Below, one piece after another: positions 1 through 64,000 of a stretch of 64,000 nucleotides of DNA (its first letter is position 1; every line of letters starts with the position of its first letter). Location: NCBI RefSeq assembly GCF_000374085.1, contig NZ_KB893422.1, forward strand, positions 1-64,000. Reading direction: 5' to 3'. The notes under the pieces are model-generated. The model ran no database searches and had not been told where the DNA came from. It saw only the letters and a program-made list of their open reading frames with translations. A program made the translations under genes and the position numbers. This DNA is from Spirosoma spitsbergense DSM 19989. Its GTDB lineage: Bacteria; Bacteroidota; Bacteroidia; Cytophagales; Spirosomataceae.

Positions 1-1476
1 GATGCTGCCGTTGGTGCCCCCGCAGGTGGTGGGGTTGACTGAACCGTTCAACCCCAGCGTAGGAGCGCCGGTCTGGTCGCCCGTCACGGTCGTGGTAGCC
101 ACCGCCGTACAGCCGCTGGCTGAAGTGGCCACTACCGAGTAGCTCCCCGCCGTGTTGACCGTGGCGGTTGCGCTACCCTGGGCCGTTATTCCTGGTCCGC
201 TAAAAGAATAGCTGGTTGCACCCGTGCTGGTGGCCGTTAATGTGACCGTAGTAGATGTGCAGCTTAGTGGCCCACTGGGGGTCAGAACTAAGTTTTGTGG
301 CCCATTATTTACCGTTAATGTAGCGGCCGATGATGTAGCAGATGAAGGTTCTGTACTTTCAGACGCAATGAGTCGATACTGATAGCCATTAAATCCAGTT
401 GTATTAGAGATGGTTAAGATGGTGGACGTTACCCCTGTATAGACACCGCCATTCGATACATTCGATAGATTGGCAAAGGAACCACCGCCGTTTGTTGATA
501 CCTGCCACTGATAAGCCGTTGCGTTTATAGCTGTACTGGTGAAACTGGCCGGTTGACCGGCACACACCGTTTTACTGACCGGCTGAGTCGCAATTTGCAC
601 CTGCGCTATGGTAAACGTACAGTTTATCGGTAGATTATAGCCAGCTGGAATGCTGCTCTGTGGGCAGTCAGGATCATTGGGCGCATAAATGTATCCTTCA
701 CAAAAGGTACCTGGGTTTGGATATTCCCAGTTAGCTGGATTGTTGATCGCATTCCGGAGTGCTTTTGGGAAGCCATTACTAAGGGTACATTTATAAATCG
801 CTATCGTGTAAAAAGAACCCTGCAGGTATAAGGCAGCATTGACGCCATTGGCCGTCAGGGATGCGGGTAAGGTGGTTCCTGAGGAAGTAAATGTATTATT
901 ATCTAATGCAGCGTCCCAGGTTGAGGCTGTACCCCTTGTGCGTATACCCGCCAGTAGTGTTGGATTGGCGGTCCGGGCCGTTGCGGCCTGATAGGCAAAG
1001 ATGTTATCGGCAGATCCATCACTGATATTCATAAAGAAGCTCTGCGCTGGTATCTGCTCAATCCCGGCTACGGTACCGGTACTGGCACTCAGGTTATATT
1101 TACACAGAATAACAACCTGCGTTCCAGCCGCCAGACTGGTAGAGGCCGTCCAGGAGATAATGCCATCATCTTTAGAGCCAACGCCAGCTGTCGGGCTGAC
1201 TGTCTGAAAGCCCCCACCCGTTAGCCAGCCGAAATCCGTGAAGAAAATTCGGGTGTTAGCCGTAACATCTTTTAGGAGAACAAAGGAGAATTTATCGTTG
1301 GAGTTGTTACCATTTGACTGATCGTCAACCCCATTGAAGCCAACGAAGGCGATATCACCCGTCGATAGGGTGGTTTGCGCCATCAGCTCAGCCGGGGCCA
1401 GTGACCCAAGCAGTAACATACTCAGCCAGCAGAAGATAGCGCGGCTTAATCCTGGAAAGAAGTAGTTATTCTTCAT
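1..1476 (-). CDS. Secreted Ig/SprB-like surface protein, 3' end outside window
   Basis: The reading frame is open from the ATG at 1476 to the window edge, giving 492 codons. It starts with a signal peptide (MKNNYFFPGLSRAIFCWLSM, cleavage probably after ELMAQ). Residues about 35-130 resemble a lamin-tail-like fold (GDIAFVGFNGVDD, then DGIISWTAS). Ig-like segments follow with motifs such as PVSKTVCAGQPASF and SYSFSGPGI, and near the edge there is a SprB-type motif (NPTTCGGTNGSI). Proteins built this way in Bacteroidota are usually large T9SS-exported adhesins, but the C-terminal sorting domain would lie outside the window, so export by T9SS is inference. It starts only 14 bp after the stop of the substrate-binding-like gene and is the last visible gene of the leftward collar-protein operon. 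Confidence 0.8.
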   Translation of the reverse strand, partial: MKNNYFFPGLSRAIFCWLSMLLLGSLAPAELMAQTTLSTGDIAFVGFNGVDDQSNGNNSNDKFSFVLLKDVTANTRIFFTDFGWLTGGGFQTVSPTAGVGSKDDGIISWTASTSLAAGTQVVILCKYNLSASTGTVAGIEQIPAQSFFMNISDGSADNIFAYQAATARTANPTLLAGIRTRGTASTWDAALDNNTFTSSGTTLPASLTANGVNAALYLQGSFYTIAIYKCTLSNGFPKALRNAINNPANWEYPNPGTFCEGYIYAPNDPDCPQSSIPAGYNLPINCTFTIAQVQIATQPVSKTVCAGQPASFTSTAINATAYQWQVSTNGGGSFANLSNVSNGGVYTGVTSTILTISNTTGFNGYQYRLIASESTEPSSATSSAATLTVNNGPQNLVLTPSGPLSCTSTTVTLTATSTGATSYSFSGPGITAQGSATATVNTAGSYSVVATSASGCTAVATTTVTGDQTGAPTLGLNGSVNPTTCGGTNGSI

Positions 1477-1490
1477 ACAATCAGTAGTTA

Positions 1491-2630
1491 TCAGATACAG
1501 AGAAAGGTATTATGCCAGCCCGTGTGTGAAAGAGGGTTTGGTTCAGATTTAAAGGCCAGGTAATCCTGGAGTACGGTTGGTTCCGGCAGTAGATCCGCTA
1601 ATCGGCAACATCCCTGCTCATGGGCTATTACCGTGGCGGCATACGGCATAGCCCATGAATAGTGCGTATTGGGATCGAACGTTACCTGCCCGCGGGGACC
1701 ATTGAAAGACAGGGTTTTCAGCCGGTCGAAGTCGGCCGGGGTCGGATAACCCGTCGGCTCTACAGACCGTAAATAGTCGGCTACAATGAATCCGGCTTCA
1801 TAAGCCAGCATCGAAAACAGATTGGGTTCCCGACCTCGTCGGCGCATCGACGCCTTAAACGTATCGTTGTTGGCTGTTTCCAGTTGCCCGGACCAGGCCA
1901 CGTAACCCCGTACATTCTCCAGCCCAAAGGGTACAGTGGCCAGCATCTGTTCTTCCAGCAACATAGGCCCTGCCCACAAAGGCAGCTGGTTAGACAGTGT
2001 TGCGTAAAGCTGATAAAATTGCCCGGCCATATCGCCTGCATACTGCGCCACAACGGCCTGAGCCGACGTTAGCCCATCCTGCAGATTTTGCAGGTTAACC
2101 TGCGCTGGAATATGCGAACTAACCGCGTACTGAACGATTTGACCACCACTGGTTTCCACACCCTGCGCTACAGCATATCCCTGCAAATACCCGGCATCGT
2201 AAAACGACATAGCCTGAATAACGCGTGTAGCCCCAGATTCAACAGCCTTACGGGCAGTCAATCGGCTATACAGGCAGGATTGCAGCGAATGATAAAAGAC
2301 GGTGGGGGCTGCTGATACACTGCTGAAAAAATCTCCCAGTACATCCAATACCAACAGCAACCGGTTGGCAGCCGTAAACGTCGGGGCTACCTGTTCAGCC
2401 ATTCGTCGACTCATCATGCCCACTACCAGATCAGCGCTATCCTGCATGAGCAGTTTCTGCGCTTTCCCCCGTAGCTCTTCCACGTCCGTTCCGAAGCCAA
2501 TGCTTTCGACTACCCAGGTCAGGTTGGTAATCAAAGCATCGGCCAGTCCTGCTTTTATCCCTTCCAGCAGGTCGAAACTTAGCGTTGGATACAGGGTAGA
2601 GTGCGGTAGTAGAAGCCCAATCGTGGCCAT
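1491..2630 (-). CDS. Leaderless type 1 periplasmic-binding-protein-like protein
   Basis: A 379-residue protein that resembles the branched-chain amino acid (Leu/Ile/Val) type of ABC substrate-binding protein. The N-terminus begins straight at the first beta strand of the fold (ATIGLLLPHSTLYPTLSFDL), and motifs such as GFIVADYLRS and FNGPRGQVTFDP match the C-terminal lobe of the family. Unlike family members it has no signal peptide or lipobox, and no permease or ATPase gene lies nearby, so an ordinary import role is unlikely. It starts 9 bp after the third collar gene stops, so the two are almost certainly co-transcribed. A ligand-sensing or structural partner role for the collar proteins is a guess. 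The family assignment is moderately sure; the function is unknown. Confidence 0.7.
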   Translation of the reverse strand: MATIGLLLPHSTLYPTLSFDLLEGIKAGLADALITNLTWVVESIGFGTDVEELRGKAQKLLMQDSADLVVGMMSRRMAEQVAPTFTAANRLLLVLDVLGDFFSSVSAAPTVFYHSLQSCLYSRLTARKAVESGATRVIQAMSFYDAGYLQGYAVAQGVETSGGQIVQYAVSSHIPAQVNLQNLQDGLTSAQAVVAQYAGDMAGQFYQLYATLSNQLPLWAGPMLLEEQMLATVPFGLENVRGYVAWSGQLETANNDTFKASMRRRGREPNLFSMLAYEAGFIVADYLRSVEPTGYPTPADFDRLKTLSFNGPRGQVTFDPNTHYSWAMPYAATVIAHEQGCCRLADLLPEPTVLQDYLAFKSEPNPLSHTGWHNTFLCI

Positions 2631-2639
2631 AAATTCCGT

Positions 2640-3170
2640 TTAGTTTCGACTGGGGAAAATACCTTGCAGGGCAATACAAAAGTTCAGTACCAAATAGGGC
2701 TGCATAACGCTGACAGGCTGATTTCCGCCCGCGTTGGCCGTTGAGATGGTAGCTCCACCCTGCGCTGTGTAACCTAAATTTACCGTAGCAGGTGAGCTGT
2801 AGCTGTTTACCGCAGTAGTTGCGGGGACATTGTTTGTCGGATCCGAAGACGTTGCAGCAGCAGTACTACACGGGGGGGCATAGGACAAGGTGTGGGTATG
2901 CGAAGGGAGATTAGCGACCGATAAGGTTTGTGAATTTTGACCGACTACCTCTCCCTGTGTAAAATTATTACCCACATGCATCGCGGCTCGTCCCTGCAGA
3001 TTCGGCAGGGCAAATGTGGTTGTCCCGTTTCCTCCGTACTGCGTTCCCAGTAGCGCAAATAAGGCTTGATTCTGGTTAATGGGTAAAAGCTGGCCATTGC
3101 AAAAGGCCCAGCCTCGGGGGGCAAAGTTGAAGCCAACAATGCCTAAACTGCCCAGAAATGGTTCATCCAT
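2640..3170 (-). CDS. Phage tail collar domain (Mdp-like) protein, copy 1
   Basis: A 176-residue protein with the tail-collar fold of phage short tail fibres and of the microcystin-dependent protein MdpB. The N-terminal domain shows the typical signature: GIVGFNFAPRGWAFCNGQLL at about 10-29, FALLGTQYGGNGTTTFALP at about 37-55, and LQGRAAMHVG. The middle (about 75-150) is rich in Ser, Thr, Ala and Asn. The C-terminus reads NQPVSVMQPYLVLNFCIALQ and ends FPSRN, as in the two upstream paralogues. There is no signal peptide. It lies 32 bp downstream of copy 2 in the same operon. Homologous domains form trimeric fibres in phages; a cellular role in this setting is not established. Confidence 0.9.
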   Translation of the reverse strand: MDEPFLGSLGIVGFNFAPRGWAFCNGQLLPINQNQALFALLGTQYGGNGTTTFALPNLQGRAAMHVGNNFTQGEVVGQNSQTLSVANLPSHTHTLSYAPPCSTAAATSSDPTNNVPATTAVNSYSSPATVNLGYTAQGGATISTANAGGNQPVSVMQPYLVLNFCIALQGIFPSRN

Positions 3171-3202
3171 AGTTAGTGTGATTTATGAAGTAGAAAAGCG
3201 GA

Positions 3203-3763
3203 TTAGTTGCGGGACGGGAATACCCCCTGCGTACAAATACAGTATGTGAGTACCAGGCCAGCCTGCATGATATTGATGGGTTGGCCACCACCGGCAGGCT
3301 GAAGCGTGGGCGTATAAGGAGCCATGGATGCATTGCCCGCAGGAGTATACATCATGCGGCTGGCACTTGTGGCGGCCGGAACCGTATTGTCCGGGCTATT
3401 GCTCGTACCCGCCTGACTGGTAGCGGGCTGGGCCAGCGAGGGTGTCTGGCCAGACTGACCATTGTGGGTATGCGCAGGCATGTTCGTTACCTGCAACGTA
3501 GCCGTCTGACTGCCACCCGTTTGTCCCATTACATAGTCTGACAGGCCGGGCCCCTGGCCTTTATGTATAGCCACACATCCCTGCAAATTGGGCAGGCCAA
3601 AAGTGGTTTGTCCATTACCTCCGTATTGAGTTCCCAGTAAGGAAAACAAGGCGGTATTCTGGGCAATACTTAACAACTGGCCATTGCACAAAGCCCAGCT
3701 TCTGGGGGCAAAATTGAAGCCTGCAATACCGATTTCACCTATATACGGGTCTTGTCCTGTCAT
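3203..3763 (-). CDS. Phage tail collar domain (Mdp-like) protein, copy 2
   Basis: A 186-residue paralogue of its two neighbours. It carries the collar signature (GIAGFNFAPRSWALCNGQLL, then LLGTQYGGNGQTTFGLPNLQ) in the first 65 residues, then a low-complexity stretch rich in Thr, Ser, Ala, Gln and Pro at about 100-160, and the shared C-terminal block QPINIMQAGLVLTYCICTQG ending FPSRN. It differs from the others in having three cysteines near the C-terminus and in the fibre-like middle, so the copies have diverged mainly in that segment. It starts 45 bp after copy 3 stops and runs in the same direction. No prophage tail genes accompany the cluster, which argues against a simple phage tail fibre. 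Confidence 0.9.
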   Translation of the reverse strand: MTGQDPYIGEIGIAGFNFAPRSWALCNGQLLSIAQNTALFSLLGTQYGGNGQTTFGLPNLQGCVAIHKGQGPGLSDYVMGQTGGSQTATLQVTNMPAHTHNGQSGQTPSLAQPATSQAGTSNSPDNTVPAATSASRMMYTPAGNASMAPYTPTLQPAGGGQPINIMQAGLVLTYCICTQGVFPSRN

Positions 3764-3808
3764 GATTGATAAACGTAAATGTTTTTAATAAAACAGAGTA
3801 GAAAGCGA

Positions 3809-4342
3809 TCAATTTCGGCTGGGAAAAATACCCTCCACCGCAATGATATAATTCACCACCTGATAGGGCTGTATCAATGAAACGGGTTGGTTTCCACCGG
3901 CTGAACCCGTCTGGACAGCGGGCGCAGCCATAGTCCCGTTAACAGTATCGACTGTACCATAAGCCATACCCCGGCCTGTACCGGCATAATACGCATTTGC
4001 AGGGCTCGTTTGTGAACCGGCATTGCCTGAAGCCTGGGGCTGGAAGCTAAACGAGTGGGCATGGGTGGGCATTTGGCTCGTACTTAACGTAACCGATTCG
4101 CTACCAGCCGCTTGACCCAACGCAAAAGTCTCCCCCTGCGGAGATGTTCCCATGTGTATGGGTATACGACCGCGTAAGTCAGGTACACCAAAGGTCGTTT
4201 GCCCATCCCCCCCGTACGTAGTCCCAAGCAGGGCGAATAGGGCTTCGTACTGAGATATTTGCAGGAGCTGCCCATCGCAAAATGCCCATCCTACTGTGCT
4301 GAAATTAAAGCCGACGGGTCTAATCTCTCCAAGATATGCCAT
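3809..4342 (-). CDS. Phage tail collar domain (Mdp-like) protein, copy 3
   Basis: A 177-residue tail-collar protein, the first of three in transcription order. Visible motifs are GEIRPVGFNFSTVGWAFCDG at 5-24, FALLGTTYGGDGQTTFGVPD at about 36-55, LRGRIPIHMG, and the C-terminal QPVSLIQPYQVVNYIIAVEG ending FPSRN. The position that is Asn in copies 1 and 2 (FCNGQ, LCNGQ) is Asp here (FCDGQ); Asp and Asn are the residue types modified by the beta-hydroxylase family encoded across the locus, though a link is only a suggestion. Like its paralogues it has no signal peptide. The upstream gene ends 52 bp before its start. Confidence 0.9.
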   Translation of the reverse strand: MAYLGEIRPVGFNFSTVGWAFCDGQLLQISQYEALFALLGTTYGGDGQTTFGVPDLRGRIPIHMGTSPQGETFALGQAAGSESVTLSTSQMPTHAHSFSFQPQASGNAGSQTSPANAYYAGTGRGMAYGTVDTVNGTMAAPAVQTGSAGGNQPVSLIQPYQVVNYIIAVEGIFPSRN

Positions 4343-4394
4343 AGTTAGAAAGGATTAAAAGTGTGTATACATAGTAAAAATGAGAAAGCCTGAG

Positions 4395-4934
4395 TTATAC
4401 AGCACTACGGATTGCGCCGAAAATCGGTTGACGACCACGTCCGGTTAAATCGAGAATCTGGTAACCGGCAGTCGTCGATTGCAAAACTCCTTTACTGCCC
4501 AGTACACGAAGCTGACACGCTATGGGTTGGACTTGGATGCCGTAACGGGCTAACGCCTGCCAGACGATCTTGATGGCATCGGTGCCCACTTCAGCGGCAC
4601 AGGATCCATACAAAGGAGCGGGAGAAACCCATTGCAACAATTGGGTTTCGGTAAGTGAGGGTAGTCCGGCTATTGCCAAACAGGCGTCAACGTCGTGTTG
4701 AGCAGTACGCGCCAGGGCTTCCAGGGTAAGCACTTCAGGGCTGTAACTATGCGAGATGGCTATTTGCTGAACCGACCCGATTACTCCCTGACGGATTTCG
4801 GTCGCCAACTGCGCAAACGCGTGAGCATCCAAAACTGCCTTATCCTGCGTGTTGTCTTGTCCAAAGGCAGAAAAAGGTAGAAAGGGCAACAAGCAGCCAG
4901 CACTGGCCTGGTTGATAAATAGACGTCGATTCAT
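4395..4934 (-). CDS. Exported protein of unknown function, first gene of the collar operon
   Basis: A 179-residue protein I do not recognise. The N-terminus (MNRRLFINQASAGCLLPFLP) has an RR pair followed by a hydrophobic stretch and a likely cleavage site after SAFGQ, so export through Tat or Sec is likely; a Cys at residue 14 inside the stretch could also suggest a lipoprotein. The mature part is mostly helical in composition, with four cysteines (for example DACLAIAG, GSCAAEVG, IACQLRVLG) and an Ala-rich start. It precedes the three collar genes by 52 bp in the same direction, so it is probably co-transcribed with them. Function cannot be assigned from sequence alone. Confidence 0.65.
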   Translation of the reverse strand: MNRRLFINQASAGCLLPFLPFSAFGQDNTQDKAVLDAHAFAQLATEIRQGVIGSVQQIAISHSYSPEVLTLEALARTAQHDVDACLAIAGLPSLTETQLLQWVSPAPLYGSCAAEVGTDAIKIVWQALARYGIQVQPIACQLRVLGSKGVLQSTTAGYQILDLTGRGRQPIFGAIRSAV

Positions 4935-5189
4935 ATAGTCTGGTAAAAGAGTTTAGTAAATGTATAAAAAATTATATACAAAAAGATTTGGTTTATACTT
5001 TATACTGAGAGCTGCCCTTATACCTTGAAAATTTAAAAATAGACAAACTGATTTGCCCGGTCAACGAAGTTTACTTCGCTAAAACCGGGAAGTAGGTTTA
5101 GCGCTTATTTAGCCTTATAGTTACCTGGACAGGCTACTCCGGCGAATGCTGAAACAACGCCTAAAAGAAACAATGACCGAATAATAAAT
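4935..5189 (-). other. Leader/promoter region of the collar operon, with a possible tiny ORF
   Basis: This gap separates the APS kinase gene from the first collar-operon gene. It holds an AT-rich stretch (4961-5010) that includes the 20-bp inverted repeat TGTATA-n8-TATACA at 4961-4980, a plausible promoter or operator for the leftward operon. A nested hairpin (CCCGGT...ACCGGG enclosing CGAAG...CTTCG) lies at about 5056-5093. On the minus strand a short frame 5173-5105, starting with TTG, would read MFLLGVVSAFAGVACPGNYK followed by AK and a stop. It looks like a signal-peptide remnant or a micro-protein, but it has no ATG and I do not count it as a gene. Confidence 0.35.
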
Positions 5190-5780
5190 TTATCGCTCAG
5201 GCATAGCCGTTGGCAGAATCAGCCTATCTAAATCGTCGTATTTCGATGTCAAATGATGTACGGACAGGAGCACGAACCGGAGTAGTTGTTCTTCACAGTC
5301 TGCCTGGGCGTACTGGTCTGTATGAATGGTCAGATCAGGGGTAATCGGGACCTCGTACGGCGCATTGATGCCCGTCAGGTCATGTAGTTTATCGGGGTGA
5401 GTATCGGACAGTAGAGCGCGGGCGTATAATCCTTTTGTATCCCGTTGAATAAGCGTTTCCAGTCCACAATCGACGAAAACAGTTTTGGCGGGTTGGTTTT
5501 GGCCACTCAGCTCGGCCCGGACCTTCTGGTACGGGTTAATGGCCGCCAGCAGAACGATGATTCCGTGGCGGTTCAGCCGGTGAGCCAGCAATCCCATTCG
5601 GCGCAGGTTTTCCTGGCGGTCAGCCGGCGAGAAACCCAGTTCGGGCCAGAACGCTTGCCGACACTCGTCGCCGTCCAGTACCTCCACCGGATAACCCAGC
5701 AGTTGCAGTCGCTGCCGGACCCCGTAGGCCAGCGTCGTTTTACCGGCACCCGACAAACCCGTTAGTTGAATAAATAACAT
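5190..5780 (-). CDS. cysC: Adenylyl-sulfate (APS) kinase
   Basis: A 196-residue enzyme that phosphorylates adenosine 5'-phosphosulfate with ATP to make PAPS, the donor used by sulfotransferases. The P-loop GLSGAGKTT is at 8-16, LDGDECR at 35-41, the APS-binding segment FSPADRQENLRRM at 50-62, RDTKGLYA at 113-120 and LTGINAPYEVP at 135-145, all typical of CysC. The family motif ISPY reads INPY here (81-84), so the serine that is phosphorylated in some CysC enzymes is Asn. No ATP sulfurylase or PAPS reductase gene is nearby, which fits PAPS supply for sulfation rather than cysteine synthesis. It diverges from the hydroxylase-sulfotransferase operon across only 36 bp. Confidence 0.92.
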   Translation of the reverse strand: MLFIQLTGLSGAGKTTLAYGVRQRLQLLGYPVEVLDGDECRQAFWPELGFSPADRQENLRRMGLLAHRLNRHGIIVLLAAINPYQKVRAELSGQNQPAKTVFVDCGLETLIQRDTKGLYARALLSDTHPDKLHDLTGINAPYEVPITPDLTIHTDQYAQADCEEQLLRFVLLSVHHLTSKYDDLDRLILPTAMPER

Positions 5781-5816
5781 ACCAATACCATCAAACCAGT
5801 ATCCTAAGGCTGAACA

Positions 5817-6527
5817 ATGACTGATCTAACCGTATACCCCAACAATCGTTTCTTTCGATTACCCTTTACGTTCGATACCGTTCGTTTAGTGCATGATTTA
5901 CAGACGTGTCAGCAGCTTGACTGGCCGGGGCATTTTAATCAGGTCGACTTCTCGGGTAGCTGGACCAGCATTGCGCTGCGGTCTGCTTCTGGTAGCGAAA
6001 CCGATATTCGCGCTCATCCGGCTGAGTATGCAGACACGCCCCTGCTGGCAAAGTGCCCTTACTTTCAGACCGTTCTAAACCAGTTTCACTGTCAGCAGGA
6101 GTCGGTGCGGCTCCTGTCGTTGGCACCGGGTAGCGTTATTCATGCGCATCGGGATGGGCATACCAGTTATGAGCACGGTTTTTTTCGACTGCACGTCCCC
6201 ATTCAGACCGGCAGTGACGTCTGCTTCCGGGTAGACGGTCAGTCATTGCCCATGGCAGAAGGCGAATGCTGGTACGCGAACTTCGATCTTTTGCACAGTG
6301 TCCGTAACGATGGATTGACGGATCGGGTACATCTGGTACTCGACTGCCGGCGCAATGCCTGGTCCGATGAACTTTTCGCCAAAGCGGGCTACGACTTTGC
6401 CGCAGAACAGCGAAGCCAGCAGCCCTCGCCGGAGTTGACCCGGCAGATTATTGCGGAACTATCGCGGCACAGCACCGACACCGCCCGCCAGTTGATGGAT
6501 CAATTATCGGCGGGACAAACGAAGTAA
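5817..6527 (+). CDS. Aspartyl/asparaginyl beta-hydroxylase family dioxygenase
   Basis: A 236-residue protein of the Asp/Asn beta-hydroxylase branch of Fe(II)/2-oxoglutarate oxygenases, which hydroxylate Asp or Asn side chains in proteins or small molecules. The core shows IHAHRDGHTSYEHGFFRLHV at about 109-126, with His111 and Asp113 as likely metal ligands, then EGECWYANFDLLHSVRNDG with His160 as the second His, and DRVHLVLDC with Arg170 as the likely 2-oxoglutarate contact. No signal peptide is visible, so it should act in the cytoplasm. It is the first gene of a rightward operon and lies 23 bp ahead of the sulfotransferase-like gene. The substrate is unknown; the collar proteins or a peptide are candidates by context only. 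Confidence 0.85.
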   Translation: MTDLTVYPNNRFFRLPFTFDTVRLVHDLQTCQQLDWPGHFNQVDFSGSWTSIALRSASGSETDIRAHPAEYADTPLLAKCPYFQTVLNQFHCQQESVRLLSLAPGSVIHAHRDGHTSYEHGFFRLHVPIQTGSDVCFRVDGQSLPMAEGECWYANFDLLHSVRNDGLTDRVHLVLDCRRNAWSDELFAKAGYDFAAEQRSQQPSPELTRQIIAELSRHSTDTARQLMDQLSAGQTK

Positions 6528-6550
6528 AACGGACTTAACCATCCTGTCAG

Positions 6551-7546
6551 ATGCCGAATGAATTTAGGGAGCAGCCGCTAACGAACTGGATTCCTTACCA
6601 GATAAGCGTGGCAGAAGAACAACTTCTATTCCGGTGGCTCTACGTGGGTACTCACCGCTTTGCTGAGCCTTTTTTCGAGGAAACAATCTCCCACTGCAAG
6701 AGCCATCCGGTTAATTCTACGGGCTGGCATTCGGCCACCACGCTGGATAGCCTGATTCAGGCGGCTCAGGAATGCATCAGTGTTCCGCCCACCGCCTTTA
6801 TTTTTCATATATCCCGTTGCGGTTCCACCCTGCTGTCTCAACTGCTGGGGTTGCCCGAGCGACATATTACGCTGTCTGAAATGCCGTTGCTTGACCAGAT
6901 CTTACGGTTGCCCTACCGTGAGCCTGCCATCGCCCTGTCGTCCGAGGAACGGGATGCCGCCTTGAAAGCGGTTATTCGCCTGATGGGCAGCCAGCGAACG
7001 GGGCGTGAAACGCGCTTCTTCATCAAACTGGATAGCTGGCATCTGCTGTTCTACGACATTTTCCGCCGACTGTACCCAACGGTCCCGTTTATTCTGTTGT
7101 TCCGCTCGCCCGACGCAGTGATTCGATCCCACCAGAAACGCCGGGGTATGCAGGCCGTTCCGGGCCTGATTGAACCCGAACTGTTTGGCTTCGATCCAGC
7201 CGTTAGTCAGTACATGAATCTGGATCACTATACGGCTGCTGTGCTTGAACGCTATTTTCAAACGATGCTGGCCATCCGGGAGGTAGACGAACATGTTTAT
7301 CCGTTACCCTATCAGGATAACGGTGTAGCCATGCTGGAGCAACTAACCACCATGGGCATGATGGAAGCCAGCCCGGCCGAACTGGCGGCTATGGCGCAGC
7401 GTAGTATGTATCACAGCAAGTACCCCGATCAACCTTTTCAACAGGATGTACCCCAGGATATACCAGGTCTGTATATGGAGATGGTCAGGCATCTGTACGA
7501 ACAACTGACAGACCAAAAAGAAGTGGCATTTTCGGCGAATCAATAA
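6551..7546 (+). CDS. PAPS-dependent sulfotransferase family protein
   Basis: A 331-residue protein with the two hallmarks of PAPS sulfotransferases: a 5'-phosphosulfate loop, FIFHISRCGSTLLSQLL at about 83-99, and a 3'-phosphate motif, ILLFRSPDAVIRS at about 181-193. The C-terminal third contains the expected helix region (DHYTAAVLERYF). Members of the family transfer sulfate to carbohydrates, small molecules or protein tyrosines; the acceptor cannot be told from sequence. No signal peptide or membrane segment is seen. The nearby APS kinase would supply the donor, the strongest contextual support for true sulfotransferase activity. The next gene starts 6 bp after its stop, so the two are surely co-transcribed. 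Confidence 0.85.
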   Translation: MPNEFREQPLTNWIPYQISVAEEQLLFRWLYVGTHRFAEPFFEETISHCKSHPVNSTGWHSATTLDSLIQAAQECISVPPTAFIFHISRCGSTLLSQLLGLPERHITLSEMPLLDQILRLPYREPAIALSSEERDAALKAVIRLMGSQRTGRETRFFIKLDSWHLLFYDIFRRLYPTVPFILLFRSPDAVIRSHQKRRGMQAVPGLIEPELFGFDPAVSQYMNLDHYTAAVLERYFQTMLAIREVDEHVYPLPYQDNGVAMLEQLTTMGMMEASPAELAAMAQRSMYHSKYPDQPFQQDVPQDIPGLYMEMVRHLYEQLTDQKEVAFSANQ

Positions 7547-7552
7547 CGAATC

Positions 7553-8041
7553 ATGAATTCCTCAGCCTCCATCCTGGATCAGATGTATACTTTTCTGGCC
7601 GAAATCGGTATTCCGGTTCGTGAAACGACGCTAAACCAGTCCACCTTTGTGCCGGGTATTTTAATCGATCAGGGTCAGCTACTGGTCGATCCGGCAAACC
7701 TACTTTATCCGGGCGACTTGCTCCACGAAGCGGGCCATATTGCCGTAACCCGGCCCGACGAACGCCACTTGTTATACGAAGATGTTACCCTGGGACGGCC
7801 CGACAAGCAGGGTGATGAACTAGCGGTGATCTTATGGACGTATGCCGCCTGCCTGCATATAGGTATTCCCCCAACCGTAGTCTTTCATCCGGCGGGTTAT
7901 AAAGGCGAGAGTGAGTGGTTGCTCAGTATGTTTGCTCAGGAAACGTATGTGGGTTTGCCCCTGCTGGTTTGGATGGGTATGACGCTGGATCAACAGTCCG
8001 AAGCAGGCTTCCCACTGATGACAAGCTGGTTACGGGCGTAA
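7553..8041 (+). CDS. Small HEAGH-motif zincin-like protein of unknown function
   Basis: A 162-residue protein with a clear zincin helix, LLHEAGHIAV, where His58, Glu59 and His62 form a HExxH site; Glu89 in GDELAVILW could be the third ligand. The length and the early placing of the motif recall the IrrE/ImmA-type minimal peptidases, but I see no further family signature, so the assignment is to the fold class only. It has no signal peptide and should be cytoplasmic. It starts 6 bp after the sulfotransferase stop and lies 124 bp ahead of the dioxygenase gene. Its place among modification enzymes suggests a maturation protease or a structural metal site; both are guesses. Confidence 0.75.
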   Translation: MNSSASILDQMYTFLAEIGIPVRETTLNQSTFVPGILIDQGQLLVDPANLLYPGDLLHEAGHIAVTRPDERHLLYEDVTLGRPDKQGDELAVILWTYAACLHIGIPPTVVFHPAGYKGESEWLLSMFAQETYVGLPLLVWMGMTLDQQSEAGFPLMTSWLRA

Positions 8042-8165
8042 CCGGAATAAACGGTCAGGGTTTCCGCTACGCAGTAAAATCCACCCTGAACAACCTTGTT
8101 TCTTTACGATAAACCTGTTCTGGCTTACCAAATTGTTTACCTGGTCAGTCCTCATTCCTCCATCC

Positions 8166-9191
8166 ATGACAGCACCCAGCGAATTAACCACTTCGACCGA
8201 CATGAGCCGGTTTGGCATTATGCACCTGAAACGATACTGGGCCAAAGCGCTGGCCAACCGACAGGGGCAACTGGCCGGCAACGCGTTTGCCGGGGAAAAC
8301 GACCTCGACTCTGCCCTGTTGAGTGCCCTCAACCTGGGCCTTGAACCCACTATTCAATACCTGTACCTGACAGCTCCTACCTTCCCTGAATTTGAAGACT
8401 GGATTCAGATGACTGTTGGCGGACTTCCCGATGCCAGCAAAGTAGCGGCCTTCAATGCTCAGCTGGCAGGCACGTCATGGATAGCACCAACCGGAGACGG
8501 CATGACAGAATTGACCTTGTCGGCGGAGGATCTTGCGCACTGGGACCGGTATGGCTATGTGGTTATCAACAACGCCGTGTCTACTCAGGACTGCGACCAG
8601 ACCATTGAGCTGATCTGCGATTTTCTGTCGATAGACCGGTACCGGCCAGAAACCTGGTACAACGCCCATCCCGGAAAGCAGGGCATTATGGTCCAGTTAT
8701 TTCAACACCCCCTCCTGACCCGGAACCGGGAATCCTCCCGCATCCGGGCAGCCTATGAGCAGTTGTGGGGTCGTACTGATCTTTGGGTCACCACCGACCG
8801 GGTAGGATTCAACCCACCCGAAACAGCAAACTGGTCATTTCCGGGCCCCCGTCTTCACTGGGATGTACGGCTGGATCAGCCCGTCCCTTTTGGATTGCAG
8901 GGATTACTGTATCTATCGGACACGCAGGCGCACCAGGGGGCCTTCACGCTGGTGCCGGCTTTTCAGCACCGGCTGGCCACCTGGTTAGCCCGGCTTCCTC
9001 CCCGGGCAGACCCCCAAATGCAGGATCTTACGGAGTTGGGGCCGGTTCCCATCGCGGGCAATGCCGGCGATTTTATTCTCTGGCACCACGCATTACCCCA
9101 CGGCAGCAGTCCAAATACGGCCAAAGAACCCCGCTTTGTCCAGTATATCAATTATGCCCCGATTGTTTCCCAAAAAATGACTGACCGGTAG
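8166..9191 (+). CDS. Phytanoyl-CoA dioxygenase (PhyH) family protein with N-terminal extension
   Basis: A 341-residue protein from the ATG at 8166, chosen because the open frame upstream (from 8133) has no coding character. Residues about 118-341 match the PhyH family of Fe(II)/2-oxoglutarate oxygenases: the HWD triad start at 231-233 (LHWDVRLD), YLSDTQAHQGAFTLVPAF, His312 in PHGSSPN and Arg323 as the likely 2-oxoglutarate contact. The first 110 residues form a separate segment (LDSALLSALNLGLEPTIQYL, then TFPEFEDWI) that I do not recognise and that is longer than in most PhyH proteins. It is the last gene of the rightward operon and gives the locus a second predicted hydroxylase. Substrate unknown. 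Confidence 0.85.
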   Translation: MTAPSELTTSTDMSRFGIMHLKRYWAKALANRQGQLAGNAFAGENDLDSALLSALNLGLEPTIQYLYLTAPTFPEFEDWIQMTVGGLPDASKVAAFNAQLAGTSWIAPTGDGMTELTLSAEDLAHWDRYGYVVINNAVSTQDCDQTIELICDFLSIDRYRPETWYNAHPGKQGIMVQLFQHPLLTRNRESSRIRAAYEQLWGRTDLWVTTDRVGFNPPETANWSFPGPRLHWDVRLDQPVPFGLQGLLYLSDTQAHQGAFTLVPAFQHRLATWLARLPPRADPQMQDLTELGPVPIAGNAGDFILWHHALPHGSSPNTAKEPRFVQYINYAPIVSQKMTDR

Positions 9192-9407
9192 TTTTTGCCG
9201 TAAGCTATTGTTTCGTACGCTATTCCCCTGCTCTTTCATTCAATTACAGGCTTGCAATTTTGGTTGCTGTTAAACGCGGTTAGCAGCACGCGCAGGCCTG
9301 ACCGGTGCAGGAAAACCGCAGGCGCTTAAAAAAAATAAAAAGCATTAAAAACGGGAGCATCTTAAAACAACGTCGACGCATATTGACTTACGGCAGGTAA
9401 GGATTAA

Positions 9408-9434
9408 ACATCCACCTGCCAAGCAGGTGGATGT
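9408..9434. repeat. IS end hairpin, tnpA-downstream side
   Basis: Perfect inverted repeat ACATCCACCTG / CAGGTGGATGT around CCAAG, whose outer C and G can pair. It lies 30 bp beyond the tnpA stop and matches the position of a right-end structure in IS200/IS605 elements. Confidence 0.7.
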
Positions 9435-9464
9435 GTTAAAAAGGAGCGGGCATAGCCCGCAGGC

Positions 9465-9947
9465 TTACTCATGAGGAGGCCTAAATAAATCGAAATCCAT
9501 ACTTTGGCTCTCCTCTTTGCGATCTTCACCCCCTTGATATTTTACGTACCGACGAATATGATCCTTATTTATCCCAACCATATTGACAAAATAGCCCCTT
9601 GACCAGAAATGATTTCCCCAGTAGGGTCGCTTCGGCGCTCCGATTGAACAACTTGATAGCTAATTTGCCCTTCAAGGTGCCCATCAGTTCAGAAACCGAT
9701 ATACGAGGAGGAATGCTTACCACCAAATGGACATGATCAGCCTGAACATTCAATTCTATGACTTTACAGCCTTTCCATTCACACAACATTCGAATATCAT
9801 GCTCAACTAAGTCTTTCACCAGACCTGTCAGCACGCGAAAGCGATACTTGGCCGGGCCGCCGTCGCGGTGTCCAAACCACATGGTAATCGCATCGCTCCG
9901 GCGACCAGGTTCCAGACAACATGAGATTGTTTTTTATGCTTACTCAT
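9465..9947 (-). pseudogene. tnpA: Frameshifted IS200/IS605 transposase tnpA
   Basis: Translation in pieces gives a near-complete TnpA (Y1 HUH transposase). The ATG at 9947 starts MSKHKKQSHVVWNLV; the frame then shifts near 9900 to give DYHVVWTPRRRP, shifts again near 9865 to KYRFRVLTGLVKDLVEHDIR and on through the HUH motif HVHLVVSIPP and ISVSELMGTLKGKLAIKLFN, and shifts a third time near 9640 to KRPYWGNHFWSRGYFVNMVG, ending FDLFRPPHE at 9465. At least three frame changes are therefore needed, so no active enzyme can be made. The catalytic Tyr helix would lie in the last piece (DHIRRYVKYQ). The preserved coding character suggests fairly recent decay. Confidence 0.85.
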
Positions 9948-9987
9948 GCCGTAAAACTAGCAAAATGGCGTAGCCTTCAGGACATCA

Positions 9988-10006
9988 CCACCGCCCAAGG
10001 CGGTGG
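9988..10006. repeat. IS end hairpin, tnpA-upstream side
   Basis: Perfect 8-bp stem CCACCGCC / GGCGGTGG with loop CAA, 40 bp upstream of the tnpA start. It shares the CAA loop with the hairpin at the other end. Confidence 0.7.
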
Positions 10007-10036
10007 GTTATCGAGTTTCTCTTAATGTAAGTACAA

Positions 10037-10076
10037 CAGGGGTGGTTACCGGTCGCACGTCCGGCAACCACCCCTG
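10037..10076. repeat. Long near-perfect inverted repeat next to the IS relic
   Basis: An 11-bp arm (CAGGGGTGGTT), one mismatched pair, a 4-bp CCGG arm, an 8-nt loop (TCGCACGT), then CCGG and AACCACCCCTG. The stem is very stable and lies 30 bp outside the IS hairpin. Neither side carries a T-run, so it is not a classical terminator. It could be a remnant of another insertion or a transcript-end structure. Confidence 0.6.
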
Positions 10077-10459
10077 CTCGTCAAGCTGACTGGCCTGCCA
10101 GCTCAACCGAACGCACGGTCTGAGTTTCATGCCTCCCCTTCTGATGCGTGGAGCTTGTGGGTTGGTTAGTGCCAGTCAAACCAGTAAGTTGCTATATTGT
10201 CTTACTGGCTGACTAATAAACAACATAGACAGGGTTAATTGGAGTACATAGCGAGTTGGGAGCAAGAAAATGCGACATGAGTTTTAACGCTGGCTGTTGG
10301 GCATAACCACCCAATTGCTAAGACCAGTGGTATTTTGAGGGCGCTCCCTGACGATTTTCATCACTCTTTCCAACTCCAGGGAGAGGCTGGGGCCGCAACG
10401 GGTTTGGTCAGCATATGCTGCGACATTGACTACTGTTTGCCTGGATATACTGCCGCCGA
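10077..10459. other. Intergenic stretch without a recognisable gene
   Basis: About 380 bp between the hairpin region and the stop of the DUF885 gene. The only structure I see is an 8-bp hairpin CCAGTAAG / CTTACTGG at 10181-10208 with a 12-nt loop. No coding frame with family resemblance was found on either strand. Confidence 0.4.
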
Positions 10460-12241
10460 TTAGTTCTTCCTGGCGATTGCCTGCTGACTCTTAATCCAGC
10501 TATCCATCTTGGTTTCAAAAATCGCCAGGGGCATCGGCCCGTCTTTCAGCACCTGATCGTGAAAGGCCCGGATGTCGAACCGATTACCCAGGGCTTTCTC
10601 CGCCTTCTGGCGCATGGCCATGATGGTCAACTCGCCAATCTTGTAGGACACCGCCTGTCCCGGCGTGGAAATGTAGCGCTCTATCTCCTGAATAGCCGAG
10701 GCTTCGCTGACGGGTTCATTGGCCAGGCTATACTGAATAGCCTGTTCGCGCGTCCAGCCTTTATGGTGAATTCCCGTATCGACTACCAGCCGGATGGCCC
10801 GGTGAATTTCGCCATAGTATCGGCCCAACGCCTGGAATGGATCGGTGTAAAGACCCAGGGCCTTACCCAGACTTTCGGCATACAAACCCCAGCCTTCCGT
10901 GTAGGCATTGTAACTACCAATTTTCTGGAAGGCAGGAATAACGGTGTTTTCGTTCTGGAGCGAACGCTGATAGTGGTGGCCCGGAATGGCCTCGTGCAGA
11001 AAAAGGTCTTCCATGCGCCAGTAGTTGTACGTTTTAGCATCGACCACCGGAAAGTAGAACACACCCGGCCGCGACCCGTCGGGTGTGCCAGCCATATAAT
11101 GGGCGGGTGACGATGCTGCGCGGTACTTTTCAACCGGCCGAATCTCGAAGGCTGTTTTCGGAACCATGTTGAACAGACTCGGTAACTTCGGCTTCATGGT
11201 CTGGTAGATTTGCTGAAACCCAGCCAATACGGCCTCATCCGTTTTATACGGAAAGAATTTAGGGTCCGTATCTAGGTTGGCAAAGAACGCTTTCAGACCG
11301 CCGACAAAACCTACCTGCTGCTTAATGGCTTCCATCTGCTGCCGAATCCGTTTTACCTCGCTCAACCCCAGCGTGTGTACTTCGTCCGGCGTCATGTTCG
11401 TGGTTGTCGACGATTTAACCAGATACGCATAGTGCGCTTTGCCATTAGTCATAGCACTAAGGCCGACCGTTTCGCGGCACTGGGGCAGATACTCATTCTG
11501 GAGGAAGGTATAGAGCCGATTGTAAGCGGGTATAATCTGCTCCCTCATAGCGGTGGTATACGCCGTCGTCAGGCGTTGTTTGTCTTCAGCAAAGAAGGTA
11601 GCCGGCATCGTTTGTACCGGCTTGTAAAAAACACTTTTCGTTACATCATCGACGAGCATCGCTTTCAGCTGGGGTAATACCTTCTCGATTACCACCTTCG
11701 GCTGCATATACTGCTGCGCCATACCCATCCGCATGTTGGCAATGGCAGTATCGGTCTGAGCCACAAAGCCATTGATGCGCTTCAAAAAGTCGTCGTAGTC
11801 TTTCACCGACTTAAACGGGTGAACACTGTTGCCTGAGCCCAGTAGCGAAAAAAACAGATGGAAACCAAACATCTGGTTCATGGGCGTCAGATAGTCTGGA
11901 AATTCCATCGCTGCCAGCTTAGTGGTAAGGTCGAAGCGAAGTATCTGGTAGTTAAGCTTATCACGCTCACTCAGTTGGGGCTCCTGGTAGGCTTTCAGCT
12001 CATCCAGGTACCGCGTGTACAAACGCTTCATCTGATCGCGGTAGGATTGACTGATTGGGTTTTCGAGTTGATCGTTGTAGCGGTAATCACCCAGGTACGA
12101 AGCCATTAATGGATTCAGCGTCAAATAATCGTCGTAATAGGCCGTCAACAGGGACTGAAAGTCCGAGGGCGGAAGGGCGGGTTTTTGACCGAAGGCCAGT
12201 GAAGAACAGGTGACGAATAACAGAAGCAGGTAAGTACGCAT
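10460..12241 (-). CDS. DUF885 family secreted hydrolase/peptidase
   Basis: A 593-residue DUF885 protein, a family of predicted zinc metallohydrolases. The start at 12241 gives a clean signal peptide (MRTYLLLLFVTCSSLAFGQ); an earlier in-frame start would add 17 polar residues ahead of it. The mature protein spans the usual family length, with the zinc-site motif HEAIPGHHYQ at 416-425 and EGWGLYAESLG shortly after. The C-terminus reads MPLAIFETKMDSWIKSQQ. It is exported and probably periplasmic. It lies 153 bp downstream of the M13 peptidase gene in the same direction. A second, collapsed copy of both genes lies at 14530-14959. Some family members cleave peptides, but the substrate here is unknown. 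Confidence 0.88.
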   Translation of the reverse strand: MRTYLLLLFVTCSSLAFGQKPALPPSDFQSLLTAYYDDYLTLNPLMASYLGDYRYNDQLENPISQSYRDQMKRLYTRYLDELKAYQEPQLSERDKLNYQILRFDLTTKLAAMEFPDYLTPMNQMFGFHLFFSLLGSGNSVHPFKSVKDYDDFLKRINGFVAQTDTAIANMRMGMAQQYMQPKVVIEKVLPQLKAMLVDDVTKSVFYKPVQTMPATFFAEDKQRLTTAYTTAMREQIIPAYNRLYTFLQNEYLPQCRETVGLSAMTNGKAHYAYLVKSSTTTNMTPDEVHTLGLSEVKRIRQQMEAIKQQVGFVGGLKAFFANLDTDPKFFPYKTDEAVLAGFQQIYQTMKPKLPSLFNMVPKTAFEIRPVEKYRAASSPAHYMAGTPDGSRPGVFYFPVVDAKTYNYWRMEDLFLHEAIPGHHYQRSLQNENTVIPAFQKIGSYNAYTEGWGLYAESLGKALGLYTDPFQALGRYYGEIHRAIRLVVDTGIHHKGWTREQAIQYSLANEPVSEASAIQEIERYISTPGQAVSYKIGELTIMAMRQKAEKALGNRFDIRAFHDQVLKDGPMPLAIFETKMDSWIKSQQAIARKN

Positions 12242-12394
12242 GGACGAACAGAGTTGATCCGGGAGGACGTGTTTCATTTGGATAGATGACAAAAAACGGG
12301 GTGAGCATTGACCAACCGGCGCAACGGAACCGGTTCATTGTAAATCAGGAGATTAAAAAGAATGGTGTGGATAGATGTATCGTAGCGAAGTAGC

Positions 12395-14482
12395 TTACCA
12401 AACTTTAATCCGCTGGTCGGGAGCCTTGTACAGGGTTTGGCCCGGTTGCACGTTGAACGCTTCATACCAGGCATCAAGATTGGTTATTGGTCCGTTGCAG
12501 CGAAACTGATCGGGTGCATGCGGATCGGTCAAGAGTTGTTGCGCCTGCGATTCGGGCAGCATGTTAGTTCGCCAAACCTGCGCCCATGACAGGAAGAACC
12601 GCTGGTCAGGCGTGAACCCGTCGATTTTGGCGTTGCCCCGACCCTGCTTCGTTTTCTTAAACGCATCGTAGGCAATGGCCAGCCCGCCGAGGTCGGCCAG
12701 GTTTTCGCCCAACGTTAGTTGACCATTCACCTTGAGTGAATCCAGCACCCTGAAGCCAGCAAACTGCTCTTTCACCTTATCGGCGCGTTTGGTAAAGTTG
12801 GCGGCATCTTCTTTAGTCCACCAGTCGCGCAGGGTTCCATCGGCATCGTACTGGCGGCCCTGGTCGTCGAAGCCGTGTGTCATTTCGTGGCCAATCACCG
12901 CGACAATACCCCCGTAATTAATGGCGTCGTCAGCCTCCGCATCGAAGAACGGGAATTGCAAAATAGCTGCTGGGAATGCTATTTCGTTGTTTACCGGCAT
13001 ATAATATGCGTTTACCGTTTGAGGAGTCATACCCCATTCCGTTTTATCAACGGGTTTACCCAGGCGGCTAACGTTGTCGGTGTACCACCACTTTTGAGTC
13101 GCTCGCACGTTGCCGTAGAAATCGTCGGGCCGGATGATTACGCCCTCGTAGTTTTTCCACTTATCGGGGTAGCCGATCTTGCGCTTAAATGTACTGAGCT
13201 TGGTCAGGGCGCGCTTTTTGGTGTCGGCGCTCATCCAATCGACGGCATTGATATGTTCTTTGAACGATGCTTCGAGATTATCAATCAGTACCAGCATCCG
13301 TTCTTTGGCTTCCGGCTTAAAATACTGTTGAACATACAGTTGGCCTAATAACTCGCCCAATGATCCGTCGATCAGTCTGCTTCTGCGCTGCCAGAGGGGG
13401 GTCAGTTGTTTCTGGCCCGACAGCACCTTGTTGAACGCAAAATTTTGGTTCACAAACGGAGTACTCAGATACGGAGCCGCGCTTTTCAGCAGGTTCCAGC
13501 GCATATACGCTTTGAGGGCCTCGACCGGGGTCGCTGTTAGCAAACTATCCATGGAATGGTAGAACGACAGGCTTTGAACCAGCACCGTGTCTTGTCCGGG
13601 AATGCCCAGTTTAGGCATCAGCTCACCCCAGTTGATGCCGGGCGTTTGCTCGGAGAAATCAGCCACCGTCAGTTTGTTGTACGTTTTGATGGGGTCGCGT
13701 GACGCTACGCGGGTCATTTGTGCGTTGGCCAGGGCTGTTTCCAGCGTCAGAATCGCGTCGGCGTTGGCAGCGGCCCGGCTGGATTCTTCGCCAATCATGC
13801 CAAACATTTTGGTTAAGTTATCCCGATAGGCATCCCGGACTTTCTGGCTGCGGGCATCGTTTTTGAGGTAATAATCACGGTCGGGCAGCGTAGTACCTCC
13901 ATCCACAAACTGGACCACATACTTGTTAACGTTTCTCCTGTCCTGCGCCACATACAGCGAAAAAAACATCGTGCTTCCTTGGGAACGCTGATAAGCAATT
14001 TCGTTCATCAGGTCGGCTTTGCTTTTCACCTGATCGATACGGGCAAGGTCGGCTTTAATGGGGTCGAAGCCCTTCTGATCAATCGTTATACTATCCATGC
14101 CACTGGCGTAAAAATCGCCCACCATCTGGTGTAATCGTCCTTTGCCGGGGTTTTTGGCAGCCTCTTCGAGCAGTGATTTCATGGCATCGAGGCTTTTCTC
14201 GTACAGAATGCCGAAACTACCCCAACTGGTTTTTGACGCTGGTACGGGGTTTTTCTTCAACCATTCGCCATTGGCATACTGGTAGAAGTCATCGCCGGGT
14301 TTCACGGCGAGGTTCATATTCTGCCGGTCGATGAAAGGTATTTTCGGCGCGTTCGGCCGGGCCGGGCTGCGCTCAGCCGCACTAGGCCGGGATAGCCGCT
14401 TGCCGGGTTTGCCTGGAGGAGTAGCGGCCATCAGGCAAACCATCAGCATAACCGATGCAAGGAAGGTAAGTTGTTTGTTCAT
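12395..14482 (-). CDS. M13 family (neprilysin/PepO-like) zinc endopeptidase
   Basis: A 695-residue M13 metallopeptidase. It starts with a signal peptide (MNKQLTFLASVMLMVCLMAA), followed by a basic Pro/Arg-rich linker. The catalytic part shows NAYYMPVNNEIAFPAAIL, a substrate-binding motif of the family, then VIGHEMTHGFDDQGRQYDAD with the zinc-binding HEMTH at 532-536, and GENLADLGG supplying the third ligand. The C-terminus ends KAPDQRIKVW, matching the family's usual last Trp. Length is normal for the family. These enzymes cleave small peptides outside the cytoplasm. The DUF885 gene follows 153 bp downstream, so the pair may act together in peptide breakdown. Confidence 0.93.
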   Translation of the reverse strand: MNKQLTFLASVMLMVCLMAATPPGKPGKRLSRPSAAERSPARPNAPKIPFIDRQNMNLAVKPGDDFYQYANGEWLKKNPVPASKTSWGSFGILYEKSLDAMKSLLEEAAKNPGKGRLHQMVGDFYASGMDSITIDQKGFDPIKADLARIDQVKSKADLMNEIAYQRSQGSTMFFSLYVAQDRRNVNKYVVQFVDGGTTLPDRDYYLKNDARSQKVRDAYRDNLTKMFGMIGEESSRAAANADAILTLETALANAQMTRVASRDPIKTYNKLTVADFSEQTPGINWGELMPKLGIPGQDTVLVQSLSFYHSMDSLLTATPVEALKAYMRWNLLKSAAPYLSTPFVNQNFAFNKVLSGQKQLTPLWQRRSRLIDGSLGELLGQLYVQQYFKPEAKERMLVLIDNLEASFKEHINAVDWMSADTKKRALTKLSTFKRKIGYPDKWKNYEGVIIRPDDFYGNVRATQKWWYTDNVSRLGKPVDKTEWGMTPQTVNAYYMPVNNEIAFPAAILQFPFFDAEADDAINYGGIVAVIGHEMTHGFDDQGRQYDADGTLRDWWTKEDAANFTKRADKVKEQFAGFRVLDSLKVNGQLTLGENLADLGGLAIAYDAFKKTKQGRGNAKIDGFTPDQRFFLSWAQVWRTNMLPESQAQQLLTDPHAPDQFRCNGPITNLDAWYEAFNVQPGQTLYKAPDQRIKVW

Positions 14483-14529
14483 GGGAGAATTGGAATTGAG
14501 TTGGTACGTTTTCTTCTACTGTTAATTTG

Positions 14530-14959
14530 TTAATTCTTCTTGGCGATTGCCTGCTGGCTCTTGATCCAGCTGTCCAGTTTGGTCTCAAAAATGGATTGTG
14601 GCATCGGTCCGTCTTTTAGTATCTGTTCGTGGAAGGCCCGGCTGTTGAACCAGTGCGGTTAAAGTCCGCCAGCTTTTGGGCGTCGCTTTCTGGTTTGTTC
14701 TCCTGTTGCGAAAGGGCCTTCACGAGTTCCTGCAACCGAATCCTCGTTTGTTTTCGGATAGTAGCACTGATACCCCAGAAAGATTCGGTGGCGGGGATTT
14801 CGTTGGCCTTGATCCACCCGCCGTTCACACAGGCGAAAAATTGTCGTCGGGTTTGACCGAGTGGTCGATGGTGGTTTGGTTGAGGAACGTCCGCTGGGCG
14901 TTTACCGAAACGGTAGCCACGCACAGGGCTACACTGAAGAGGATAGAGACTTTTGTCAT
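14530..14959 (-). pseudogene. Collapsed second M13-DUF885 pair (fusion remnant)
   Basis: The remnant starts at an ATG (14959) with a signal peptide (MTKVSILFSVALCVATVSVN) and continues to VKPDDNF. A one-base loss in a T-run near 14847 then shifts the frame into ACVNGGWIKANEIPATESFW, clearly the N-terminus of an M13 peptidase. After SDAQKLADF the M13 similarity stops, and the sequence jumps in another frame to SRAFHEQILKDGPMPQSIFE and KLDSWIKSQQAIAKKN. That is the C-terminus of a DUF885 protein, nearly identical to the end of the intact gene at 10460. One deletion of about 3.5 kb inside a duplicate M13-DUF885 pair explains the structure. No functional product is expected. Confidence 0.85.
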
Positions 14960-15050
14960 TTGATACAGGAATGAATAAACGTGAACTGGGCAGATAGCTG
15001 CGGAGTTTTTTTATAAAATGGTGTGGATAGATTACCCGTTTGGATGCATT

Positions 15051-15115
15051 AAAGGTGAGAAGCTTCATTTAGTCATCCTGTCAGATTCGGGACATTTTCT
15101 GTCAGATTCGGGACA
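15051..15115 (-). promoter_or_regulatory. Paired 21-bp-spaced direct repeats: likely HTCS operator, copy A
   Basis: Two identical 16-mers, TGTCAGATTCGGGACA on the + strand, lie at 15079-15094 and 15100-15115, exactly two helical turns apart. A further box AAAGGTGAGA (15051-15060) lies on the target-gene side. The same arrangement occurs at 24377-24441 behind the intact hybrid regulator. Such direct repeats are typical of DNA-binding response regulators. Here the regulated gene is the M13 remnant, so the site is probably a relic. Confidence 0.65.
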
Positions 15116-15156
15116 CTTGAGGGCTAAAAACAGAAAAACGCTCGGTTTTGGGCATT

Positions 15157-15555
15157 TCAGACGCGGTTGGCCATAAACTCGGTGGGCGTTTGGCCGTAGC
15201 AATCACGGAACAGCGCAGCCAGATGCGAGGCCGTACTGAACCCTGTCAGGTCGGCCGTTTCAGACACGTTATGGCCCGACCGCAACAACTCGGCCGCTTT
15301 CTGTAGGCGGTACTGCCGGATCAGATCGGCGGGAGGAAGTTGAATCAGGTTTTGCACTTTGCGGTACAGCGTCTTGCGGTTCATGGCCAGTTGGTCGGCC
15401 AGCCAGTCGACGTTGAGTACAGGATCGCTGAAGTGAGCGGCTAACAGCTCATTTATCCTCAGCAACAGGGCATCCTGACTCAGCCTTAGCTTCGGCCGGG
15501 CTTGGCGAATAACGGGTGACCGTCTGGTGCAGCCTGATTTGGGTACAAGAAGCAT
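15157..15555 (-). pseudogene. AraC-type DNA-binding remnant of a hybrid two-component regulator
   Basis: A 132-residue frame with an intact AraC-type helix-turn-helix domain (VDWLADQLAMNRKTLYRKVQ, ADLIRQYRLQKAAELLRSGH, DLTGFSTASHLAALFRDCYG, end EFMANRV). Nearly every residue of this domain matches the C-terminus of the 1,358-residue hybrid regulator at 24483-28559, but the sensor, kinase and receiver parts are missing. Similarity begins at about residue 25; the first residues (MLLVPKSGCTRRSP) have no counterpart. It is most simply the 3' end of a duplicated regulator gene. A short DNA-binding protein could still be made from the ATG at 15555, in which case it might compete for the same operator; this has no direct support. 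Confidence 0.65.
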
Positions 15556-15686
15556 GGCTGAACAATAATATTCCTGCGGTATGGAATTAAGCGGAAAACA
15601 TACTTATTGATAAGGTCCCCTGGCTTCTGTCAGCAATGGGGCATTGCCACGGGAACCAGCAAAACGTTGAATAGCCAGGCAATGAG

Positions 15687-16142
15687 CTACGGATTTGACA
15701 GGGTATAGGTGTTTATGCTACCCCCTGTTTTCTGGCTGGCCGTGGTTCGGGTTAATCCCAGTTGCGTGTCCGTTAGCGCACCAATCGTAAACTCAATCGT
15801 CCCGTTAGTTCCGGTGGGCTGGGGCGACAGCCCGGAAAGTACCAGACGGGTATCGGAGGGTGTTGACCAGGTGCCGATGAACGTAGTGCCGTCGACCTCG
15901 GTGTACCGAGCCGAGGTTGGGCTGCTCAGGTCAAGTTTAAAGGTAGAATAACCGGGTACGGTGTTAGCCGTTCCGCCTTTCATGTACACTGTCGTGGCGT
16001 TCTGGTCTACCTTGCTGGCACTCCAGACTTTAGCTATTCGCTCCGATACGGGTGCTACGGTAGTTTTGCCACCACCGCAGCCGAAAACCATTAGTAGAGT
16101 TACCAACGCAACTCCAAACGATGAATAAACAGTTGATTTCAT
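15687..16142 (-). CDS. Small lipoprotein of unknown function (lipocalin-like region)
   Basis: A 151-residue protein from the ATG at 16142, chosen because it gives a signal peptide with a lipobox-like end (LLMVFGCGGG, Cys22); the open frame extends 31 codons further upstream without coding character. The mature part (about 125 residues) begins ISERIAKVWSASKVD-like and is rich in beta-type sequence (YSTFKLDLS, TFIGTWSTPSDTRLVLSG, TIEFTIGALTDTQLGLTRTT), a pattern common to lipocalin-like domain lipoproteins of Bacteroidota. It should be anchored in the outer membrane. It lies 124 bp downstream of the giant adhesin-like gene in the same direction, so it could belong to the same transcript. Exact function unknown. 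Confidence 0.75.
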   Translation of the reverse strand: MKSTVYSSFGVALVTLLMVFGCGGGKTTVAPVSERIAKVWSASKVDQNATTVYMKGGTANTVPGYSTFKLDLSSPTSARYTEVDGTTFIGTWSTPSDTRLVLSGLSPQPTGTNGTIEFTIGALTDTQLGLTRTTASQKTGGSINTYTLSNP

Positions 16143-16266
16143 GATTTCAGTTAGTTTATATGGTTTTATAGGGCCGTCTGAACGGCATTGTCCAGACGAC
16201 CCGATGGATTGAAAGTGATCAATAGTTTTATGCATCCAGCCTGCTAGTCTATACGACTGGTCGTTT

Positions 16267-19200
16267 TCAGGGCCTGAGTATCTTCTTTACCTGAGTCTGA
16301 TCCGAAGTGCTCACCCGTAGCAGGAGCAATCCGGCGGGGAAGTTGCCGATCTCCAGGGGCTCGATATGCTCGCGGGTAATGACTTTTACGTGATGTTCCC
16401 AGATCACCCGACCCTTCATGTCCAGCAGTTGCAGGTGTACCGGTTGCTGAGTTGCCCCCAGAATCTTTACCCAGATTTTATCACTCGTTGCCGGGTTGGG
16501 AAACAGATCAATCTGGAAAGGCGGATTTGGCTCTAGGATAGCCAGGACAATGGGCGTGGCATTCACCGTCAGGGCGAAGGGTTGCGATGTCGCGCTGCCG
16601 CAAGCCCCAACCACCGTACAAACGTAGGTGCCGCTCTGTGTGGTGGTTACGCCCGTCAGGCTAAGTACGCTGGCGGTGGCTCCTGCCAGGGCTGTACCTT
16701 CTTTTCGCCACTGGTAGGTAAGATTCGTACCAATGGCTGACACCGACACACTGACACTGACCCCGGCGTTGACAACTGAGGTACTGGCGGGCTGTACGGC
16801 AATTTGGGTTCGCTGGCTGCTGTTGTCCTCACTAACGACCAGAGTAGTGGTCGCCACGCAGCCACCGGCGTTTGTGACCGTAACCGAGTACGTACCCGAT
16901 GCATTGACCGTTGCCGTTCCGGTAGCCGCGTTCTGGCTGGCAATATTCGGTCCGGCAAATCGGTATGTGAACGGTGCCCCTACAGTACCGCCACCTGCCG
17001 TCAGTGTCAGGCTGGACTGCGTGCAGGTCAGCGTAGCCGACGAGCCAGCCGTTAAGGTAGGCGTGGGTAGGGCACTGACCGTGACGCTTACCGTACTGGT
17101 AATTGACGGCTTGCTGCCCGATGTGGCTGTGCTAGCACCCGTTGCCGTGACAGTAAAAGTACGTACCCCGGCGGTGATCCCGCTGGCCGTTACCGCGCTG
17201 GTGGAGGTGCCGCTCAGCGTGATACCCGCTGGTGCGGCCCAGGTGTAACTGTAGGAACTCCCCCCGGTGGCCGTTGCGGATAGGGCCACGCTGCCGCCTA
17301 CACATAGCGTGGTGGGGCTTGCCGACGAGACGAGCGTAAGACTGTTAGGCGTAGGCGGCAGGTCATCATTGAGAATCACTGCCGATGCCGATGAGGCTGC
17401 GCTGATTTGATAATCGCCCCCGTTAATTAGGCTAATAATTACTGTTTCGTCGGGTTCAACGATGGCATCGTCTATTGGATCAACCAGCAACGTGACCGAG
17501 GTAATACCCGTTGGCATTCGGATGCTGCTGGACGCGCCGGTTACGACCAGCGGTTTAGGAGCTGTACCTGAAGTAGCATAAGAGACGCTGTAGTCTTCTC
17601 CGAATTGAGCGGTGCCGGTCAGAGAAAAATTGATTAGCCAATCGGTTGTCTTGGCCAAATCTGAGCGGCTGAAAATCACGTTCATCGCACCTGTGGCTCT
17701 TTCAGACAGCGGACTGTTTGCGACCGCTATTGACAATGCGTTGCTGCCGGTTGTAATTGTCGAACTACTCACACTGAACGACCAGACATCAGGTGTGGTG
17801 CGCACATTGCCGTTCATGTCGGCTACGCCATTCAGCGTTAGACTAATTACGTCACTGGGTACTAAGCTTCCCGTTGGCACAATCAATACCTGATTGGCAT
17901 AGCAGCCCACCGAAAAAGGAATGGCTTTTCCCGTCACCTTGCTTTTTGCTACGACACTACCGGCAGTAATACGGGAGCGGTCTAAAGGTTCTGAATAACT
18001 GATGCCGATGGTACTACCCGTCTGATAAATGTCGTTGGTGGGCTGGGTATTTCCAACGGGAGTGGGCGCAGTACGATCAAGCACACCAGCTGAGTGTTCT
18101 GAGTACACAACGCCCGAAGCACAAAGCAGTTTCAGTCGCAGCTCATAAGCTCCGTCCGCTAATCCAGCAGTGGACCACGTGATCGGGGTACCATCAGGAC
18201 CGTCATTTAATGAGCTCTTTGCCAGTTCAGTTGCGTCTACCCAACTACCGCTCGATTTTCGATATTGAAGGGTTATATTTGTTAAATTAGCTTTTGTATA
18301 TCCACTGATGCCTACAGGCAAACTGTTCTGAGCCGCACTGTCGATAACCCAGTTTGGCTCCGGTGCGCTAAGTACCACTGAACTACACGGTCCTCGGAAA
18401 AAGACAGATAACGACTGGGTGGCCAGTGGACTACCACCGCACACATCAGTCACCTGAAACTGAAGATTTTCATAAGCCCATGTGGGTACCGCACGGTCTT
18501 TCTTAACCACTACTGTAATCTGAGTGTCAGTAAGCCGATTTACGGTATAGTTGCCCGGTGTGTTCGTTGGATTACCACCTATTGTCACAATGGCTCCATA
18601 AGGGTTGCTGTCTGGTACGAGTGACAGCAGCACATTGCGTGATTTATCGGTCGCGTCATTATCTACCTGACTGATATTACTCAGTAGCAACGTCAGTGCC
18701 ACCCCGGTAGAATCGGCGTCCCGGACAACCGATTTCGGTGAGGTAAGCCGAAAGTCATCGCGGGGCGTGGTGCCGGGTTCGGGTGGACAGCTCGACGCGC
18801 CCGCCAGGACATCAAAAACGGGCGTACCATAAACCGGATCTACTCTCACGTCCACCGAATAATTATCGCCGGCATTGCCGTCTTCTAAGTGATAACCGGT
18901 GGTAATGGCTTTGGTGGACGTATTGGTTACAGTGTTGCCCGTCTCCATTTTAAAGTTTACCGAAGCCCCACCACTCGCTCCCTGACCGGCAACCTCTAAC
19001 CCTAACTCAATAGCGACTTTTGCATCAATATCCATTGTAAACTCAACTGTATTAGAGGCTGTTACGGCTTCTGTGGTGCTTTTGTCGCGGTTTGTACCTC
19101 CGCTGAACGACTGATTATCGACGAATTTGGCGATTTTTTTATTGGCTGCGTTGTTGTCGAGCACTTGTTGCCAAACACTAATCTGGTTCTGGTATTTTTT

Positions 19201-22200
19201 TCGATCCGTGTCGCTGCGCGTTAAACTACTCAGACTATCCAGCGTAACGATAATGGCTTTGATCCGGTAGGCGGTGTAGTTGAAATAGGTACTAACGCCA
19301 GTTTTGCCCATGATTAACTGCTTAGACGATTTTCCAGCGCATGTGGCCGGATCATAGGAAATCACAGTTGCGGTGGCATAAAACATATTCAGCGCGGACC
19401 CCACAAAAACATCCAGATCATCACCGGTTAGATTGGCATCCGAATTATCGAGGGCACTGGTTTTACTGATGGCCGTCTGAATTCGCTCATTTACCGTGGT
19501 AGCCAGTATCTGTTCATTATCCGAACTGTTACGTTGCGAAACGGTAAGGTCAGCTTTTACACTGGCCCAGAGTTTGTTCTCCGTTTCGACGCCAATGCCG
19601 CTTTCGAATTTGTAGCCCAGCTTTACCTCCCGCCAGGCACTGAGCGCACCCGTAGTGCCGGAAAAAATCCGCATGGCGTGTTCCTGAGTCTGGTTTTTCT
19701 CCCAGAAACTGTAACTATCACCACCCGGTGGATGGTGCAGAACAAGCAACGGAATTTCGGGCGAAACGGTAGTAAAATTGGCCGTTGCCGACCGGGTTCC
19801 GGTTACAAGCACGCTGTTAGAAAGCGTAGTCGTTATTTTACCAATATTGGTAAACGACAGGTTGAAATTCCGGTAAAAAGGAAGAACGGTATTAGGTTCA
19901 CCAGGTACAAGTGTCAGGCTGGCGATGCCATTAACGACCGTAACAGGCAGTGTTTCTTCGGGAAGACTACGAACCGCTGTCGTAACGACCACAGTGCCAC
20001 TATTTACCGGGCAACCGGTAGCCGACGTACCGTTCGTTATAAACGGCCCCTGAAATACCTGCATCTTCACTACGATGGGAACCGCCTGCTGCATTACTAA
20101 GAAGTCCTTGCAGTTCTCTGGTGGAGTAAAATTTGCCAGGCGCAGCGTAGGCGGTCGCTGATAAGTCAGGTTAAGAGTTACCACCGCCGTGGTGGAGGTC
20201 AAATCCCGAATGAGCGAATCGGCAGGAACTTTGTCGAAAAAATTAACAAAATCGGCGCTTTTTACGGCCGTCGGACCAGTGCCTTGTGCCAGGCTGATTA
20301 CCGTAACTTTATACAGGCGGGGCGGCAACGTAATGGTGTATTTTCCCTGCTTATCGGTAGTTACCCGCTTTTTGAAGCAGGTAGTCGCCTTGCCATCTTT
20401 GTCCTTCGTTATGTCAGCAAATTCCAGCACGGCCTGACCCACCGTTTCGCTACAGCCCGCCGTTACCAGCCCCGTAATGGTTTGTAACGATCCGCTAACG
20501 AAGCTAAGGTTATAGACATTGGTGGTTACCGGCACCGTTTGGGCGACAAACACCGAGTTTGGGGCCGTTGCCGTGAGCGTGTACGTACCGGGGTTTGTTA
20601 TTGGCACGGCGAAGCGGCCATACTCCCCCTGGGTGAGCGAGGTGGATAAATAGCCGGTGGTTGCCGTGACTGACTCCGGGTTGCCGTTGACCAGCCTTGA
20701 GGCCCGGATGGTTGCGCCATCTAACGGGCACCCCACAACGCCGGTAGTTGAGGAACCTGCAGGCCCGGTAATGCAGTCAGGACAGGTTTGAGTTACCATG
20801 CCGGTGATTGCAAAGGTGCTCAGATCCGTAAAATTCTGTGTGTATACATGAGAAGCCTCCGTGAACGTGAAGGATTGGGGGCTGGGGGTAAATTTATGAA
20901 CGACGGCGTTAGGGCCGGGATCGGTTTTACTGGGAGTTAGCATCAAGATCGACGCCGTTACAGAGGTGGTCGGAGAGAGGTAGTAAAGCGACGGAATCGT
21001 GTACTCGCCATTACTCTCTGTTACGGCCGTATAGGTCCAGCTTCCCGGACTACCAGCCAGCCCGGTGGTGGTCCGTACGGCGGTGAGGGTCACGCCGGGC
21101 ACGCCCGTGAAGCCGTCCAGACTAACCACCTTCCCACTAAACTGACCATCCGATTTTATGACTTTGATGGTGAGGATATTGGAGGCTGTATTACAATCGA
21201 CCACCCGACGAATAAAATAGGTTTTGTTGGGGCCTCCATCCGTTGAGAGTTCAGGTAAGGAAATGTTCTGGGCGTTTGAATTTGTGATAAGCTCCCAAAC
21301 CTTTATATCACCAATCGTCTCACTTTTTTCCCAGTGAAGCCCACTCGGAACAAACGTCGTTAATGCGTCTTTCTGGCTCGTAAGTGGTGTGGGGGCTTCC
21401 TGTTTGTAAGGAACCAGCGATGGCCCGCCAATTATGCCGGCATCCAAACCTTGTTCGAAGGCACCCATATCTATTTTCGCGCCAAAGATGCGGGGGTTAC
21501 CCGCCAGGTCAGTAGTGATATCCTTTAAACCCTGATCGTCCTTGTTCCCCGCATTAACAGCCGGAGAACCGCAGGCCAACTGGATGTTGGTTGTACTGAC
21601 AAAGGGGGAAGTCTCGCCTGTTTTGACCGTCAGGTTACCAGGGCCGCTGGTATAGCCCGTAACCGACTCCTCAAACAGGCTGTAAGTGGCTGTAATACCC
21701 GAATTGGAGCCGTAGCTGTGAAAGGTATTATTACCCCCGTTGTCAAAAAATACGCAGTTAGTCAGTATCGGGTTGCTGCTACCATTATCCTCAGTGTTGT
21801 AAATCGCCCCCCTGCCGTCACCTCCGGAAGAAATCAAATTTTTCTGAAACGAGCAGTTAGTCAGTATCGGGTTGCTGTTGCCACCATTATTCCCAATGTT
21901 GTAAATCGCCCAACCGTAATTAGCCGAATTACCCTGAAAAGCGCAGTTGATTAATACCGGGCTGCTATTGCCCCCGTCATTTCCACTATTAAACATAGCC
22001 CCGCCACCACCGGTACTCTGATTGTTCAGAAAGTAACAGTTCTGAATGGTGGGACTGCACACCTTCCCGCTGCCGTTACCATCGTTGTGCATACCACCAC
22101 CACCAACACCATTATCGTTGCCCGCCGTAATCACAAACCCATCCAGAATGGCCGTGTTGGTGAGGTTGGAGTTAGAAAAAACATGATAACTGTTGTCGGA

Positions 22201-24249
22201 TATGTCGTTGGCCTTGCCAATGTCGCCACTCAGGGTCGTGCTGGAGGGAAAGGTGAGTTTGCGGGCTACTAATGTGGTTTCTTTGCCGTCGAAACCACCG
22301 TAGATGGCGATGTTGTTTTTCATAGAAAAACTATTGTTACGCGGGTCAGTGGCAGTACCGCTGGGCTTATAGAGACCTGTGGCTACCCATATTTCGGAGG
22401 GAAAACTGCTACAGAGACTATTAATAGCACCTTGTAAATCGTTGGTTGCAGTGGCCCAACTGGTAGCCGTGGCCGGATTCGTGTTTGTACCTGTGGCTGA
22501 TACATACAATTGACTGGGGTAGTCATTTCTCTGGAGCTCATAGGCACCCATGTCCACTTGCCCATCGTCTATACGGTGGTTACCCGCCAAATCCGTTTTG
22601 ACGCCGTCTAAACCCGGAGTGTTATTGTTCCCCGCATTTACAGCCGGAGAGCCACAGTCCAACTTGGTACTGGTGGTGCTGGCAAAGGGCAGAATCTTAG
22701 TTTTTTTATTGTTTTCACCTCCATACCCCGTCACTAACTCATCAAACAGGCTATAGGTTGCTTGTGCATCACCTGATACCTTATTCGGAAACGTACGGAT
22801 GTAAATTGTATTACCACTCCCGTTGCCAAAAAATACACAGTTAACGAGTACGGGGTGGCCATTACCTGGATCTATGTCATCCGCTATAGGCTCGTCAACA
22901 TTATTATACAGTGCACCACCCTGCCCCGCTTTATTACTGTTAAACGAACAGTTCGTCAGGATTGGATTACTGTTGCCACCTCTCTGCGAAAAGTCATAAA
23001 GAGCCCCTCCTGCTGCTGCTGAGTTACTTTGAAATGAGCAGTTTGTCAGGCTTGGACTACTTGTACCCTCATTACCGTCGTTATAGATCGCCCCTCCACG
23101 GTTATTGGCGGAGTTGCCTTCAAACGAACAGTTTATAAGATTCGGGCTAGTGTTGCTACGATAGCCTTGATTGTACATGGCCCCTCCACTGTTATTGGCG
23201 GAGTTGCCACTAAAGGAGCAACTGGTAATCTGTGGTCGACTATTACCACTGTTGTAAAGCGCACCTCCCCAAGTAGCTTTATTATCCTTAAATGAACAAT
23301 TTGTCAATATCGGATTACTGGTGCCAGATTGACCATCGTTAAATATAGCTCCCCCATTCGTTGTAGCTGAGTTGCTCTGAAATGAGCAGTTTGTCAGGCT
23401 TGGACTACTTGTACCCTCAGGTCCACTGTTCCAGATGGCCCCTCCTGTGCCCGCTTTGTTGTTCAGGAACGAGCAGTTAGTCAGCGTTGGATTGCTGTTA
23501 CCTCCCCTGTATCCATCGTTATAGATAGCCCCGCCCTCTTCATCAGCTTTGTTGTTCTGGAATCTACAATTGCTAATATTGGGACTGCTGGTTCCTCCCT
23601 GTATCCCCATGTTATATATGGCCCCACCTCTTCTTTTAGCATAGTTGCCTTCAAACCAGCAATTCTGAATAGTTGGGCTGCACACCTTACCATCCCCGCC
23701 GAAGTTGTTAAGTATGCCCCCGCCGAAATCATAAGCACTGTCACCTCTGTCGGCATATCCCCCAGTGATAACAAATCCATCCAAGATGGCATCGGCCGTA
23801 AGTCCAGGTGGGTTGTTAATCACGTGGTAGGAGTTGTCATCAGCGTTTTTCTCTATACCAATATTTCCACTCAGGGTGGTGCTGGAAGGCGCAGTCAAAT
23901 CCGGCTTGGGCCGTTGGCTTAGACTGGTTTCGGTGCCCGCGAAACCGCCGTAAATTTCCACACCGGGCCTCATGACAAAACTGATGGTACGGTCATTGCC
24001 GGTAGTAGGCTTGTAAATACCCTTGGCTACCCAGACCTGATGGCCTGCTGTGCTGGCTCGTATCGCCCCCTGCAAATCGCTGGTCGCCGTGGCCCAACTG
24101 GTGGCGCTGGCCGGATTGGAATTGGTGCCGGTGAGCGAGACGTAGCGGGTCGTCGTCTGGGCCAGCGCGGGTAGGCTACTCAAGAGCAGTAGAAACAGAA
24201 GTTGGTACGGTAGAGCGAACCTGGCCGTTCGAGAATAGAATTTGGTCAT
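16267..24249 (-). CDS. Giant secreted beta-helix/Ig/Calx-beta protein with T9SS sorting domain
   Basis: A 2,660-residue surface protein. A signal peptide ends near residue 31 (SLPALAQ). Residues about 160-850 hold many short repeats of the type GGAIYN...NPxLTNCSFxxN, the polymorphic-outer-membrane-protein style of right-handed beta helix, in two blocks. Each block is preceded by RYVSLTGTNSNPA or LYVSATGTNTNPA. Around 1050-1300 lie carboxypeptidase-regulatory-like segments (SGKVVSLDGFTGVPGVTLTA). A Calx-beta domain is near 2180-2290 (DDAIVEPDETVIISL), then Ig-like domains (TCTQSSLTLTAG, TYQWRKEG). The last 80 residues form a type A T9SS sorting domain (FPNPATSDKIWVKI ... KKILRP). It follows the hybrid regulator gene and its operator, so regulation by it is likely. 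Role probably adhesion or polymer binding. Confidence 0.9.
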   Translation of the reverse strand: MTKFYSRTARFALPYQLLFLLLLSSLPALAQTTTRYVSLTGTNSNPASATSWATATSDLQGAIRASTAGHQVWVAKGIYKPTTGNDRTISFVMRPGVEIYGGFAGTETSLSQRPKPDLTAPSSTTLSGNIGIEKNADDNSYHVINNPPGLTADAILDGFVITGGYADRGDSAYDFGGGILNNFGGDGKVCSPTIQNCWFEGNYAKRRGGAIYNMGIQGGTSSPNISNCRFQNNKADEEGGAIYNDGYRGGNSNPTLTNCSFLNNKAGTGGAIWNSGPEGTSSPSLTNCSFQSNSATTNGGAIFNDGQSGTSNPILTNCSFKDNKATWGGALYNSGNSRPQITSCSFSGNSANNSGGAMYNQGYRSNTSPNLINCSFEGNSANNRGGAIYNDGNEGTSSPSLTNCSFQSNSAAAGGALYDFSQRGGNSNPILTNCSFNSNKAGQGGALYNNVDEPIADDIDPGNGHPVLVNCVFFGNGSGNTIYIRTFPNKVSGDAQATYSLFDELVTGYGGENNKKTKILPFASTTSTKLDCGSPAVNAGNNNTPGLDGVKTDLAGNHRIDDGQVDMGAYELQRNDYPSQLYVSATGTNTNPATATSWATATNDLQGAINSLCSSFPSEIWVATGLYKPSGTATDPRNNSFSMKNNIAIYGGFDGKETTLVARKLTFPSSTTLSGDIGKANDISDNSYHVFSNSNLTNTAILDGFVITAGNDNGVGGGGMHNDGNGSGKVCSPTIQNCYFLNNQSTGGGGAMFNSGNDGGNSSPVLINCAFQGNSANYGWAIYNIGNNGGNSNPILTNCSFQKNLISSGGDGRGAIYNTEDNGSSNPILTNCVFFDNGGNNTFHSYGSNSGITATYSLFEESVTGYTSGPGNLTVKTGETSPFVSTTNIQLACGSPAVNAGNKDDQGLKDITTDLAGNPRIFGAKIDMGAFEQGLDAGIIGGPSLVPYKQEAPTPLTSQKDALTTFVPSGLHWEKSETIGDIKVWELITNSNAQNISLPELSTDGGPNKTYFIRRVVDCNTASNILTIKVIKSDGQFSGKVVSLDGFTGVPGVTLTAVRTTTGLAGSPGSWTYTAVTESNGEYTIPSLYYLSPTTSVTASILMLTPSKTDPGPNAVVHKFTPSPQSFTFTEASHVYTQNFTDLSTFAITGMVTQTCPDCITGPAGSSTTGVVGCPLDGATIRASRLVNGNPESVTATTGYLSTSLTQGEYGRFAVPITNPGTYTLTATAPNSVFVAQTVPVTTNVYNLSFVSGSLQTITGLVTAGCSETVGQAVLEFADITKDKDGKATTCFKKRVTTDKQGKYTITLPPRLYKVTVISLAQGTGPTAVKSADFVNFFDKVPADSLIRDLTSTTAVVTLNLTYQRPPTLRLANFTPPENCKDFLVMQQAVPIVVKMQVFQGPFITNGTSATGCPVNSGTVVVTTAVRSLPEETLPVTVVNGIASLTLVPGEPNTVLPFYRNFNLSFTNIGKITTTLSNSVLVTGTRSATANFTTVSPEIPLLVLHHPPGGDSYSFWEKNQTQEHAMRIFSGTTGALSAWREVKLGYKFESGIGVETENKLWASVKADLTVSQRNSSDNEQILATTVNERIQTAISKTSALDNSDANLTGDDLDVFVGSALNMFYATATVISYDPATCAGKSSKQLIMGKTGVSTYFNYTAYRIKAIIVTLDSLSSLTRSDTDRKKYQNQISVWQQVLDNNAANKKIAKFVDNQSFSGGTNRDKSTTEAVTASNTVEFTMDIDAKVAIELGLEVAGQGASGGASVNFKMETGNTVTNTSTKAITTGYHLEDGNAGDNYSVDVRVDPVYGTPVFDVLAGASSCPPEPGTTPRDDFRLTSPKSVVRDADSTGVALTLLLSNISQVDNDATDKSRNVLLSLVPDSNPYGAIVTIGGNPTNTPGNYTVNRLTDTQITVVVKKDRAVPTWAYENLQFQVTDVCGGSPLATQSLSVFFRGPCSSVVLSAPEPNWVIDSAAQNSLPVGISGYTKANLTNITLQYRKSSGSWVDATELAKSSLNDGPDGTPITWSTAGLADGAYELRLKLLCASGVVYSEHSAGVLDRTAPTPVGNTQPTNDIYQTGSTIGISYSEPLDRSRITAGSVVAKSKVTGKAIPFSVGCYANQVLIVPTGSLVPSDVISLTLNGVADMNGNVRTTPDVWSFSVSSSTITTGSNALSIAVANSPLSERATGAMNVIFSRSDLAKTTDWLINFSLTGTAQFGEDYSVSYATSGTAPKPLVVTGASSSIRMPTGITSVTLLVDPIDDAIVEPDETVIISLINGGDYQISAASSASAVILNDDLPPTPNSLTLVSSASPTTLCVGGSVALSATATGGSSYSYTWAAPAGITLSGTSTSAVTASGITAGVRTFTVTATGASTATSGSKPSITSTVSVTVSALPTPTLTAGSSATLTCTQSSLTLTAGGGTVGAPFTYRFAGPNIASQNAATGTATVNASGTYSVTVTNAGGCVATTTLVVSEDNSSQRTQIAVQPASTSVVNAGVSVSVSVSAIGTNLTYQWRKEGTALAGATASVLSLTGVTTTQSGTYVCTVVGACGSATSQPFALTVNATPIVLAILEPNPPFQIDLFPNPATSDKIWVKILGATQQPVHLQLLDMKGRVIWEHHVKVITREHIEPLEIGNFPAGLLLLRVSTSDQTQVKKILRP
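21700..23750 (-). repeat. Coding tandem repeats of the beta-helix region
   Basis: About a dozen and a half degenerate units of 60-90 bp, each coding for a beta-helix coil (NCSFQxNSAxxxGGAIYNxG). Some are nearly identical: the stretches at about 23028-23070 and 23376-23418 share almost 45 bases. They are in frame with the giant gene, so they are protein repeats and not a separate element. Such identity favours copy-number change by recombination. Confidence 0.8.
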
Positions 24250-24376
24250 ACAAGAGAGGAATTGGGAATGAGTGAAATGGATACCAAGACAGCGTAATCG
24301 AGCCGTTGAGTGGCCAGTTACAACCAGCTATCTGTACGGTACAAAACCGCGCTAAATAGCCTTTCTTAGGTGCTTC

Positions 24377-24441
24377 AAAGGTGAGAAACCACCTACCGAT
24401 GCCCCGTCAGATTCGGGACATTTTCTGTCAGATTCGGGACA
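24377..24441 (-). promoter_or_regulatory. Paired 21-bp-spaced direct repeats: likely HTCS operator, copy B
   Basis: Two copies of GTCAGATTCGGGACA (+ strand) at 24406-24420 and 24427-24441, 21 bp apart, and the box AAAGGTGAGA at 24377-24386. They lie between the hybrid regulator's stop and the giant adhesin-like gene (start 24249). The same set occurs at 15051-15115 behind the regulator remnant. The hybrid regulator is the natural candidate to bind here. Confidence 0.7.
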
Positions 24442-24455
24442 TTTTGAGGCCGAAA

Positions 24456-24483
24456 ACAAAAAAAACGCCCGGTTTGAGCGTTT
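24456..24483 (-). terminator. Intrinsic terminator of the hybrid regulator gene
   Basis: On the minus strand the stem AAACGC / GCGTTT (24483-24478 with 24468-24463) is followed by a run of eight Ts. The stem overlaps the last base of the regulator's stop codon. A degraded version is present at about 15128-15155 behind the remnant. Confidence 0.65.
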
Positions 24484-27400
24484 CAGGCGCGGTTGGCCAT
24501 AAATTCGGTGGGCGTTTGCCCGTAGCACTCCCGGAACAGGGCGGATAAATGCGAGGCCGTGCTGAACCCCGTCAGGTCGGCCGTTTCAGATACGTTATAG
24601 CCCGACCGCAACAAATCAGCGGCTTTGCGCAGCCGGTACTGCCGGATCAGATCCGCGGGCGATAACTGAATCAGGCTCTGCACTTTTCGGTAGAGCGTCT
24701 TGCGGTTCATGGCCAGTTGGTCGGCCAGCCAGTCAACCCCAATCGAGTCGTCGTCTAAATGCTGGTCGAGCAACCCATAAATCCGGGTCAGGAACGGATC
24801 CGTTACAGTGGCCTTTGTCGCTTCCGGTTCTGCACATACGGCAGTAGGCAGGGCAAATTGCTGGCGGTAGTACGCGGCCAGTTTCTGCTGTCGGCTAATC
24901 AGGTTGTGCAGCCGCAGGTGTAGTTCGGCCACACTGAATGGCTTGGACAGGTAATCATCTGCCCCCTGCCGGAGTCCCTCGATACGGCTCTGCTGATTGG
25001 ATTTAGCCGTCAGCATCACCACGGCAATATGGTCGGTTTCGGTGTGGGTTTTGATGCAGTGGGTCAGTTGATGCCCATCCATGCGGGGCATCATCACATC
25101 GGTAAGTACCAGGTCAGGCAGTTCGGCCTGTACCATAGCCCAGCCCTCCACGCCATCGACAGCCTGAATCACCTGATAAAAAGGAGTCAGTTCACTCACC
25201 AGAAACGCCCGCAGTTCGTCATTATCCTCCACAATCAGCAGACAGGGATTGATAGGATTGCCGTTTAGGGAGGGCTGGGTTAGTGGCGGAGAGGTCCATG
25301 TTGGTAGCAGGGGAATAGCTACGCTGGTTGCGTAGGTAGCCATCTGAACGGCAGGAACAGGGTCCGTCGCCTGAACTAGCTGTACGGGCAGCGTCAATTG
25401 AAACGTTGTCCCAACGGCGGGCTGACTGGTTACCGACAGCGTACCACCCAGCAGATCAACCAATTCCTTAACCAGCGACAGGCCAATGCCCGTGCCCCCG
25501 TACGTCCGGGTGCCCGACATATCGGCCTGGTAGAAGCGGTCGAAGATATGGGACAATACATCCGGGGCAATCCCAATCCCCGAATCAGCCAGTTCCAGTT
25601 GAACCCCCGCCAGTTCATTACCGGCCCGAACGGGAGCGACGTGCAGGCTTACCCGGCCACCCTGGGGGGTAAACTTCAGCGCATTGGCCATCAGGTTAGT
25701 GAGAATCTTCTCCCACTTGTCGGCATCGAAAACAACCTCGTTTGGGGGGAGTGTGTCGATGGTACAGGTCAGCGTAACCCCTTTTTGATCTGCCGACGGC
25801 TGAAACAGGTACACCAGTTGCGTAATAAACTCGGTCATGTCCCCCCGCACAACCGAAACGGGCATGTTGTCACCCTCCAGTTTAGACAAGTCCAGCAACT
25901 GATTGATAAGCCGCAGCAACGTACTGGCGTTGCGCCGAACGGTGGTGAGCATGGGGCGGTCGAAGTGATCCTCCAGCAGCATTTTATCCACCGGCCCGAT
26001 AATCAGCGAAAGAGGGGTGCGGAACTCGTGGGTGATGTTGGCAAAGAAATGAGTTTTCAGTACATCCAGGGCCTTAAGTTGTTCAGCCTCCCGGCGATTA
26101 AGCACCTGCTCCTGCTGCTGCCGAAGCCGATTGGTATAAAACCGGATATAGCCCCAGATTGCCCCGCCCGCCAGCAGTGCATACAAGCCATAGGCCCACC
26201 AGGTTGCCCACCAGGGCGGCTCGACGATGACCTGATACGTGGCCTGGTTTTTGGTCCAGAATCCGTTGCTGTTGGCCGCTTTTACCCGAAAGGTATAAGT
26301 CCCCGGGGCCAGACTGGTGTAGGTAGCTTCTGACCGGTTTCCGTTTTGAACCCAGTTTTTATTGACCCCAATCAGTTGGTAGGCGTACTGATTTTGCTCC
26401 GGGTGGGCGTAGGACAGCGCGGCAAAACCAAACGATACCATGTTCTCATCGTGTTTCAGCCGGATACCCTGACTGGGCATGGGTCGGGGTTTATCCAGTA
26501 CGCTCAGGCTGGTGATGCAGACGGGAAAAGGACGGGTATCGTCGTAAAGTCGGCTAGGGTCGAACTGAACGACCCCGTTTTCACTGCCAAAATAGAGCTG
26601 TTCGCGCTGTCGGAATACGGAATGGTGCATAAACGCCTGACTCATCAGTCCATCCCTAACTGTATAGGCATGCAGGGCTTTGGTAACGGGGTCCACCCGG
26701 CAAAGGCCCTCATCGGTACTGAGCCAGATCATGCCCGATTCGTCGCCCGTTATCCCCACGATACTATTGCCTGGAATTCCCTGTTGCGGGGTAATAACCG
26801 AAAACAGGCCCGTCCGGAAGTCGAACCGGTTCAGGCCACCCAGGTGGGTTCCAATCCAGATTCCCAGCGTCTTGTCCTCGTAAATGGACAGCACGTTATT
26901 GCTGCTCAAATGCCCTTTGGGACCGGCGGTAAAGTGGGTTATCACGCCACTTTTTATATTCAGTCGACAGATACCCAACTGGTTAACCAGCACCCACACC
27001 TCCCCAAGCTGACTGACAATCAGCCCGTATACATCTTTATCCGGGAGTCCGTTTTTGGTGCTGGGTTTGTATTTGTAATAGGTGTATTGGTGCGTTTTTC
27101 GATTGAACGAAGCAAAACCACCTTCGCCCCCCAGCCAGAGATTGCCGTTCGGCTCCCGGTGGAGACTGATAAACTGAGCCGGAATCTCAGACCGGTAATG
27201 GGTATACCGGCCAGTCGTTTGATTCAGGTAATATAGCCCATCCCAGGTGCCAAACCAGAGTCCATCCGGCCCATCGGCCACAAAGGAACTGACCGTATTG
27301 GTATGCCCTCCAATAGACCCAAAGTTTTCGGGGGGAATGCGCGAAAAATGCCCCTGTCCGGGCGATTGCCGGTAAACACCCGTTACGTTACTAATCCAAA

Positions 27401-28559
27401 GCTGATTTCGGCTATCGAGGAACAGGGCATTGACTCTATTTTCGGGGAGGCTGGTCTGGCGAGGATTGGGTTTTACCTGAACATTCGTAAACGCTTTTGT
27501 ATTGACTCCCTGCCGGTCAATGCCGTTATCCGTTCCTACCCAAAGCATTCCTGAACGGTCGTGGTAAACGGCCGACGCATTGCTGCTGGCGATTCCCTTC
27601 ACCAGGTTGATGTCGGTCTGGTACGTAACGACTTTATCGCTGGTCGGGTCGATAGCATGCAGTCCATTGGTGGTACCCACCCAGATGATTCCGGTCGAAT
27701 CCTGGTGGATGGTGTTCCGCCAAATGTACGGACTAAGCTGCCCGCCCGGATTATAGGGGTCCAGGTGCCAGGGTTTCTGGCGAAGGTTCAGCCGCAGAAT
27801 CCGGTAGTCTGGCGAGGCCGTCCCGATCCAGAGCCGATCCTGCTTATCCTGAAAAATGGAAACCATGTAGGGCTGACTCCCCGTCAGGCCCGGAACGGGT
27901 ACCAGCGTGAACCGACCCGTTTCCCGATTCAGATGGTACAGTCCCCGCAGGGTAGCCACCCAGAATCGATGCTGGCGATCTTCGAAAACGGTTGTCGCCG
28001 ACAAATCCACGCCGGGTGTTGGATACAGCGTAAAACGGTGCCGGGCTGGTTCATAGCGGGCTATGCCTGCCAGGGTACTCACCCAGATACGATGCTGGCT
28101 GTCCTGATAAACGGAACTCTGGTGATTCCACCGGCTGGCCTGAGCCACCTGAATGGGGTGTGGCGTCACCCGCCCCGTTCGGGTATCGACTTCGTGCAGA
28201 CCACCCCGTTCCGTTACCGCCCACACCGTATGGCTATCTCCTTCGCACAGGCCCCGGATATAGCTGTCCTGGAAACTGCGTTTATCCGGTACTGGATTAG
28301 GGCGAAAGATGGTAAACGTATGGCCGTCGTATTTATTCAACCCCTCTCTGGTACCAAACCACATAAAGCCAGCCCGGTCCTGAAGAATGGCCGTTACGGA
28401 ATTGTTGGATAAGCCGTCGTCAGTCGACAGGTGTTCGAACTGATTAGCGGTGGGAAAGTGAGGTAATTTTGTTTCAGACCTGATCAGAGGGTAAATGGGC
28501 TGGGTTACTCCCCGCATGGTGGAAGAGGCCAAAAATGCCAGGAGTAGATAGAAACGCAT
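24483..28559 (-). CDS. Hybrid two-component system regulator (propeller-kinase-receiver-AraC)
   Basis: A 1,358-residue one-protein two-component system (HTCS). The ATG at 28559 starts a signal peptide (MRFYLLLAFLASSTMRGVTQ); an upstream in-frame TTG would hide it. Periplasmic propeller repeats fill about 30-690 (GLSNNSVTAILQDRAGFMWF, IWVGTTNGLHAID, LWIGTASPD), then a Y_Y_Y domain (TYTSLAPGTYTFRVKAANSN) and one membrane helix (WATWWAYGLYALLAGGAIWG). The cytoplasmic part has a HisKA box with His844 (ANITHEFRTPLSLIIGP), an ATPase domain (GGTGIGLSLVKELVDLLGG), a receiver with Asp1154 (LVLTDVMMPRMDG) and a C-terminal AraC domain. HTCS proteins usually sense glycan breakdown products. It precedes the giant adhesin-like gene and the repeat operator, its likely target. 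Confidence 0.95.
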   Translation of the reverse strand: MRFYLLLAFLASSTMRGVTQPIYPLIRSETKLPHFPTANQFEHLSTDDGLSNNSVTAILQDRAGFMWFGTREGLNKYDGHTFTIFRPNPVPDKRSFQDSYIRGLCEGDSHTVWAVTERGGLHEVDTRTGRVTPHPIQVAQASRWNHQSSVYQDSQHRIWVSTLAGIARYEPARHRFTLYPTPGVDLSATTVFEDRQHRFWVATLRGLYHLNRETGRFTLVPVPGLTGSQPYMVSIFQDKQDRLWIGTASPDYRILRLNLRQKPWHLDPYNPGGQLSPYIWRNTIHQDSTGIIWVGTTNGLHAIDPTSDKVVTYQTDINLVKGIASSNASAVYHDRSGMLWVGTDNGIDRQGVNTKAFTNVQVKPNPRQTSLPENRVNALFLDSRNQLWISNVTGVYRQSPGQGHFSRIPPENFGSIGGHTNTVSSFVADGPDGLWFGTWDGLYYLNQTTGRYTHYRSEIPAQFISLHREPNGNLWLGGEGGFASFNRKTHQYTYYKYKPSTKNGLPDKDVYGLIVSQLGEVWVLVNQLGICRLNIKSGVITHFTAGPKGHLSSNNVLSIYEDKTLGIWIGTHLGGLNRFDFRTGLFSVITPQQGIPGNSIVGITGDESGMIWLSTDEGLCRVDPVTKALHAYTVRDGLMSQAFMHHSVFRQREQLYFGSENGVVQFDPSRLYDDTRPFPVCITSLSVLDKPRPMPSQGIRLKHDENMVSFGFAALSYAHPEQNQYAYQLIGVNKNWVQNGNRSEATYTSLAPGTYTFRVKAANSNGFWTKNQATYQVIVEPPWWATWWAYGLYALLAGGAIWGYIRFYTNRLRQQQEQVLNRREAEQLKALDVLKTHFFANITHEFRTPLSLIIGPVDKMLLEDHFDRPMLTTVRRNASTLLRLINQLLDLSKLEGDNMPVSVVRGDMTEFITQLVYLFQPSADQKGVTLTCTIDTLPPNEVVFDADKWEKILTNLMANALKFTPQGGRVSLHVAPVRAGNELAGVQLELADSGIGIAPDVLSHIFDRFYQADMSGTRTYGGTGIGLSLVKELVDLLGGTLSVTSQPAVGTTFQLTLPVQLVQATDPVPAVQMATYATSVAIPLLPTWTSPPLTQPSLNGNPINPCLLIVEDNDELRAFLVSELTPFYQVIQAVDGVEGWAMVQAELPDLVLTDVMMPRMDGHQLTHCIKTHTETDHIAVVMLTAKSNQQSRIEGLRQGADDYLSKPFSVAELHLRLHNLISRQQKLAAYYRQQFALPTAVCAEPEATKATVTDPFLTRIYGLLDQHLDDDSIGVDWLADQLAMNRKTLYRKVQSLIQLSPADLIRQYRLRKAADLLRSGYNVSETADLTGFSTASHLSALFRECYGQTPTEFMANRA

Positions 28560-28583
28560 TACAGTTAGGAAGGTTAGGTCAGC

Positions 28584-28629
28584 GAGTATACGAAAGTATT
28601 TAAGTATACACAAGTAAGTAAATATACTC
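28584..28629. promoter_or_regulatory. GAGTATA/TATACTC inverted repeat upstream of the hybrid regulator
   Basis: GAGTATA at 28584-28590 and TATACTC at 28623-28629 form an inverted pair, with AAGTATAC between them at about 28602-28609. It lies just upstream of the chosen regulator start. It may be a promoter-proximal operator, but it differs from the 21-bp repeats behind the gene. Confidence 0.3.
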
Positions 28630-28806
28630 AACTATCTTCATACGTGCTCGTACGCGGATGAACTGCTAACGCTCGTCTGGCCAGACAGTGGTTACCAGAT
28701 GGTACAGCCTGGTTAGGGCCAGTTAAGATGCCGTTAAAACTCGGCCCAGTGCTTAAACCAATGGGGCAGTACAGCGTCTTAGTAGCTGACTAAACAATCA
28801 GAAACT

Positions 28807-29262
28807 ATGTTCAGGAAAATTGCCCTTAGTGGCCTGTTACTCTCGTTCTTATCCTTACCCCTGTTAGCCCAGCAAACGGCTGCCCCCGACGCACCCGCTC
28901 AGGCCAACGCCCGCATGGGTAGAAACCGGTCCGGGCAAGACCGCCCGATGGCCGACCCCGCCACCCGCGCCCGTAAAATGACCGATCGCATGACGCAGGA
29001 ATTGGGGCTGGACCAGGCAACGTCGCAAAAAGTGTATGAGGCTACCCTGGCCCGTACGCAGAAAGTAAACGACATCCAGGCGAGTGCCGATAACAACAAA
29101 GCGAAAGCACAGGCGCTAAAAGCTAATGCCGATGACTATAAACGTACGTTGCAGGGACTATTGACCCCCGATCAGTTGGCCAAAATAGAAGCGATGAAAG
29201 GCAACCGTCGCGGAAATCGGGGCGGCTCCGATACCGATACAAACGAAAAGCAGAACAACTAA
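28807..29262 (+). CDS. Exported Spy/DUF4890-like helical protein
   Basis: A 151-residue exported protein with signal peptide MFRKIALSGLLLSFLSLPLL ending at LAQ. The mature part is highly charged and helical, with a Spy/LTXXQ-type pattern: RARKMTDRMTQELGLDQATS followed by KVYEATLARTQKVNDIQASA, then LLTPDQLAKIEAMKGNRRGN. The tail is rich in Arg, Gly, Asp and Asn. Proteins of this kind in Bacteroidota are often labelled DUF4890 and resemble periplasmic chaperones or metal sensors such as Spy and CpxP, but the function of this branch is not known. It stands alone: the hybrid regulator diverges 247 bp away and a strong terminator follows. Confidence 0.8.
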   Translation: MFRKIALSGLLLSFLSLPLLAQQTAAPDAPAQANARMGRNRSGQDRPMADPATRARKMTDRMTQELGLDQATSQKVYEATLARTQKVNDIQASADNNKAKAQALKANADDYKRTLQGLLTPDQLAKIEAMKGNRRGNRGGSDTDTNEKQNN

Positions 29263-29281
29263 GTAAAACGCCAGTGCGTTC

Positions 29282-29327
29282 AACGCCCGGTATTGACTTT
29301 GTGTCAATACCGGGCGTTTATTTTTTT
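29282..29327 (+). terminator. Strong intrinsic terminator
   Basis: A perfect 16-bp stem (AACGCCCGGTATTGAC / GTCAATACCGGGCGTT, 29282-29297 and 29303-29318) with a 5-nt loop, followed by TATTTTTTT. It ends the Spy-like gene's transcript. Confidence 0.92.
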
Positions 29328-29420
29328 GCTGGTAGCGAAGAAATTCCGAAATTAGTAATCTAAACCAATACAGTAGGGTTAGCCGCTCATTTCCTTTTCA
29401 TAAAAAAAATTAATAAGCCA

Positions 29421-30491
29421 ATGTCATCACCCTTATCACGTCGGTCATTTCTACAGCGGGGAACGCTGGCTGTAGCGGCCGGTATTGCCGCCCCTACTAT
29501 TCTGAAGGCTAATCCGTACCGTCGTCAATCCGAAGCCGCGATGATTGGGCACAATGGCTACAAGTATCGGGTGGTGCCGGGCTGGGGTGTGCTGGATGCC
29601 GGTAAAAATCCCGTCAACGATTGCCACGAAATGGTGCAGGACGCCAAGGGACGCATCATTTTGCTGACCAATGAAACGAAGAATAATATCATTATTTACG
29701 ATAAATCGGGGAAGCTGCTCGAAACCTGGGGCCACGAGTACCCCGGTGCGCATGGCCTTACACTAGGGGGCGAAGGGAGCGACCAGTACCTGCTGATTAC
29801 CGATACGGACCGCCATCAGGTTATTAAAACCGACCTCAAAGGGCGCGAACTGATGAAGTTCGACTATCCAAAAGAAACCGGTAAATACGATTTCCCCACG
29901 CAGTTCAAACCCACCGAAACCGCCATCAATCCCGCCAATGGGGATATTTATATCGTGGATGGCTACGGCATGAACTATGTGACGCAGTACGATAAAGCGG
30001 GCAAAATCATTCGGAGCTGGGGCGGAAAAGGCAATAGCAACGACACCTTCGATTGCTGCCACGGTATCGTGGTCGACCGGCGCACGGCGTCAAACCCGAC
30101 GCTGTTAATTACGGACCGACGGCACAACGCACTCAAGCGATTTTCTTTGGACGGGAAATACCTGTCTACCATTGCTCTGCCGGGGTCGTACATCTGCCGC
30201 CCGGTTATTCACGGCGACAACATTTACGGGGCCGTATTCCGCAGCACGTCCGACTCCTACCCCGATTCGGGTTATATCACCATTCTGGACAAGAACGATA
30301 AAGTGATATCGACCCCCGGCGGCACCGAGCCGGTTTATCAGGATGGTAAACTGACCGAACAGCGCAAGGATATGGATAACTCACCCTTCCTGCATCCGCA
30401 CGATGTGCTGGTTGATGGCGATGAGAGTGTATACGTAGCGCAGTGGGCCTCTAAGAAAACGTACCCAATAAAGCTAGAGCGTGTTGGCTGA
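29421..30491 (+). CDS. Tat-exported NHL/6-bladed propeller protein
   Basis: A 356-residue protein with a Tat signal (SRRSFLQRGTLAVAAGIAAP) followed by a beta-propeller of NHL type. Repeats are visible as HEMVQDAKGRIILLTNETKN, AHGLTLGGEGSDQYLLITD, TETAINPANGDIYIVDGYG, CCHGIVVDRRTASNPTLLIT and LHPHDVLVDGDESVYVAQWA, spaced about 50 residues apart, which gives close to six blades. NHL proteins bind ligands or act as lyases and lactonases; no catalytic residues can be named here. It is the first gene of a rightward cluster of exported PSCyt/DUF1501-type proteins, with the cytochrome-LRR gene starting 13 bp after its stop, so the two are co-transcribed. The Tat route suggests folding or cofactor loading in the cytoplasm. 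Confidence 0.85.
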   Translation: MSSPLSRRSFLQRGTLAVAAGIAAPTILKANPYRRQSEAAMIGHNGYKYRVVPGWGVLDAGKNPVNDCHEMVQDAKGRIILLTNETKNNIIIYDKSGKLLETWGHEYPGAHGLTLGGEGSDQYLLITDTDRHQVIKTDLKGRELMKFDYPKETGKYDFPTQFKPTETAINPANGDIYIVDGYGMNYVTQYDKAGKIIRSWGGKGNSNDTFDCCHGIVVDRRTASNPTLLITDRRHNALKRFSLDGKYLSTIALPGSYICRPVIHGDNIYGAVFRSTSDSYPDSGYITILDKNDKVISTPGGTEPVYQDGKLTEQRKDMDNSPFLHPHDVLVDGDESVYVAQWASKKTYPIKLERVG

Positions 30492-30504
30492 GAAGTGACT
30501 GTTT

Positions 30505-32049
30505 ATGATTCGACTGATTCTAGCGCAAGCCAGTGGAGCAGCCCCCGCCGACTGGGTGTTGTTTTTTGGGCATTTTCACCCCCTGATCGTACATCTGCCG
30601 ATTGGTTTCTTACTGATTGCCGGTCTGCTCGAACTGGACCGGTTAACCCGTCGTAACTCCGTTAGTTCGCATACCATTACCCTGATTCTTTTCTGGTCGG
30701 CGGTAAGTGCAACGATGGCCTGTATAGCGGGCTACATGCTCTCATTGGGTGGTGGCTATGAAGCGGACACGCTCAACACACACAAGTGGGAGGGTATTGG
30801 GGTGGCGGTGTTTGCCTGGATAGCGTGGGCCGTTAAATCCGAAAATCTGGACCGCATCATACCGTTTGCCCAGGTAGTTTATTTGCCCGCCCTGGGTATT
30901 TCGCTACTGCTGTTGCTGGCAGCCGGACACCTTGGCGGCAACCTGACCCACGGATCGGATTACCTGACACAATACATGCCTCCACCGCTCCGAACACTGG
31001 CGGGCGTGCCGCCAAAAGCGCCCGTATTCAAAGCAGAGCCGATAACGGATGTGAATCAGGCAATGGTATACCAGCAGATTGTCAACCCAATTCTCCAGAC
31101 CCGCTGTGTGCAATGCCACAACGCCCGGAAATCGAAAGGCGGTTTGCGGATGGATACGCCCGACATGCTGCAAAAAGGATGGGAAGATGGCCCGGTTTTC
31201 GTAGCGGGAAAAGCAACCGCCAGTGAACTGATCAAGGTTTGTCTGCTTCCTGAAGACGATGACCACCATATGCCGCCAAAGGGTAAAACCCAGTTGCAGG
31301 AAGAACAGATTGCCTTGCTTACCTGGTGGATTGACCAGGGAGCACCTTTCAACAAAAAAGTATCGGAGTTAAAAGTCAATGATGCCATTCGTCCCGTACT
31401 GGCCTCCCTAACCGGAGGAGGACCGGTAGAAGCGGGTACTGCCGTTGCCGCTACCAGCCGTACTGACGGACCCGCCCCCATGTCGCCGATGCTGACGATG
31501 AAGGTACCCGCTGCCAACCCGACTGTTATTGAGGAATTGAGAAAAGCGGGGTTACTGGTACTGCCCCTCTCCAAAGAACAGAATCAACTGGAAGTGAGCG
31601 CGGTAAATGCCCGAAACTTCAATGATACGCAGGCCGCCCTGTTGCCTAAAGTAAGCAATCAACTGGTATGGCTGAAATTGGGCGATACCGACATATCAGA
31701 TGCCGCACTGGCGCAGGTAGCCAAACTTAAAAACCTACAGAAACTGCATCTGGAACAAACCAACGTGACCGATGCGGGATTGAAACAACTGAAAGGGCTA
31801 ACCAATCTGGAATACCTGAATCTATACGGAACCGCCGTTACCGATGCAGGTTTAGCTGATTTGGCCGCGTTGAAAAACCTGAAAACTGTCTACCTCTGGC
31901 AAACCAGGGTAACGGAGCAGGGGCTCGCTGCGCTGAAGAAAAATCGCCCAGACCTGGACGTAATTGGTGGTATAAACGAACAGGAAGTAGCGGCATTCAG
32001 TAAGGCCTCGTTACCTGAAACGAAGGAGGGAGAACCTAAAAAGAACTGA
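30505..32049 (+). CDS. Membrane cytochrome-like protein: DUF2231-type TM region, PSCyt1 haem site, LRRs
   Basis: A 514-residue fusion protein. Residues about 15-160 contain four membrane segments (HFHPLIVHLPIGFLLIAGLL, TLILFWSAVSATMACIAGYM, then two more) like the DUF2231 family. A planctomycete-type cytochrome domain follows with one haem-c site CVQCH at 201-205, a likely distal Met in MPPKGKTQL, and TWWIDQGAPF at its end. From about 380 to 490 there are leucine-rich repeats (LKNLQKLHLEQTNVTDAGLK and two further units). It should sit in the inner membrane with the haem outside. It follows the Tat propeller protein by 13 bp. Electron transfer to or from the exported neighbours is plausible but inferred. 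Confidence 0.85.
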   Translation: MIRLILAQASGAAPADWVLFFGHFHPLIVHLPIGFLLIAGLLELDRLTRRNSVSSHTITLILFWSAVSATMACIAGYMLSLGGGYEADTLNTHKWEGIGVAVFAWIAWAVKSENLDRIIPFAQVVYLPALGISLLLLLAAGHLGGNLTHGSDYLTQYMPPPLRTLAGVPPKAPVFKAEPITDVNQAMVYQQIVNPILQTRCVQCHNARKSKGGLRMDTPDMLQKGWEDGPVFVAGKATASELIKVCLLPEDDDHHMPPKGKTQLQEEQIALLTWWIDQGAPFNKKVSELKVNDAIRPVLASLTGGGPVEAGTAVAATSRTDGPAPMSPMLTMKVPAANPTVIEELRKAGLLVLPLSKEQNQLEVSAVNARNFNDTQAALLPKVSNQLVWLKLGDTDISDAALAQVAKLKNLQKLHLEQTNVTDAGLKQLKGLTNLEYLNLYGTAVTDAGLADLAALKNLKTVYLWQTRVTEQGLAALKKNRPDLDVIGGINEQEVAAFSKASLPETKEGEPKKN

Positions 32050-32279
32050 TCTCATTTTTTGGAGCTGAACTGGTAAAAATCCTATTCACAATCTGTTTTA
32101 TCCTGATGGCAGAACCAAAACAGGATGCAGGATTGTTTCTAGAGAAGTTCCGCACCACGTTCATACACGGCCCGTACAGCGTCTTTTGCTTTCCAGGTAA
32201 AATCAAAAACACGAAGAAATTGACAGGAAGTACTACTCGTTTTCTGTTCTAACTATCACTCCATAACGCATTCGTTAGT
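32050..32279. other. Intergenic region with a possible gene fragment
   Basis: On the minus strand a short open stretch from about 32250 to the stop at 32139 ends with FDFTWKAKDAVRAVYERGAE plus LL. That looks like the last residues of a real enzyme, for example a glycosyltransferase, but no start or body is present. It may be a gene remnant. An imperfect inverted repeat (CTGTTTTATCCTG ... CAAAACAGGAT) lies at about 32093-32125. Confidence 0.25.
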
Positions 32280-35200
32280 ATGGCACTATGGCCCAACATA
32301 CGGTTACGATACCTGTTGCTCAGCTCAACAGCCGGTTTGTTCGGTGTATCCGTCTGGCTGACGGCCTGCCATAGTTCCATTGAAAAACCGGCCGATATTG
32401 TTGCCGCTGAGATAAAGCTTCCCGAGAAAGTTGACTACAATCTGCACGTAAAGCCGATTTTGTCAGACCGGTGCTTTGCCTGTCACGGGCCGGATAAGGC
32501 CAAACAGCAGGCTGGATTGCGGCTGGATACGCCGGAAGGGGCATACGAAGCCCTGGCTAAAAGTGGCCATACGGCTGTTGTGCCGGGCAACTTGGCTAAA
32601 AGTGAACTGGTGAGCCGCATTCTGTCCAACGACCCGGAAGAAATGATGCCCACCCCAAAATCCAATCTGACGCTGAATGCGGAGGAAAAAGCGACGCTGA
32701 TTCGCTGGGTAGAACAGGGGGCTAATTACAAAGAACACTGGTCACTGATTGCGCCCACGATGGCCGACCTGCCGACTGTGACCGATGAAAAATGGGTACG
32801 GAACGACATCGACCGATTTGTGCTGGCAAAGCAGGAAGCCAAAGGATTGCCTCACGCGCCCGAAGCCGATAAAACAACCCTGCTCCGGCGGGTGAGCCTG
32901 GACCTGACCGGCCTACCACCTACCCCCGCCGAAGTAGACGCGTTTCTGGCCGACAAATCACCCAATGCCTACGAAAAAGTAGTGAACCGACTGCTCAATA
33001 GCCCGCACTACGGCGAACGGCAGGCAGTCGAATGGCTCGATGTGGCCCGCTACGCCGATACGGATGGGTATCAGGATGACGGTCTGCGCACCATCTGGCC
33101 CTACCGCGACTGGGTTATTCGTGCCTATAATCGAAACCTCTCCTTCGACCGGTTTATCACCTGGCAACTGGCGGGTGACTTGTTGCCCAACCTGAACGCG
33201 TCGGCCGATAAAAAGGAAAAACTCATTGCTACAGCCTTCAACCGGAACCACCAGCAAAGTCAGGAGGGCGGTATCGTGGATGAAGAATACCGGACCGAAT
33301 ACGTCGCCGACCGAACCAATACCTTCGGGAAAGCCATGCTGGGTCTGACCGTCGAGTGCGCCCGCTGCCACGACCACAAATACGATCCGATTAGTCAGAA
33401 AGATTATTACAGTCTGTTTGCCTTTTTCAACAGCAACAACGAGCGGGGGCAGATTCCCTACAATGGCGAAGCGGCTCCCACCATTACGCTGACGAAACCC
33501 GAAACGGATGCCAAACTAAAATTCATCCGGGAGCAACTTACTCCGCTCGAACAGCAACTTCGGTTGAACCGTCCCGCTTATCAGCAGCGGTTTCATCAAT
33601 GGCTGGCCAGGACGCGTTCCATAACGTCAATCGATTCGGGACTGCTGGCCCATTACACCTTCGACGAAGCTGACCGAACGAATATCAGTGCCTTTGTGAA
33701 GGAGCAAAACGAGAAGCGAAAGCTGGAGGAAGCGAAACGGAAGCAGGAAGAGGCAAGCCGGAAAACGGTAGGTAAGCAACCCGAAAAGAAGGAACCCCCG
33801 AAGCGAAAAACGAAAGAGGAACTCTGGAAAGACCCCAGAAATGCCTTCGCGAACTCCGTGAATGACACGCTGCCCGCCCGTTTAGGGGGCGACCCGGACA
33901 AGGTGCCTTACCCGGTGCCGGGACGGTTTGGTATGGCGCGGTATCTGGCCGGTGATAGCTTCATTGAGTTGCCCGGCAGTTTTGGAGCGTTTGAACAAAA
34001 TGAGCCGTTCACCATCAGCAGCTGGTTCAACCTGGCCAAACCCGATATGGCACTCACCCTGTTGGGCCGCACCACGGGGCCGATGGACGGGCAACGCGGC
34101 TACCAGCTTGATTTACTGGCCGACGGACGGATGAAGTTAACCCTTAACCACGTTTGGCCCGCCAATGCCATCGACATCGAAACCATCGACAAAGTGCCGG
34201 TGCATCAGTGGTTTCAGGTGGCCATTGCCTACGATGGTACGGGGCAGGCAAAGGGCCTCGCTGTCTACTTGAATGGGAAACCCCTTCGCACAAAAATTAT
34301 TACCGACCATCTGATTCACAGCATGGTGTATGGCCGGAATAAATCGCACTGGGCGCAACATCCGTTCTACGTAGGCCGGATGCACGACGACTTTTTCAAG
34401 GATTTTGCCGTCGATGAACTCCGCATTTACAACCGTTGCCTGACCCCGATGGAACTGCCTGCGCTGGCTGGTCAACCGGATGCGCTGGCACAAGCGTTGA
34501 AAACCCCCACTCACAGTCGGACTCCGGCGCAAAAGGCTGGTTTGTACATGTACTATGTCAAAACGCAGGACCCCGCTTATCAGGCTGTCGTAGCAAAAGC
34601 CATGAAATTGCGGGGAGAGCAAATCACGCTTTACACCAACTCCGACCAGGTGATGATTATGGAGGAGCGGTCGGAGCCACGCGTAACGCATTTGCTGAAC
34701 CGGGGGGTGTACGATGCTCCCGGCGAAGTTGTACATCCCGCCGTGTTGCACAGCCTGAATCCAATACCCGATGGTACGCCCAAAAACCGGCTTGGGTTAG
34801 CCAAGTGGCTACTCGCTCCCGAGAACCCGCTTTTTAGTCGGGTAATGGTAAACCGGATGTGGCAGCAGTACTTTGGGCAGGGGCTGGCCAGTAACAGCGA
34901 CGACTTTGGCAATCAGGGCGCCTTGCCCACCCATCCCGAACTACTGGATTACCTTGCCCTTACCTTCCGGGGTAAAGGCGACCCCAACGACCGGCAAACG
35001 AGCTGGAACACGAAGGCCATGCACAAGCTGATTGTGCTGTCGGCCACCTACCGGCAGGCGTCGGCAGTGCCGGAGAACGTGCGGGAGGCCGACCCGGATA
35101 ATTTGTTTTTAACCCGTGGAGTCAGTTATCGGATGTCGGCTGAGCAGGTGCGCGATAATGCACTGGCAGCCAGTGGTTTGTTGATAAGACAGATTGGCGG

Positions 35201-35747
35201 CCCCAGCGTACTCCCTTACCAACCGGCCGGTATCTGGGAAGCGTTAGCCACCCGAAACGCCGTGAAATATGAGCAGGACCACGGCGACAGTCTGTACCGA
35301 CGCAGTATGTACACCATCTGGAAACGGTCGTCGCCCGCGCCGATGATGCTCAACTTCGACGCGGCTGAGCGTCATACCTGCATTGTTAAACGGCAGAAAA
35401 CCAGCACCCCCCTGCAAGCACTGGTCACGCTCAACGACCCGCAGTTTGTGGAAGCGGCCAGAGTGCTGGCCCAACGCTTGGCCTCCTCAGCTACAGTGGA
35501 CGACAACATTGGCAGGATCTTCAAAGCCGTCATCAGCCGCCCGGCCCGGCCAGACGAGTTGGCACTAATGCAACAACTCTATGCAGAAGAACTAGCCGAT
35601 TTTAAAAAGAATCCACAACGGGCGCAGGAGTTATTAGCCGTAGGCGAGTACCCGGTCGATAAACGCAAAAACCCGGCCGAGCTGGCGGCCATGACCGTAG
35701 TATCCAGCACCATTATGAACTTCGACGAGGCCATTATAAAAAGATAG
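32280..35747 (+). CDS. PSCyt1-PSCyt2-LamG-PSD1 (DUF1549/DUF1553) cytochrome protein
   Basis: A 1,155-residue exported protein. The N-terminus has a membrane or lipoprotein-like signal (YLLLSSTAGLFGVSVWLTAC). A PSCyt1 domain carries haem site CFACH at 65-69. The DUF1549/PSCyt2 domain spans about 165-390 (LLRRVSLDLTGLPPTPAEVD, ERQAVEWLDVARYADTDGYQ) and holds a second haem-type motif CARCHDH at 360. A Lys/Glu-rich helix (about 475-520) links to a LamG-like sugar-binding domain (about 550-715). The DUF1553/PSD1 domain ends the protein (NPLFSRVMVNRMWQQYFGQG, GTHxTCIVKRQ-like end). This layout is typical of Planctomycetes and some Bacteroidota. Function is not established; degradation of complex polymers is often proposed. 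Confidence 0.92.
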   Translation: MALWPNIRLRYLLLSSTAGLFGVSVWLTACHSSIEKPADIVAAEIKLPEKVDYNLHVKPILSDRCFACHGPDKAKQQAGLRLDTPEGAYEALAKSGHTAVVPGNLAKSELVSRILSNDPEEMMPTPKSNLTLNAEEKATLIRWVEQGANYKEHWSLIAPTMADLPTVTDEKWVRNDIDRFVLAKQEAKGLPHAPEADKTTLLRRVSLDLTGLPPTPAEVDAFLADKSPNAYEKVVNRLLNSPHYGERQAVEWLDVARYADTDGYQDDGLRTIWPYRDWVIRAYNRNLSFDRFITWQLAGDLLPNLNASADKKEKLIATAFNRNHQQSQEGGIVDEEYRTEYVADRTNTFGKAMLGLTVECARCHDHKYDPISQKDYYSLFAFFNSNNERGQIPYNGEAAPTITLTKPETDAKLKFIREQLTPLEQQLRLNRPAYQQRFHQWLARTRSITSIDSGLLAHYTFDEADRTNISAFVKEQNEKRKLEEAKRKQEEASRKTVGKQPEKKEPPKRKTKEELWKDPRNAFANSVNDTLPARLGGDPDKVPYPVPGRFGMARYLAGDSFIELPGSFGAFEQNEPFTISSWFNLAKPDMALTLLGRTTGPMDGQRGYQLDLLADGRMKLTLNHVWPANAIDIETIDKVPVHQWFQVAIAYDGTGQAKGLAVYLNGKPLRTKIITDHLIHSMVYGRNKSHWAQHPFYVGRMHDDFFKDFAVDELRIYNRCLTPMELPALAGQPDALAQALKTPTHSRTPAQKAGLYMYYVKTQDPAYQAVVAKAMKLRGEQITLYTNSDQVMIMEERSEPRVTHLLNRGVYDAPGEVVHPAVLHSLNPIPDGTPKNRLGLAKWLLAPENPLFSRVMVNRMWQQYFGQGLASNSDDFGNQGALPTHPELLDYLALTFRGKGDPNDRQTSWNTKAMHKLIVLSATYRQASAVPENVREADPDNLFLTRGVSYRMSAEQVRDNALAASGLLIRQIGGPSVLPYQPAGIWEALATRNAVKYEQDHGDSLYRRSMYTIWKRSSPAPMMLNFDAAERHTCIVKRQKTSTPLQALVTLNDPQFVEAARVLAQRLASSATVDDNIGRIFKAVISRPARPDELALMQQLYAEELADFKKNPQRAQELLAVGEYPVDKRKNPAELAAMTVVSSTIMNFDEAIIKR

Positions 35748-35761
35748 TCACTTATTCGCTG

Positions 35762-35824
35762 CGCGTCATTGGTTGTCATTAACAGTCATTTATTGACGCA
35801 AGGCGAATGACCATGAATGACGCG
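35762..35824. repeat. Imperfect intergenic inverted repeat built from GTCATT units
   Basis: Outer arms CGCGTCATT (35762-35770) and AATGACGCG (35816-35824) pair perfectly. Inside them GTCATT (35775-35780) pairs with AATGAC (35806-35811). Further GTCATT/AATGAC units lie at about 35785 and 35847. It sits between two co-directional genes and could be an mRNA-processing stem or a small repeat element. Confidence 0.5.
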
Positions 35825-35860
35825 TACGCAGAGCAAATGAGCATTTAATGACAACGAACT

Positions 35861-37312
35861 ATGGACATTCAGGACCAAATACATGACCAGCTTAGTCGCC
35901 GGAATTTTCTGGGCCAGGCCAGCGCGGGCTTGGGAACCATTGCGTTAGCATCATTGCTAAATCCGGTCAACTTATTTGCTGGTACGTCTGCTTCGGACAA
36001 TCCCACCGTCGGTAAGCCGCACTTTCCGCCGAAAGTGAAGCGAGTCATTTATCTGTTTCAGAGTGGTGCACCCTCGCAGCTGGAACTGTTCGACTATAAG
36101 CCTAAACTGGAAGCCATGTGGGGGCAGGATTTACCCGCATCGGTGCGGAATGGACAACGTCTGACGGGCATGAGTGCGGGGCAAAGTCGTTTCCCATTGG
36201 CAGCGTCCAAGTATAAATTTTCCCAGTACGGCCCCGGCCAGATGTGGATTAGTGAACTGCTACCCCATACCGCCCGCATTGCCGGTGACCTCACCTTTAT
36301 CCGCTCACTGCATACCGAAGCCATCAACCACGACCCGGCCATCACGTTCTTCCAGACCGGGAGCCAGCAGGCCGGGCGACCAAGCTTTGGTTCGTGGGTC
36401 AGTTACGGGTTAGGCTCCGACAACCAGAACCTTCCGGCTTTTGTAGTCTTGCTGTCTAAAGGGCGGGATGGCGACCAGCCGCTATACGCTAAACTCTGGA
36501 GCAATGGATTTTTGCCATCGGTCCATCAGGGCGTGGTGTTCCGGTCGGGGCCGGACCCCGTTTATTACCTGAACAACCCACCCGGTGTCGATAAAAGCAG
36601 CCGTCGGCGGATGCTCGATTATTTGGGCAAACTGCATCACGAACAGTTTAAACGGGTGCTGGACCCGGAGATCAACAGCCGGATGGCCCAGTACGAAATG
36701 GCTTATCGCATGCAGGCTTCCGTACCGGAAACGCTCGATATCTCAAAAGAGCCGGACTATATTTTCGACATGTACGGCCCCGAAAGCCGCAAGCCCGGTA
36801 CGTTTGCTGCCAACTGCCTGCTGGCGCGTAAGCTGGTGGAGAAAGATGTGAAATTTGTGCAGTTATACCATCAGGGATGGGACCAGCACGGCAACCTGCC
36901 GAATGATATCAAGACGCAGGCCAAAAGCGTCGATCAGGCGTCGGCAGCTCTGGTCATGGATTTGAAACAACGCGGGTTATTGGACGATACCCTCGTCATC
37001 TGGGGTGGCGAGTTTGGTCGGGGTGCCTATTCGCAGGGGAAACTCACGCGGGACAACTACGGCCGCGACCACCACCCGCGGGCGTTTTCGGTCTGGATGG
37101 CCGGAGCCGGGGTGAAGAAAGGAATGGTCTACGGCGAAACGGATGACTTTGGCTATAACGTAGTCAACGAACCCGTTCACGTACATGATTTTCAGGCAAC
37201 AATTCTGCACCTGCTGGGCGTTGATCATGAAAAACTAACCTTTAAAAGTCAGGGCCGACGCTACCGCCTGACCGATGTGCATGGCAAGGTGGTGAAGCCG
37301 ATCCTGGTTTGA
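35861..37312 (+). CDS. DUF1501 family Tat-exported protein
   Basis: A 483-residue DUF1501 protein. These are distant relatives of the alkaline phosphatase/sulfatase fold and are almost always paired with DUF1549/DUF1553 genes, as here. A Tat signal is present (LSRRNFLGQASAGLGTIALA). Core motifs are KRVIYLFQSGAPSQLELFDY at about 59-78, FIRSLHTEAINHDPAITFFQ near 147, LLARKLVEKDVKFVQLYHQG near 322, VIWGGEFGRGAYSQGKLTRD near 380 and DHHPRAFSVWMAGAGVKKGM just after it, where His and Asp residues could hold a metal. It is exported, probably as a folded metalloprotein. It follows the PSCyt gene by 113 bp, and the NIPSNAP gene follows it. Confidence 0.93.
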   Translation: MDIQDQIHDQLSRRNFLGQASAGLGTIALASLLNPVNLFAGTSASDNPTVGKPHFPPKVKRVIYLFQSGAPSQLELFDYKPKLEAMWGQDLPASVRNGQRLTGMSAGQSRFPLAASKYKFSQYGPGQMWISELLPHTARIAGDLTFIRSLHTEAINHDPAITFFQTGSQQAGRPSFGSWVSYGLGSDNQNLPAFVVLLSKGRDGDQPLYAKLWSNGFLPSVHQGVVFRSGPDPVYYLNNPPGVDKSSRRRMLDYLGKLHHEQFKRVLDPEINSRMAQYEMAYRMQASVPETLDISKEPDYIFDMYGPESRKPGTFAANCLLARKLVEKDVKFVQLYHQGWDQHGNLPNDIKTQAKSVDQASAALVMDLKQRGLLDDTLVIWGGEFGRGAYSQGKLTRDNYGRDHHPRAFSVWMAGAGVKKGMVYGETDDFGYNVVNEPVHVHDFQATILHLLGVDHEKLTFKSQGRRYRLTDVHGKVVKPILV

Positions 37313-37430
37313 AACTCCTGCACCTGTTACTTTCGACCCATAATGACTACCTCTCATTTTTTATAAAGTGAGCTAGAAAGCCTTACTTTACACCCTAATT
37401 CTTTACAATCCAATTCTTTCCAGATTAAAC

Positions 37431-38219
37431 ATGCTTAACAGTCGTACAACCCGGAATTGCATTCTTTTTTTCCTGTTTCTAGCCTGTGTACTACAGGCCG
37501 GACAGTCAGTTGGTTTTGCCCCTAAACGGGAGTTTTATCAGATTAAAATCTACCATCTCAAAGACGATAGCCAGAAAACCCGATTAGAAACCTACTTAAA
37601 ACAAGCCTACCTCCCGGCGTTGCATCGGGCAGGGATTGGGAAAGTAGGCGTTTTCAGCCCTGCTACCGACACCGATTCCCTGCTGTACGTGTTGATTCCG
37701 TTCAAATCGGCCGATCAGTTCATCAATATTTCGGAGACCCTGGCAAAGGATAAAGCGTATACCACCGCCGGGCAGGACTACCTCAGTGCAGCCTTCGACA
37801 ACCCGGCCTACAAGAACTTTGAATCGATTTTTATGGAAGCGTTTACGGGCATGCCTTCGCTGGTTGCCCCAAAATTAAAGTCGGATGCCTCGGACAAGAT
37901 ATATGAACTCCGTCGCTACGAAGCCGCTACCGAACAATTGCACGAGAACAAAATCAGTCAGTTCAACAACGGCGAACTGGATATTTTCAGCCGACTGGGT
38001 TTCAACACGGTGTTCTGCGGACAGGTAAAGGCGGGTGCCAAGCTACCCAGCATGATGTACATGACTTCGTTCGAGAACAAAGCCGAGCGCGATGCCCACT
38101 GGAAATCATTCAGCGCCGACCCGGCCTGGAAAACCCTGAATGCGTTACCTGAATACGCGCATAACTTCCTGCGGGCCGATATTTACCTGTTGCACCCAAC
38201 CACCTATTCGGAGATTTAA
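37431..38219 (+). CDS. Exported NIPSNAP family protein
   Basis: A 262-residue protein with a signal peptide (NCILFFLFLACVLQAGQSVG) and two NIPSNAP ferredoxin-like domains. The first is at about 35-130 (FYQIKIYHLKDDSQKTRLET, YLPALHRAGIGKVGVFSP), the second at about 150-255 (YELRRYEAATEQLHENKISQ, MYMTSFENKAERDAHWKSFS). NIPSNAP proteins are dimeric alpha+beta-barrel proteins without a firmly assigned activity. In Bacteroidota and Planctomycetes they recur beside DUF1501 and PSCyt genes, as here, 118 bp after the DUF1501 stop. Exported NIPSNAPs in this context probably act in the periplasm, but the ligand is unknown. Confidence 0.9.
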   Translation: MLNSRTTRNCILFFLFLACVLQAGQSVGFAPKREFYQIKIYHLKDDSQKTRLETYLKQAYLPALHRAGIGKVGVFSPATDTDSLLYVLIPFKSADQFINISETLAKDKAYTTAGQDYLSAAFDNPAYKNFESIFMEAFTGMPSLVAPKLKSDASDKIYELRRYEAATEQLHENKISQFNNGELDIFSRLGFNTVFCGQVKAGAKLPSMMYMTSFENKAERDAHWKSFSADPAWKTLNALPEYAHNFLRADIYLLHPTTYSEI

Positions 38220-38401
38220 GCGGTTTGTAGCCAGGCACTACCTGTCTTTCTGAGTAGCTTTCCAGACTGGGATATCTATAGTGCGGATCTTTATCCATTC
38301 TGTAGGTATCCCATTTCTCGTTCTGATGGGTAGATTCAGCGTGTTATGGTGAAAATAAACTCAGGGGATCTCTGGTCATTCAGTAGCACGTTTCAGGTCA
38401 A

Positions 38402-38420
38402 AATCCGGAAGAACCGGATT
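38402..38420 (+). terminator. Weak hairpin after the NIPSNAP gene
   Basis: A 7-bp perfect stem AATCCGG / CCGGATT with loop AAGAA, without a clear T-run. It may end the cluster transcript. The rest of 38220-38499 shows no other structure or gene. Confidence 0.3.
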
Positions 38421-38499
38421 ATTGAATCGGAATTCAGCTAAAGTGCTTATTTTTACGCTGCTCCCTATCGCTTTCCGCCCTACTTTACCTAGTTCTTTC

Positions 38500-38955
38500 A
38501 TGAAATACCTCCTCCTTTCCCTACTCGTAATGAGTGCCAGTGTTTCTGTTCTGGCCCAGAACAAACAGATCATCCAACCCCGTAAAGCACCCTCGCTGCC
38601 TTACCCATTCAGTCCGGGGGTGGTTAGCAACGGCCTGCTGTTCGTATCCGGGCAGGTGGGTACTGACCCGCAAACGGGTAAACTGGTTGCTGGTGGTATC
38701 GAAGCAGAAACTACCCAGGTGATCCAGAATATCAAAAACGTACTGGAAGATGCCGGAACTTCGCTCAATGACGTTGTCAGTGTAACGGTTTACCTGAGCA
38801 ACATGGATGATTTTCCGAAGATGAATGCGGTATACAAAACGTTCTTCACTGAAGGAGCCTACCCCGCCCGAACCACCGTTGGCGTCGCTAAACTTGTATA
38901 TGGATCCGCTGTCGAAATAACCATGACCGCAGCCATGCCATCACCGAAGAAATGA
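38500..38955 (+). CDS. RidA/YjgF family protein with signal peptide
   Basis: A 151-residue protein from the ATG at 38500, chosen because it starts a clear signal peptide (MKYLLLSLLVMSASVSVLAQ); the open frame runs 26 codons further upstream without sense. The mature part is a full RidA domain: PFSPGVVSNGLLFVSGQVGT, then NIKNVLEDAGTSLNDVVSVT and YPARTTVGVAKL, which includes the Arg that binds the substrate carboxylate in imine deaminases. RidA enzymes hydrolyse reactive enamines made by PLP enzymes in the cytoplasm. An exported version is less usual and its substrate outside the cytoplasm is not clear. It stands alone between the NIPSNAP gene and the leftward cca cluster. Confidence 0.9.
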   Translation: MKYLLLSLLVMSASVSVLAQNKQIIQPRKAPSLPYPFSPGVVSNGLLFVSGQVGTDPQTGKLVAGGIEAETTQVIQNIKNVLEDAGTSLNDVVSVTVYLSNMDDFPKMNAVYKTFFTEGAYPARTTVGVAKLVYGSAVEITMTAAMPSPKK

Positions 38956-39027
38956 CGAGCGTTGTGTCGACATAAAGCCCAGACCGAGCCAAAGCTGACC
39001 ACTGGTGGAAACGTACATCCTGCCGGA

Positions 39028-39237
39028 TTATGATTCGCGAACCAAGTTGACCCCCGTGACCAGAAAAATCATGCCCACGATAAACGGAGCAGCCGATTCG
39101 GCTTTGGATATGTGCATGCCTAATACGGCTTTCCCTTCAGACAGGAAAGCCACCAGAGCAAACAGAACGACAACAACCCCCAATACGGTGAGTGATGCGC
39201 CAAAAAAACGCCGAAAATTCGTATTATTATTGTCCAT
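39028..39237 (-). CDS. Small membrane protein, two TM helices
   Basis: A 69-residue protein of unknown function. Two hydrophobic helices, FFGASLTVLGVVVVLFALVA at about 11-30 and APFIVGMIFLVTGVNLV at about 50-66, are separated by a short polar loop, and the N-terminus is hydrophilic (MDNNNTNFRR). It starts 80 bp after the cca stop in the same direction and could be the last gene of that transcript. I recognise no family beyond a general small membrane protein. Confidence 0.65.
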   Translation of the reverse strand: MDNNNTNFRRFFGASLTVLGVVVVLFALVAFLSEGKAVLGMHISKAESAAPFIVGMIFLVTGVNLVRES

Positions 39238-39317
39238 AAAGTAAAGTAATAGAATGTAGCATGAATACTAAGAATAAACGGTACCTGTTAACAAATGAGC
39301 GGGTTATTGTTCACTCG

Positions 39318-40784
39318 TCATGCTGCGTTCGTCTTCGTTGTCAATCCACGCTTGCGCCCTTCTGCCAGTAGAAATGGGTACGCTTCATCGAGCGAATTAG
39401 GGATAAGTCCATCCAGAATAGCTTCCCGCATCATCGTTTTCAGTTCACCAACTTCTTTGGATGGGGTCAGATTAAACGTTTCCATAATTAACTCACCCGT
39501 TATCACTGGCTGAAAGTTACGTAGCTTATCGCGTTCTTCAAGGTCATGAAGTTTTCGTTCCACCCGGTCGAAATTACGCAGGTGTTTCTGCACTTTCTCG
39601 TAATTTTTCGAGGTAATATCAGCCCGGCATAACGCCATTAAGCCCTCCAAATCGTCACCCGCATCGACCAGTAACCGGCGCAGGGCCGAATCGGTAATCT
39701 GCTCTTTTGTCAAGGCGATGGGTCGCAGGTGCAGCCGCACGAGCTTTTGTACAAACCGCATGTGTTCATTGAGGGGTAATTTCAGTCGGCGAAAAATGTT
39801 GGGTACCCACCGGGCCCCCATATCCTCATGGCCGTGAAACGTCCAGCCCACTTTGGCATCGAACCGTTTGGTAGCGGGCTTGGCAATATCATGCAGTAAA
39901 GCCGCCCAGCGAAGCCATAGTTCATTTTCCGGATCAACCGGATTAGCGCGGGCAGCAATATTGTCGAGAACCTGTAACGTGTGGTAAAAATTATCCTTAT
40001 GCCCCTTTCCTTCAATCGTTTCAACACCTCTCAGGGCAATCAACTCAGGGAAAATTCGCTCCAGCAGGCCCGCATGATATAACAGTTTGAAACCATACGA
40101 AGGCGTAGGCGACAGAACGATTTTGTTTAATTCATCAATTATTCGCTCCGGCGATACAATGGTGATCCGTTCGTTCATCCGTACGATAGCCTCGAATGTA
40201 TCCGGCTCAATATCAAAGCCCAACTGCGACGCAAACCGGATGGCCCGCATCATGCGCAGGGGGTCATCCGAAAAAGTACCATCCGGGCCACCCTGAATCT
40301 GGCTGGAGGGGGTTCGGATAATTTTCCGTTTCAGGTCTTTCAGGCCATCGAACGGATCGAGCAGTTCGCCAAAATCAGCCTTGTTCAGGCTGATTCCCAT
40401 GGCATTGATCGTAAAATCCCGGCGGTTCTGATCGTCTTCCAGCGTGCCGTCTTCTACAATCGGTTTGCGCGAATCAGCCCGGTACGATTCTTTGCGGGCA
40501 CCAACAAACTCAACCTCCAGCCCCTCCCCTTCCTGATTAATCCGCAGCATGGCCGTGCCAAAATTTGGAAACACCGCTACGGTAGCCTGCACCGATTTAC
40601 CAACCGCTTCGGCCAGTTGTATACCACTCCCAATGCACACCACATCAATATCTTTCGATGGGCGGGTCAGAACTAAATCGCGGACAAATCCACCAATGAC
40701 ATAAACTTGCAAACCAAGCAGATCGGCCTGATGGGCAATGATGTCGAAGATTGGATTCTTATGTAATGTATCGCTGAAATTCAT
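39318..40784 (-). CDS. cca: CCA tRNA nucleotidyltransferase / poly(A) polymerase family with HD domain
   Basis: A 488-residue class II nucleotidyltransferase. The head domain has GGFVRDLVLTRPSKDIDVVC at about 31-50, with DxD metal ligands in DIDV, and RRDFTINAMGI near 125. The neck follows (DDPLRMMRAIRFASQLGFDI). A HD hydrolase domain is at about 255-370 (WAALLHDIAKPATKRFD, HGHEDMGAR). Such proteins add or repair the 3' CCA of tRNA with CTP and ATP; in Bacteroidota this gene is usually the only candidate. The start overlaps the end of the upstream YrdC-like gene by 4 bp, so the two are translationally coupled. Family certain, specificity likely. Confidence 0.93.
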   Translation of the reverse strand: MNFSDTLHKNPIFDIIAHQADLLGLQVYVIGGFVRDLVLTRPSKDIDVVCIGSGIQLAEAVGKSVQATVAVFPNFGTAMLRINQEGEGLEVEFVGARKESYRADSRKPIVEDGTLEDDQNRRDFTINAMGISLNKADFGELLDPFDGLKDLKRKIIRTPSSQIQGGPDGTFSDDPLRMMRAIRFASQLGFDIEPDTFEAIVRMNERITIVSPERIIDELNKIVLSPTPSYGFKLLYHAGLLERIFPELIALRGVETIEGKGHKDNFYHTLQVLDNIAARANPVDPENELWLRWAALLHDIAKPATKRFDAKVGWTFHGHEDMGARWVPNIFRRLKLPLNEHMRFVQKLVRLHLRPIALTKEQITDSALRRLLVDAGDDLEGLMALCRADITSKNYEKVQKHLRNFDRVERKLHDLEERDKLRNFQPVITGELIMETFNLTPSKEVGELKTMMREAILDGLIPNSLDEAYPFLLAEGRKRGLTTKTNAA

Positions 40785-41350
40785 TTTCTGATAAAACTTA
40801 CCTCCCCGTTAACTTTAAGCCGTAGTATACGGGGTCGTTTGGGCATGGCAGGCAGGGTTCCAAACCGAATGGTGATGAGGGATTCGACCGATCCCGGCAA
40901 CGATAGGGACTCAAACGGAATAGTAAGCAGCCCTCGTCCGAAACTGCCAATCAGACGTTGTACATCCGTACTCAGCGACCGCCGGACGGCCAATTGTTCG
41001 TTTACCGGTGTTTCCGCGCTTCCGGCCGCCAGTTTTGCTGCTGATTGCCAAACGACGGAGGATACATTTTTGCCCTGATCATACACCACAATGAGCGGGT
41101 CTTCGGCGAAGTCGACCAGATCATAGGCTACATCGGGTAGTTTGGCTACGTATAAACCTAATTGATCCGTTTTTTCGATCAGCACCGTTGGCTGCAAACC
41201 GGTAGCCATAAAGGGCATTAGGGCAATGAGTTGCCCAATGGCTTTCTCATTAACAGGGTCAGCCGCAATGGACCAGCCGGTTTCATCGGCAAGGGCAATA
41301 AGCTGGCCCTGCCGAAGCTGAAAAGCGATGTCGCGTATGGGTAAAGTCAT
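40781..41350 (-). CDS. Sua5/YciO/YrdC-like protein
   Basis: A 189-residue protein from the ATG at 41350. The segment LRQGQLIALADETGWSIAAD at about 14-33 followed by AIGQLIALMPFMATGLQPTV resembles the YrdC fold, which in Sua5/TsaC makes threonylcarbamoyl-AMP for t6A modification of tRNA. Usual residues of that site, the KRP and SxxN motifs, are not clearly visible: the motif order is KxxRxxPxxxxI-like in TsaC, and here the text reads LQPTVLIEKTDQLG. It may be a divergent paralogue with another role. It overlaps cca by 4 bp, which suggests work on tRNA. The family call is moderately sure; activity is doubtful. Confidence 0.7.
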   Translation of the reverse strand: MTLPIRDIAFQLRQGQLIALADETGWSIAADPVNEKAIGQLIALMPFMATGLQPTVLIEKTDQLGLYVAKLPDVAYDLVDFAEDPLIVVYDQGKNVSSVVWQSAAKLAAGSAETPVNEQLAVRRSLSTDVQRLIGSFGRGLLTIPFESLSLPGSVESLITIRFGTLPAMPKRPRILRLKVNGEVSFIRK

Positions 41351-41519
41351 GGATAAGTAAACCACAAAAATACGGCAAGTTTACCAAACCACGATAGCTA
41401 TCGGGAAGATGGCCGCTAATGCGCCATAGCTGACGAACAAAATAAAGACTGGAACGTTGTTTGTTCGGTCCAGTACTTTCTCCATTAACGTTACTTCTTA
41501 CTCCCCCCTTTTCACTAAT

Positions 41520-42629
41520 ATGACGACTACCGAATCTCACCCCCATTACCACCAGTTTTCGCTCACCCTGCTTTCGCTGGCTATTTTGACAGCCGCTATT
41601 TATCTGGGACAGGATATTCTGGTACCACTCGCCCTGGCTGGCCTGATTGCCGTACTACTTCGCCCCGTCGAAAGGAGATTTACTCAGTGGGGTATGCATA
41701 AAGCTATTTCCATCAGTCTGGCTGTGCTTTTGGCAATTATTCTGGTATCAGGTGTAGCGATTCTCATGTCTATGCAGTTATCAGATTTTGCCGATGATCT
41801 CCCCAAAATTCGTCGTAACCTAAGCGACTCTCTCCACGATATGAAGCAATGGGTTCGTCGGGAATACAACGTAAGTTACCGCGATCAGGACAAGTACATA
41901 AAGAAGGCACAGGCCGAAACCCTCGACAGTTTGCAGAGCACCGATACGCTGGGCTTCATTACGGGTCCACTGGGCACGCTCACCCTGATTCCGATCTACG
42001 TTTTTTTGCTGCTCTACTACCGTAGCATGTTACTCCACTTTGTTGTCGTACTTTTTTCAGAAAAACACACAGCGCGGGTAAAGGAAGTTTTGGGCGAAAT
42101 AAAAGCCGTCGTTCAGAATTACATGGTTGGGCTACTGATCGAAACCGCCTGTGTAGCGGCACTGAACTTCGTTGGGCTACTCATCTTAGGCGTTCAATAT
42201 GCGTTGCTTCTGAGCGTTATGGCCGCCATTCTTAACCTGATTCCGTATATCGGGGGGCTGGTGGCCACGGCGCTGACGGTACTGATCACGTTTAGCAATA
42301 ACCCCGAGTTATCCGTAGCACTGGGCGTGGTTGGTGTCTTTTTAGTGGTGCAGTTTATTGACAACAACGTATTTGTACCGCTCATTGTAGCCTCCAAGGT
42401 TCGGGTCAATGCGCTGGTTTCTATTCTGGGTGTGCTCATCGGTGGTACGCTGGCAGGTGTATCGGGTATGTTCCTGTCGATACCGGCTATTGCTATCCTG
42501 AAAGTTATTTTTGATCGGGTAGACAGCCTAAGGCCCTGGGGCGTTCTGCTGGGTGACCAAACCCCCGAAGAAGCCGGTAGTAACCTGTTTCGATTGCCCA
42601 GACGCCGACAAAAAAAGATTGCTGCGTAA
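41520..42629 (+). CDS. AI-2E family transporter (PerM/YhhT type permease)
   Basis: A 369-residue membrane protein from the ATG at 41520. It has about eight hydrophobic helices: three at the N-terminus (LSLAILTAAIYLGQDILVPL and following), one after the soluble middle segment (GTLTLIPIYVFLLLYYRSML), and four in the C-terminal half (LNFVGLLILGVQYALLLSVM, ALGVVGVFLVVQFIDNNVFV). The family signature PxxxGxxxA-like block is VLIGGTLAGVSGMFLSIPAI near the end. Members of this family export autoinducer-2 or move ions such as Na+/H+; the substrate of this protein is not predictable. It stands divergently from the YrdC-cca unit (170 bp between starts) and converges with the nitrilase-like gene. Confidence 0.92.
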   Translation: MTTTESHPHYHQFSLTLLSLAILTAAIYLGQDILVPLALAGLIAVLLRPVERRFTQWGMHKAISISLAVLLAIILVSGVAILMSMQLSDFADDLPKIRRNLSDSLHDMKQWVRREYNVSYRDQDKYIKKAQAETLDSLQSTDTLGFITGPLGTLTLIPIYVFLLLYYRSMLLHFVVVLFSEKHTARVKEVLGEIKAVVQNYMVGLLIETACVAALNFVGLLILGVQYALLLSVMAAILNLIPYIGGLVATALTVLITFSNNPELSVALGVVGVFLVVQFIDNNVFVPLIVASKVRVNALVSILGVLIGGTLAGVSGMFLSIPAIAILKVIFDRVDSLRPWGVLLGDQTPEEAGSNLFRLPRRRQKKIAA

Positions 42630-42708
42630 GTTGCTGCGTAAGCATTCACAAGAAGCAGAATCGTATCTGGCTACCAGTCCAGTGCTTGTCTACTTTATTT
42701 TATCAGAA

Positions 42709-42749
42709 GCTGTTTGAGTTACTTGCTTTGGGCGCAAAACTCAGACAGC
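42709..42749. terminator. Terminator hairpin between convergent genes
   Basis: GCTGTTTGAGTT (42709-42720) pairs with AACTCAGACAGC (42738-42749) with one G-T pair and a 17-nt loop, followed by CTCTTGGGCTTTT. It probably serves both the transporter and the nitrilase-like gene. Confidence 0.6.
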
Positions 42750-42760
42750 CTCTTGGGCTT

Positions 42761-43768
42761 TTAACTGTAAAGTTTCCTGATAACCTCTTGCTGAGTTCGA
42801 GCAAACTGCTGTCGATCAGCCGGTTGCCCCAGTAACGTATTCGGTGGGTATACACTATGGTTCGCGTAACTTTCCGTGTAGAGTTCATACCGCTGCCGGG
42901 CCATTAAGTTACCCAGGGCGGGCCGCTGCCTGAACTCGCGCAGGGCAGCCAGGTCAATATCCGCATTGGCAACAATACTTTCGCCATAACCGGCTTCGGC
43001 CAGGACAATACCTTTCGGATCGATGATTTTTGAACTGCCATCCGCCGTATTGAGCGGAACCGAACTTCCCGATATACCCGCCGAGTTAGCTGATACCACA
43101 TAGGCCATATTTTCGGCAGCACGGGCCAGCTTGGCTACTTTTCGGTGCGTTAATAAGGGACTGCCCACTTCGGATGTTGCATGCAGCAGCACTTCGGCAC
43201 CCCGCATGGCCAGGCAACGGGCTACTTCAGGATAGAGAATATCTTCGGAGGCAATGCAGGCCAGATTCCCGATATTGGTTTTCACGACCGGAAACAGAGA
43301 ATCGTACCCATAAGCATCCAGGTACAGCTCCCATACATCGTGCGGTGTGGGTACATACATGGTATTGAGTCGGCGATAGCGCAGGATTACGTCGCCGTTT
43401 GGGCCCATAATAAAGCTCGTCTGGAAATAGAGTTCCGGAAAGAAAGGGTCCTGTTCGTAGGCATTGCCCGAAAAGTAAAGTTGCTGCCGCTGAACCATTG
43501 CTCCCAGCGCTTCGTAAATCCGACCATCAATATCCAGAGCCGCTTTCTCCCGCCACTGGTCCACCGTTTCGGTTACGGGCGGACCGGTGAGGAAATATTC
43601 CGGTGCCACAATGAGCAGCGTATCGCGGCCGAGAACACCGACCGACGCCATTATCTGTTGCTCGATGCGTTCGATAGTCTTGAGCATTACTGCTTCGGCT
43701 TCATCGCGGTTTTGGCAGGAATTTACGGTCTGGCAGGTTACCTGAAGGGCAAGGGCTTTGTAAGACAT
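42761..43768 (-). CDS. Nitrilase-superfamily protein with substituted catalytic Lys and Cys
   Basis: A 335-residue member of the carbon-nitrogen hydrolase (nitrilase/amidase) superfamily. The first catalytic residue is present: Glu57 in IVAPEYFLTG. The Lys motif region reads LRYRRLNTMYVP (130-141), with Arg where the family has Lys. The nucleophile elbow reads LACIASEDILYPE (169-181); by spacing to the conserved Pro-Glu, Ser174 replaces the usual Cys, while a Cys lies three residues earlier (Cys171). The rest of the fold is kept (GAEVLLHATSE, ENMAYVVSANSAG, SSKIIDPKGIVLAEAGYGES). It is therefore either a non-enzymatic relative or an enzyme with altered chemistry. No signal peptide; it stands alone, convergent with the transporter gene. 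Confidence 0.85.
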   Translation of the reverse strand: MSYKALALQVTCQTVNSCQNRDEAEAVMLKTIERIEQQIMASVGVLGRDTLLIVAPEYFLTGPPVTETVDQWREKAALDIDGRIYEALGAMVQRQQLYFSGNAYEQDPFFPELYFQTSFIMGPNGDVILRYRRLNTMYVPTPHDVWELYLDAYGYDSLFPVVKTNIGNLACIASEDILYPEVARCLAMRGAEVLLHATSEVGSPLLTHRKVAKLARAAENMAYVVSANSAGISGSSVPLNTADGSSKIIDPKGIVLAEAGYGESIVANADIDLAALREFRQRPALGNLMARQRYELYTESYANHSVYPPNTLLGQPADRQQFARTQQEVIRKLYS

Positions 43769-43915
43769 ACGGTCAGTACTTCTAACTAGTTTACGGTTGG
43801 GTTGCCAAAGTAAGATGTTTCTGCCAATAAACCTGAACCAGCTATTTTTATAGAGGGCTGGAACAAATTAACGGGCTGGTGAATTATCTAGCTGCTTACA
43901 GTTAAACAAAACCAC

Positions 43916-44635
43916 ATGAACGTTGACGTACTGGCTATTGGAGCCCACCCCGATGATATTGAAATGACTTGTGCGGGTACCGTACTCTCTTTAGTCAACC
44001 AGGGAAAAATGGTAGCGGGTGTCGACCTCACCCGGGGTGAACTGGGTACACGGGGAACCCCCGAAATCCGCTTGCAGGAGTCGGCGGAAGGGTCCAGAAT
44101 TATGAAACTGGTGGCCCGCGAAAACATGGGATTTCGGGACGGTTTTTTTCGGAACGATGAAGAACATCAGATGGCCCTTATCCCCATTATCCGGCAATTT
44201 CGACCCACCATTGTGCTGACCAACACACCAGACGACCGTCATCCCGATCATGGTCGGGCGGCCGAACTGGTCGCTGAAGCCTGTTTTTACGCTGGCTTAC
44301 GCCAAATTAAAACAGTTGGCAAGGATGGTGAGCCTCAGGAAGCGCACCGGCCAGCATACATATACCATTTCATTCAGGATCGCTCCCTGAAACCTGATTT
44401 CGTTATGGATATAACGCCTTACTGGTCCCAAAAACTGGAAGCGATCAAAGCGTATAAGAGTCAGTTTTTCAATCCAGCGAGCGACGAGCCACAAAGCTAC
44501 ATTTCGGGCGAGCCGTTCATGAGATTTCTGGAGTCGCGCACCCGCGAGCATGGCCACATGATTGGTGTTGAGTTTGGGGAAGGTTTTATTAGTAAACGGA
44601 TGCTGGGCATCCAGGATTTGTTTGCGCTGGTATAA
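43916..44635 (+). CDS. bshB1: Bacillithiol biosynthesis deacetylase BshB1
   Basis: A 239-residue zinc deacetylase of the PIG-L/LmbE fold that removes acetyl from GlcNAc-malate in bacillithiol synthesis. The motif LAIGAHPDDIEMTCAGT (6-22) gives the zinc ligands His and Asp, TRGELGTRGTPEIRLQE (39-55) is typical of BshB1, and TPDDRHPDHGRAAELV supplies the third ligand. KSQFFNPASDE and SGEPFMRFLESRTREHGHMI near the end also match BshB1 rather than mycothiol enzymes. The cytoplasmic thiol made by the pathway replaces glutathione in many Bacteroidota. The gene stands alone, divergent from the nitrilase-like gene and convergent with the DUF6089 genes. Confidence 0.93.
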   Translation: MNVDVLAIGAHPDDIEMTCAGTVLSLVNQGKMVAGVDLTRGELGTRGTPEIRLQESAEGSRIMKLVARENMGFRDGFFRNDEEHQMALIPIIRQFRPTIVLTNTPDDRHPDHGRAAELVAEACFYAGLRQIKTVGKDGEPQEAHRPAYIYHFIQDRSLKPDFVMDITPYWSQKLEAIKAYKSQFFNPASDEPQSYISGEPFMRFLESRTREHGHMIGVEFGEGFISKRMLGIQDLFALV

Positions 44636-44668
44636 TGCCCCGCCTGTACCCATTACTCAACGGTAACG

Positions 44669-45340
44669 TCAGGGGCAGAAAATTTTGTAGAATGTATAAC
44701 TAACGGTCAACGCCGTATAGGTATAGCTGTCAAACAGTGCCGGATTACTCTGCGTTGTTTTGGTTAGCGCGGAGCCAAAGGTTAAATCGGCTAATCCATC
44801 CAGGTAATCATGCCTCGTAAAGCGGGTGCCAAACTCCAGCCCGATGCTCCAGGGACGTTTTATTTCGTATTTAACCCCGATTCCCAATGGATATGTAACA
44901 ACCCCGCCTGCTTTTATGACATCGTTTTTGAAGCGGCACAGGCCAACGCCACCAAACACATAGGGCGTCCAGTTTTTGACCCTCGGCGAGGATACATAAT
45001 TCAAAAAATTGTATTCCAGATCGACAGACACCTCGCTGATGTTTGTGCGGAAAGAGTAATTGCGTGCCTGCTGTAGGGGGTCTTTACTAAACCGGTCTTC
45101 GGCCCGGAAAGTACCAATATCACCAGCTGCCCGTATTGAGAAAGACCGGCTGACGTTGTAGCGAAAAAAAGCACCCGCGCCCGGGCTGAAAAAACGGGGA
45201 TTCAGTGCCGGAGCCACGTCGCCTTTATACAGCATACCGCCCAGACTGGCTCCAAGTTCAATTTTTTGTGCTTGTGTACTTAAACTGATAAAAAGCCCGG
45301 CCATAAGTAGCCAGGCTCTGATTCTTTGGTATCTGTGCAT
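44669..45340 (-). CDS. DUF6089-type outer-membrane beta-barrel protein
   Basis: A 223-residue exported protein from the ATG at 45340; an upstream GTG would add seven residues ahead of the signal peptide. Signal peptide IRAWLLMAGLFISLSTQAQK. The mature part has alternating hydrophobic strands typical of a small outer-membrane barrel: ELGASLGGMLYKGDVAPALN, GAGAFFRYNVSRSFSIRAAG, EVSVDLEYNFLNYVSSPRVK, WTPYVFGGVGLCRFKN and a last strand ending YTALTVSYTFYKIFCP. The YKGDxxP and PYVFGG motifs are characteristic of the DUF6089 family found beside NAD kinase in Bacteroidota. It follows its longer paralogue by 39 bp. Function unknown; a structural or assembly role in the envelope is usual speculation. 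Confidence 0.88.
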   Translation of the reverse strand: MHRYQRIRAWLLMAGLFISLSTQAQKIELGASLGGMLYKGDVAPALNPRFFSPGAGAFFRYNVSRSFSIRAAGDIGTFRAEDRFSKDPLQQARNYSFRTNISEVSVDLEYNFLNYVSSPRVKNWTPYVFGGVGLCRFKNDVIKAGGVVTYPLGIGVKYEIKRPWSIGLEFGTRFTRHDYLDGLADLTFGSALTKTTQSNPALFDSYTYTALTVSYTFYKIFCP

Positions 45341-45379
45341 ATAGCCGGTGGCAGCAAACACCAGGTTTGCTGCCTGAAG

Positions 45380-46378
45380 TTACTTAATAGGTGGGCACTT
45401 TATTTTGGTTGGGATAATGTACTGAATCGAGAAATTAGTAAGTATATAACCATCTCTCGGAAATTTACCAACTCCCCCACCCCGTCCTACAGACGTAAAC
45501 AGCTCGGGATTAGTCTGGCGCAGTTGCTGAAGGGTTGCATCACGGTCCTTATTGACCCGTGCGGCATCCAGTTCGTTACGCCGGTCAGCCATAATGGTCG
45601 ACAGGCCCTGCAAAGCATCCGGATTGGCGTACGTTCCACTCACATCATCCAGATAATTGGAAAACGTCATCCGATAGCCAATTTCAACGCCCAGGTTAAA
45701 ATTTTCATTGAGCATATAGCGGGCACCAATACCCACCGGAATAGCCAGCGTAACCAGTGAATAAGGCTTCTCATACCCAGGCTGGCCCTGCCCCTCTGTA
45801 TGTAGCGGCTGAAGTTTTACCCACTCGCGTGCGGGCTGGTAAGCGGCACTGGCCACATTCCTTTCCGTGGGTGTTCGAGCCTCCGGGCTGTGTGCTACCA
45901 GCGCCAGGCCACCAAAAACGTAGGGCGTGAATTTGGCCCGGTCATTTGAGTTACGTCCATCGGCAATAAAATTATAGATACCCGTTACCGCAAACTCTTT
46001 CAGGTCATTCCGGAAGTGCAGATTCCGGATATACTGTAGGGCGTATTTCTCTGGATTACTTTTGCCAAACGTGTAGTCATCTCCAGCTATGCGTGCCCAG
46101 GTGAACATAGCCCGGGCGGCAAAATTGGGCGTAAACTGGCGGGTGTAGCCAAGTCCAACATTCCAGCGGGGTAGCGTAAACAGGGATTTTATGGGTGTGC
46201 TATAGGCATTTAACTCGCCAAAGTAGGTGGATGTACCTACGCCAAACGTAACGCTTGAATAAGGTAAAAAATGGGTATTTGGTCGTCGCTGTGCCAGGCT
46301 TTTTGTCGGTAAACCGGCCAATAGGCACACTACCGCAATGCCTGCTATCAAATGCCTATAATGAATCATACTTTTCAT
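45380..46378 (-). CDS. DUF6089-type outer-membrane beta-barrel protein, longer paralogue
   Basis: A 332-residue paralogue of its neighbour, with signal peptide YRHLIAGIAVVCLLAGLPTK ending SLAQ. Barrel strands include SVTFGVGTSTYFGELNAYST, RWNVGLGYTRQFTPNFAARA, EFAVTGIYNFIADGRN, FTPYVFGGLALVAHSPEA and NLGVEIGYRMTFSNYLDDVS. A charged insertion near 255-300 (MADRRNELDAARVNKDRDAT) is not present in the shorter copy. The C-terminus (TNFSIQYIIPTKIKCPPIK) ends in a strand plus a short tail. It lies 164 bp downstream of nadK. The gene pair and its position behind NAD kinase are a common arrangement in Cytophagales, which supports the assignment. Confidence 0.88.
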   Translation of the reverse strand: MKSMIHYRHLIAGIAVVCLLAGLPTKSLAQRRPNTHFLPYSSVTFGVGTSTYFGELNAYSTPIKSLFTLPRWNVGLGYTRQFTPNFAARAMFTWARIAGDDYTFGKSNPEKYALQYIRNLHFRNDLKEFAVTGIYNFIADGRNSNDRAKFTPYVFGGLALVAHSPEARTPTERNVASAAYQPAREWVKLQPLHTEGQGQPGYEKPYSLVTLAIPVGIGARYMLNENFNLGVEIGYRMTFSNYLDDVSGTYANPDALQGLSTIMADRRNELDAARVNKDRDATLQQLRQTNPELFTSVGRGGGVGKFPRDGYILTNFSIQYIIPTKIKCPPIK

Positions 46379-46542
46379 ATACGTGAATCAACCCCCGGTG
46401 GCCCTATAAAGCCAACCAATTCCGAAACGGCCAGAGCGATCCTTTTATTGGCAGTTTGCCATAAAAATTATGCCACAAATGAGGAAAGTGGGTAGTTTGA
46501 AGCAACTATATCAGAAAGTATACAAACGAATGAACTGATTCG

Positions 46543-47418
46543 TTAATTACGAATGTCCCAGCCCCAGTTAAGTTTACTACGGAGCGTATTCAGGAAGTTA
46601 TCATCCTTCAATTTTACCAGTCTTGCCTTGAACGCTTCTTTCCGAACGTTGATCCGAACGGAGGTGTCGACAGTAAAGGAGCGCGAATCCAGGGCAGCCA
46701 GGAAATTCCCGCTCCGGCTTTCTACCTCAAAAACAAACTCGCAGGTATCCATCACAATCATGGGCCTTACATTGAGGTTGTGTGGGCTGATGGGCGTAAT
46801 AATTAAACTTCCGGTATGGGGCAACAGTACAGGCCCGCCACAACTGAGCGAATAGCCCGTAGAGCCGGAAGGCGTGGATACAATAAGCCCATCGGCCCAA
46901 TAAGAATTCAGAAACTCCCCGTCCAGATACGCATGAACCGTAATCATGGACGATGTCTGCGTGCGGGTAATGGTGAAGTCATTCAGACCGAAGGGTAACT
47001 TCCCAAAAATATCCTGACTGGAGCTAACGCTCACCAGTGTGCGCTCATCAATGCTGTACTGTTCACTAAACAGGGCATCAATCATGAGCCTTACCGATGC
47101 GGGTGCCACCGTGGCCAGAAAACCCAGACGGCCAATGTTGATACCGATAATCGGAATTTGACGGGCACCTACGTGCGTAACGGCATCGAGCAGCGTACCA
47201 TCCCCCCCCAAACTAAAAATAAAGTCGGCATCGGTAACCCCTTCGTCGAAGGTGTAGGTGGCCTGGCTGTAATGGCTTACACCCGCATTATCTAAAAAAT
47301 CGCGGTATCCCTGCGAAATGATTATTTCGGTTTGCCGCCGGGCCAGTTCTTCAAACATAGACTGGATATAGGGACGGGCAGATTCGGGAAAGTTGCGCCC
47401 ATGGATGGCGATTTTCAT
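46543..47418 (-). CDS. nadK: NAD kinase
   Basis: A 291-residue ATP-NAD kinase that makes NADP from NAD. The family signature FSLGGDGTLLDAVTHVG is at about 68-84 with GGDGT at 71-75, and GINIGRLGFLATV follows at about 92-104. The second signature, LNDFTITRTQTS near 145, and the loop TPSGSTGYSLSCGGPVL near 180 complete the active site. SPHNLNVRPMIV is the usual segment towards the end. Length is normal. It acts in the cytoplasm. It lies between the CBS gene and the two DUF6089 genes in a leftward run, an order often kept in Bacteroidota. An odd repeat tract separates it from the CBS gene. Confidence 0.95.
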   Translation of the reverse strand: MKIAIHGRNFPESARPYIQSMFEELARRQTEIIISQGYRDFLDNAGVSHYSQATYTFDEGVTDADFIFSLGGDGTLLDAVTHVGARQIPIIGINIGRLGFLATVAPASVRLMIDALFSEQYSIDERTLVSVSSSQDIFGKLPFGLNDFTITRTQTSSMITVHAYLDGEFLNSYWADGLIVSTPSGSTGYSLSCGGPVLLPHTGSLIITPISPHNLNVRPMIVMDTCEFVFEVESRSGNFLAALDSRSFTVDTSVRINVRKEAFKARLVKLKDDNFLNTLRSKLNWGWDIRN

Positions 47419-47419
47419 T

Positions 47420-47530
47420 AGTCAGTCGGTGAGTTAGTAAGTCAATTAGTTGGTGAGTTGGTGAGTAGTTACGTGTTGCCTGAGTCAGCCATTCACCGAC
47501 TGACTGACCAACTGGGACCAACTGACTACT
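47420..47530. repeat. Degenerate AGTTGGTGAGT repeat tract with inverted arms
   Basis: The whole gap between nadK and the CBS gene consists of variants of GTTGGTGAGT and AGTCAGTC. AGTCAGTCGGTGA (47420-47432) and TCACCGACTGACT (47493-47505) form perfect 13-bp arms. The tract looks slippage-derived and may fold in mRNA. Confidence 0.6.
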
Positions 47531-47533
47531 TTT

Positions 47534-48202
47534 TTAGGTATTTAAGTAGCGAAGCAGTGAATCGAGCCGCTCCTGGTCGATACTTTCAACTGGTGTATTG
47601 GCAAATGCCGCTTCAATCTGATACCCAAACCGTTCGAGCGTCGAAATAACGGGGGCAATATCCCGCCGGTTAAGTTTGAGCGTTAGCCGGGAGCGGTCGG
47701 GCATGCCATAGGCTGCACTGGAATAGTAGCTGCTGATAATCTTGACATTATTGGATTCAATCAGCCGGCTGATTTCTGTCAGGGAATAATCGCGTTCATT
47801 GAGGGCCAGAATCAAAATAGCCCCTGCTTCCTGCACGCCCAGTTCCTGAACAAAATGCTTGAGTAGTTCACTGACAGAAATGGTACCGATAAAGCCCTGC
47901 CCTTCATTAAGCACGGCAATTACTTCCATCTGATGCTTGGTAACCAGTCCCAGTACCTCCAGCAGGTGCTGGTCTTCCAGCACGTAAGTTTGTTCAAACA
48001 GGCGCATCACATCCCGTAGTAAACGCTCACTATCAACGACATCTAAAAGCAGTTCTTCACTTACTATACCCCGGTACTCATCCTGATCCGTTAGAATGAG
48101 TTGCCCGACGTGGTGCTCCTGCATCCAATCCAGTGCCTGCCCAACCGAATCGGTTGGCTTCAGGGCGGGGAGCATGGGATCTATTAGTTCGGCAGCCAGC
48201 AT
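47534..48202 (-). CDS. CBS-domain protein
   Basis: A 222-residue protein from the ATG at 48202; an upstream in-frame TTG would add three residues. Two CBS domains fill about 1-125: AELIDPMLPALKPTDSVGQA, VGQLILTDQDEYRGIVSEEL, then DQHLLEVLGLVTKHQMEVIA and GFIGTISVSELLKHF. The C-terminal part (GAILILALNERDYSLTEISR, ending near RLDSLLRYLNT) looks like an ACT-type ligand domain. CBS pairs usually bind adenine nucleotides, so a role in sensing ATP, AMP or NAD is plausible, and it sits next to NAD kinase. No catalytic domain is present. The gene precedes nadK in a leftward run. Confidence 0.88.
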   Translation of the reverse strand: MLAAELIDPMLPALKPTDSVGQALDWMQEHHVGQLILTDQDEYRGIVSEELLLDVVDSERLLRDVMRLFEQTYVLEDQHLLEVLGLVTKHQMEVIAVLNEGQGFIGTISVSELLKHFVQELGVQEAGAILILALNERDYSLTEISRLIESNNVKIISSYYSSAAYGMPDRSRLTLKLNRRDIAPVISTLERFGYQIEAAFANTPVESIDQERLDSLLRYLNT

Positions 48203-48299
48203 AAGTAACAATGTATAGTGTATAAAAACAGCGATCGGTTCTGTTTAGCAGAAAACTACGGAAATTATCCTTTAATTTCCAAATTCTCTTCTCTTTCTC

Positions 48300-49076
48300 T
48301 TACGCTACCAGTTCGCCAACTACCTGTTGGGCCAGCCATGTATCGAGTAATGTATTGAATCGATCGGGGCATTCCATCATGGGCGCATGACAACATTTGT
48401 CAATAAAATGCAGCTCCGAGTTAGCAATTAACCGGTTGAACTCGTGCCCTACCTCGGCAGGAGTAATGGTATCGTTCAATCCCCAAACGAGCAATGTTGG
48501 CACCTGAATCTTGTGCAAATCCTTTGCCACATTATTGCGCTGAGCCGATTTGGCAATGGCCACGATGCTCATGCACTTGGGAATACTGCTGGTAATCTCA
48601 AAAACCTCGTCAATCAATTCTTTAGAGGCCACTTTGGGGTCATAGAACGTGTAGGCAACGCGTTCAGCAATGTAATTATAACTCCCCCGCTTGGGAAAAG
48701 AACCCCCCATTCCGTTCTCGAACAGGCCGGAACTACCCGTTAGCACCAACCCCTGAACCTGTTCTGGATTTTTGAACGTGTACAGTATCGCTAAATGCCC
48801 GCCCAGTGAGTTACCCAGCAGCGTCATGTCACGCAGGCCTTTCTGCACCACAAATTTTTCAATGTACGTTACCAGACCTTCCAGACTGGCCTGCCGAATA
48901 GGCATCTCATAAATAGGCAACAACGGTATCACTACCCGGTAGCGATCCGAGAAAGTCGTAATGACACTATCCCAGTTGCTGAGTGCGCCAAAAAGACCAT
49001 GTAGCAACAGGAGGACATCGCCCTCTCCTTCGTCCACAAATCGGAAACCCGCTTCTTCCTGAATCTGATAGTTCAT
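48300..49076 (-). CDS. Alpha/beta hydrolase
   Basis: A 258-residue alpha/beta-hydrolase fold enzyme. The oxyanion segment LLLLHGLFGALSNWDSVI is at about 22-39, the nucleophile elbow TLLGNSLGGHLAILY (Ser about 90) follows, and the acid and base residues would be Asp in LLVWGLNDTITPAEVG and His in IDKCCHAPMMECPDRFN near the C-terminus. No signal peptide, so it is cytoplasmic. The substrate class cannot be read from sequence; many relatives act on esters. It is the first gene of the leftward hydrolase-CBS-nadK-DUF6089 run, an association seen in other Bacteroidota. The next gene starts 97 bp downstream. Confidence 0.92.
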   Translation of the reverse strand: MNYQIQEEAGFRFVDEGEGDVLLLLHGLFGALSNWDSVITTFSDRYRVVIPLLPIYEMPIRQASLEGLVTYIEKFVVQKGLRDMTLLGNSLGGHLAILYTFKNPEQVQGLVLTGSSGLFENGMGGSFPKRGSYNYIAERVAYTFYDPKVASKELIDEVFEITSSIPKCMSIVAIAKSAQRNNVAKDLHKIQVPTLLVWGLNDTITPAEVGHEFNRLIANSELHFIDKCCHAPMMECPDRFNTLLDTWLAQQVVGELVA

Positions 49077-49416
49077 GTGTATTGACTGGTTAAGGATGGA
49101 TCAGTGGTTATTTTCTATAACGAAGAAAAACAAGGACTGTTCCGTTTTCAATGATTTGTACCAACGCCGGATAGATAGATGGTACCAGCCGATTCTTACA
49201 GCTATAACATAAGGTACTGCCACAAAATTAATAGTTTCTTAAAAAAACAAAAATTATTAATAAAAAATCATTGACTTTCAAGGCATTACATTTTATGAAA
49301 CTTATAAATATTATATTTTTATAAAAAAAATACTACGAATTTTCTGTGGAGGTTAGCGTGCATTTGCCCGGCTATATACCTTTGACTTTTATTCATGCGC
49401 TCAACTCGTCGCTGCT
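49077..49416. other. AT-rich divergent promoter region
   Basis: A 340-bp gap between the leftward alpha/beta hydrolase gene and the rightward FAD oxidoreductase gene. The part 49220-49345 is strongly AT-rich, with A and T runs that may bend. The only firm motif is the -7 box at 49377-49384. No coding frame or stable hairpin was noticed. Confidence 0.5.
49377..49384 (+). promoter_or_regulatory. Bacteroidota-type -7 box (TAnnTTTG)
   Basis: TACCTTTG matches the TAnnTTTG consensus of Bacteroidota sigma-ABfr promoters exactly and lies 32 bp before the FAD oxidoreductase start codon. A good TTTG -33 element at the normal distance is not seen. Confidence 0.5.
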
Positions 49417-50691
49417 ATGTCTGCTGAAAATTCGCCCGTTATTATTGTTGGTGCTGGTATAGCCGGTTTAACCTGTGCTGTTTACCTCAAACAGGCGGGT
49501 ATCAATGCGCTCCTGCTCGAAGCAAGCGACGGGGTGGGCGGCCGGGTTCGTACCGACCGGGTTGATGGTTTCCAGCTAGACCGGGGCTTCCAGATTCTGC
49601 TGACGGCGTATCCCGAAGCGCAGCGGCTGCTAAATTACTCCGACCTGCAATTGACGTCCTTTCGGTCGGGTGCGCTGATTCGCGACCGAACCGACTGGAT
49701 TACCTTCATCAATCCGCTACAGGAACCTCTGGCGGTATTTCAAACGCTCTTTTCGCCGGTTGGTACCCTGGGCGATAAGCTGCGCCTGGCCGAACTCATG
49801 CGCCGAACCCAGGACCTGCCGATTGATGAGTTGTTTAATCAGCCGTCCGTAACAACGAGGGAGTTCCTGGAGGAGTTTGGCTTTTCCAGCCAGATAATCG
49901 ATCGGTTTTTCCGACCGTTCTTCGGCGGTGTCTTTCTGGAAGATGCCCTGATAACGGCGAGCAATTTCTTTGAATTCTGTTTCCGGATGTTCTTTTCGGG
50001 CGATGCCGCCGTACCGGCGCGGGGTATCGGTGCCATTGCCGACCAACTGGCCAGCCGATTAGCTCCCGACCAGATTCGACTGAACACCCCCGTCACCAAT
50101 ATTTCGGGGAATACAGTCTACCTAAAGGATGGCGAATCCCTCACTGCCGATGCCGTTGTTGTGGCGGTCGATGCAACACAGGCCAGCCAGTTAATGGGTA
50201 GTCCGGTGCCTTCGCCACAGGCATTCAATCATACCACCTGCACCTACTTTGCGGCAAGACCGGAGCAGCTCTCAATTACGCCAGCCCAGAAAAACCTATT
50301 GTTGCTCAACATGCACCGGAGTTCAGCCGTGCATAACGTGGCCATCATGAGCGACGTAGCCCCCGGTTATGCCCCGGCGGACCAAACGCTCGTTTCGGTC
50401 AGCACACAGGGAGTGGAACTCTTCAACGAAGCGACACTGACGGAGCAGATACGGCAGGAACTAACCGGCTGGTTTGGTAAGGATGTTCAGCAATGGCAGC
50501 ATCTGCGAACGTATCACCTTCCGCAGGCGTTGCCCAGCTATAATCCGGCGCAGGCGGGCCAGTCAGCTATTCACAAATCCCTCCGCTTAACGGATACTCT
50601 CTACCAATGTGGCGACCAAACGGCTTACCCATCCCTTAATGCCGCCATGCAAACCGGCCGGGAAGTGGCGGAGATGATCAGTAGGCAGTAA
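49417..50691 (+). CDS. NAD(P)/FAD-dependent amine-oxidase-fold oxidoreductase
   Basis: A 424-residue flavoprotein of the amine oxidase/phytoene desaturase/protoporphyrinogen oxidase group. The Rossmann FAD motif IIVGAGIAGLTCAVYLKQAG is at 9-28, followed by EASDGVGGRVRTDRVDGFQL, the typical GG-R motif. The C-terminal FAD contact is YQCGDQTAYPSLNAAMQTGR near 395-415. Middle segments FFRPFFGGVFLEDALIT and ARGIGAIADQL also fit the family. The true substrate is not predictable; carotenoid or haem-related roles are both known among relatives. It is a single-gene unit with its own promoter and a strong terminator, convergent with the carboxylesterase gene. Confidence 0.9.
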   Translation: MSAENSPVIIVGAGIAGLTCAVYLKQAGINALLLEASDGVGGRVRTDRVDGFQLDRGFQILLTAYPEAQRLLNYSDLQLTSFRSGALIRDRTDWITFINPLQEPLAVFQTLFSPVGTLGDKLRLAELMRRTQDLPIDELFNQPSVTTREFLEEFGFSSQIIDRFFRPFFGGVFLEDALITASNFFEFCFRMFFSGDAAVPARGIGAIADQLASRLAPDQIRLNTPVTNISGNTVYLKDGESLTADAVVVAVDATQASQLMGSPVPSPQAFNHTTCTYFAARPEQLSITPAQKNLLLLNMHRSSAVHNVAIMSDVAPGYAPADQTLVSVSTQGVELFNEATLTEQIRQELTGWFGKDVQQWQHLRTYHLPQALPSYNPAQAGQSAIHKSLRLTDTLYQCGDQTAYPSLNAAMQTGREVAEMISRQ

Positions 50692-50705
50692 CCTCCCCTA
50701 AAATA

Positions 50706-50739
50706 TCGATACCCGCATCGGAGCAGATGCGGGTATCGA
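50706..50739. terminator. Bidirectional terminator
   Basis: A perfect 14-bp stem TCGATACCCGCATC / GATGCGGGTATCGA with loop GGAGCA. T-runs follow on the minus side (TATTTTAGG), and a weaker AT-rich stretch follows on the plus side. It separates the convergent FAD oxidoreductase and carboxylesterase genes. Confidence 0.85.
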
Positions 50740-50764
50740 AAATAATTGCCTTTTTGGCATACGA

Positions 50765-52423
50765 TCAGGGCTTCGCCGTCATTTCTTCCAGCAGCAGGTA
50801 ACGCGCCCGATTTTTATCGGTTTCGGCCCGGGTGTTCACGTCGATTACCATCACATTAGCCTCGCTTTTATCTGTTATTGGCGACCATTTTGGCAAGCCC
50901 GGTCCATTTGGGTTACCGGTCTTAATAAAGTTGGCGAAGTAGTTCTGCATCAGTTCCGATACCTTATAATCCTCCGGCGACCAGGCATATACTTTATTCG
51001 TAGACAGGTTGCCCAGCGCGTACTCGATTTCGGCCGAGTGAACGGCTCCTTTAGCAGCCGGGGCTTTAGGAGCAGCCGGGTCTCCCCCCCGAACAACGCC
51101 CCCCGCCAAACCAGCCGTAGCATTGCCCATTTCGGGCGTCATGGCCGGACGTGGCCGCGAGTAGAAGTATCGGTACACAGGCTTACCACCCGTTTTGGCC
51201 TGCATTTCGGCCCACCGCCAGGTACTGAACCCAATAAAGCGGTCGCTAGCCAGTGCCGTTGCGGATTGCATCACCTCGTCCGGCGTAGTACCCGGATAAA
51301 CTTTCAGTATGTCATAGGCTTTATCCCCGTACAGTTTCTTCACGGCAGCCGTGTAGTTTTCGGTGGTTGGCTCCTCTTTGCCCAGAATAACCCGGCCGGT
51401 CATTTCTTCCGAGTTCCAGCCTGCCAGCAGGGGTACGTGTGCCTGTTCGCCGGCGGCAAAAATTGCGTATGGTTCTTTGGGGAAGAAGTATCCATCAATG
51501 GCCGAGCCGAAGCGGGGTGCACCGGGTTTGCCGGCCAGTTCGAGCAACTGCTGGGCGGGCATGGCCCGCAGGTCGGCCAACGATTTAGCTCCTACACTAG
51601 TCGCAAACGTAGTGCCCATCTCTTCCGCTTTAGCCAGGGGAGCGGGCGGCAACGTACCCAGTACAGAACCACTCTCACCAATGGCACCCGCAATCAGATC
51701 TTTTGACAGGGGTGACATCATCTGCGCGCTCACCGAAGCCGAACCAGCCGATTCTCCGGCAATGGTAACCCGTTTGGGGTCTCCACCGAAGGCCGCAATG
51801 TTCTGCTGTACCCAGCGCAGGGCGGCACTCTGGTCCAGATAGCCGTAGTTGCTGGATGAGTGATGGGGCGATTCCTTCGTTAGTTCGGGGTGAGCCATAA
51901 AGCCAAACACACCCAGCCGGTAGTTCAACGTAATGGCAATAAGTCCTTTCCGGGCTATGCTTTCTCCATCGTATCGGGGTTCAGAACCGTCGCCCGCAAT
52001 GAAGCCTCCGCCGTAGAAGTACACCATCACCGGCAGCTTTTCACTGGCCGACTTAGCGGGTGTCCAGACATTCAGGTACAGACAATCTTCGCTAACCCCA
52101 TCCGAGCGGAAGGCCATATCGCCAAAAACGGGCAGTTGCATAGCCCGGGGACCAAAATGATCGGCTTTACGCACACCCGTCCAGTTTTTGGCGGGCTGTG
52201 GCTCTTTCCAGCGCAAATCGCCGACGGGGGGCTGTGCAAAAGGAATCCCTTTGAAGGCACGAATACCGCTGGCTTCGGTAACTCCCTCCAGCATCCCGTT
52301 CGCTACCTTCGCCTGCGGGGTCGTTTTCGATAAGCCATCCTTCGACTGAGCGTTGGCCAGATAACCTAATGGGGCCGTTAGTAATGAAACGAACAGCAGC
52401 GTTTTCAGGGTCATTTTTTTCAT
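50765..52423 (-). CDS. Type B carboxylesterase (para-nitrobenzyl esterase family), exported
   Basis: A 552-residue esterase with a signal peptide (MTLKTLLFVSLLTAPLGYLA, cleavage after NAQ). Typical blocks are GIRAFKGIPFAQPPVGDLRW at about 53-72, SEDCLYLNVWTP at 111-122, the oxyanion loop VYFYGGGFIAGDGS at about 134-147 and the nucleophile elbow TIAGESAGSAS with Ser225. An acid residue would lie near 345 (GWNSEEMTGR) and the base His near 462 (AVHSAEIEYAL). It hydrolyses carboxylic esters, probably in the periplasm. It is divergent from a NrtR-like regulator gene, with a large perfect inverted repeat between them, so it is likely controlled by that protein. Confidence 0.93.
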   Translation of the reverse strand: MKKMTLKTLLFVSLLTAPLGYLANAQSKDGLSKTTPQAKVANGMLEGVTEASGIRAFKGIPFAQPPVGDLRWKEPQPAKNWTGVRKADHFGPRAMQLPVFGDMAFRSDGVSEDCLYLNVWTPAKSASEKLPVMVYFYGGGFIAGDGSEPRYDGESIARKGLIAITLNYRLGVFGFMAHPELTKESPHHSSSNYGYLDQSAALRWVQQNIAAFGGDPKRVTIAGESAGSASVSAQMMSPLSKDLIAGAIGESGSVLGTLPPAPLAKAEEMGTTFATSVGAKSLADLRAMPAQQLLELAGKPGAPRFGSAIDGYFFPKEPYAIFAAGEQAHVPLLAGWNSEEMTGRVILGKEEPTTENYTAAVKKLYGDKAYDILKVYPGTTPDEVMQSATALASDRFIGFSTWRWAEMQAKTGGKPVYRYFYSRPRPAMTPEMGNATAGLAGGVVRGGDPAAPKAPAAKGAVHSAEIEYALGNLSTNKVYAWSPEDYKVSELMQNYFANFIKTGNPNGPGLPKWSPITDKSEANVMVIDVNTRAETDKNRARYLLLEEMTAKP

Positions 52424-52467
52424 GTAAATAAGGGTTGTTTAATACGAAAATACCCACCAAATGCGTA

Positions 52468-52512
52468 TAAATCTTTATTATTGTAACAATTTGATACAAT
52501 AATAAAGATTTA
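52468..52512. promoter_or_regulatory. Large perfect inverted repeat between divergent genes, likely operator
   Basis: Two 18-bp arms, TAAATCTTTATTATTGTA (52468-52485) and its exact complement (52495-52512), surround a 9-bp centre ACAATTTGA. Inside is a smaller palindrome ATTGTAACAAT (52480-52490). It lies between the starts of the esterase gene and the regulator gene, the usual place for a dimeric repressor site. Confidence 0.75.
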
Positions 52513-52559
52513 GCCTGAAGCAACCAAAAGTTTGTTACTTGCACTGACGCTTCACCCGT

Positions 52560-53291
52560 ATGAGCAAATCCCTAAAACCCGAAGAAACCGAACCCAGTGG
52601 CGCCGAATTTTTACCTGGCCTGGCAGTAGACACCGTTATTTTCGGGTTTCATGATAATCAGTTGAAAATTTTATTGCTCGAATACCGGAACACGGGTTTG
52701 CTGGCACTCCCCGGTGGCTTCATCAAAAATACCGAGAACCTGAACGATGCCGCCCGGCGCGTACTGGCCGAGCGAACGGGGCTACAGGACATCTACCTGG
52801 AGCAGTTTCACGTTTTCGGCGATCTCACCCGGCACGACCCGACTCCGCTGCGCGCCATCATGCAGGCGAAAGGACTCCAGCCCGATGATGACCACTGGCT
52901 GCTGGGACGGTTTGTTTCGGTAGGCTATTACGCACTGGTCGATTTTACGAAAGCCATTCCCATTCCTGATGAACTTTCAGATAGCTGTGGCTGGTATGAT
53001 CTGGCTGCGTTACCTCCGCTAATGCAGGATCACACGGATATTGTCCGAAAAGCACTGGCTACGCTGCAAGCCGATCTGGACCGTAAACTGATTGGCTTCA
53101 ACCTGCTTTCGGAGACGTTTACAATGGCCGATTTACAGTGCCTGTACGAAACCATTCTGGGACAGACGCTGCACCGCTCCGGTTTTCAGCGGAAAATACT
53201 TGGTTTGGGCATTGTGGAACGACTCGAAAAGCAGTACAGCGGTGGCGCACACAAAGCCCCTTACCTATACCGGTTTATTTCGAACAAATAG
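52560..53291 (+). CDS. NrtR-like regulator: degenerate Nudix domain plus winged helix
   Basis: A 243-residue protein with an N-terminal Nudix fold (AVDTVIFGFHDNQLKILLLE, LALPGGFI) and a C-terminal winged-helix part (about 165-240, FNLLSETFTMADLQCLYETI and SGFQRKILGLGIVERLE), the layout of NrtR-type transcription factors. The Nudix box runs from Gly53 to Leu75. Glu59 and Arg67 are kept, but the metal-binding positions read RVLAER where the consensus has REUxEE, so two catalytic Glu are lost. It therefore probably senses a nucleotide or sugar derivative without hydrolysing it. It diverges from the carboxylesterase gene over a perfect inverted repeat that it is likely to bind. The effector is unknown. 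Confidence 0.9.
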   Translation: MSKSLKPEETEPSGAEFLPGLAVDTVIFGFHDNQLKILLLEYRNTGLLALPGGFIKNTENLNDAARRVLAERTGLQDIYLEQFHVFGDLTRHDPTPLRAIMQAKGLQPDDDHWLLGRFVSVGYYALVDFTKAIPIPDELSDSCGWYDLAALPPLMQDHTDIVRKALATLQADLDRKLIGFNLLSETFTMADLQCLYETILGQTLHRSGFQRKILGLGIVERLEKQYSGGAHKAPYLYRFISNK

Positions 53292-53383
53292 CGTGTCGGG
53301 CGTTTTACGTGCCAAAAAACACCGTACGTTTACGCATAAAGCCGTTGCATCAATAAACAAACAATCTGATTTGTTGACTTTTC

Positions 53384-54193
53384 ATGCGTGGAAACGTACT
53401 GCTTCGTACTGGTTTATTATTGCTGATTTTACTGCCAATTGGTTTTCTACTCCTTACCCCTCCCCTCGTACGGTGTCTGTGGATTAGCCGGTCGGCAAGT
53501 TACCGACCACTGGCAGGAACACAGGACGTCTATATCCATCAGGCAGCCACCACCCGGCAGGAGAATCAACTCAGGCAACACGTGGTGACCGCCCGAAACC
53601 GTATTGCCTGGTTCTGGGGCAGCCGACACGGGCAGGCTACGCTTATCTATTGCCCGAATCAAACCGATTATGAACAGTACTGCGACGGGGGCGAGGGGGC
53701 CGGTTGCAGCCTGGGGCTTCCCTGGGGCGACTCGTATCTGATACTAGGGCCCGATGGCAATAACGCCGATGTGATTGCCCATGAGCTATGCCACGATGAG
53801 CTGTTTGCGCGGCTGGGCTGGTGGCGCGTAAAAAGACAGATTCCCCAGTGGTTCAACGAGGGACTGGCTTTGATGGTCGATTATCGATTCAGCAAACCAG
53901 CCTTGTGGAATACCCCCCGCCGGGCTGGAAAACATACACCCGCCGAATCACATCCCCCCCCCTCTCCCACCCACCAAATGATGAGACTAACCGATCTGGA
54001 AACTACCCGCGACTTTTTCGGTGGAGATTACATGCACACCATGCTGGCTTATCAAGCAGCAGCCAGTGAAGTGGCTCACTGGCTGTCGGTAGTAGGTAAA
54101 GCGGGGGTTCCGGTCCTGACAGATGCCGTTGCGAAGGGGGCTGATTTTAGCGATGCTTATCGGCAACTTGAGCGTCGGAGAACAGGAAAATAA
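53384..54193 (+). CDS. Membrane-anchored HExxH zinc-peptidase-like protein
   Basis: A 269-residue protein with one N-terminal hydrophobic segment (LLRTGLLLLILLPIGFLLLT) and a soluble domain outside. It has a zincin site, VIAHELCHDELF with His133, Glu134 and His137, and QWFNEGLALMVDYR, where Glu159 is the likely third ligand as in gluzincins. Three Cys lie in TLIYCPNQTDYEQYCDGGEG and GAGCSLGL (90, 100 and 108). A Pro/His-rich loop (AESHPPPSPTHQ) lies near 187. I do not recognise a closer family; it resembles small MA-clan peptidases annotated as hypothetical. It follows the regulator gene by 92 bp and converges with the Ig-repeat gene, with only 10 bp between the stops. Confidence 0.8.
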   Translation: MRGNVLLRTGLLLLILLPIGFLLLTPPLVRCLWISRSASYRPLAGTQDVYIHQAATTRQENQLRQHVVTARNRIAWFWGSRHGQATLIYCPNQTDYEQYCDGGEGAGCSLGLPWGDSYLILGPDGNNADVIAHELCHDELFARLGWWRVKRQIPQWFNEGLALMVDYRFSKPALWNTPRRAGKHTPAESHPPPSPTHQMMRLTDLETTRDFFGGDYMHTMLAYQAAASEVAHWLSVVGKAGVPVLTDAVAKGADFSDAYRQLERRRTGK

Positions 54194-54203
54194 TCAGCGT
54201 TAC

Positions 54204-57200
54204 TTACAACTTCATTACGCGTCTGGATGCCGTTTTGTCACCCACTCGTATCCGCAAAATATAGGTTCCCGCTGGGTGTTGGTCGAGTAATAGCGAGGTA
54301 GTAGACTGCCGGGTTTCCTGCCGGTATGTGATATGCCCGGCCAAATCGGTTAGTTCCAGTATAGCTGTCTGGCTGGACGACAATCCCCTGATCCGTACTG
54401 TCAGCGCGGAGGTAGCCGGAGTAGGATAGACATCTACCGCTTCGGCCAGTGACTGGTCTTCGATGCCCAGCAGTTGATTGACCGTCACCACTACCGAGCG
54501 GGCTGCCAGCGTACCGGTTCCACAGCCGTTGCTCACCTGAGACAGCAGGTACGCAGTGGTTTTGGTGGGCCTCACATCCAGCGCATACGGACTAACGGCC
54601 GTCGTTACCGACTGGGCCGCTCCCAAACCGGTAGCCGAACTATCGCGGTAGGAGAACGTCCAGGGGCCATCGCCCGAAAAAACAACCGTCAGGCTGGCTG
54701 GCTGGCCTTCAAAGATGGTTTGACTGCCAACAAGGGTAGCTACCGGCAGTGGGCGAACGGTCAGCAGCGTGGGGCTGTTGGTTCCTTTAATCGGAATTTT
54801 TGGATTGGTGGCCAGTACCCGCACCCAATACGTACCGGCTGGTGTATTAACCGGAATCGTACCGCTTACCTGACCGTTACCCGCCTGACCACCCGGTAGG
54901 TCGGCGAAAGCGATTTTCGTCGTGTCGGCTTCCACTTTCGCCAGTTGCAACTTGAAAACGCTGCCCTGGTTGAACGTGCCCGATGTGGTAAAATTCGTGG
55001 TCAAACTTGACCCGGCGCAGAGGGTTGCGGACGTTAATGCCTGAGTCTGAATGGTGGGCACCAACACAGTAATGGTGACTGAAGAACCATTGCCGGGCAA
55101 GCCTGATCCGCACTTATTGGCTACGTCCACAACCTGGTAGGTGGTCGTCCGGTCGGCCACGATGAGCAGGGTGGTGTCTTTTGTCGTTGTTCCGGTAAGG
55201 CCATTGGTCAGTTTGTACGTGTAAGGCCCTACCCCGGTAAACGTCAGTTTCAGCGGCACATCCAGCCCCAGATTCGTGGTGGTAGTTCCCAGAATAGAGA
55301 GCGTGGGCGGACTTTGTACAAACACCCGAATCACGGCTTTGGGGCTTTCGCAACCGTTGACGGTCTGCGTCACATAAAAGAGATCACCATCCGGATTTTT
55401 AGTCACGTTCAGGGTAGCCGGTGTGGGCGCTACGGTGGTCACCTTGCCGGTGGGGTCCGTCCATTTCAGGCTCGTTCCGGTCGCCGACAGTGGCTGGGAA
55501 GCTGCATCCTGACAAATTTCGATTACTGCTTTGGCAATTGTGGGCATCGGGGTTTCCGCCACGGTTACGCTCTGCGTGGCTTTCGGCCCTTCGCAGCCGT
55601 TGACCGTTTGCGAAACCAGCACCGAGAATGAAGCACCCTTATCGGTACCAATGACCGGAGCCGAACCGAACCGGTTGCCATCTACATTGTACCAACTCAG
55701 GTTTTCACCCGTGGCCGACAATAGTTCAGGGGGAGCAAACTGACAAATTACTTTTGGCGAAACGGTCGGGGCTGCTGGCAGGGACTTTACCGTTACAGAA
55801 AGGGGTGCGCGGGGTCCCTCACAACCATCGAGACTTTGACTGACGTAATACGTCGTTTGACTAGCCTGTCCGGTGCTTATTACCGGTGCGGCTGCGTTGC
55901 CCGTTCCACCCGTTTGAGCCGTGTACCAAAGCAGGTTCTGGCCGTTTGCTACCAGCGTGGTCGCGGCTGTGTTCTGGCACACCGCCAGAGCCGATGTACC
56001 GGGCGCATCGGGTGTAGTTTTGGTCGTTATTTTGATTTCGGCCCGGCTGCTCTCGCACCCACTCGTCGATTGGGTCACGAAATAACTAACCGTACCCGGC
56101 GTGTCGGTCGAAGGGGTTGGGGCGACATCGCTGCTTTTGCCCGATGGGTCGTACCACTTCAGGCCCGTTCCTGAAGCGGTCAGCACCGGTGCCGGGGTTC
56201 TCTGGCAATAACTAAACGCACCGGTCACGCCGGGAGCCGATGGGGGCGCTGCCACCGTAACGGTTACGCTACTGCGTGGCCCTTCGCAGCCATTATTGCT
56301 CTGGCTAACGTAGTACGTGGTCGCACTGGCGGTTCTGGTGTCGGGTGTGACAGTGCTGCCCAGAGAAGTACCTCCACTCGATTCCCGGTACCATTTCAGG
56401 TCCTGTCCAGTCGCCATCAATGGGCTGGCTACTGTATTCTGACAATACGTCGGCCCAACATTGGCCACTACCGGAACACCGGGCGTCGCATTGACCGTAA
56501 CCGTCAATCGGGCGCGGGGGCTTTCGCACCCATCCAGACTCTGACTCACGTAGAAGGCAGGCTGCCCCGACTGACCGGTACTGACTATGGGCGGAGCCGT
56601 CGTGCCAGTGCCGCTTGTTTCGGTACTGTACCAGAGCAGGTTCTGACCCGTTGCCGTGAGGGCGGGGGCCGTTGCATTCTGGCAAACGGCTACCGATTGC
56701 ACACCAGGGACATCGGGGGTTACTTTGGTGGTTACTTTTATTTCAGCCTGCGGGCTTTCGCATCCATTAATTGACTGAGTCACAAAATAACTAACCGTTC
56801 CAGGAACCTCAGTTGAGGGTATAGGAGCCATATCGCTACTTTTGCCCGATGGGTCGTACCACTTCAGGCTCGTTCCCGAAGCGGTCAGCGTAGTGGACGA
56901 AGCCTTCTGGCAGTAGCTAAACGAGCTGGTAACGGTAGGAGCGGATGGGAGTGCTACCACCGTAACGGTTAGGCCATTGCGGGGGCCTTCGCATCCATTG
57001 CTACTTTGGCTGACGTAGTAGGTAGTAGCCCCGACGTTTTTGGTGTCGGGCGTGAGCGTACTACCCAACGAGGCTCCCCCGCTCACCTCCCTGTACCACT
57101 TCAAGTCCTGTCCCATTGCCATCAGGGGGCTGGCCGTTGCGTTCTGGCAATAGATTGGTTTGACACTGGCCACTGTGGGGGCACCCGGCAAAGCATTTAC

Positions 57201-58706
57201 CGTAACGGTAAACATAGCCCTGGGACTTTCGCATCCATTCACCGATTGTGACACGTAGTAGGTTATCTGACTTGTTTGGGACGTACTGACCACGGGCGTT
57301 GTAGGCGAGCCAGTGCCACCGGTGGAGGCAGCGTACCAGAGGAGGTTATCGCCGGTCACTTTTATAATAGGGGCTGCGGTATTCTGACAAACGGCTACCG
57401 ACTGCACGTCAGGCATGGCAGGTGCTGGCTTTACGTCTACCGTAATTTCGGTCCGTTCGCTTTCACATTCGCCCAGTTTTTGCGCTACGTAGTATTTAAG
57501 CGTTCCAACCTTGTCCGTTGCGGGCTGCACGGGTGTCGATGTACCGGTACCACCCGTTGCGCTAGTACCGTACCAGACCAGTGATGCGCCGACAACGGTG
57601 GTTGTAGCCGTTAAGGGAGTAACTGACTGCGATTGGCAAAGGGTGAGTGAACTGGCCGGAGTAGCCGGTTTTCCAGGGCGGGCGTTTACCGTTACTACCA
57701 GGTAAGGACCATTTGGATTTGCCGGACTTGGACACCCCTTCTTAGAATCTACCGGTACTAAACTGAGTTTATACGTTTGACTACCAGGCACACTTGTATC
57801 AGGTATGGGTGGAGTAGTCGTAAACGCTGGGCTGGCTCCCTGTAGGGTATAACCAGTCTGATAGTTTTCTGGCGGAGCACTGTGTCCGTTTACATTGAGT
57901 GGATAGGACTTATCGCCCTGGCAATAACTCAATCTGCCATAATTTTCATTGAACCGGTTAACAGGATTGGGGCCTCCGCTTGGTGTATATAAGGTCCTCA
58001 CTATCGTTTGGGCCGTGCTGCTTTCACATCCATTTACGGTCTGAGTAACAAAATAAGTTGTTTCACTGATAGGATATTTATAGCCGTCGTCACCATTTGC
58101 AACGGGCTTGCCCAACGAAAAATATGAATTCACCGGATTGCTCCCATTAAACGACCCACCAGTGTTCAAACTTAAATTACTGTTGTACAGGGATGCTGTC
58201 GCACCGGCATTGATTCCCAGATAGATATACGTATAGATATCATTGGCCGTTCGTCGCTGGCAATCCGGCTGAATGTCGTTAACTGTTGGCGGAACAGGCC
58301 GGGCTTTTACCGTTAGTAACGACGAACTGGGACTTCCTTTCACATCAGGACCTGTCGATATGAACCGAACCCGGTAACTGGCTCCGGGGGCGGTGTTAGC
58401 CGGGATGGTGGCCCGGTACGTGATTTCGTAACGCCCCGACGTACTGACAACGGTGGAAGGAACCTCAAAGTAAGTAGCCCCATCGCCCGACAATTCGATT
58501 CCATAGCTGTCGGCCGTTCCACTTCTGAAACCGGTTACGTCCAGTTGGGCACCGGAGCAAACGGCAGTGACCGTTAATGGCTCTGTACTGAGTTGTGCCC
58601 TTGTCTGAGCACTCCACAGGATTGGAGTGAGCAGTAAAACCAGTTTGAATAGCCTATTGCCAGGGCGCTGTATGAGTTGATTGTAGTACCGTAAAGAGTA
58701 ATCCAT
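54204..58706 (-). CDS. 1,500-residue Ig-repeat secreted protein with T9SS sorting domain
   Basis: The protein starts with a signal peptide (LVLLLTPILWSAQTRAQLST). Its N-terminal third holds two to three Ig-like domains (CSGAQLDVTGFRSGTADSYG). From about 349 to 1129 there are about ten units of roughly 78 residues with the pattern CQNxAxxPLxATGQxLKWY, then TYYVSQSxNGCExPR and a VTV strand, an Ig-like repeat (Ig_7/CHU type) common in gliding-bacterium surface proteins. Two further PKD-like domains follow. The last 80 residues form a T9SS type A sorting domain (YPTPATSALTVRIRGLSSSQ, ending ASRRVMKL). It should be displayed on or released from the cell surface. No enzymatic domain is seen, so adhesion is the likely role. 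Confidence 0.92.
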   Translation of the reverse strand: MDYSLRYYNQLIQRPGNRLFKLVLLLTPILWSAQTRAQLSTEPLTVTAVCSGAQLDVTGFRSGTADSYGIELSGDGATYFEVPSTVVSTSGRYEITYRATIPANTAPGASYRVRFISTGPDVKGSPSSSLLTVKARPVPPTVNDIQPDCQRRTANDIYTYIYLGINAGATASLYNSNLSLNTGGSFNGSNPVNSYFSLGKPVANGDDGYKYPISETTYFVTQTVNGCESSTAQTIVRTLYTPSGGPNPVNRFNENYGRLSYCQGDKSYPLNVNGHSAPPENYQTGYTLQGASPAFTTTPPIPDTSVPGSQTYKLSLVPVDSKKGCPSPANPNGPYLVVTVNARPGKPATPASSLTLCQSQSVTPLTATTTVVGASLVWYGTSATGGTGTSTPVQPATDKVGTLKYYVAQKLGECESERTEITVDVKPAPAMPDVQSVAVCQNTAAPIIKVTGDNLLWYAASTGGTGSPTTPVVSTSQTSQITYYVSQSVNGCESPRAMFTVTVNALPGAPTVASVKPIYCQNATASPLMAMGQDLKWYREVSGGASLGSTLTPDTKNVGATTYYVSQSSNGCEGPRNGLTVTVVALPSAPTVTSSFSYCQKASSTTLTASGTSLKWYDPSGKSSDMAPIPSTEVPGTVSYFVTQSINGCESPQAEIKVTTKVTPDVPGVQSVAVCQNATAPALTATGQNLLWYSTETSGTGTTAPPIVSTGQSGQPAFYVSQSLDGCESPRARLTVTVNATPGVPVVANVGPTYCQNTVASPLMATGQDLKWYRESSGGTSLGSTVTPDTRTASATTYYVSQSNNGCEGPRSSVTVTVAAPPSAPGVTGAFSYCQRTPAPVLTASGTGLKWYDPSGKSSDVAPTPSTDTPGTVSYFVTQSTSGCESSRAEIKITTKTTPDAPGTSALAVCQNTAATTLVANGQNLLWYTAQTGGTGNAAAPVISTGQASQTTYYVSQSLDGCEGPRAPLSVTVKSLPAAPTVSPKVICQFAPPELLSATGENLSWYNVDGNRFGSAPVIGTDKGASFSVLVSQTVNGCEGPKATQSVTVAETPMPTIAKAVIEICQDAASQPLSATGTSLKWTDPTGKVTTVAPTPATLNVTKNPDGDLFYVTQTVNGCESPKAVIRVFVQSPPTLSILGTTTTNLGLDVPLKLTFTGVGPYTYKLTNGLTGTTTKDTTLLIVADRTTTYQVVDVANKCGSGLPGNGSSVTITVLVPTIQTQALTSATLCAGSSLTTNFTTSGTFNQGSVFKLQLAKVEADTTKIAFADLPGGQAGNGQVSGTIPVNTPAGTYWVRVLATNPKIPIKGTNSPTLLTVRPLPVATLVGSQTIFEGQPASLTVVFSGDGPWTFSYRDSSATGLGAAQSVTTAVSPYALDVRPTKTTAYLLSQVSNGCGTGTLAARSVVVTVNQLLGIEDQSLAEAVDVYPTPATSALTVRIRGLSSSQTAILELTDLAGHITYRQETRQSTTSLLLDQHPAGTYILRIRVGDKTASRRVMKL
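55320..57660 (-). repeat. Coding tandem Ig-like repeats
   Basis: About ten in-frame units of roughly 230-240 bp. Alternate units resemble each other most (for example those around 56060-56330 and 56760-57020), so the array seems to have grown by duplication of groups of units. Several shared stretches are over 30 bases long. Confidence 0.8.
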
Positions 58707-59008
58707 ACGTATGGGTTAATGAGGGTTGAGATTAGCAATGACGTACAGATGTGGCTTCTATTTGATTTCTATTCAACAAAAACTCACTCCCGATACCAGC
58801 TTTATACAAAGCTGGCTTTTGCTTTAATTTACGCCTACAGGGAATAGAGCAAAGATAGTTCCAGAAAAACAGTCCACTGATTATCAATCACTTAGCAATA
58901 AATACAAAATAAAATAGGTAACAAATACGCATTTTAAGTGGTTAAATTTCACTCAAACATAAACAAAACATCATTTATAGAGTGTAACCAGAACAACTTG
59001 TTTTCTGT
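58707..59008. other. Intergenic region with a perfect hairpin
   Basis: About 300 AT-rich bases between the oxyR stop and the Ig-repeat gene start. The hairpin CCAGCTTT-ATAC-AAAGCTGG (58796-58815) is followed on the plus strand by CTTTTGCTTTAATTT, which looks like an intrinsic terminator, although no plus-strand gene ends here. It may instead be a stem in the 5' leader of the Ig-repeat gene. No other feature was noticed. Confidence 0.45.
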
Positions 59009-59944
59009 TTATTTCATCCCTACTACCTGCCCCGTCGGGTCACCCAGTTCTTCGGGTAAGTGAGCCAGAATCTCCGCCTTGAATGTATTGATTAGTTTAC
59101 GCTTCAGGAAACTCCGGTGCATAACCAGACTCACCTCGCGCACGGGACGGGGCGCCGTAAATGGTCGAAGTCGTGCTCGGCGTTGTATATCCATATCGGG
59201 CGTTGCCAGGTAAGGCAACAGGGTATAGCCTCCCTGTTTGTCAATCAGTTTGATAAGCGTTTCCAGCGACCCCGTCTCATAACGCAGTGCGCTCGTTCCA
59301 TTGGCCTGCCGGTCGGCTCCGCAGAGATTCATGACCTGATTGCGGAAACAATGTCCTTCTGTCAGCAACCACAGCCCGTCGGCAGGCAGGTCCGTTGGCG
59401 CAATCGTTGTTTTGGCCAGCAACGGGTTGGACTCAGCCGCGTATAGAACAAAGGGTTCCTGAAACAGCGGAATCTCCGTGATGCCATTTTCGGATAAGGG
59501 CGTTACTACCAGGCCCACGTCGATCAATCCGTTGCGCAGTCGTTCAACCACCTGCTCGGTTACCATCTCCTGAATCTGTATGGATACGGCGGGGTACTTC
59601 GCCATAAATTCGCCGATAAAGTACGGTAACAGGTACGGAGCCAGCGTTGGAATGATGCCAATACGGAAGTCGCCCCGAAAATTATCTTTCGATTCACTGA
59701 CGATTTCGGGTATGCGCCGGGCCATTCGGAGTACATCCCGCGCCTGAATCAGGATGGCCTGTCCGGTTTCGGTGGGCACTACCGGCTGCTTCGACCGGTC
59801 GAACACCAATACCCCCAATTCATCTTCCAGTTTCTGAATCTGCATACTCAGCGTGGGCTGCGTAATGTGGCAGGCTTCTGCCGCCGTGGCAAAATGCCGG
59901 TAGGTATCAACGGCCACGATATAATCGAGTTGGGAGAGGGTCAT
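59009..59944 (-). CDS. oxyR: OxyR-type LysR peroxide sensor
   Basis: A 311-residue LysR regulator. The winged helix-turn-helix is at about 1-60 (LDYIVAVDTYRHFATAAEAC, HITQPTLSMQIQKLEDELGV). The effector domain carries the redox pair Cys199 and Cys208 in EGHCFRNQVMNLCGADRQ, with the same spacing and numbering as in E. coli OxyR, so disulfide-based sensing of hydrogen peroxide is expected. TEQVVERLRNGLIDVGLVVT is the usual dimer-side segment. It should control catalase and peroxidase genes, none of which is in the window. It diverges from a lipoprotein gene over about 106 bp, a possible target by position. Ferrochelatase follows one gene further, a link to iron and oxidative stress that is inferred. 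Confidence 0.95.
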   Translation of the reverse strand: MTLSQLDYIVAVDTYRHFATAAEACHITQPTLSMQIQKLEDELGVLVFDRSKQPVVPTETGQAILIQARDVLRMARRIPEIVSESKDNFRGDFRIGIIPTLAPYLLPYFIGEFMAKYPAVSIQIQEMVTEQVVERLRNGLIDVGLVVTPLSENGITEIPLFQEPFVLYAAESNPLLAKTTIAPTDLPADGLWLLTEGHCFRNQVMNLCGADRQANGTSALRYETGSLETLIKLIDKQGGYTLLPYLATPDMDIQRRARLRPFTAPRPVREVSLVMHRSFLKRKLINTFKAEILAHLPEELGDPTGQVVGMK

Positions 59945-60020
59945 AGACGGTGTAGCCTATTTATCAATAAAATCTATACAAATCTAAATCATATTAGAGC
60001 CAACAATCCTCCTTATATCT

Positions 60021-60028
60021 TATTTTTG
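60021..60028 (+). promoter_or_regulatory. Bacteroidota-type -7 box (TAnnTTTG)
   Basis: TATTTTTG fits TAnnTTTG and lies 22 bp before the start codon of the lipoprotein gene in the oxyR-divergent gap. The -33 element is not clear. Confidence 0.45.
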
Positions 60029-60050
60029 TTACATAAACCCCTGTAATCGT

Positions 60051-60830
60051 ATGTACACACGTATCCTTGCGGTCGCTATCCTGTTAACATTCAGTGGAAT
60101 AGGTTGCGCTCAATCAAAAAAATCAGCAAATCCTGCCGCCGATGGCTTCGACATGGCTGGTTCAGACCCTAAAGCCATCGAAATTGCCGATCAGGTCATG
60201 CAGGCCATGGGTGGCCGCAAAGCCTGGGACAATACCCACTACATCAGCTGGAACTTCTTCGGCTTTCGTAAACTCGTTTGGGACAAATGGTCGGGCGATG
60301 TGCGGGTGGATAACGTGCGCGACGACCAGAGCGTAATTCTGAACATCAACACCGACAAAGGCCGGGTGTTTCAGAAGGGAGCGGAAGTGACCAATCCAGA
60401 TTCCGTTGCCAAGTATGTGAAGGCGGCAAAAGGAGCCTGGATCAACGATTCGTACTGGCTCGTGATGCCTTTCAAACTCAAGGATTCGGGCGTAACGCTG
60501 AAATACGTTGGCGAAGACAAAACTCAGGAAGGCAAGGCCGCCGATGTGCTTCAGATGACCTTTAAAAACGTAGGTAACACGCCCGACAACAAGTACAAAA
60601 TATGGGTCGATAAGGATTCCCACCTGGTTACGCAGTGGGCACATTACCCCAAGTATACCGATGAACAACCCCGCTTCACGCTGCCCTGGGCCGATTACAA
60701 ACAGATGGGCGGTATCCTGCTCTCCGGCGAACGCGGTGAGCGCGACCTGACCGACATTCAGGTGTACAAAAAACTCCCCGGCACGGTTTTCAGCGAACTC
60801 ACCCGCCCCGACCAGAGTCAGATGAAATAA
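60051..60830 (+). CDS. Lipoprotein of the DUF6503 type
   Basis: A 259-residue protein with a signal peptide and lipobox ending at Cys19 (LLTFSGIGCAQSKK). The mature part begins ADQVMQAMGGRKAWDNTHYI (about 46-65), then SWNFFGFRKLVWDKWSGDVR, and later YWLVMPFKLKDSGVTLKYVG and YKIWVDKDSHLVTQWAHYPK. These features fit a beta-rich LolA-like fold seen in DUF6503 proteins of Bacteroidota, which start with the same GGxxAW motif. LolA-like folds bind lipid or hydrophobic ligands, but the role of this branch is not known. It diverges from oxyR and is followed by a terminator and then ferrochelatase. Confidence 0.82.
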   Translation: MYTRILAVAILLTFSGIGCAQSKKSANPAADGFDMAGSDPKAIEIADQVMQAMGGRKAWDNTHYISWNFFGFRKLVWDKWSGDVRVDNVRDDQSVILNINTDKGRVFQKGAEVTNPDSVAKYVKAAKGAWINDSYWLVMPFKLKDSGVTLKYVGEDKTQEGKAADVLQMTFKNVGNTPDNKYKIWVDKDSHLVTQWAHYPKYTDEQPRFTLPWADYKQMGGILLSGERGERDLTDIQVYKKLPGTVFSELTRPDQSQMK

Positions 60831-60833
60831 TTA

Positions 60834-60868
60834 TAAACCTATAAGATTTTAAAGCCCTTATAGGTTTA
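60834..60868 (+). terminator. Intrinsic terminator-like hairpin after the lipoprotein gene
   Basis: A perfect 12-bp stem TAAACCTATAAG / CTTATAGGTTTA with an 11-nt loop, starting just after the stop codon. It is AT-rich and lacks a long T-run, so its strength is uncertain. Confidence 0.6.
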
Positions 60869-60906
60869 ATTCAAACCAAGCCGTTCAAATTACTGTTCCT
60901 TTTTTC

Positions 60907-61968
60907 ATGGAAGTTTCTGCTTTAAAACCGCCGGTTGCTGCCCGAAAATCAGTAGGAAAAACGGGCGTCTTGATCGTAAATCTTGGCACGCCCGATAGTC
61001 CCTCGGTGCCGGATGTTCGTAAATACCTGCGTGAGTTTTTGATGGATGGCCGGGTAATCGACATACCAGCCACTCCGCGTTTTGCGCTTGTGAACGGCAT
61101 TATTGCCCCGTTTCGGGCACCGAAGTCGGCCAAAATTTACCGGGAGCTCTGGCAGGAAACGGGTTCCCCGCTGAAGTACTACGGCCATATTGTCGAGCAT
61201 GATCTGCAGAAAGCACTGGGCGAAGACTACGTGGTGAAGCTGGCCATGCGCTACCAAAGTCCTAGTATCGACGCGAGTCTGGATGCCTTTCAGCAAATGG
61301 GGCTAACGGATTTGGTGGTGGTGCCGTTTTTCCCACAATACGCGTCTGCCTCAACGGGTTCCGTTTACCAGAAGGTAATGACTATTGTGAAAGACTGGCA
61401 GGTTATACCGGCTATTCGGTTCGTTAACCGGTTTCTGGACCATCCGGGCTTCATAGAAGGATTTGCCCAGATTGCCCGTAAGTACATGGCCGCTTACGAT
61501 TACGACCATTTTCTGTTCAGCTACCACGGCCTGCCCGAACGGCAAATTCGGAAGGGGGATGTGACAAAGACGGTTTGCCAGCTTGGCGACTGCTGCGGCA
61601 CCCTGCACGCCATGAATCAGCACTGCTACCGGGCGCAATGTTTTGAAACCACCCGGCTACTGGTACGCGCACTGAACATCCCCGAAGGCAAATACACCAC
61701 CTCATTTCAGTCGCGGCTGGGGAACGACCCCTGGATTAAGCCCTATACCGACGATATGATCAAAACCATGCCGGGTAAAGGCATCAACAGCGTGCTGGCT
61801 TTTTCGCCCGCTTTCGTCGCCGATTGTCTGGAGACGACTATTGAAGTAGGTGTGGAGTACAAAGAGTTGTTCGAAGAAGCGGGAGGAAAGCACTGGCAGC
61901 TCGTCGAGAGCCTGAACGACAGCCCTATCTGGATTGAAACCCTGGTTGACCTGGTCACCCAGGCCTGA
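60907..61968 (+). CDS. hemH: Ferrochelatase
   Basis: A 353-residue ferrochelatase, which inserts Fe2+ into a porphyrin in the last part of haem synthesis. Motifs in order: GVLIVNLGTPDSPSVPDVRK at about 20-39, LYRELW-like YRELWQETGSPLKYYG near 79, VVPFFPQYASASTGSVYQKV near 140, FSYHGLPERQIRKGD near 200 with the metal-binding His, and SRLGNDPWIKPYTDDMIKTM near 265 followed by FSPAFVADCLETTIEV, with the second active-site segment. Four Cys lie between 220 and 245 (QLGDCCGTLHAMNQHCYRAQ, then C), a cluster seen in several Bacteroidota relatives. The PSCyt and cytochrome-type genes in the window need haem. A terminator follows. Confidence 0.95.
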   Translation: MEVSALKPPVAARKSVGKTGVLIVNLGTPDSPSVPDVRKYLREFLMDGRVIDIPATPRFALVNGIIAPFRAPKSAKIYRELWQETGSPLKYYGHIVEHDLQKALGEDYVVKLAMRYQSPSIDASLDAFQQMGLTDLVVVPFFPQYASASTGSVYQKVMTIVKDWQVIPAIRFVNRFLDHPGFIEGFAQIARKYMAAYDYDHFLFSYHGLPERQIRKGDVTKTVCQLGDCCGTLHAMNQHCYRAQCFETTRLLVRALNIPEGKYTTSFQSRLGNDPWIKPYTDDMIKTMPGKGINSVLAFSPAFVADCLETTIEVGVEYKELFEEAGGKHWQLVESLNDSPIWIETLVDLVTQA

Positions 61969-61986
61969 CCTGATTTTTATTATCCT

Positions 61987-62020
61987 AAGCCCGCTTCTTT
62001 GAACAGAAAGCGGGCTTTTC
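61987..62020 (+). terminator. Intrinsic terminator after hemH
   Basis: A perfect 10-bp stem AAGCCCGCTT / AAGCGGGCTT (61987-61996 and 62008-62017) with an 11-nt loop, followed by a short T stretch. Confidence 0.8.
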
Positions 62021-62066
62021 AGTGCCTTACTTCCTTTGCTGAACAGGAACGACCCCCGATTTTTTT

Positions 62067-63248
62067 ATGCAGACTACGCAGGCATTTCCGTCCAAACTTC
62101 CCAACGTCGGCACGACCATCTTTACCGTCATGTCGAAATTAGCGGCCGATACGGGGGCGCTGAATCTCTCGCAGGGGTACCCTAATTTCAACACGGACCC
62201 GGTGCTGATTGAGCTGGTGGCGAAGGCCATGCGGGATGGGCATAACCAATACGCGCCCATGCCGGGTGTACCGGTCCTGCGGGAAGCCATTGCGCAGAAA
62301 ACAGCCCGGTGTTACAACGTTGCCTATAATCCGGAAACGGAAATCACCGTAACCACCGGGGCGACCGAAGCCATCTACGCGGCTATTACAACCGTGGTGC
62401 AGCCAGACCGGAGCGCCGGACCGGACGAAGTTATTGTGTTTGAACCGGCCTACGATAGCTACGTACCCGCCATCGAGTTGTCGGGCGGGAAGCCCGTATT
62501 CGTATCACTGGATGCGCCTGGTTCGGCTATCGACTGGAATGTGGTTCGGGGAAAAATTACAGACCGCACCCGGCTCATTATCGTCAATACGCCCCATAAT
62601 CCGACCGGTTATGTCTGGACGACCGATGACCTGAATCAACTGGCGGATCTGGTACAAAAGCACAACCTGTTCGTTATCAGCGATGAAGTGTACGAACATC
62701 TTATCTTCGATGAACGGGTGCATCATTCACTAATGCAACACCCGTTGCTGCGCGAACGAACCTTTGTGGTTGGCTCGTTCGGTAAAACATTCCACACGAC
62801 CGGCTGGAAAATCGGCTACTGCCTGGCCCCCACCGACCTTACGGCTGAGTTTCGGAAGGTACACCAGTTTGTCACGTTCAGCGTATCAACACCCATGCAG
62901 TACGCGCTGGCCGAATACCTTCGGAATCCCGCACCCTACGAGGCACTCCCAGCGTTTTATCAGCGCAAACGTGATCTATTTCTACAGTCAATCCACCATT
63001 CACGCTTCCAGTTCGTCCCCTCTGAAGGCACATTTTTCCAGAACGTATCGTACGCCGGCATCACCAGTGAACCGGATTACGACCTGGCCGTTCGCCTGAC
63101 CCGCGACATTGGGGTGGCCTCTATTCCGGTTTCGGTGTTTTACCACGACCGAACCGATCATAAAACTTTGCGCTTCTGTTTCGCCAAAGATGATGAAACG
63201 CTCGTACAGGCAGGTGAACGACTCACCCGCTGGTCGCTCAATCAGTAA
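62067..63248 (+). CDS. PLP-dependent aminotransferase (methionine/kynurenine aminotransferase-like)
   Basis: A 393-residue class I aminotransferase. The substrate-side motif NLSQGYPNFNTDPVLIEL is at about 33-50, VTVTTGATEAIYAAITTVV-like TTGATEAIYAAIT near 97-108, and NTPHNPTGYVW near 174-184. Then ISDEVYEHLIFD carries the PLP-contact Asp and Tyr, and VGSFGKTFHTTGWKIGYCLA carries the PLP lysine, Lys240. The last Arg that binds the substrate carboxylate is in HKTLRFCFAK near 370. The closest known relatives are YbdL-type methionine aminotransferases and kynurenine aminotransferases. It acts in the cytoplasm. The next gene starts 21 bp after its stop, so it is probably the first of a small operon with the CMD-like and SDR genes. 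Confidence 0.92.
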   Translation: MQTTQAFPSKLPNVGTTIFTVMSKLAADTGALNLSQGYPNFNTDPVLIELVAKAMRDGHNQYAPMPGVPVLREAIAQKTARCYNVAYNPETEITVTTGATEAIYAAITTVVQPDRSAGPDEVIVFEPAYDSYVPAIELSGGKPVFVSLDAPGSAIDWNVVRGKITDRTRLIIVNTPHNPTGYVWTTDDLNQLADLVQKHNLFVISDEVYEHLIFDERVHHSLMQHPLLRERTFVVGSFGKTFHTTGWKIGYCLAPTDLTAEFRKVHQFVTFSVSTPMQYALAEYLRNPAPYEALPAFYQRKRDLFLQSIHHSRFQFVPSEGTFFQNVSYAGITSEPDYDLAVRLTRDIGVASIPVSVFYHDRTDHKTLRFCFAKDDETLVQAGERLTRWSLNQ

Positions 63249-63269
63249 CCTTTCCAACGGCCTTCCCCT

Positions 63270-63821
63270 ATGCCCCGTATCAATCCCCTTCCTGACGCTG
63301 AGGCTTCCGACGATTTAAAAGTGGCCTGGGCACAGCACATTGCCGCCTACCCCGGCTCGCGTATCACCAACATGAAAGCCACACTGAGCCACTCGCCACT
63401 GGGGTTTGCCGTGTATATGCAGTGGTATCCGCTTTATCACGAAGTTATCCGGATTGTGGGGGAACGGTCGGCGTATCTGTTTGCCCACGCCGTTTCGGAA
63501 GCGAGTGAGTGCCCGGTCTGCACCACGTTTTTCCGAAAAATCATCATCGAACACGGCGAACGACCTGAAGACCTGCACCTAACTAATGACGAGCAGCACC
63601 TGCTGAACTTCGGAGCCGAAATTGCCCGCAACAGGGGCGAGGTTTCAGATGAGTTTTTCGCCCCAATGCGGCAGCGTTTCAATGACTCCGAGGTTGTGGT
63701 GATGGTGGCGTTTGCCGGACAAATGATTGCCACAAACCTGTTCAATAATGTACTTGAGGTGACGGTGGATGATTACCTCGCCCCTTATTTACCCTTAACC
63801 CAACCGACAACGCATGGCTGA
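63270..63821 (+). CDS. Carboxymuconolactone decarboxylase/AhpD-like protein with CxxC
   Basis: A 183-residue protein of the CMD/AhpD-like fold. The core shows FAHAVSEASECPVCTTFFRK at about 71-90, with a CxxC pair (Cys81 and Cys84) preceded by Glu, as in AhpD-type enzymes that reduce peroxiredoxins. The His found three residues after CxxC in AhpD is Phe or Arg here, so peroxidase activity is uncertain. The helix VVMVAFAGQMIATNLFNNVL near the end is typical for the family. It starts 21 bp after the aminotransferase and overlaps the following SDR gene by 8 bp, so the three are co-translated. A redox or cofactor role is inferred. Confidence 0.85.
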   Translation: MPRINPLPDAEASDDLKVAWAQHIAAYPGSRITNMKATLSHSPLGFAVYMQWYPLYHEVIRIVGERSAYLFAHAVSEASECPVCTTFFRKIIIEHGERPEDLHLTNDEQHLLNFGAEIARNRGEVSDEFFAPMRQRFNDSEVVVMVAFAGQMIATNLFNNVLEVTVDDYLAPYLPLTQPTTHG

Positions 63822-64000
63822 TTTAACCGGAAAAGTAGCGTTCATCACCGGAGCGGCTCACGGGCAGGGCCGTGCCGTAACCCTGGCCTTAACCAAAGAA
63901 GGGGCTAATATACTGGCCTTCGATGTGGCCAAAGATTTACCATATCCAGCCTATTCGTTCGGTTCAGCTGACGAACTAACCTCGTTGCAGCACGACATTG
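63814..64000 (+). CDS. Short-chain dehydrogenase/reductase, partial (window edge)
   Basis: The ATG at 63814 overlaps the last 8 bp of the CMD-like gene. The first 62 codons are visible: MADLTGKVAFITGAAHGQGR, with the SDR glycine motif TGAAHGQG that binds NAD(P), then AVTLALTKEGANILAFDVAK, with Asp at the end of the second strand favouring NAD over NADP. The rest, including the YxxxK catalytic site, lies outside the window. TGAAxGQG with Gln is typical of the classical SDR group that includes carveol-type dehydrogenases. The substrate is unknown. Confidence 0.88.
   Translation, partial: MADLTGKVAFITGAAHGQGRAVTLALTKEGANILAFDVAKDLPYPAYSFGSADELTSLQHDI

Follow-up and report, generated by a model that had tools for sequence, protein, structure and literature searches.

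Hybrid two-component systems (HTCSs) are a main nutrient-sensing route in Bacteroidota, and the published operators that we found for them are from Bacteroides. AraC of Escherichia coli, a sugar-binding dimer working at a sigma-70 promoter, occupies at araI1-I2 two 17-bp direct half-sites that are 21 bp apart and located beside the RNA polymerase site. MarA and SoxS use single degenerate sites.

Statements on published HTCSs and promoters given here follow excerpts of the papers cited. For Bacteroides thetaiotaomicron, Ravcheev et al. (2013) predicted motifs of 16 out of 36 HTCSs, all of them direct repeats with an average distance of 21 bp, and found that related HTCS regulators have related motifs (PMC3878776). 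Gel shifts with HTCS fragments have been described for BT0366 (PMC5061871) and for BT4124 and BT4663 (PMC11253607); the latter work, based on engineered fragments, indicates that the receiver inhibits the DNA-binding domain in HTCSs of this species. Promoters of Bacteroidota contain a -7 element with consensus TAnnTTTG (PMC7366714; PMC9723704). In the literature searched, mostly open-access, we found neither HTCS operators in Spirosoma nor any description of genes that are derived from HTCSs and retain the DNA-binding domain only (DBD-only genes).

The DNA analysed here, called the window, is a stretch of 64,000 nucleotides from Spirosoma spitsbergense DSM 19989 (contig NZ_KB893422.1, positions 1 to 64,000). 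An earlier reading of the sequence alone had pointed to a direct repeat as a possible HTCS binding site, adding that few such sites are mapped; this remark is fair, although the direct-repeat form itself is already known (PMC3878776, as excerpted). Our results suggest that the repeat is very likely the operator of one HTCS subfamily and that, taken as a whole, the locus is probably best read as an HTCS driving a small regulon, one member of which is a soluble version of the DNA-binding domain of this HTCS.

All genes discussed are encoded on the minus strand. The HTCS gene (24483-28631) codes for 1382 amino acids from a TTG codon, probably with a later ATG start. According to Pfam, Reg_prop (a periplasmic propeller), Y_Y_Y, HisKA, HATPase_c, Response_reg (the receiver) and AraC-type HTH_18 are present on this one chain, the composition that defines the HTCS class; its S/CHIP loop seems to read DHIA. 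Predicted operator 1 (24404-24441) begins 41 nt past the HTCS stop and consists of the 17-nt half-site TGTCCCGAATCTGAC(A/G)G, present twice in direct orientation with a spacing of 21 bp. It is followed, 23 nt past the 35-nt repeat, by the -7 promoter element CACCTTTG (24376-24383), in agreement with the consensus TAnnTTTG (PMC7366714, as excerpted), and then by a gene for a surface protein of 2660 aa (16267-24249), which carries polymorphic-membrane-protein repeats, Ig-like domains and, as its secretion-system sorting tail, Por_Secre_tail. Between this gene and the DBD-only AraC gene (15157-15555, 132 aa from ATG, with a predicted seven-helix AraC-type fold) lies a 182-aa gene with no Pfam match (15687-16235). 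Predicted operator 2 (15078-15115), again two 17-nt direct half-sites, TGTCCCGAATCTGACAG, 21 bp apart, starts 41 nt past the DBD-only stop, and its -7 element CACCTTTA (15050-15057) is found at the same distance, 23 nt past the repeat. The first gene behind it is a broken 5' fragment of an M13 peptidase gene (14616-14960), followed by an intact M13 peptidase gene (12395-14482) and a gene for a DUF885 protein (10460-12292); relatives of the latter two stand directly behind the HTCS operators of loci L058 and L053, respectively. The broken M13 fragment shares 25% identity over 64 columns with the adjoining intact gene. The genes behind the two window operators belong to different families, and no susC/susD-like genes were detected among the seven window proteins scanned with Pfam. 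As for a terminator between HTCS and operator, a hairpin and a T-run are visible in the HTCS copy, but neither copy beats shuffled sequences (z -0.30 and 0.06), and no terminator is claimed.

In the window scan, the 15-mer GTCAGATTCGGGACA occurs at 15080-15094 and 15101-15115 and again at 24406-24420 and 24427-24441, which confirms the 21-bp-spaced repeat reported at two places, except that its start had been given one base too early (15079). The box AAAGGTGAGA (15051-15060 and 24377-24386) is 19 nt away from the repeat in both copies, within the 18-19 bp given before; it is the complement of TCTCACCTTT, that is, the Bacteroidota -7 element on the other strand. As the genes are on the minus strand, the functional, coding-strand reading is TGTCCCGAATCTGACAG-N4-TGTCCCGAATCTGAC-N22-CACCTTT. 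Both repeats sit between the stop codon of an AraC domain and the next same-strand gene, as had been described. Exact matches of the 15-mer number four in the 7,546,453-bp assembly (237 contigs), all of them in the window, compared to none for the reversed control; with up to 3 mismatches, the window contains five matches versus 1.26 expected by chance. Genome-wide, single half-sites (up to 3 mismatches) outnumber the reversed pattern, at 242 versus 104. The paired pattern at the same tolerance occurs at four places (none for the control): the two window operators, C42:2061, preceding a TPR histidine kinase gene truncated at the end of the contig, and C171:7446, preceding a small lipoprotein-like gene and then a second HTCS-like gene. 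For the paired motif, the genome scan proposed in the sequence-only reading yields four places in 7.5 Mb and not many copies far from HTCS genes.

Spirosoma, Larkinella and at least two more genera have the repeat behind HTCS genes related to that of the window. Our domain survey covered 222 genomes of the family, 45 of which gave a match at E <=1e-24 and had their regions fetched. Behind 80 related AraC genes, direct repeats show a spacing of 21 in 36 cases and each other spacing between 14 and 30 in 0-2, both with the consensus and in a model-free count; the spacing-21 repeat is absent behind the remaining 44. With a threshold of at least 22 of 28 on the same strand, the repeat lies within 300 nt past the stop of 43 of 91 AraC genes (28-36 nt past it in 22), and the best score in 360-nt control stretches inside the same genes is 14-19 in 77 of 78 and 21 in one. 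If up to 2 mismatches are allowed, the paired pattern is found at 25 places, spread over 16 of the 222 genomes, compared to one for the reversed control. Nine of these motif-only places are directly behind an AraC gene, four more within 2 kb and one more within 5 kb of one, and the other 11 have no AraC gene within 5 kb. All counts include three motif matches (L044-L046) that have neither an AraC gene in the region nor a -7 box and seem to be due to chance or to conservation of coding sequence. In one HTCS clade (L072, L074, L080, L086, L087, L030), the best repeat behind the gene is on the opposite strand, as if the operator were reversed. About 30 nt past the HTCS stop of locus L063 (genome G201) there is a 21-bp direct repeat with other, partly palindromic letters (GTCCGTTGGCGAACGAA / GTCCGTTTGCGGACGAA).

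Beyond the family, 80 named HTCS loci were reduced to 67 by removing matches that fell short of the DNA-binding domain or lay at a contig end. A 21-bp direct repeat is present within 500 nt downstream in 13 of the 67 (next-best spacing: 5), at least three of these 13 (L163, L165, L180) being longer arrays or low-complexity sequence; upstream, it is present in 4 of 66 (next-best spacing: 3). In L165, from a Tannerellaceae MAG, period-21 tandem arrays of about 11 and about 9 copies flank the HTCS gene on both sides (1864-2093 and 6536-6724), and may be operator arrays or simple satellites. At an HTCS locus of Spirosoma oryzae (L174), TGTTACAAT(A/C)GTTA is repeated with 21-bp spacing and followed, at a distance of 23 nt, by TAGCTTTG: the regulator is more distant and the half-site letters are other, and the layout is kept.

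Distance to the promoter was analysed in 65 sites for which the 35-nt repeat was the sole criterion of choice; two of them are overlapping registers of one place, and many come from related genomes. In 44 of them, nAnnTTTG starts exactly 23 nt behind the repeat, and in four it starts at other offsets. A sliding control for this distance gave a flat result, as the repeat can slip in register, and was replaced by this anchored count. In the letter profile the half-sites are 17 nt long (TGYCCCnAAT.TGACAG), and a clear -33 element is missing. With the second half-site ending 20 nt before the -7 box, about where a Bacteroidota -33 element would lie, a bound regulator would probably recruit RNA polymerase directly (class II activation). 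Two features of the operator class of Ravcheev et al. are present, a direct repeat about 21 bp apart and conservation in front of genes across several genomes that have a related regulator. The prediction of an HTCS binding site made from the window alone therefore gains weight from conservation behind related genes and from the fixed promoter distance; the pairing of regulator and operator is deduced from position and conservation.

The two window copies share a block of DNA-binding-domain core, stop, operator and -7 element (15045-15411 versus 24371-24737; 85% identity, 370 columns). Over 105 residues the two AraC domains are 80% identical. They had been called nearly identical, which is true of the last 83 residues (76/83) and not of the first 22 (8/22). 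Homology starts sharply inside the domain at VDWLAD (15411 / 24737), with 29 of 66 nt identical before this point and 218 of 249 after it. In its first part the window DBD-only gene is no closer to the HTCS than to other DBD-only genes, which it matches at 24-32 of 57-66 positions, compared to 39-52 of 63-66 for seven HTCSs of other species against the window HTCS. The sharp boundary suggests that an older DBD-only gene was overwritten by gene conversion from the HTCS, or else very uneven evolution; judged from this alignment, the window copy is a mosaic of 370 bp resembling the HTCS end and a diverged 5' part. The earlier proposal that a unit of regulator, operator and promoter was duplicated holds for the shared block and is too simple in view of this boundary and of the different families of the downstream genes. 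Polarised changes comprise 15 non-synonymous and 6 synonymous on the DBD-only branch and 2 and 3, respectively, on the HTCS branch (15 and 27 not polarised); as they fall mostly on the DBD-only branch, the first helix of the DBD-only protein evolves fast. A single origin of all DBD-only genes is not assumed, because the domain tree (11 rows labelled DBD-only, including one broken and one partial) needs 4 label changes and joins the window copy to the HTCS of its own genome (100/97).

The DBD-only gene of the window extends over 132 codons with no stop or frameshift. Its product matches AraC-type HTH_18 in Pfam, other overlapping HTH matches being weak and below cut-offs. Seven AraC-type helices are present in its AlphaFold model (mean pLDDT 82.6, with block means of 89-95 in residues 31-130), whose PDB matches include response-regulator, AraC and SoxS domains with E <0.001 and MarA with 0.0013-0.0032; the best solved relative by sequence is 12aw, deposited as hybrid two-component system (E 3.6e-15). 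With 132 aa, two helix-turn-helix units and no other domain, the DBD-only protein has the composition of MarA-type single-domain regulators (about 100-130 aa). A survey scoring up to 21 candidates per genome revealed at least nine open DBD-only genes with a start codon in at least seven of the 222 genomes and in two genera: those of the window, L053, L055, L056, L058, L069 (two), L091 and L106. The copies in L105 and L064 are broken and that in L103 is partial.

An operator follows six of these nine genes (window, L053, L055, L056, L058 and L069b, where it overlaps the gene end), and no clear one was found behind L069a, L091 and L106. On the upstream side, L055, L056 and L069a are the first gene after an HTCS-following operator (scores 20, 26 and 23 of 28, that in front of L055 thus being weak), and L069b comes after L069a. 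In the window, L053 and L058, two or three genes intervene between the HTCS operator and the DBD-only gene. The repeat preceding L106 is weak (21, with the -7 box one base off), and that preceding L091 is at background level (17), yet its -7 box is correctly placed. Altogether, six of the nine are located downstream of an operator clearly, two weakly and one doubtfully. M13, DUF885 or M3 genes are present in 4 of 22 main-clade loci, 3 of 52 others and none of 10 motif-only loci; those four belong to the eight loci that carry an open DBD-only gene. The numbers are too small to name a signal, and a shared peptidase regulon was rejected. In L056, the DBD-only gene is followed by a DUF885 gene (9359-11263) that is split into two open frames.

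Could the repeat serve another regulator, or form a structural element of the HTCS mRNA end, its proximity to HTCS genes being incidental? The 22 of 65 sites with no AraC gene directly upstream on the same strand would fit such a view. We nevertheless consider it highly improbable: the half-sites have the 17 bp of AraC half-sites, the fixed distance to the -7 box marks a promoter and not an mRNA end, and a 21-bp direct repeat is the form predicted for HTCS operators (PMC3878776, as excerpted). In addition, operator letters follow domain distance modestly (Mantel r 0.40; 38 of 5000 permutations reach this value), as measured on those 33 of the 91 genes that could be registered, of which at least two are misregistered. 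Gene conversion raises another question, namely whether the identity of the two window operators reflects recent overwriting of one end and not function of both. The boundary at VDWLAD is what overwriting would leave, and third positions agree with it (9/22 identical before, 59/83 after; Fisher 0.012). The non-coding flanks inside the same block have already diverged, though, from stop to operator (26/41) and from operator to the -7 region (7/19; the -7 region itself 10/11), and the operator has remained 36/36 identical compared to 33/60 of the adjoining non-coding letters (Fisher 2e-7). Both operators therefore seem to be held by selection, and since the operator is kept in other species as well, an artefact of conversion is improbable.

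A more serious objection concerns the short gene: the 3' end of an HTCS and its operator may have been copied by chance, leaving an operator that works for the HTCS beside a useless, decaying gene, the "remnant" of the sequence-only reading. The long branch of the window copy (0.28 versus 0.023 for the HTCS), the broken related copies in L105 and L064 and the broken gene behind operator 2 are all in keeping with decay. Codon changes tell otherwise: dN is 0.148 and dS 0.733 between the DBD-only and HTCS versions of the whole domain, compared to 0.047 and 0.51 in the last 82 codons, the domain core, which at dN/dS of about 0.1 is, on this evidence, under purifying selection; a neutral copy would be expected to carry far more amino-acid changes. 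The first 22 codons do evolve fast. The frame is open, and the open copies in several genomes have their own start codons. Moreover, the DBD-only copies of L056 and L058 pair with each other and not with their own HTCSs (100/92). We find neither mark of a pseudogene, a broken frame or a lack of purifying selection, and the term remnant is not supported; a relic is unlikely, and we lean towards the DBD-only gene being a working regulator.

On the preferred reading, an HTCS with a small regulon including a soluble copy of its DNA-binding domain, the HTCS at 24483-28631 would place one AraC-type domain on each 17-nt half-site, both on one side of the double helix and separated by two of its turns. 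Operator 1 would drive expression of the surface protein, the 182-aa protein and the DBD-only protein, and operator 2 that of the peptidase genes; two further predicted operators elsewhere in the genome precede the genes for the TPR histidine kinase and the small lipoprotein-like protein. The DBD-only protein, a putative regulator with no sensor, kinase or receiver, would be made while the HTCS is active and could occupy the same operators as a feedback arm, being either a sustaining activator or a competitor. As the receiver inhibits the DNA-binding domain in B. thetaiotaomicron (PMC11253607, as excerpted), a receiver-less domain should be free. Architecture, conservation, open frame, position and predicted fold are given by the sequence, and from them we infer binding, activation, operon structure and the action of the DBD-only protein. 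More tentatively, HTCSs of the Spirosoma group might be two-tiered: the membrane-held regulator would turn on the operator just past its own gene, and the soluble domain encoded in that operon would spread or hold the response at further operator copies. Operator copies number 12 in the 7 genomes with an open DBD-only gene and 9 in the 38 other genomes with related AraC genes (Mann-Whitney p = 0.0005), a comparison biased by a motif taken from one DBD-only genome and by relatedness of the genomes.

Because the operator, its register and the promoter distance can be read from sequence, often about 31 nt past the regulator stop, operators of this subfamily could be listed for many genomes. A natural DBD-only partner would make it simple to test by what means a regulator tethered to the membrane gets to distant promoters or becomes switched off.

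Judged by its layout, the Spirosoma operator belongs to the known HTCS operator class and has new letters. With B. thetaiotaomicron it shares an AraC-type HTCS and a direct repeat of about 21 bp upstream of regulated genes (PMC3878776). It differs in its letters, in the bacterial family, in its tight place behind the stop of its own regulator and in the fixed 23 nt to the -7 box, the latter two being features that the excerpted part of PMC3878776 does not mention. Behind it are genes for surface proteins and peptidases, among others, and the scanned ones include no SusC/SusD. Compared to the work on BT4124 and BT4663, which used engineered fragments (PMC11253607, as excerpted), the DBD-only gene is a natural one, and its presence inside a presumed HTCS regulon is the part for which we found no published description in the literature searched. 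The likeness to E. coli AraC lies in half-site size and spacing and in the position next to the RNA polymerase site, the regulator here being a membrane kinase. To MarA and SoxS (PDB 1bl0, 7w5w) the DBD-only protein is similar as a lone AraC-type domain with two helix-turn-helix units and no sensor; in contrast to them, its gene is derived from an HTCS and located inside the presumed regulon of that same HTCS.
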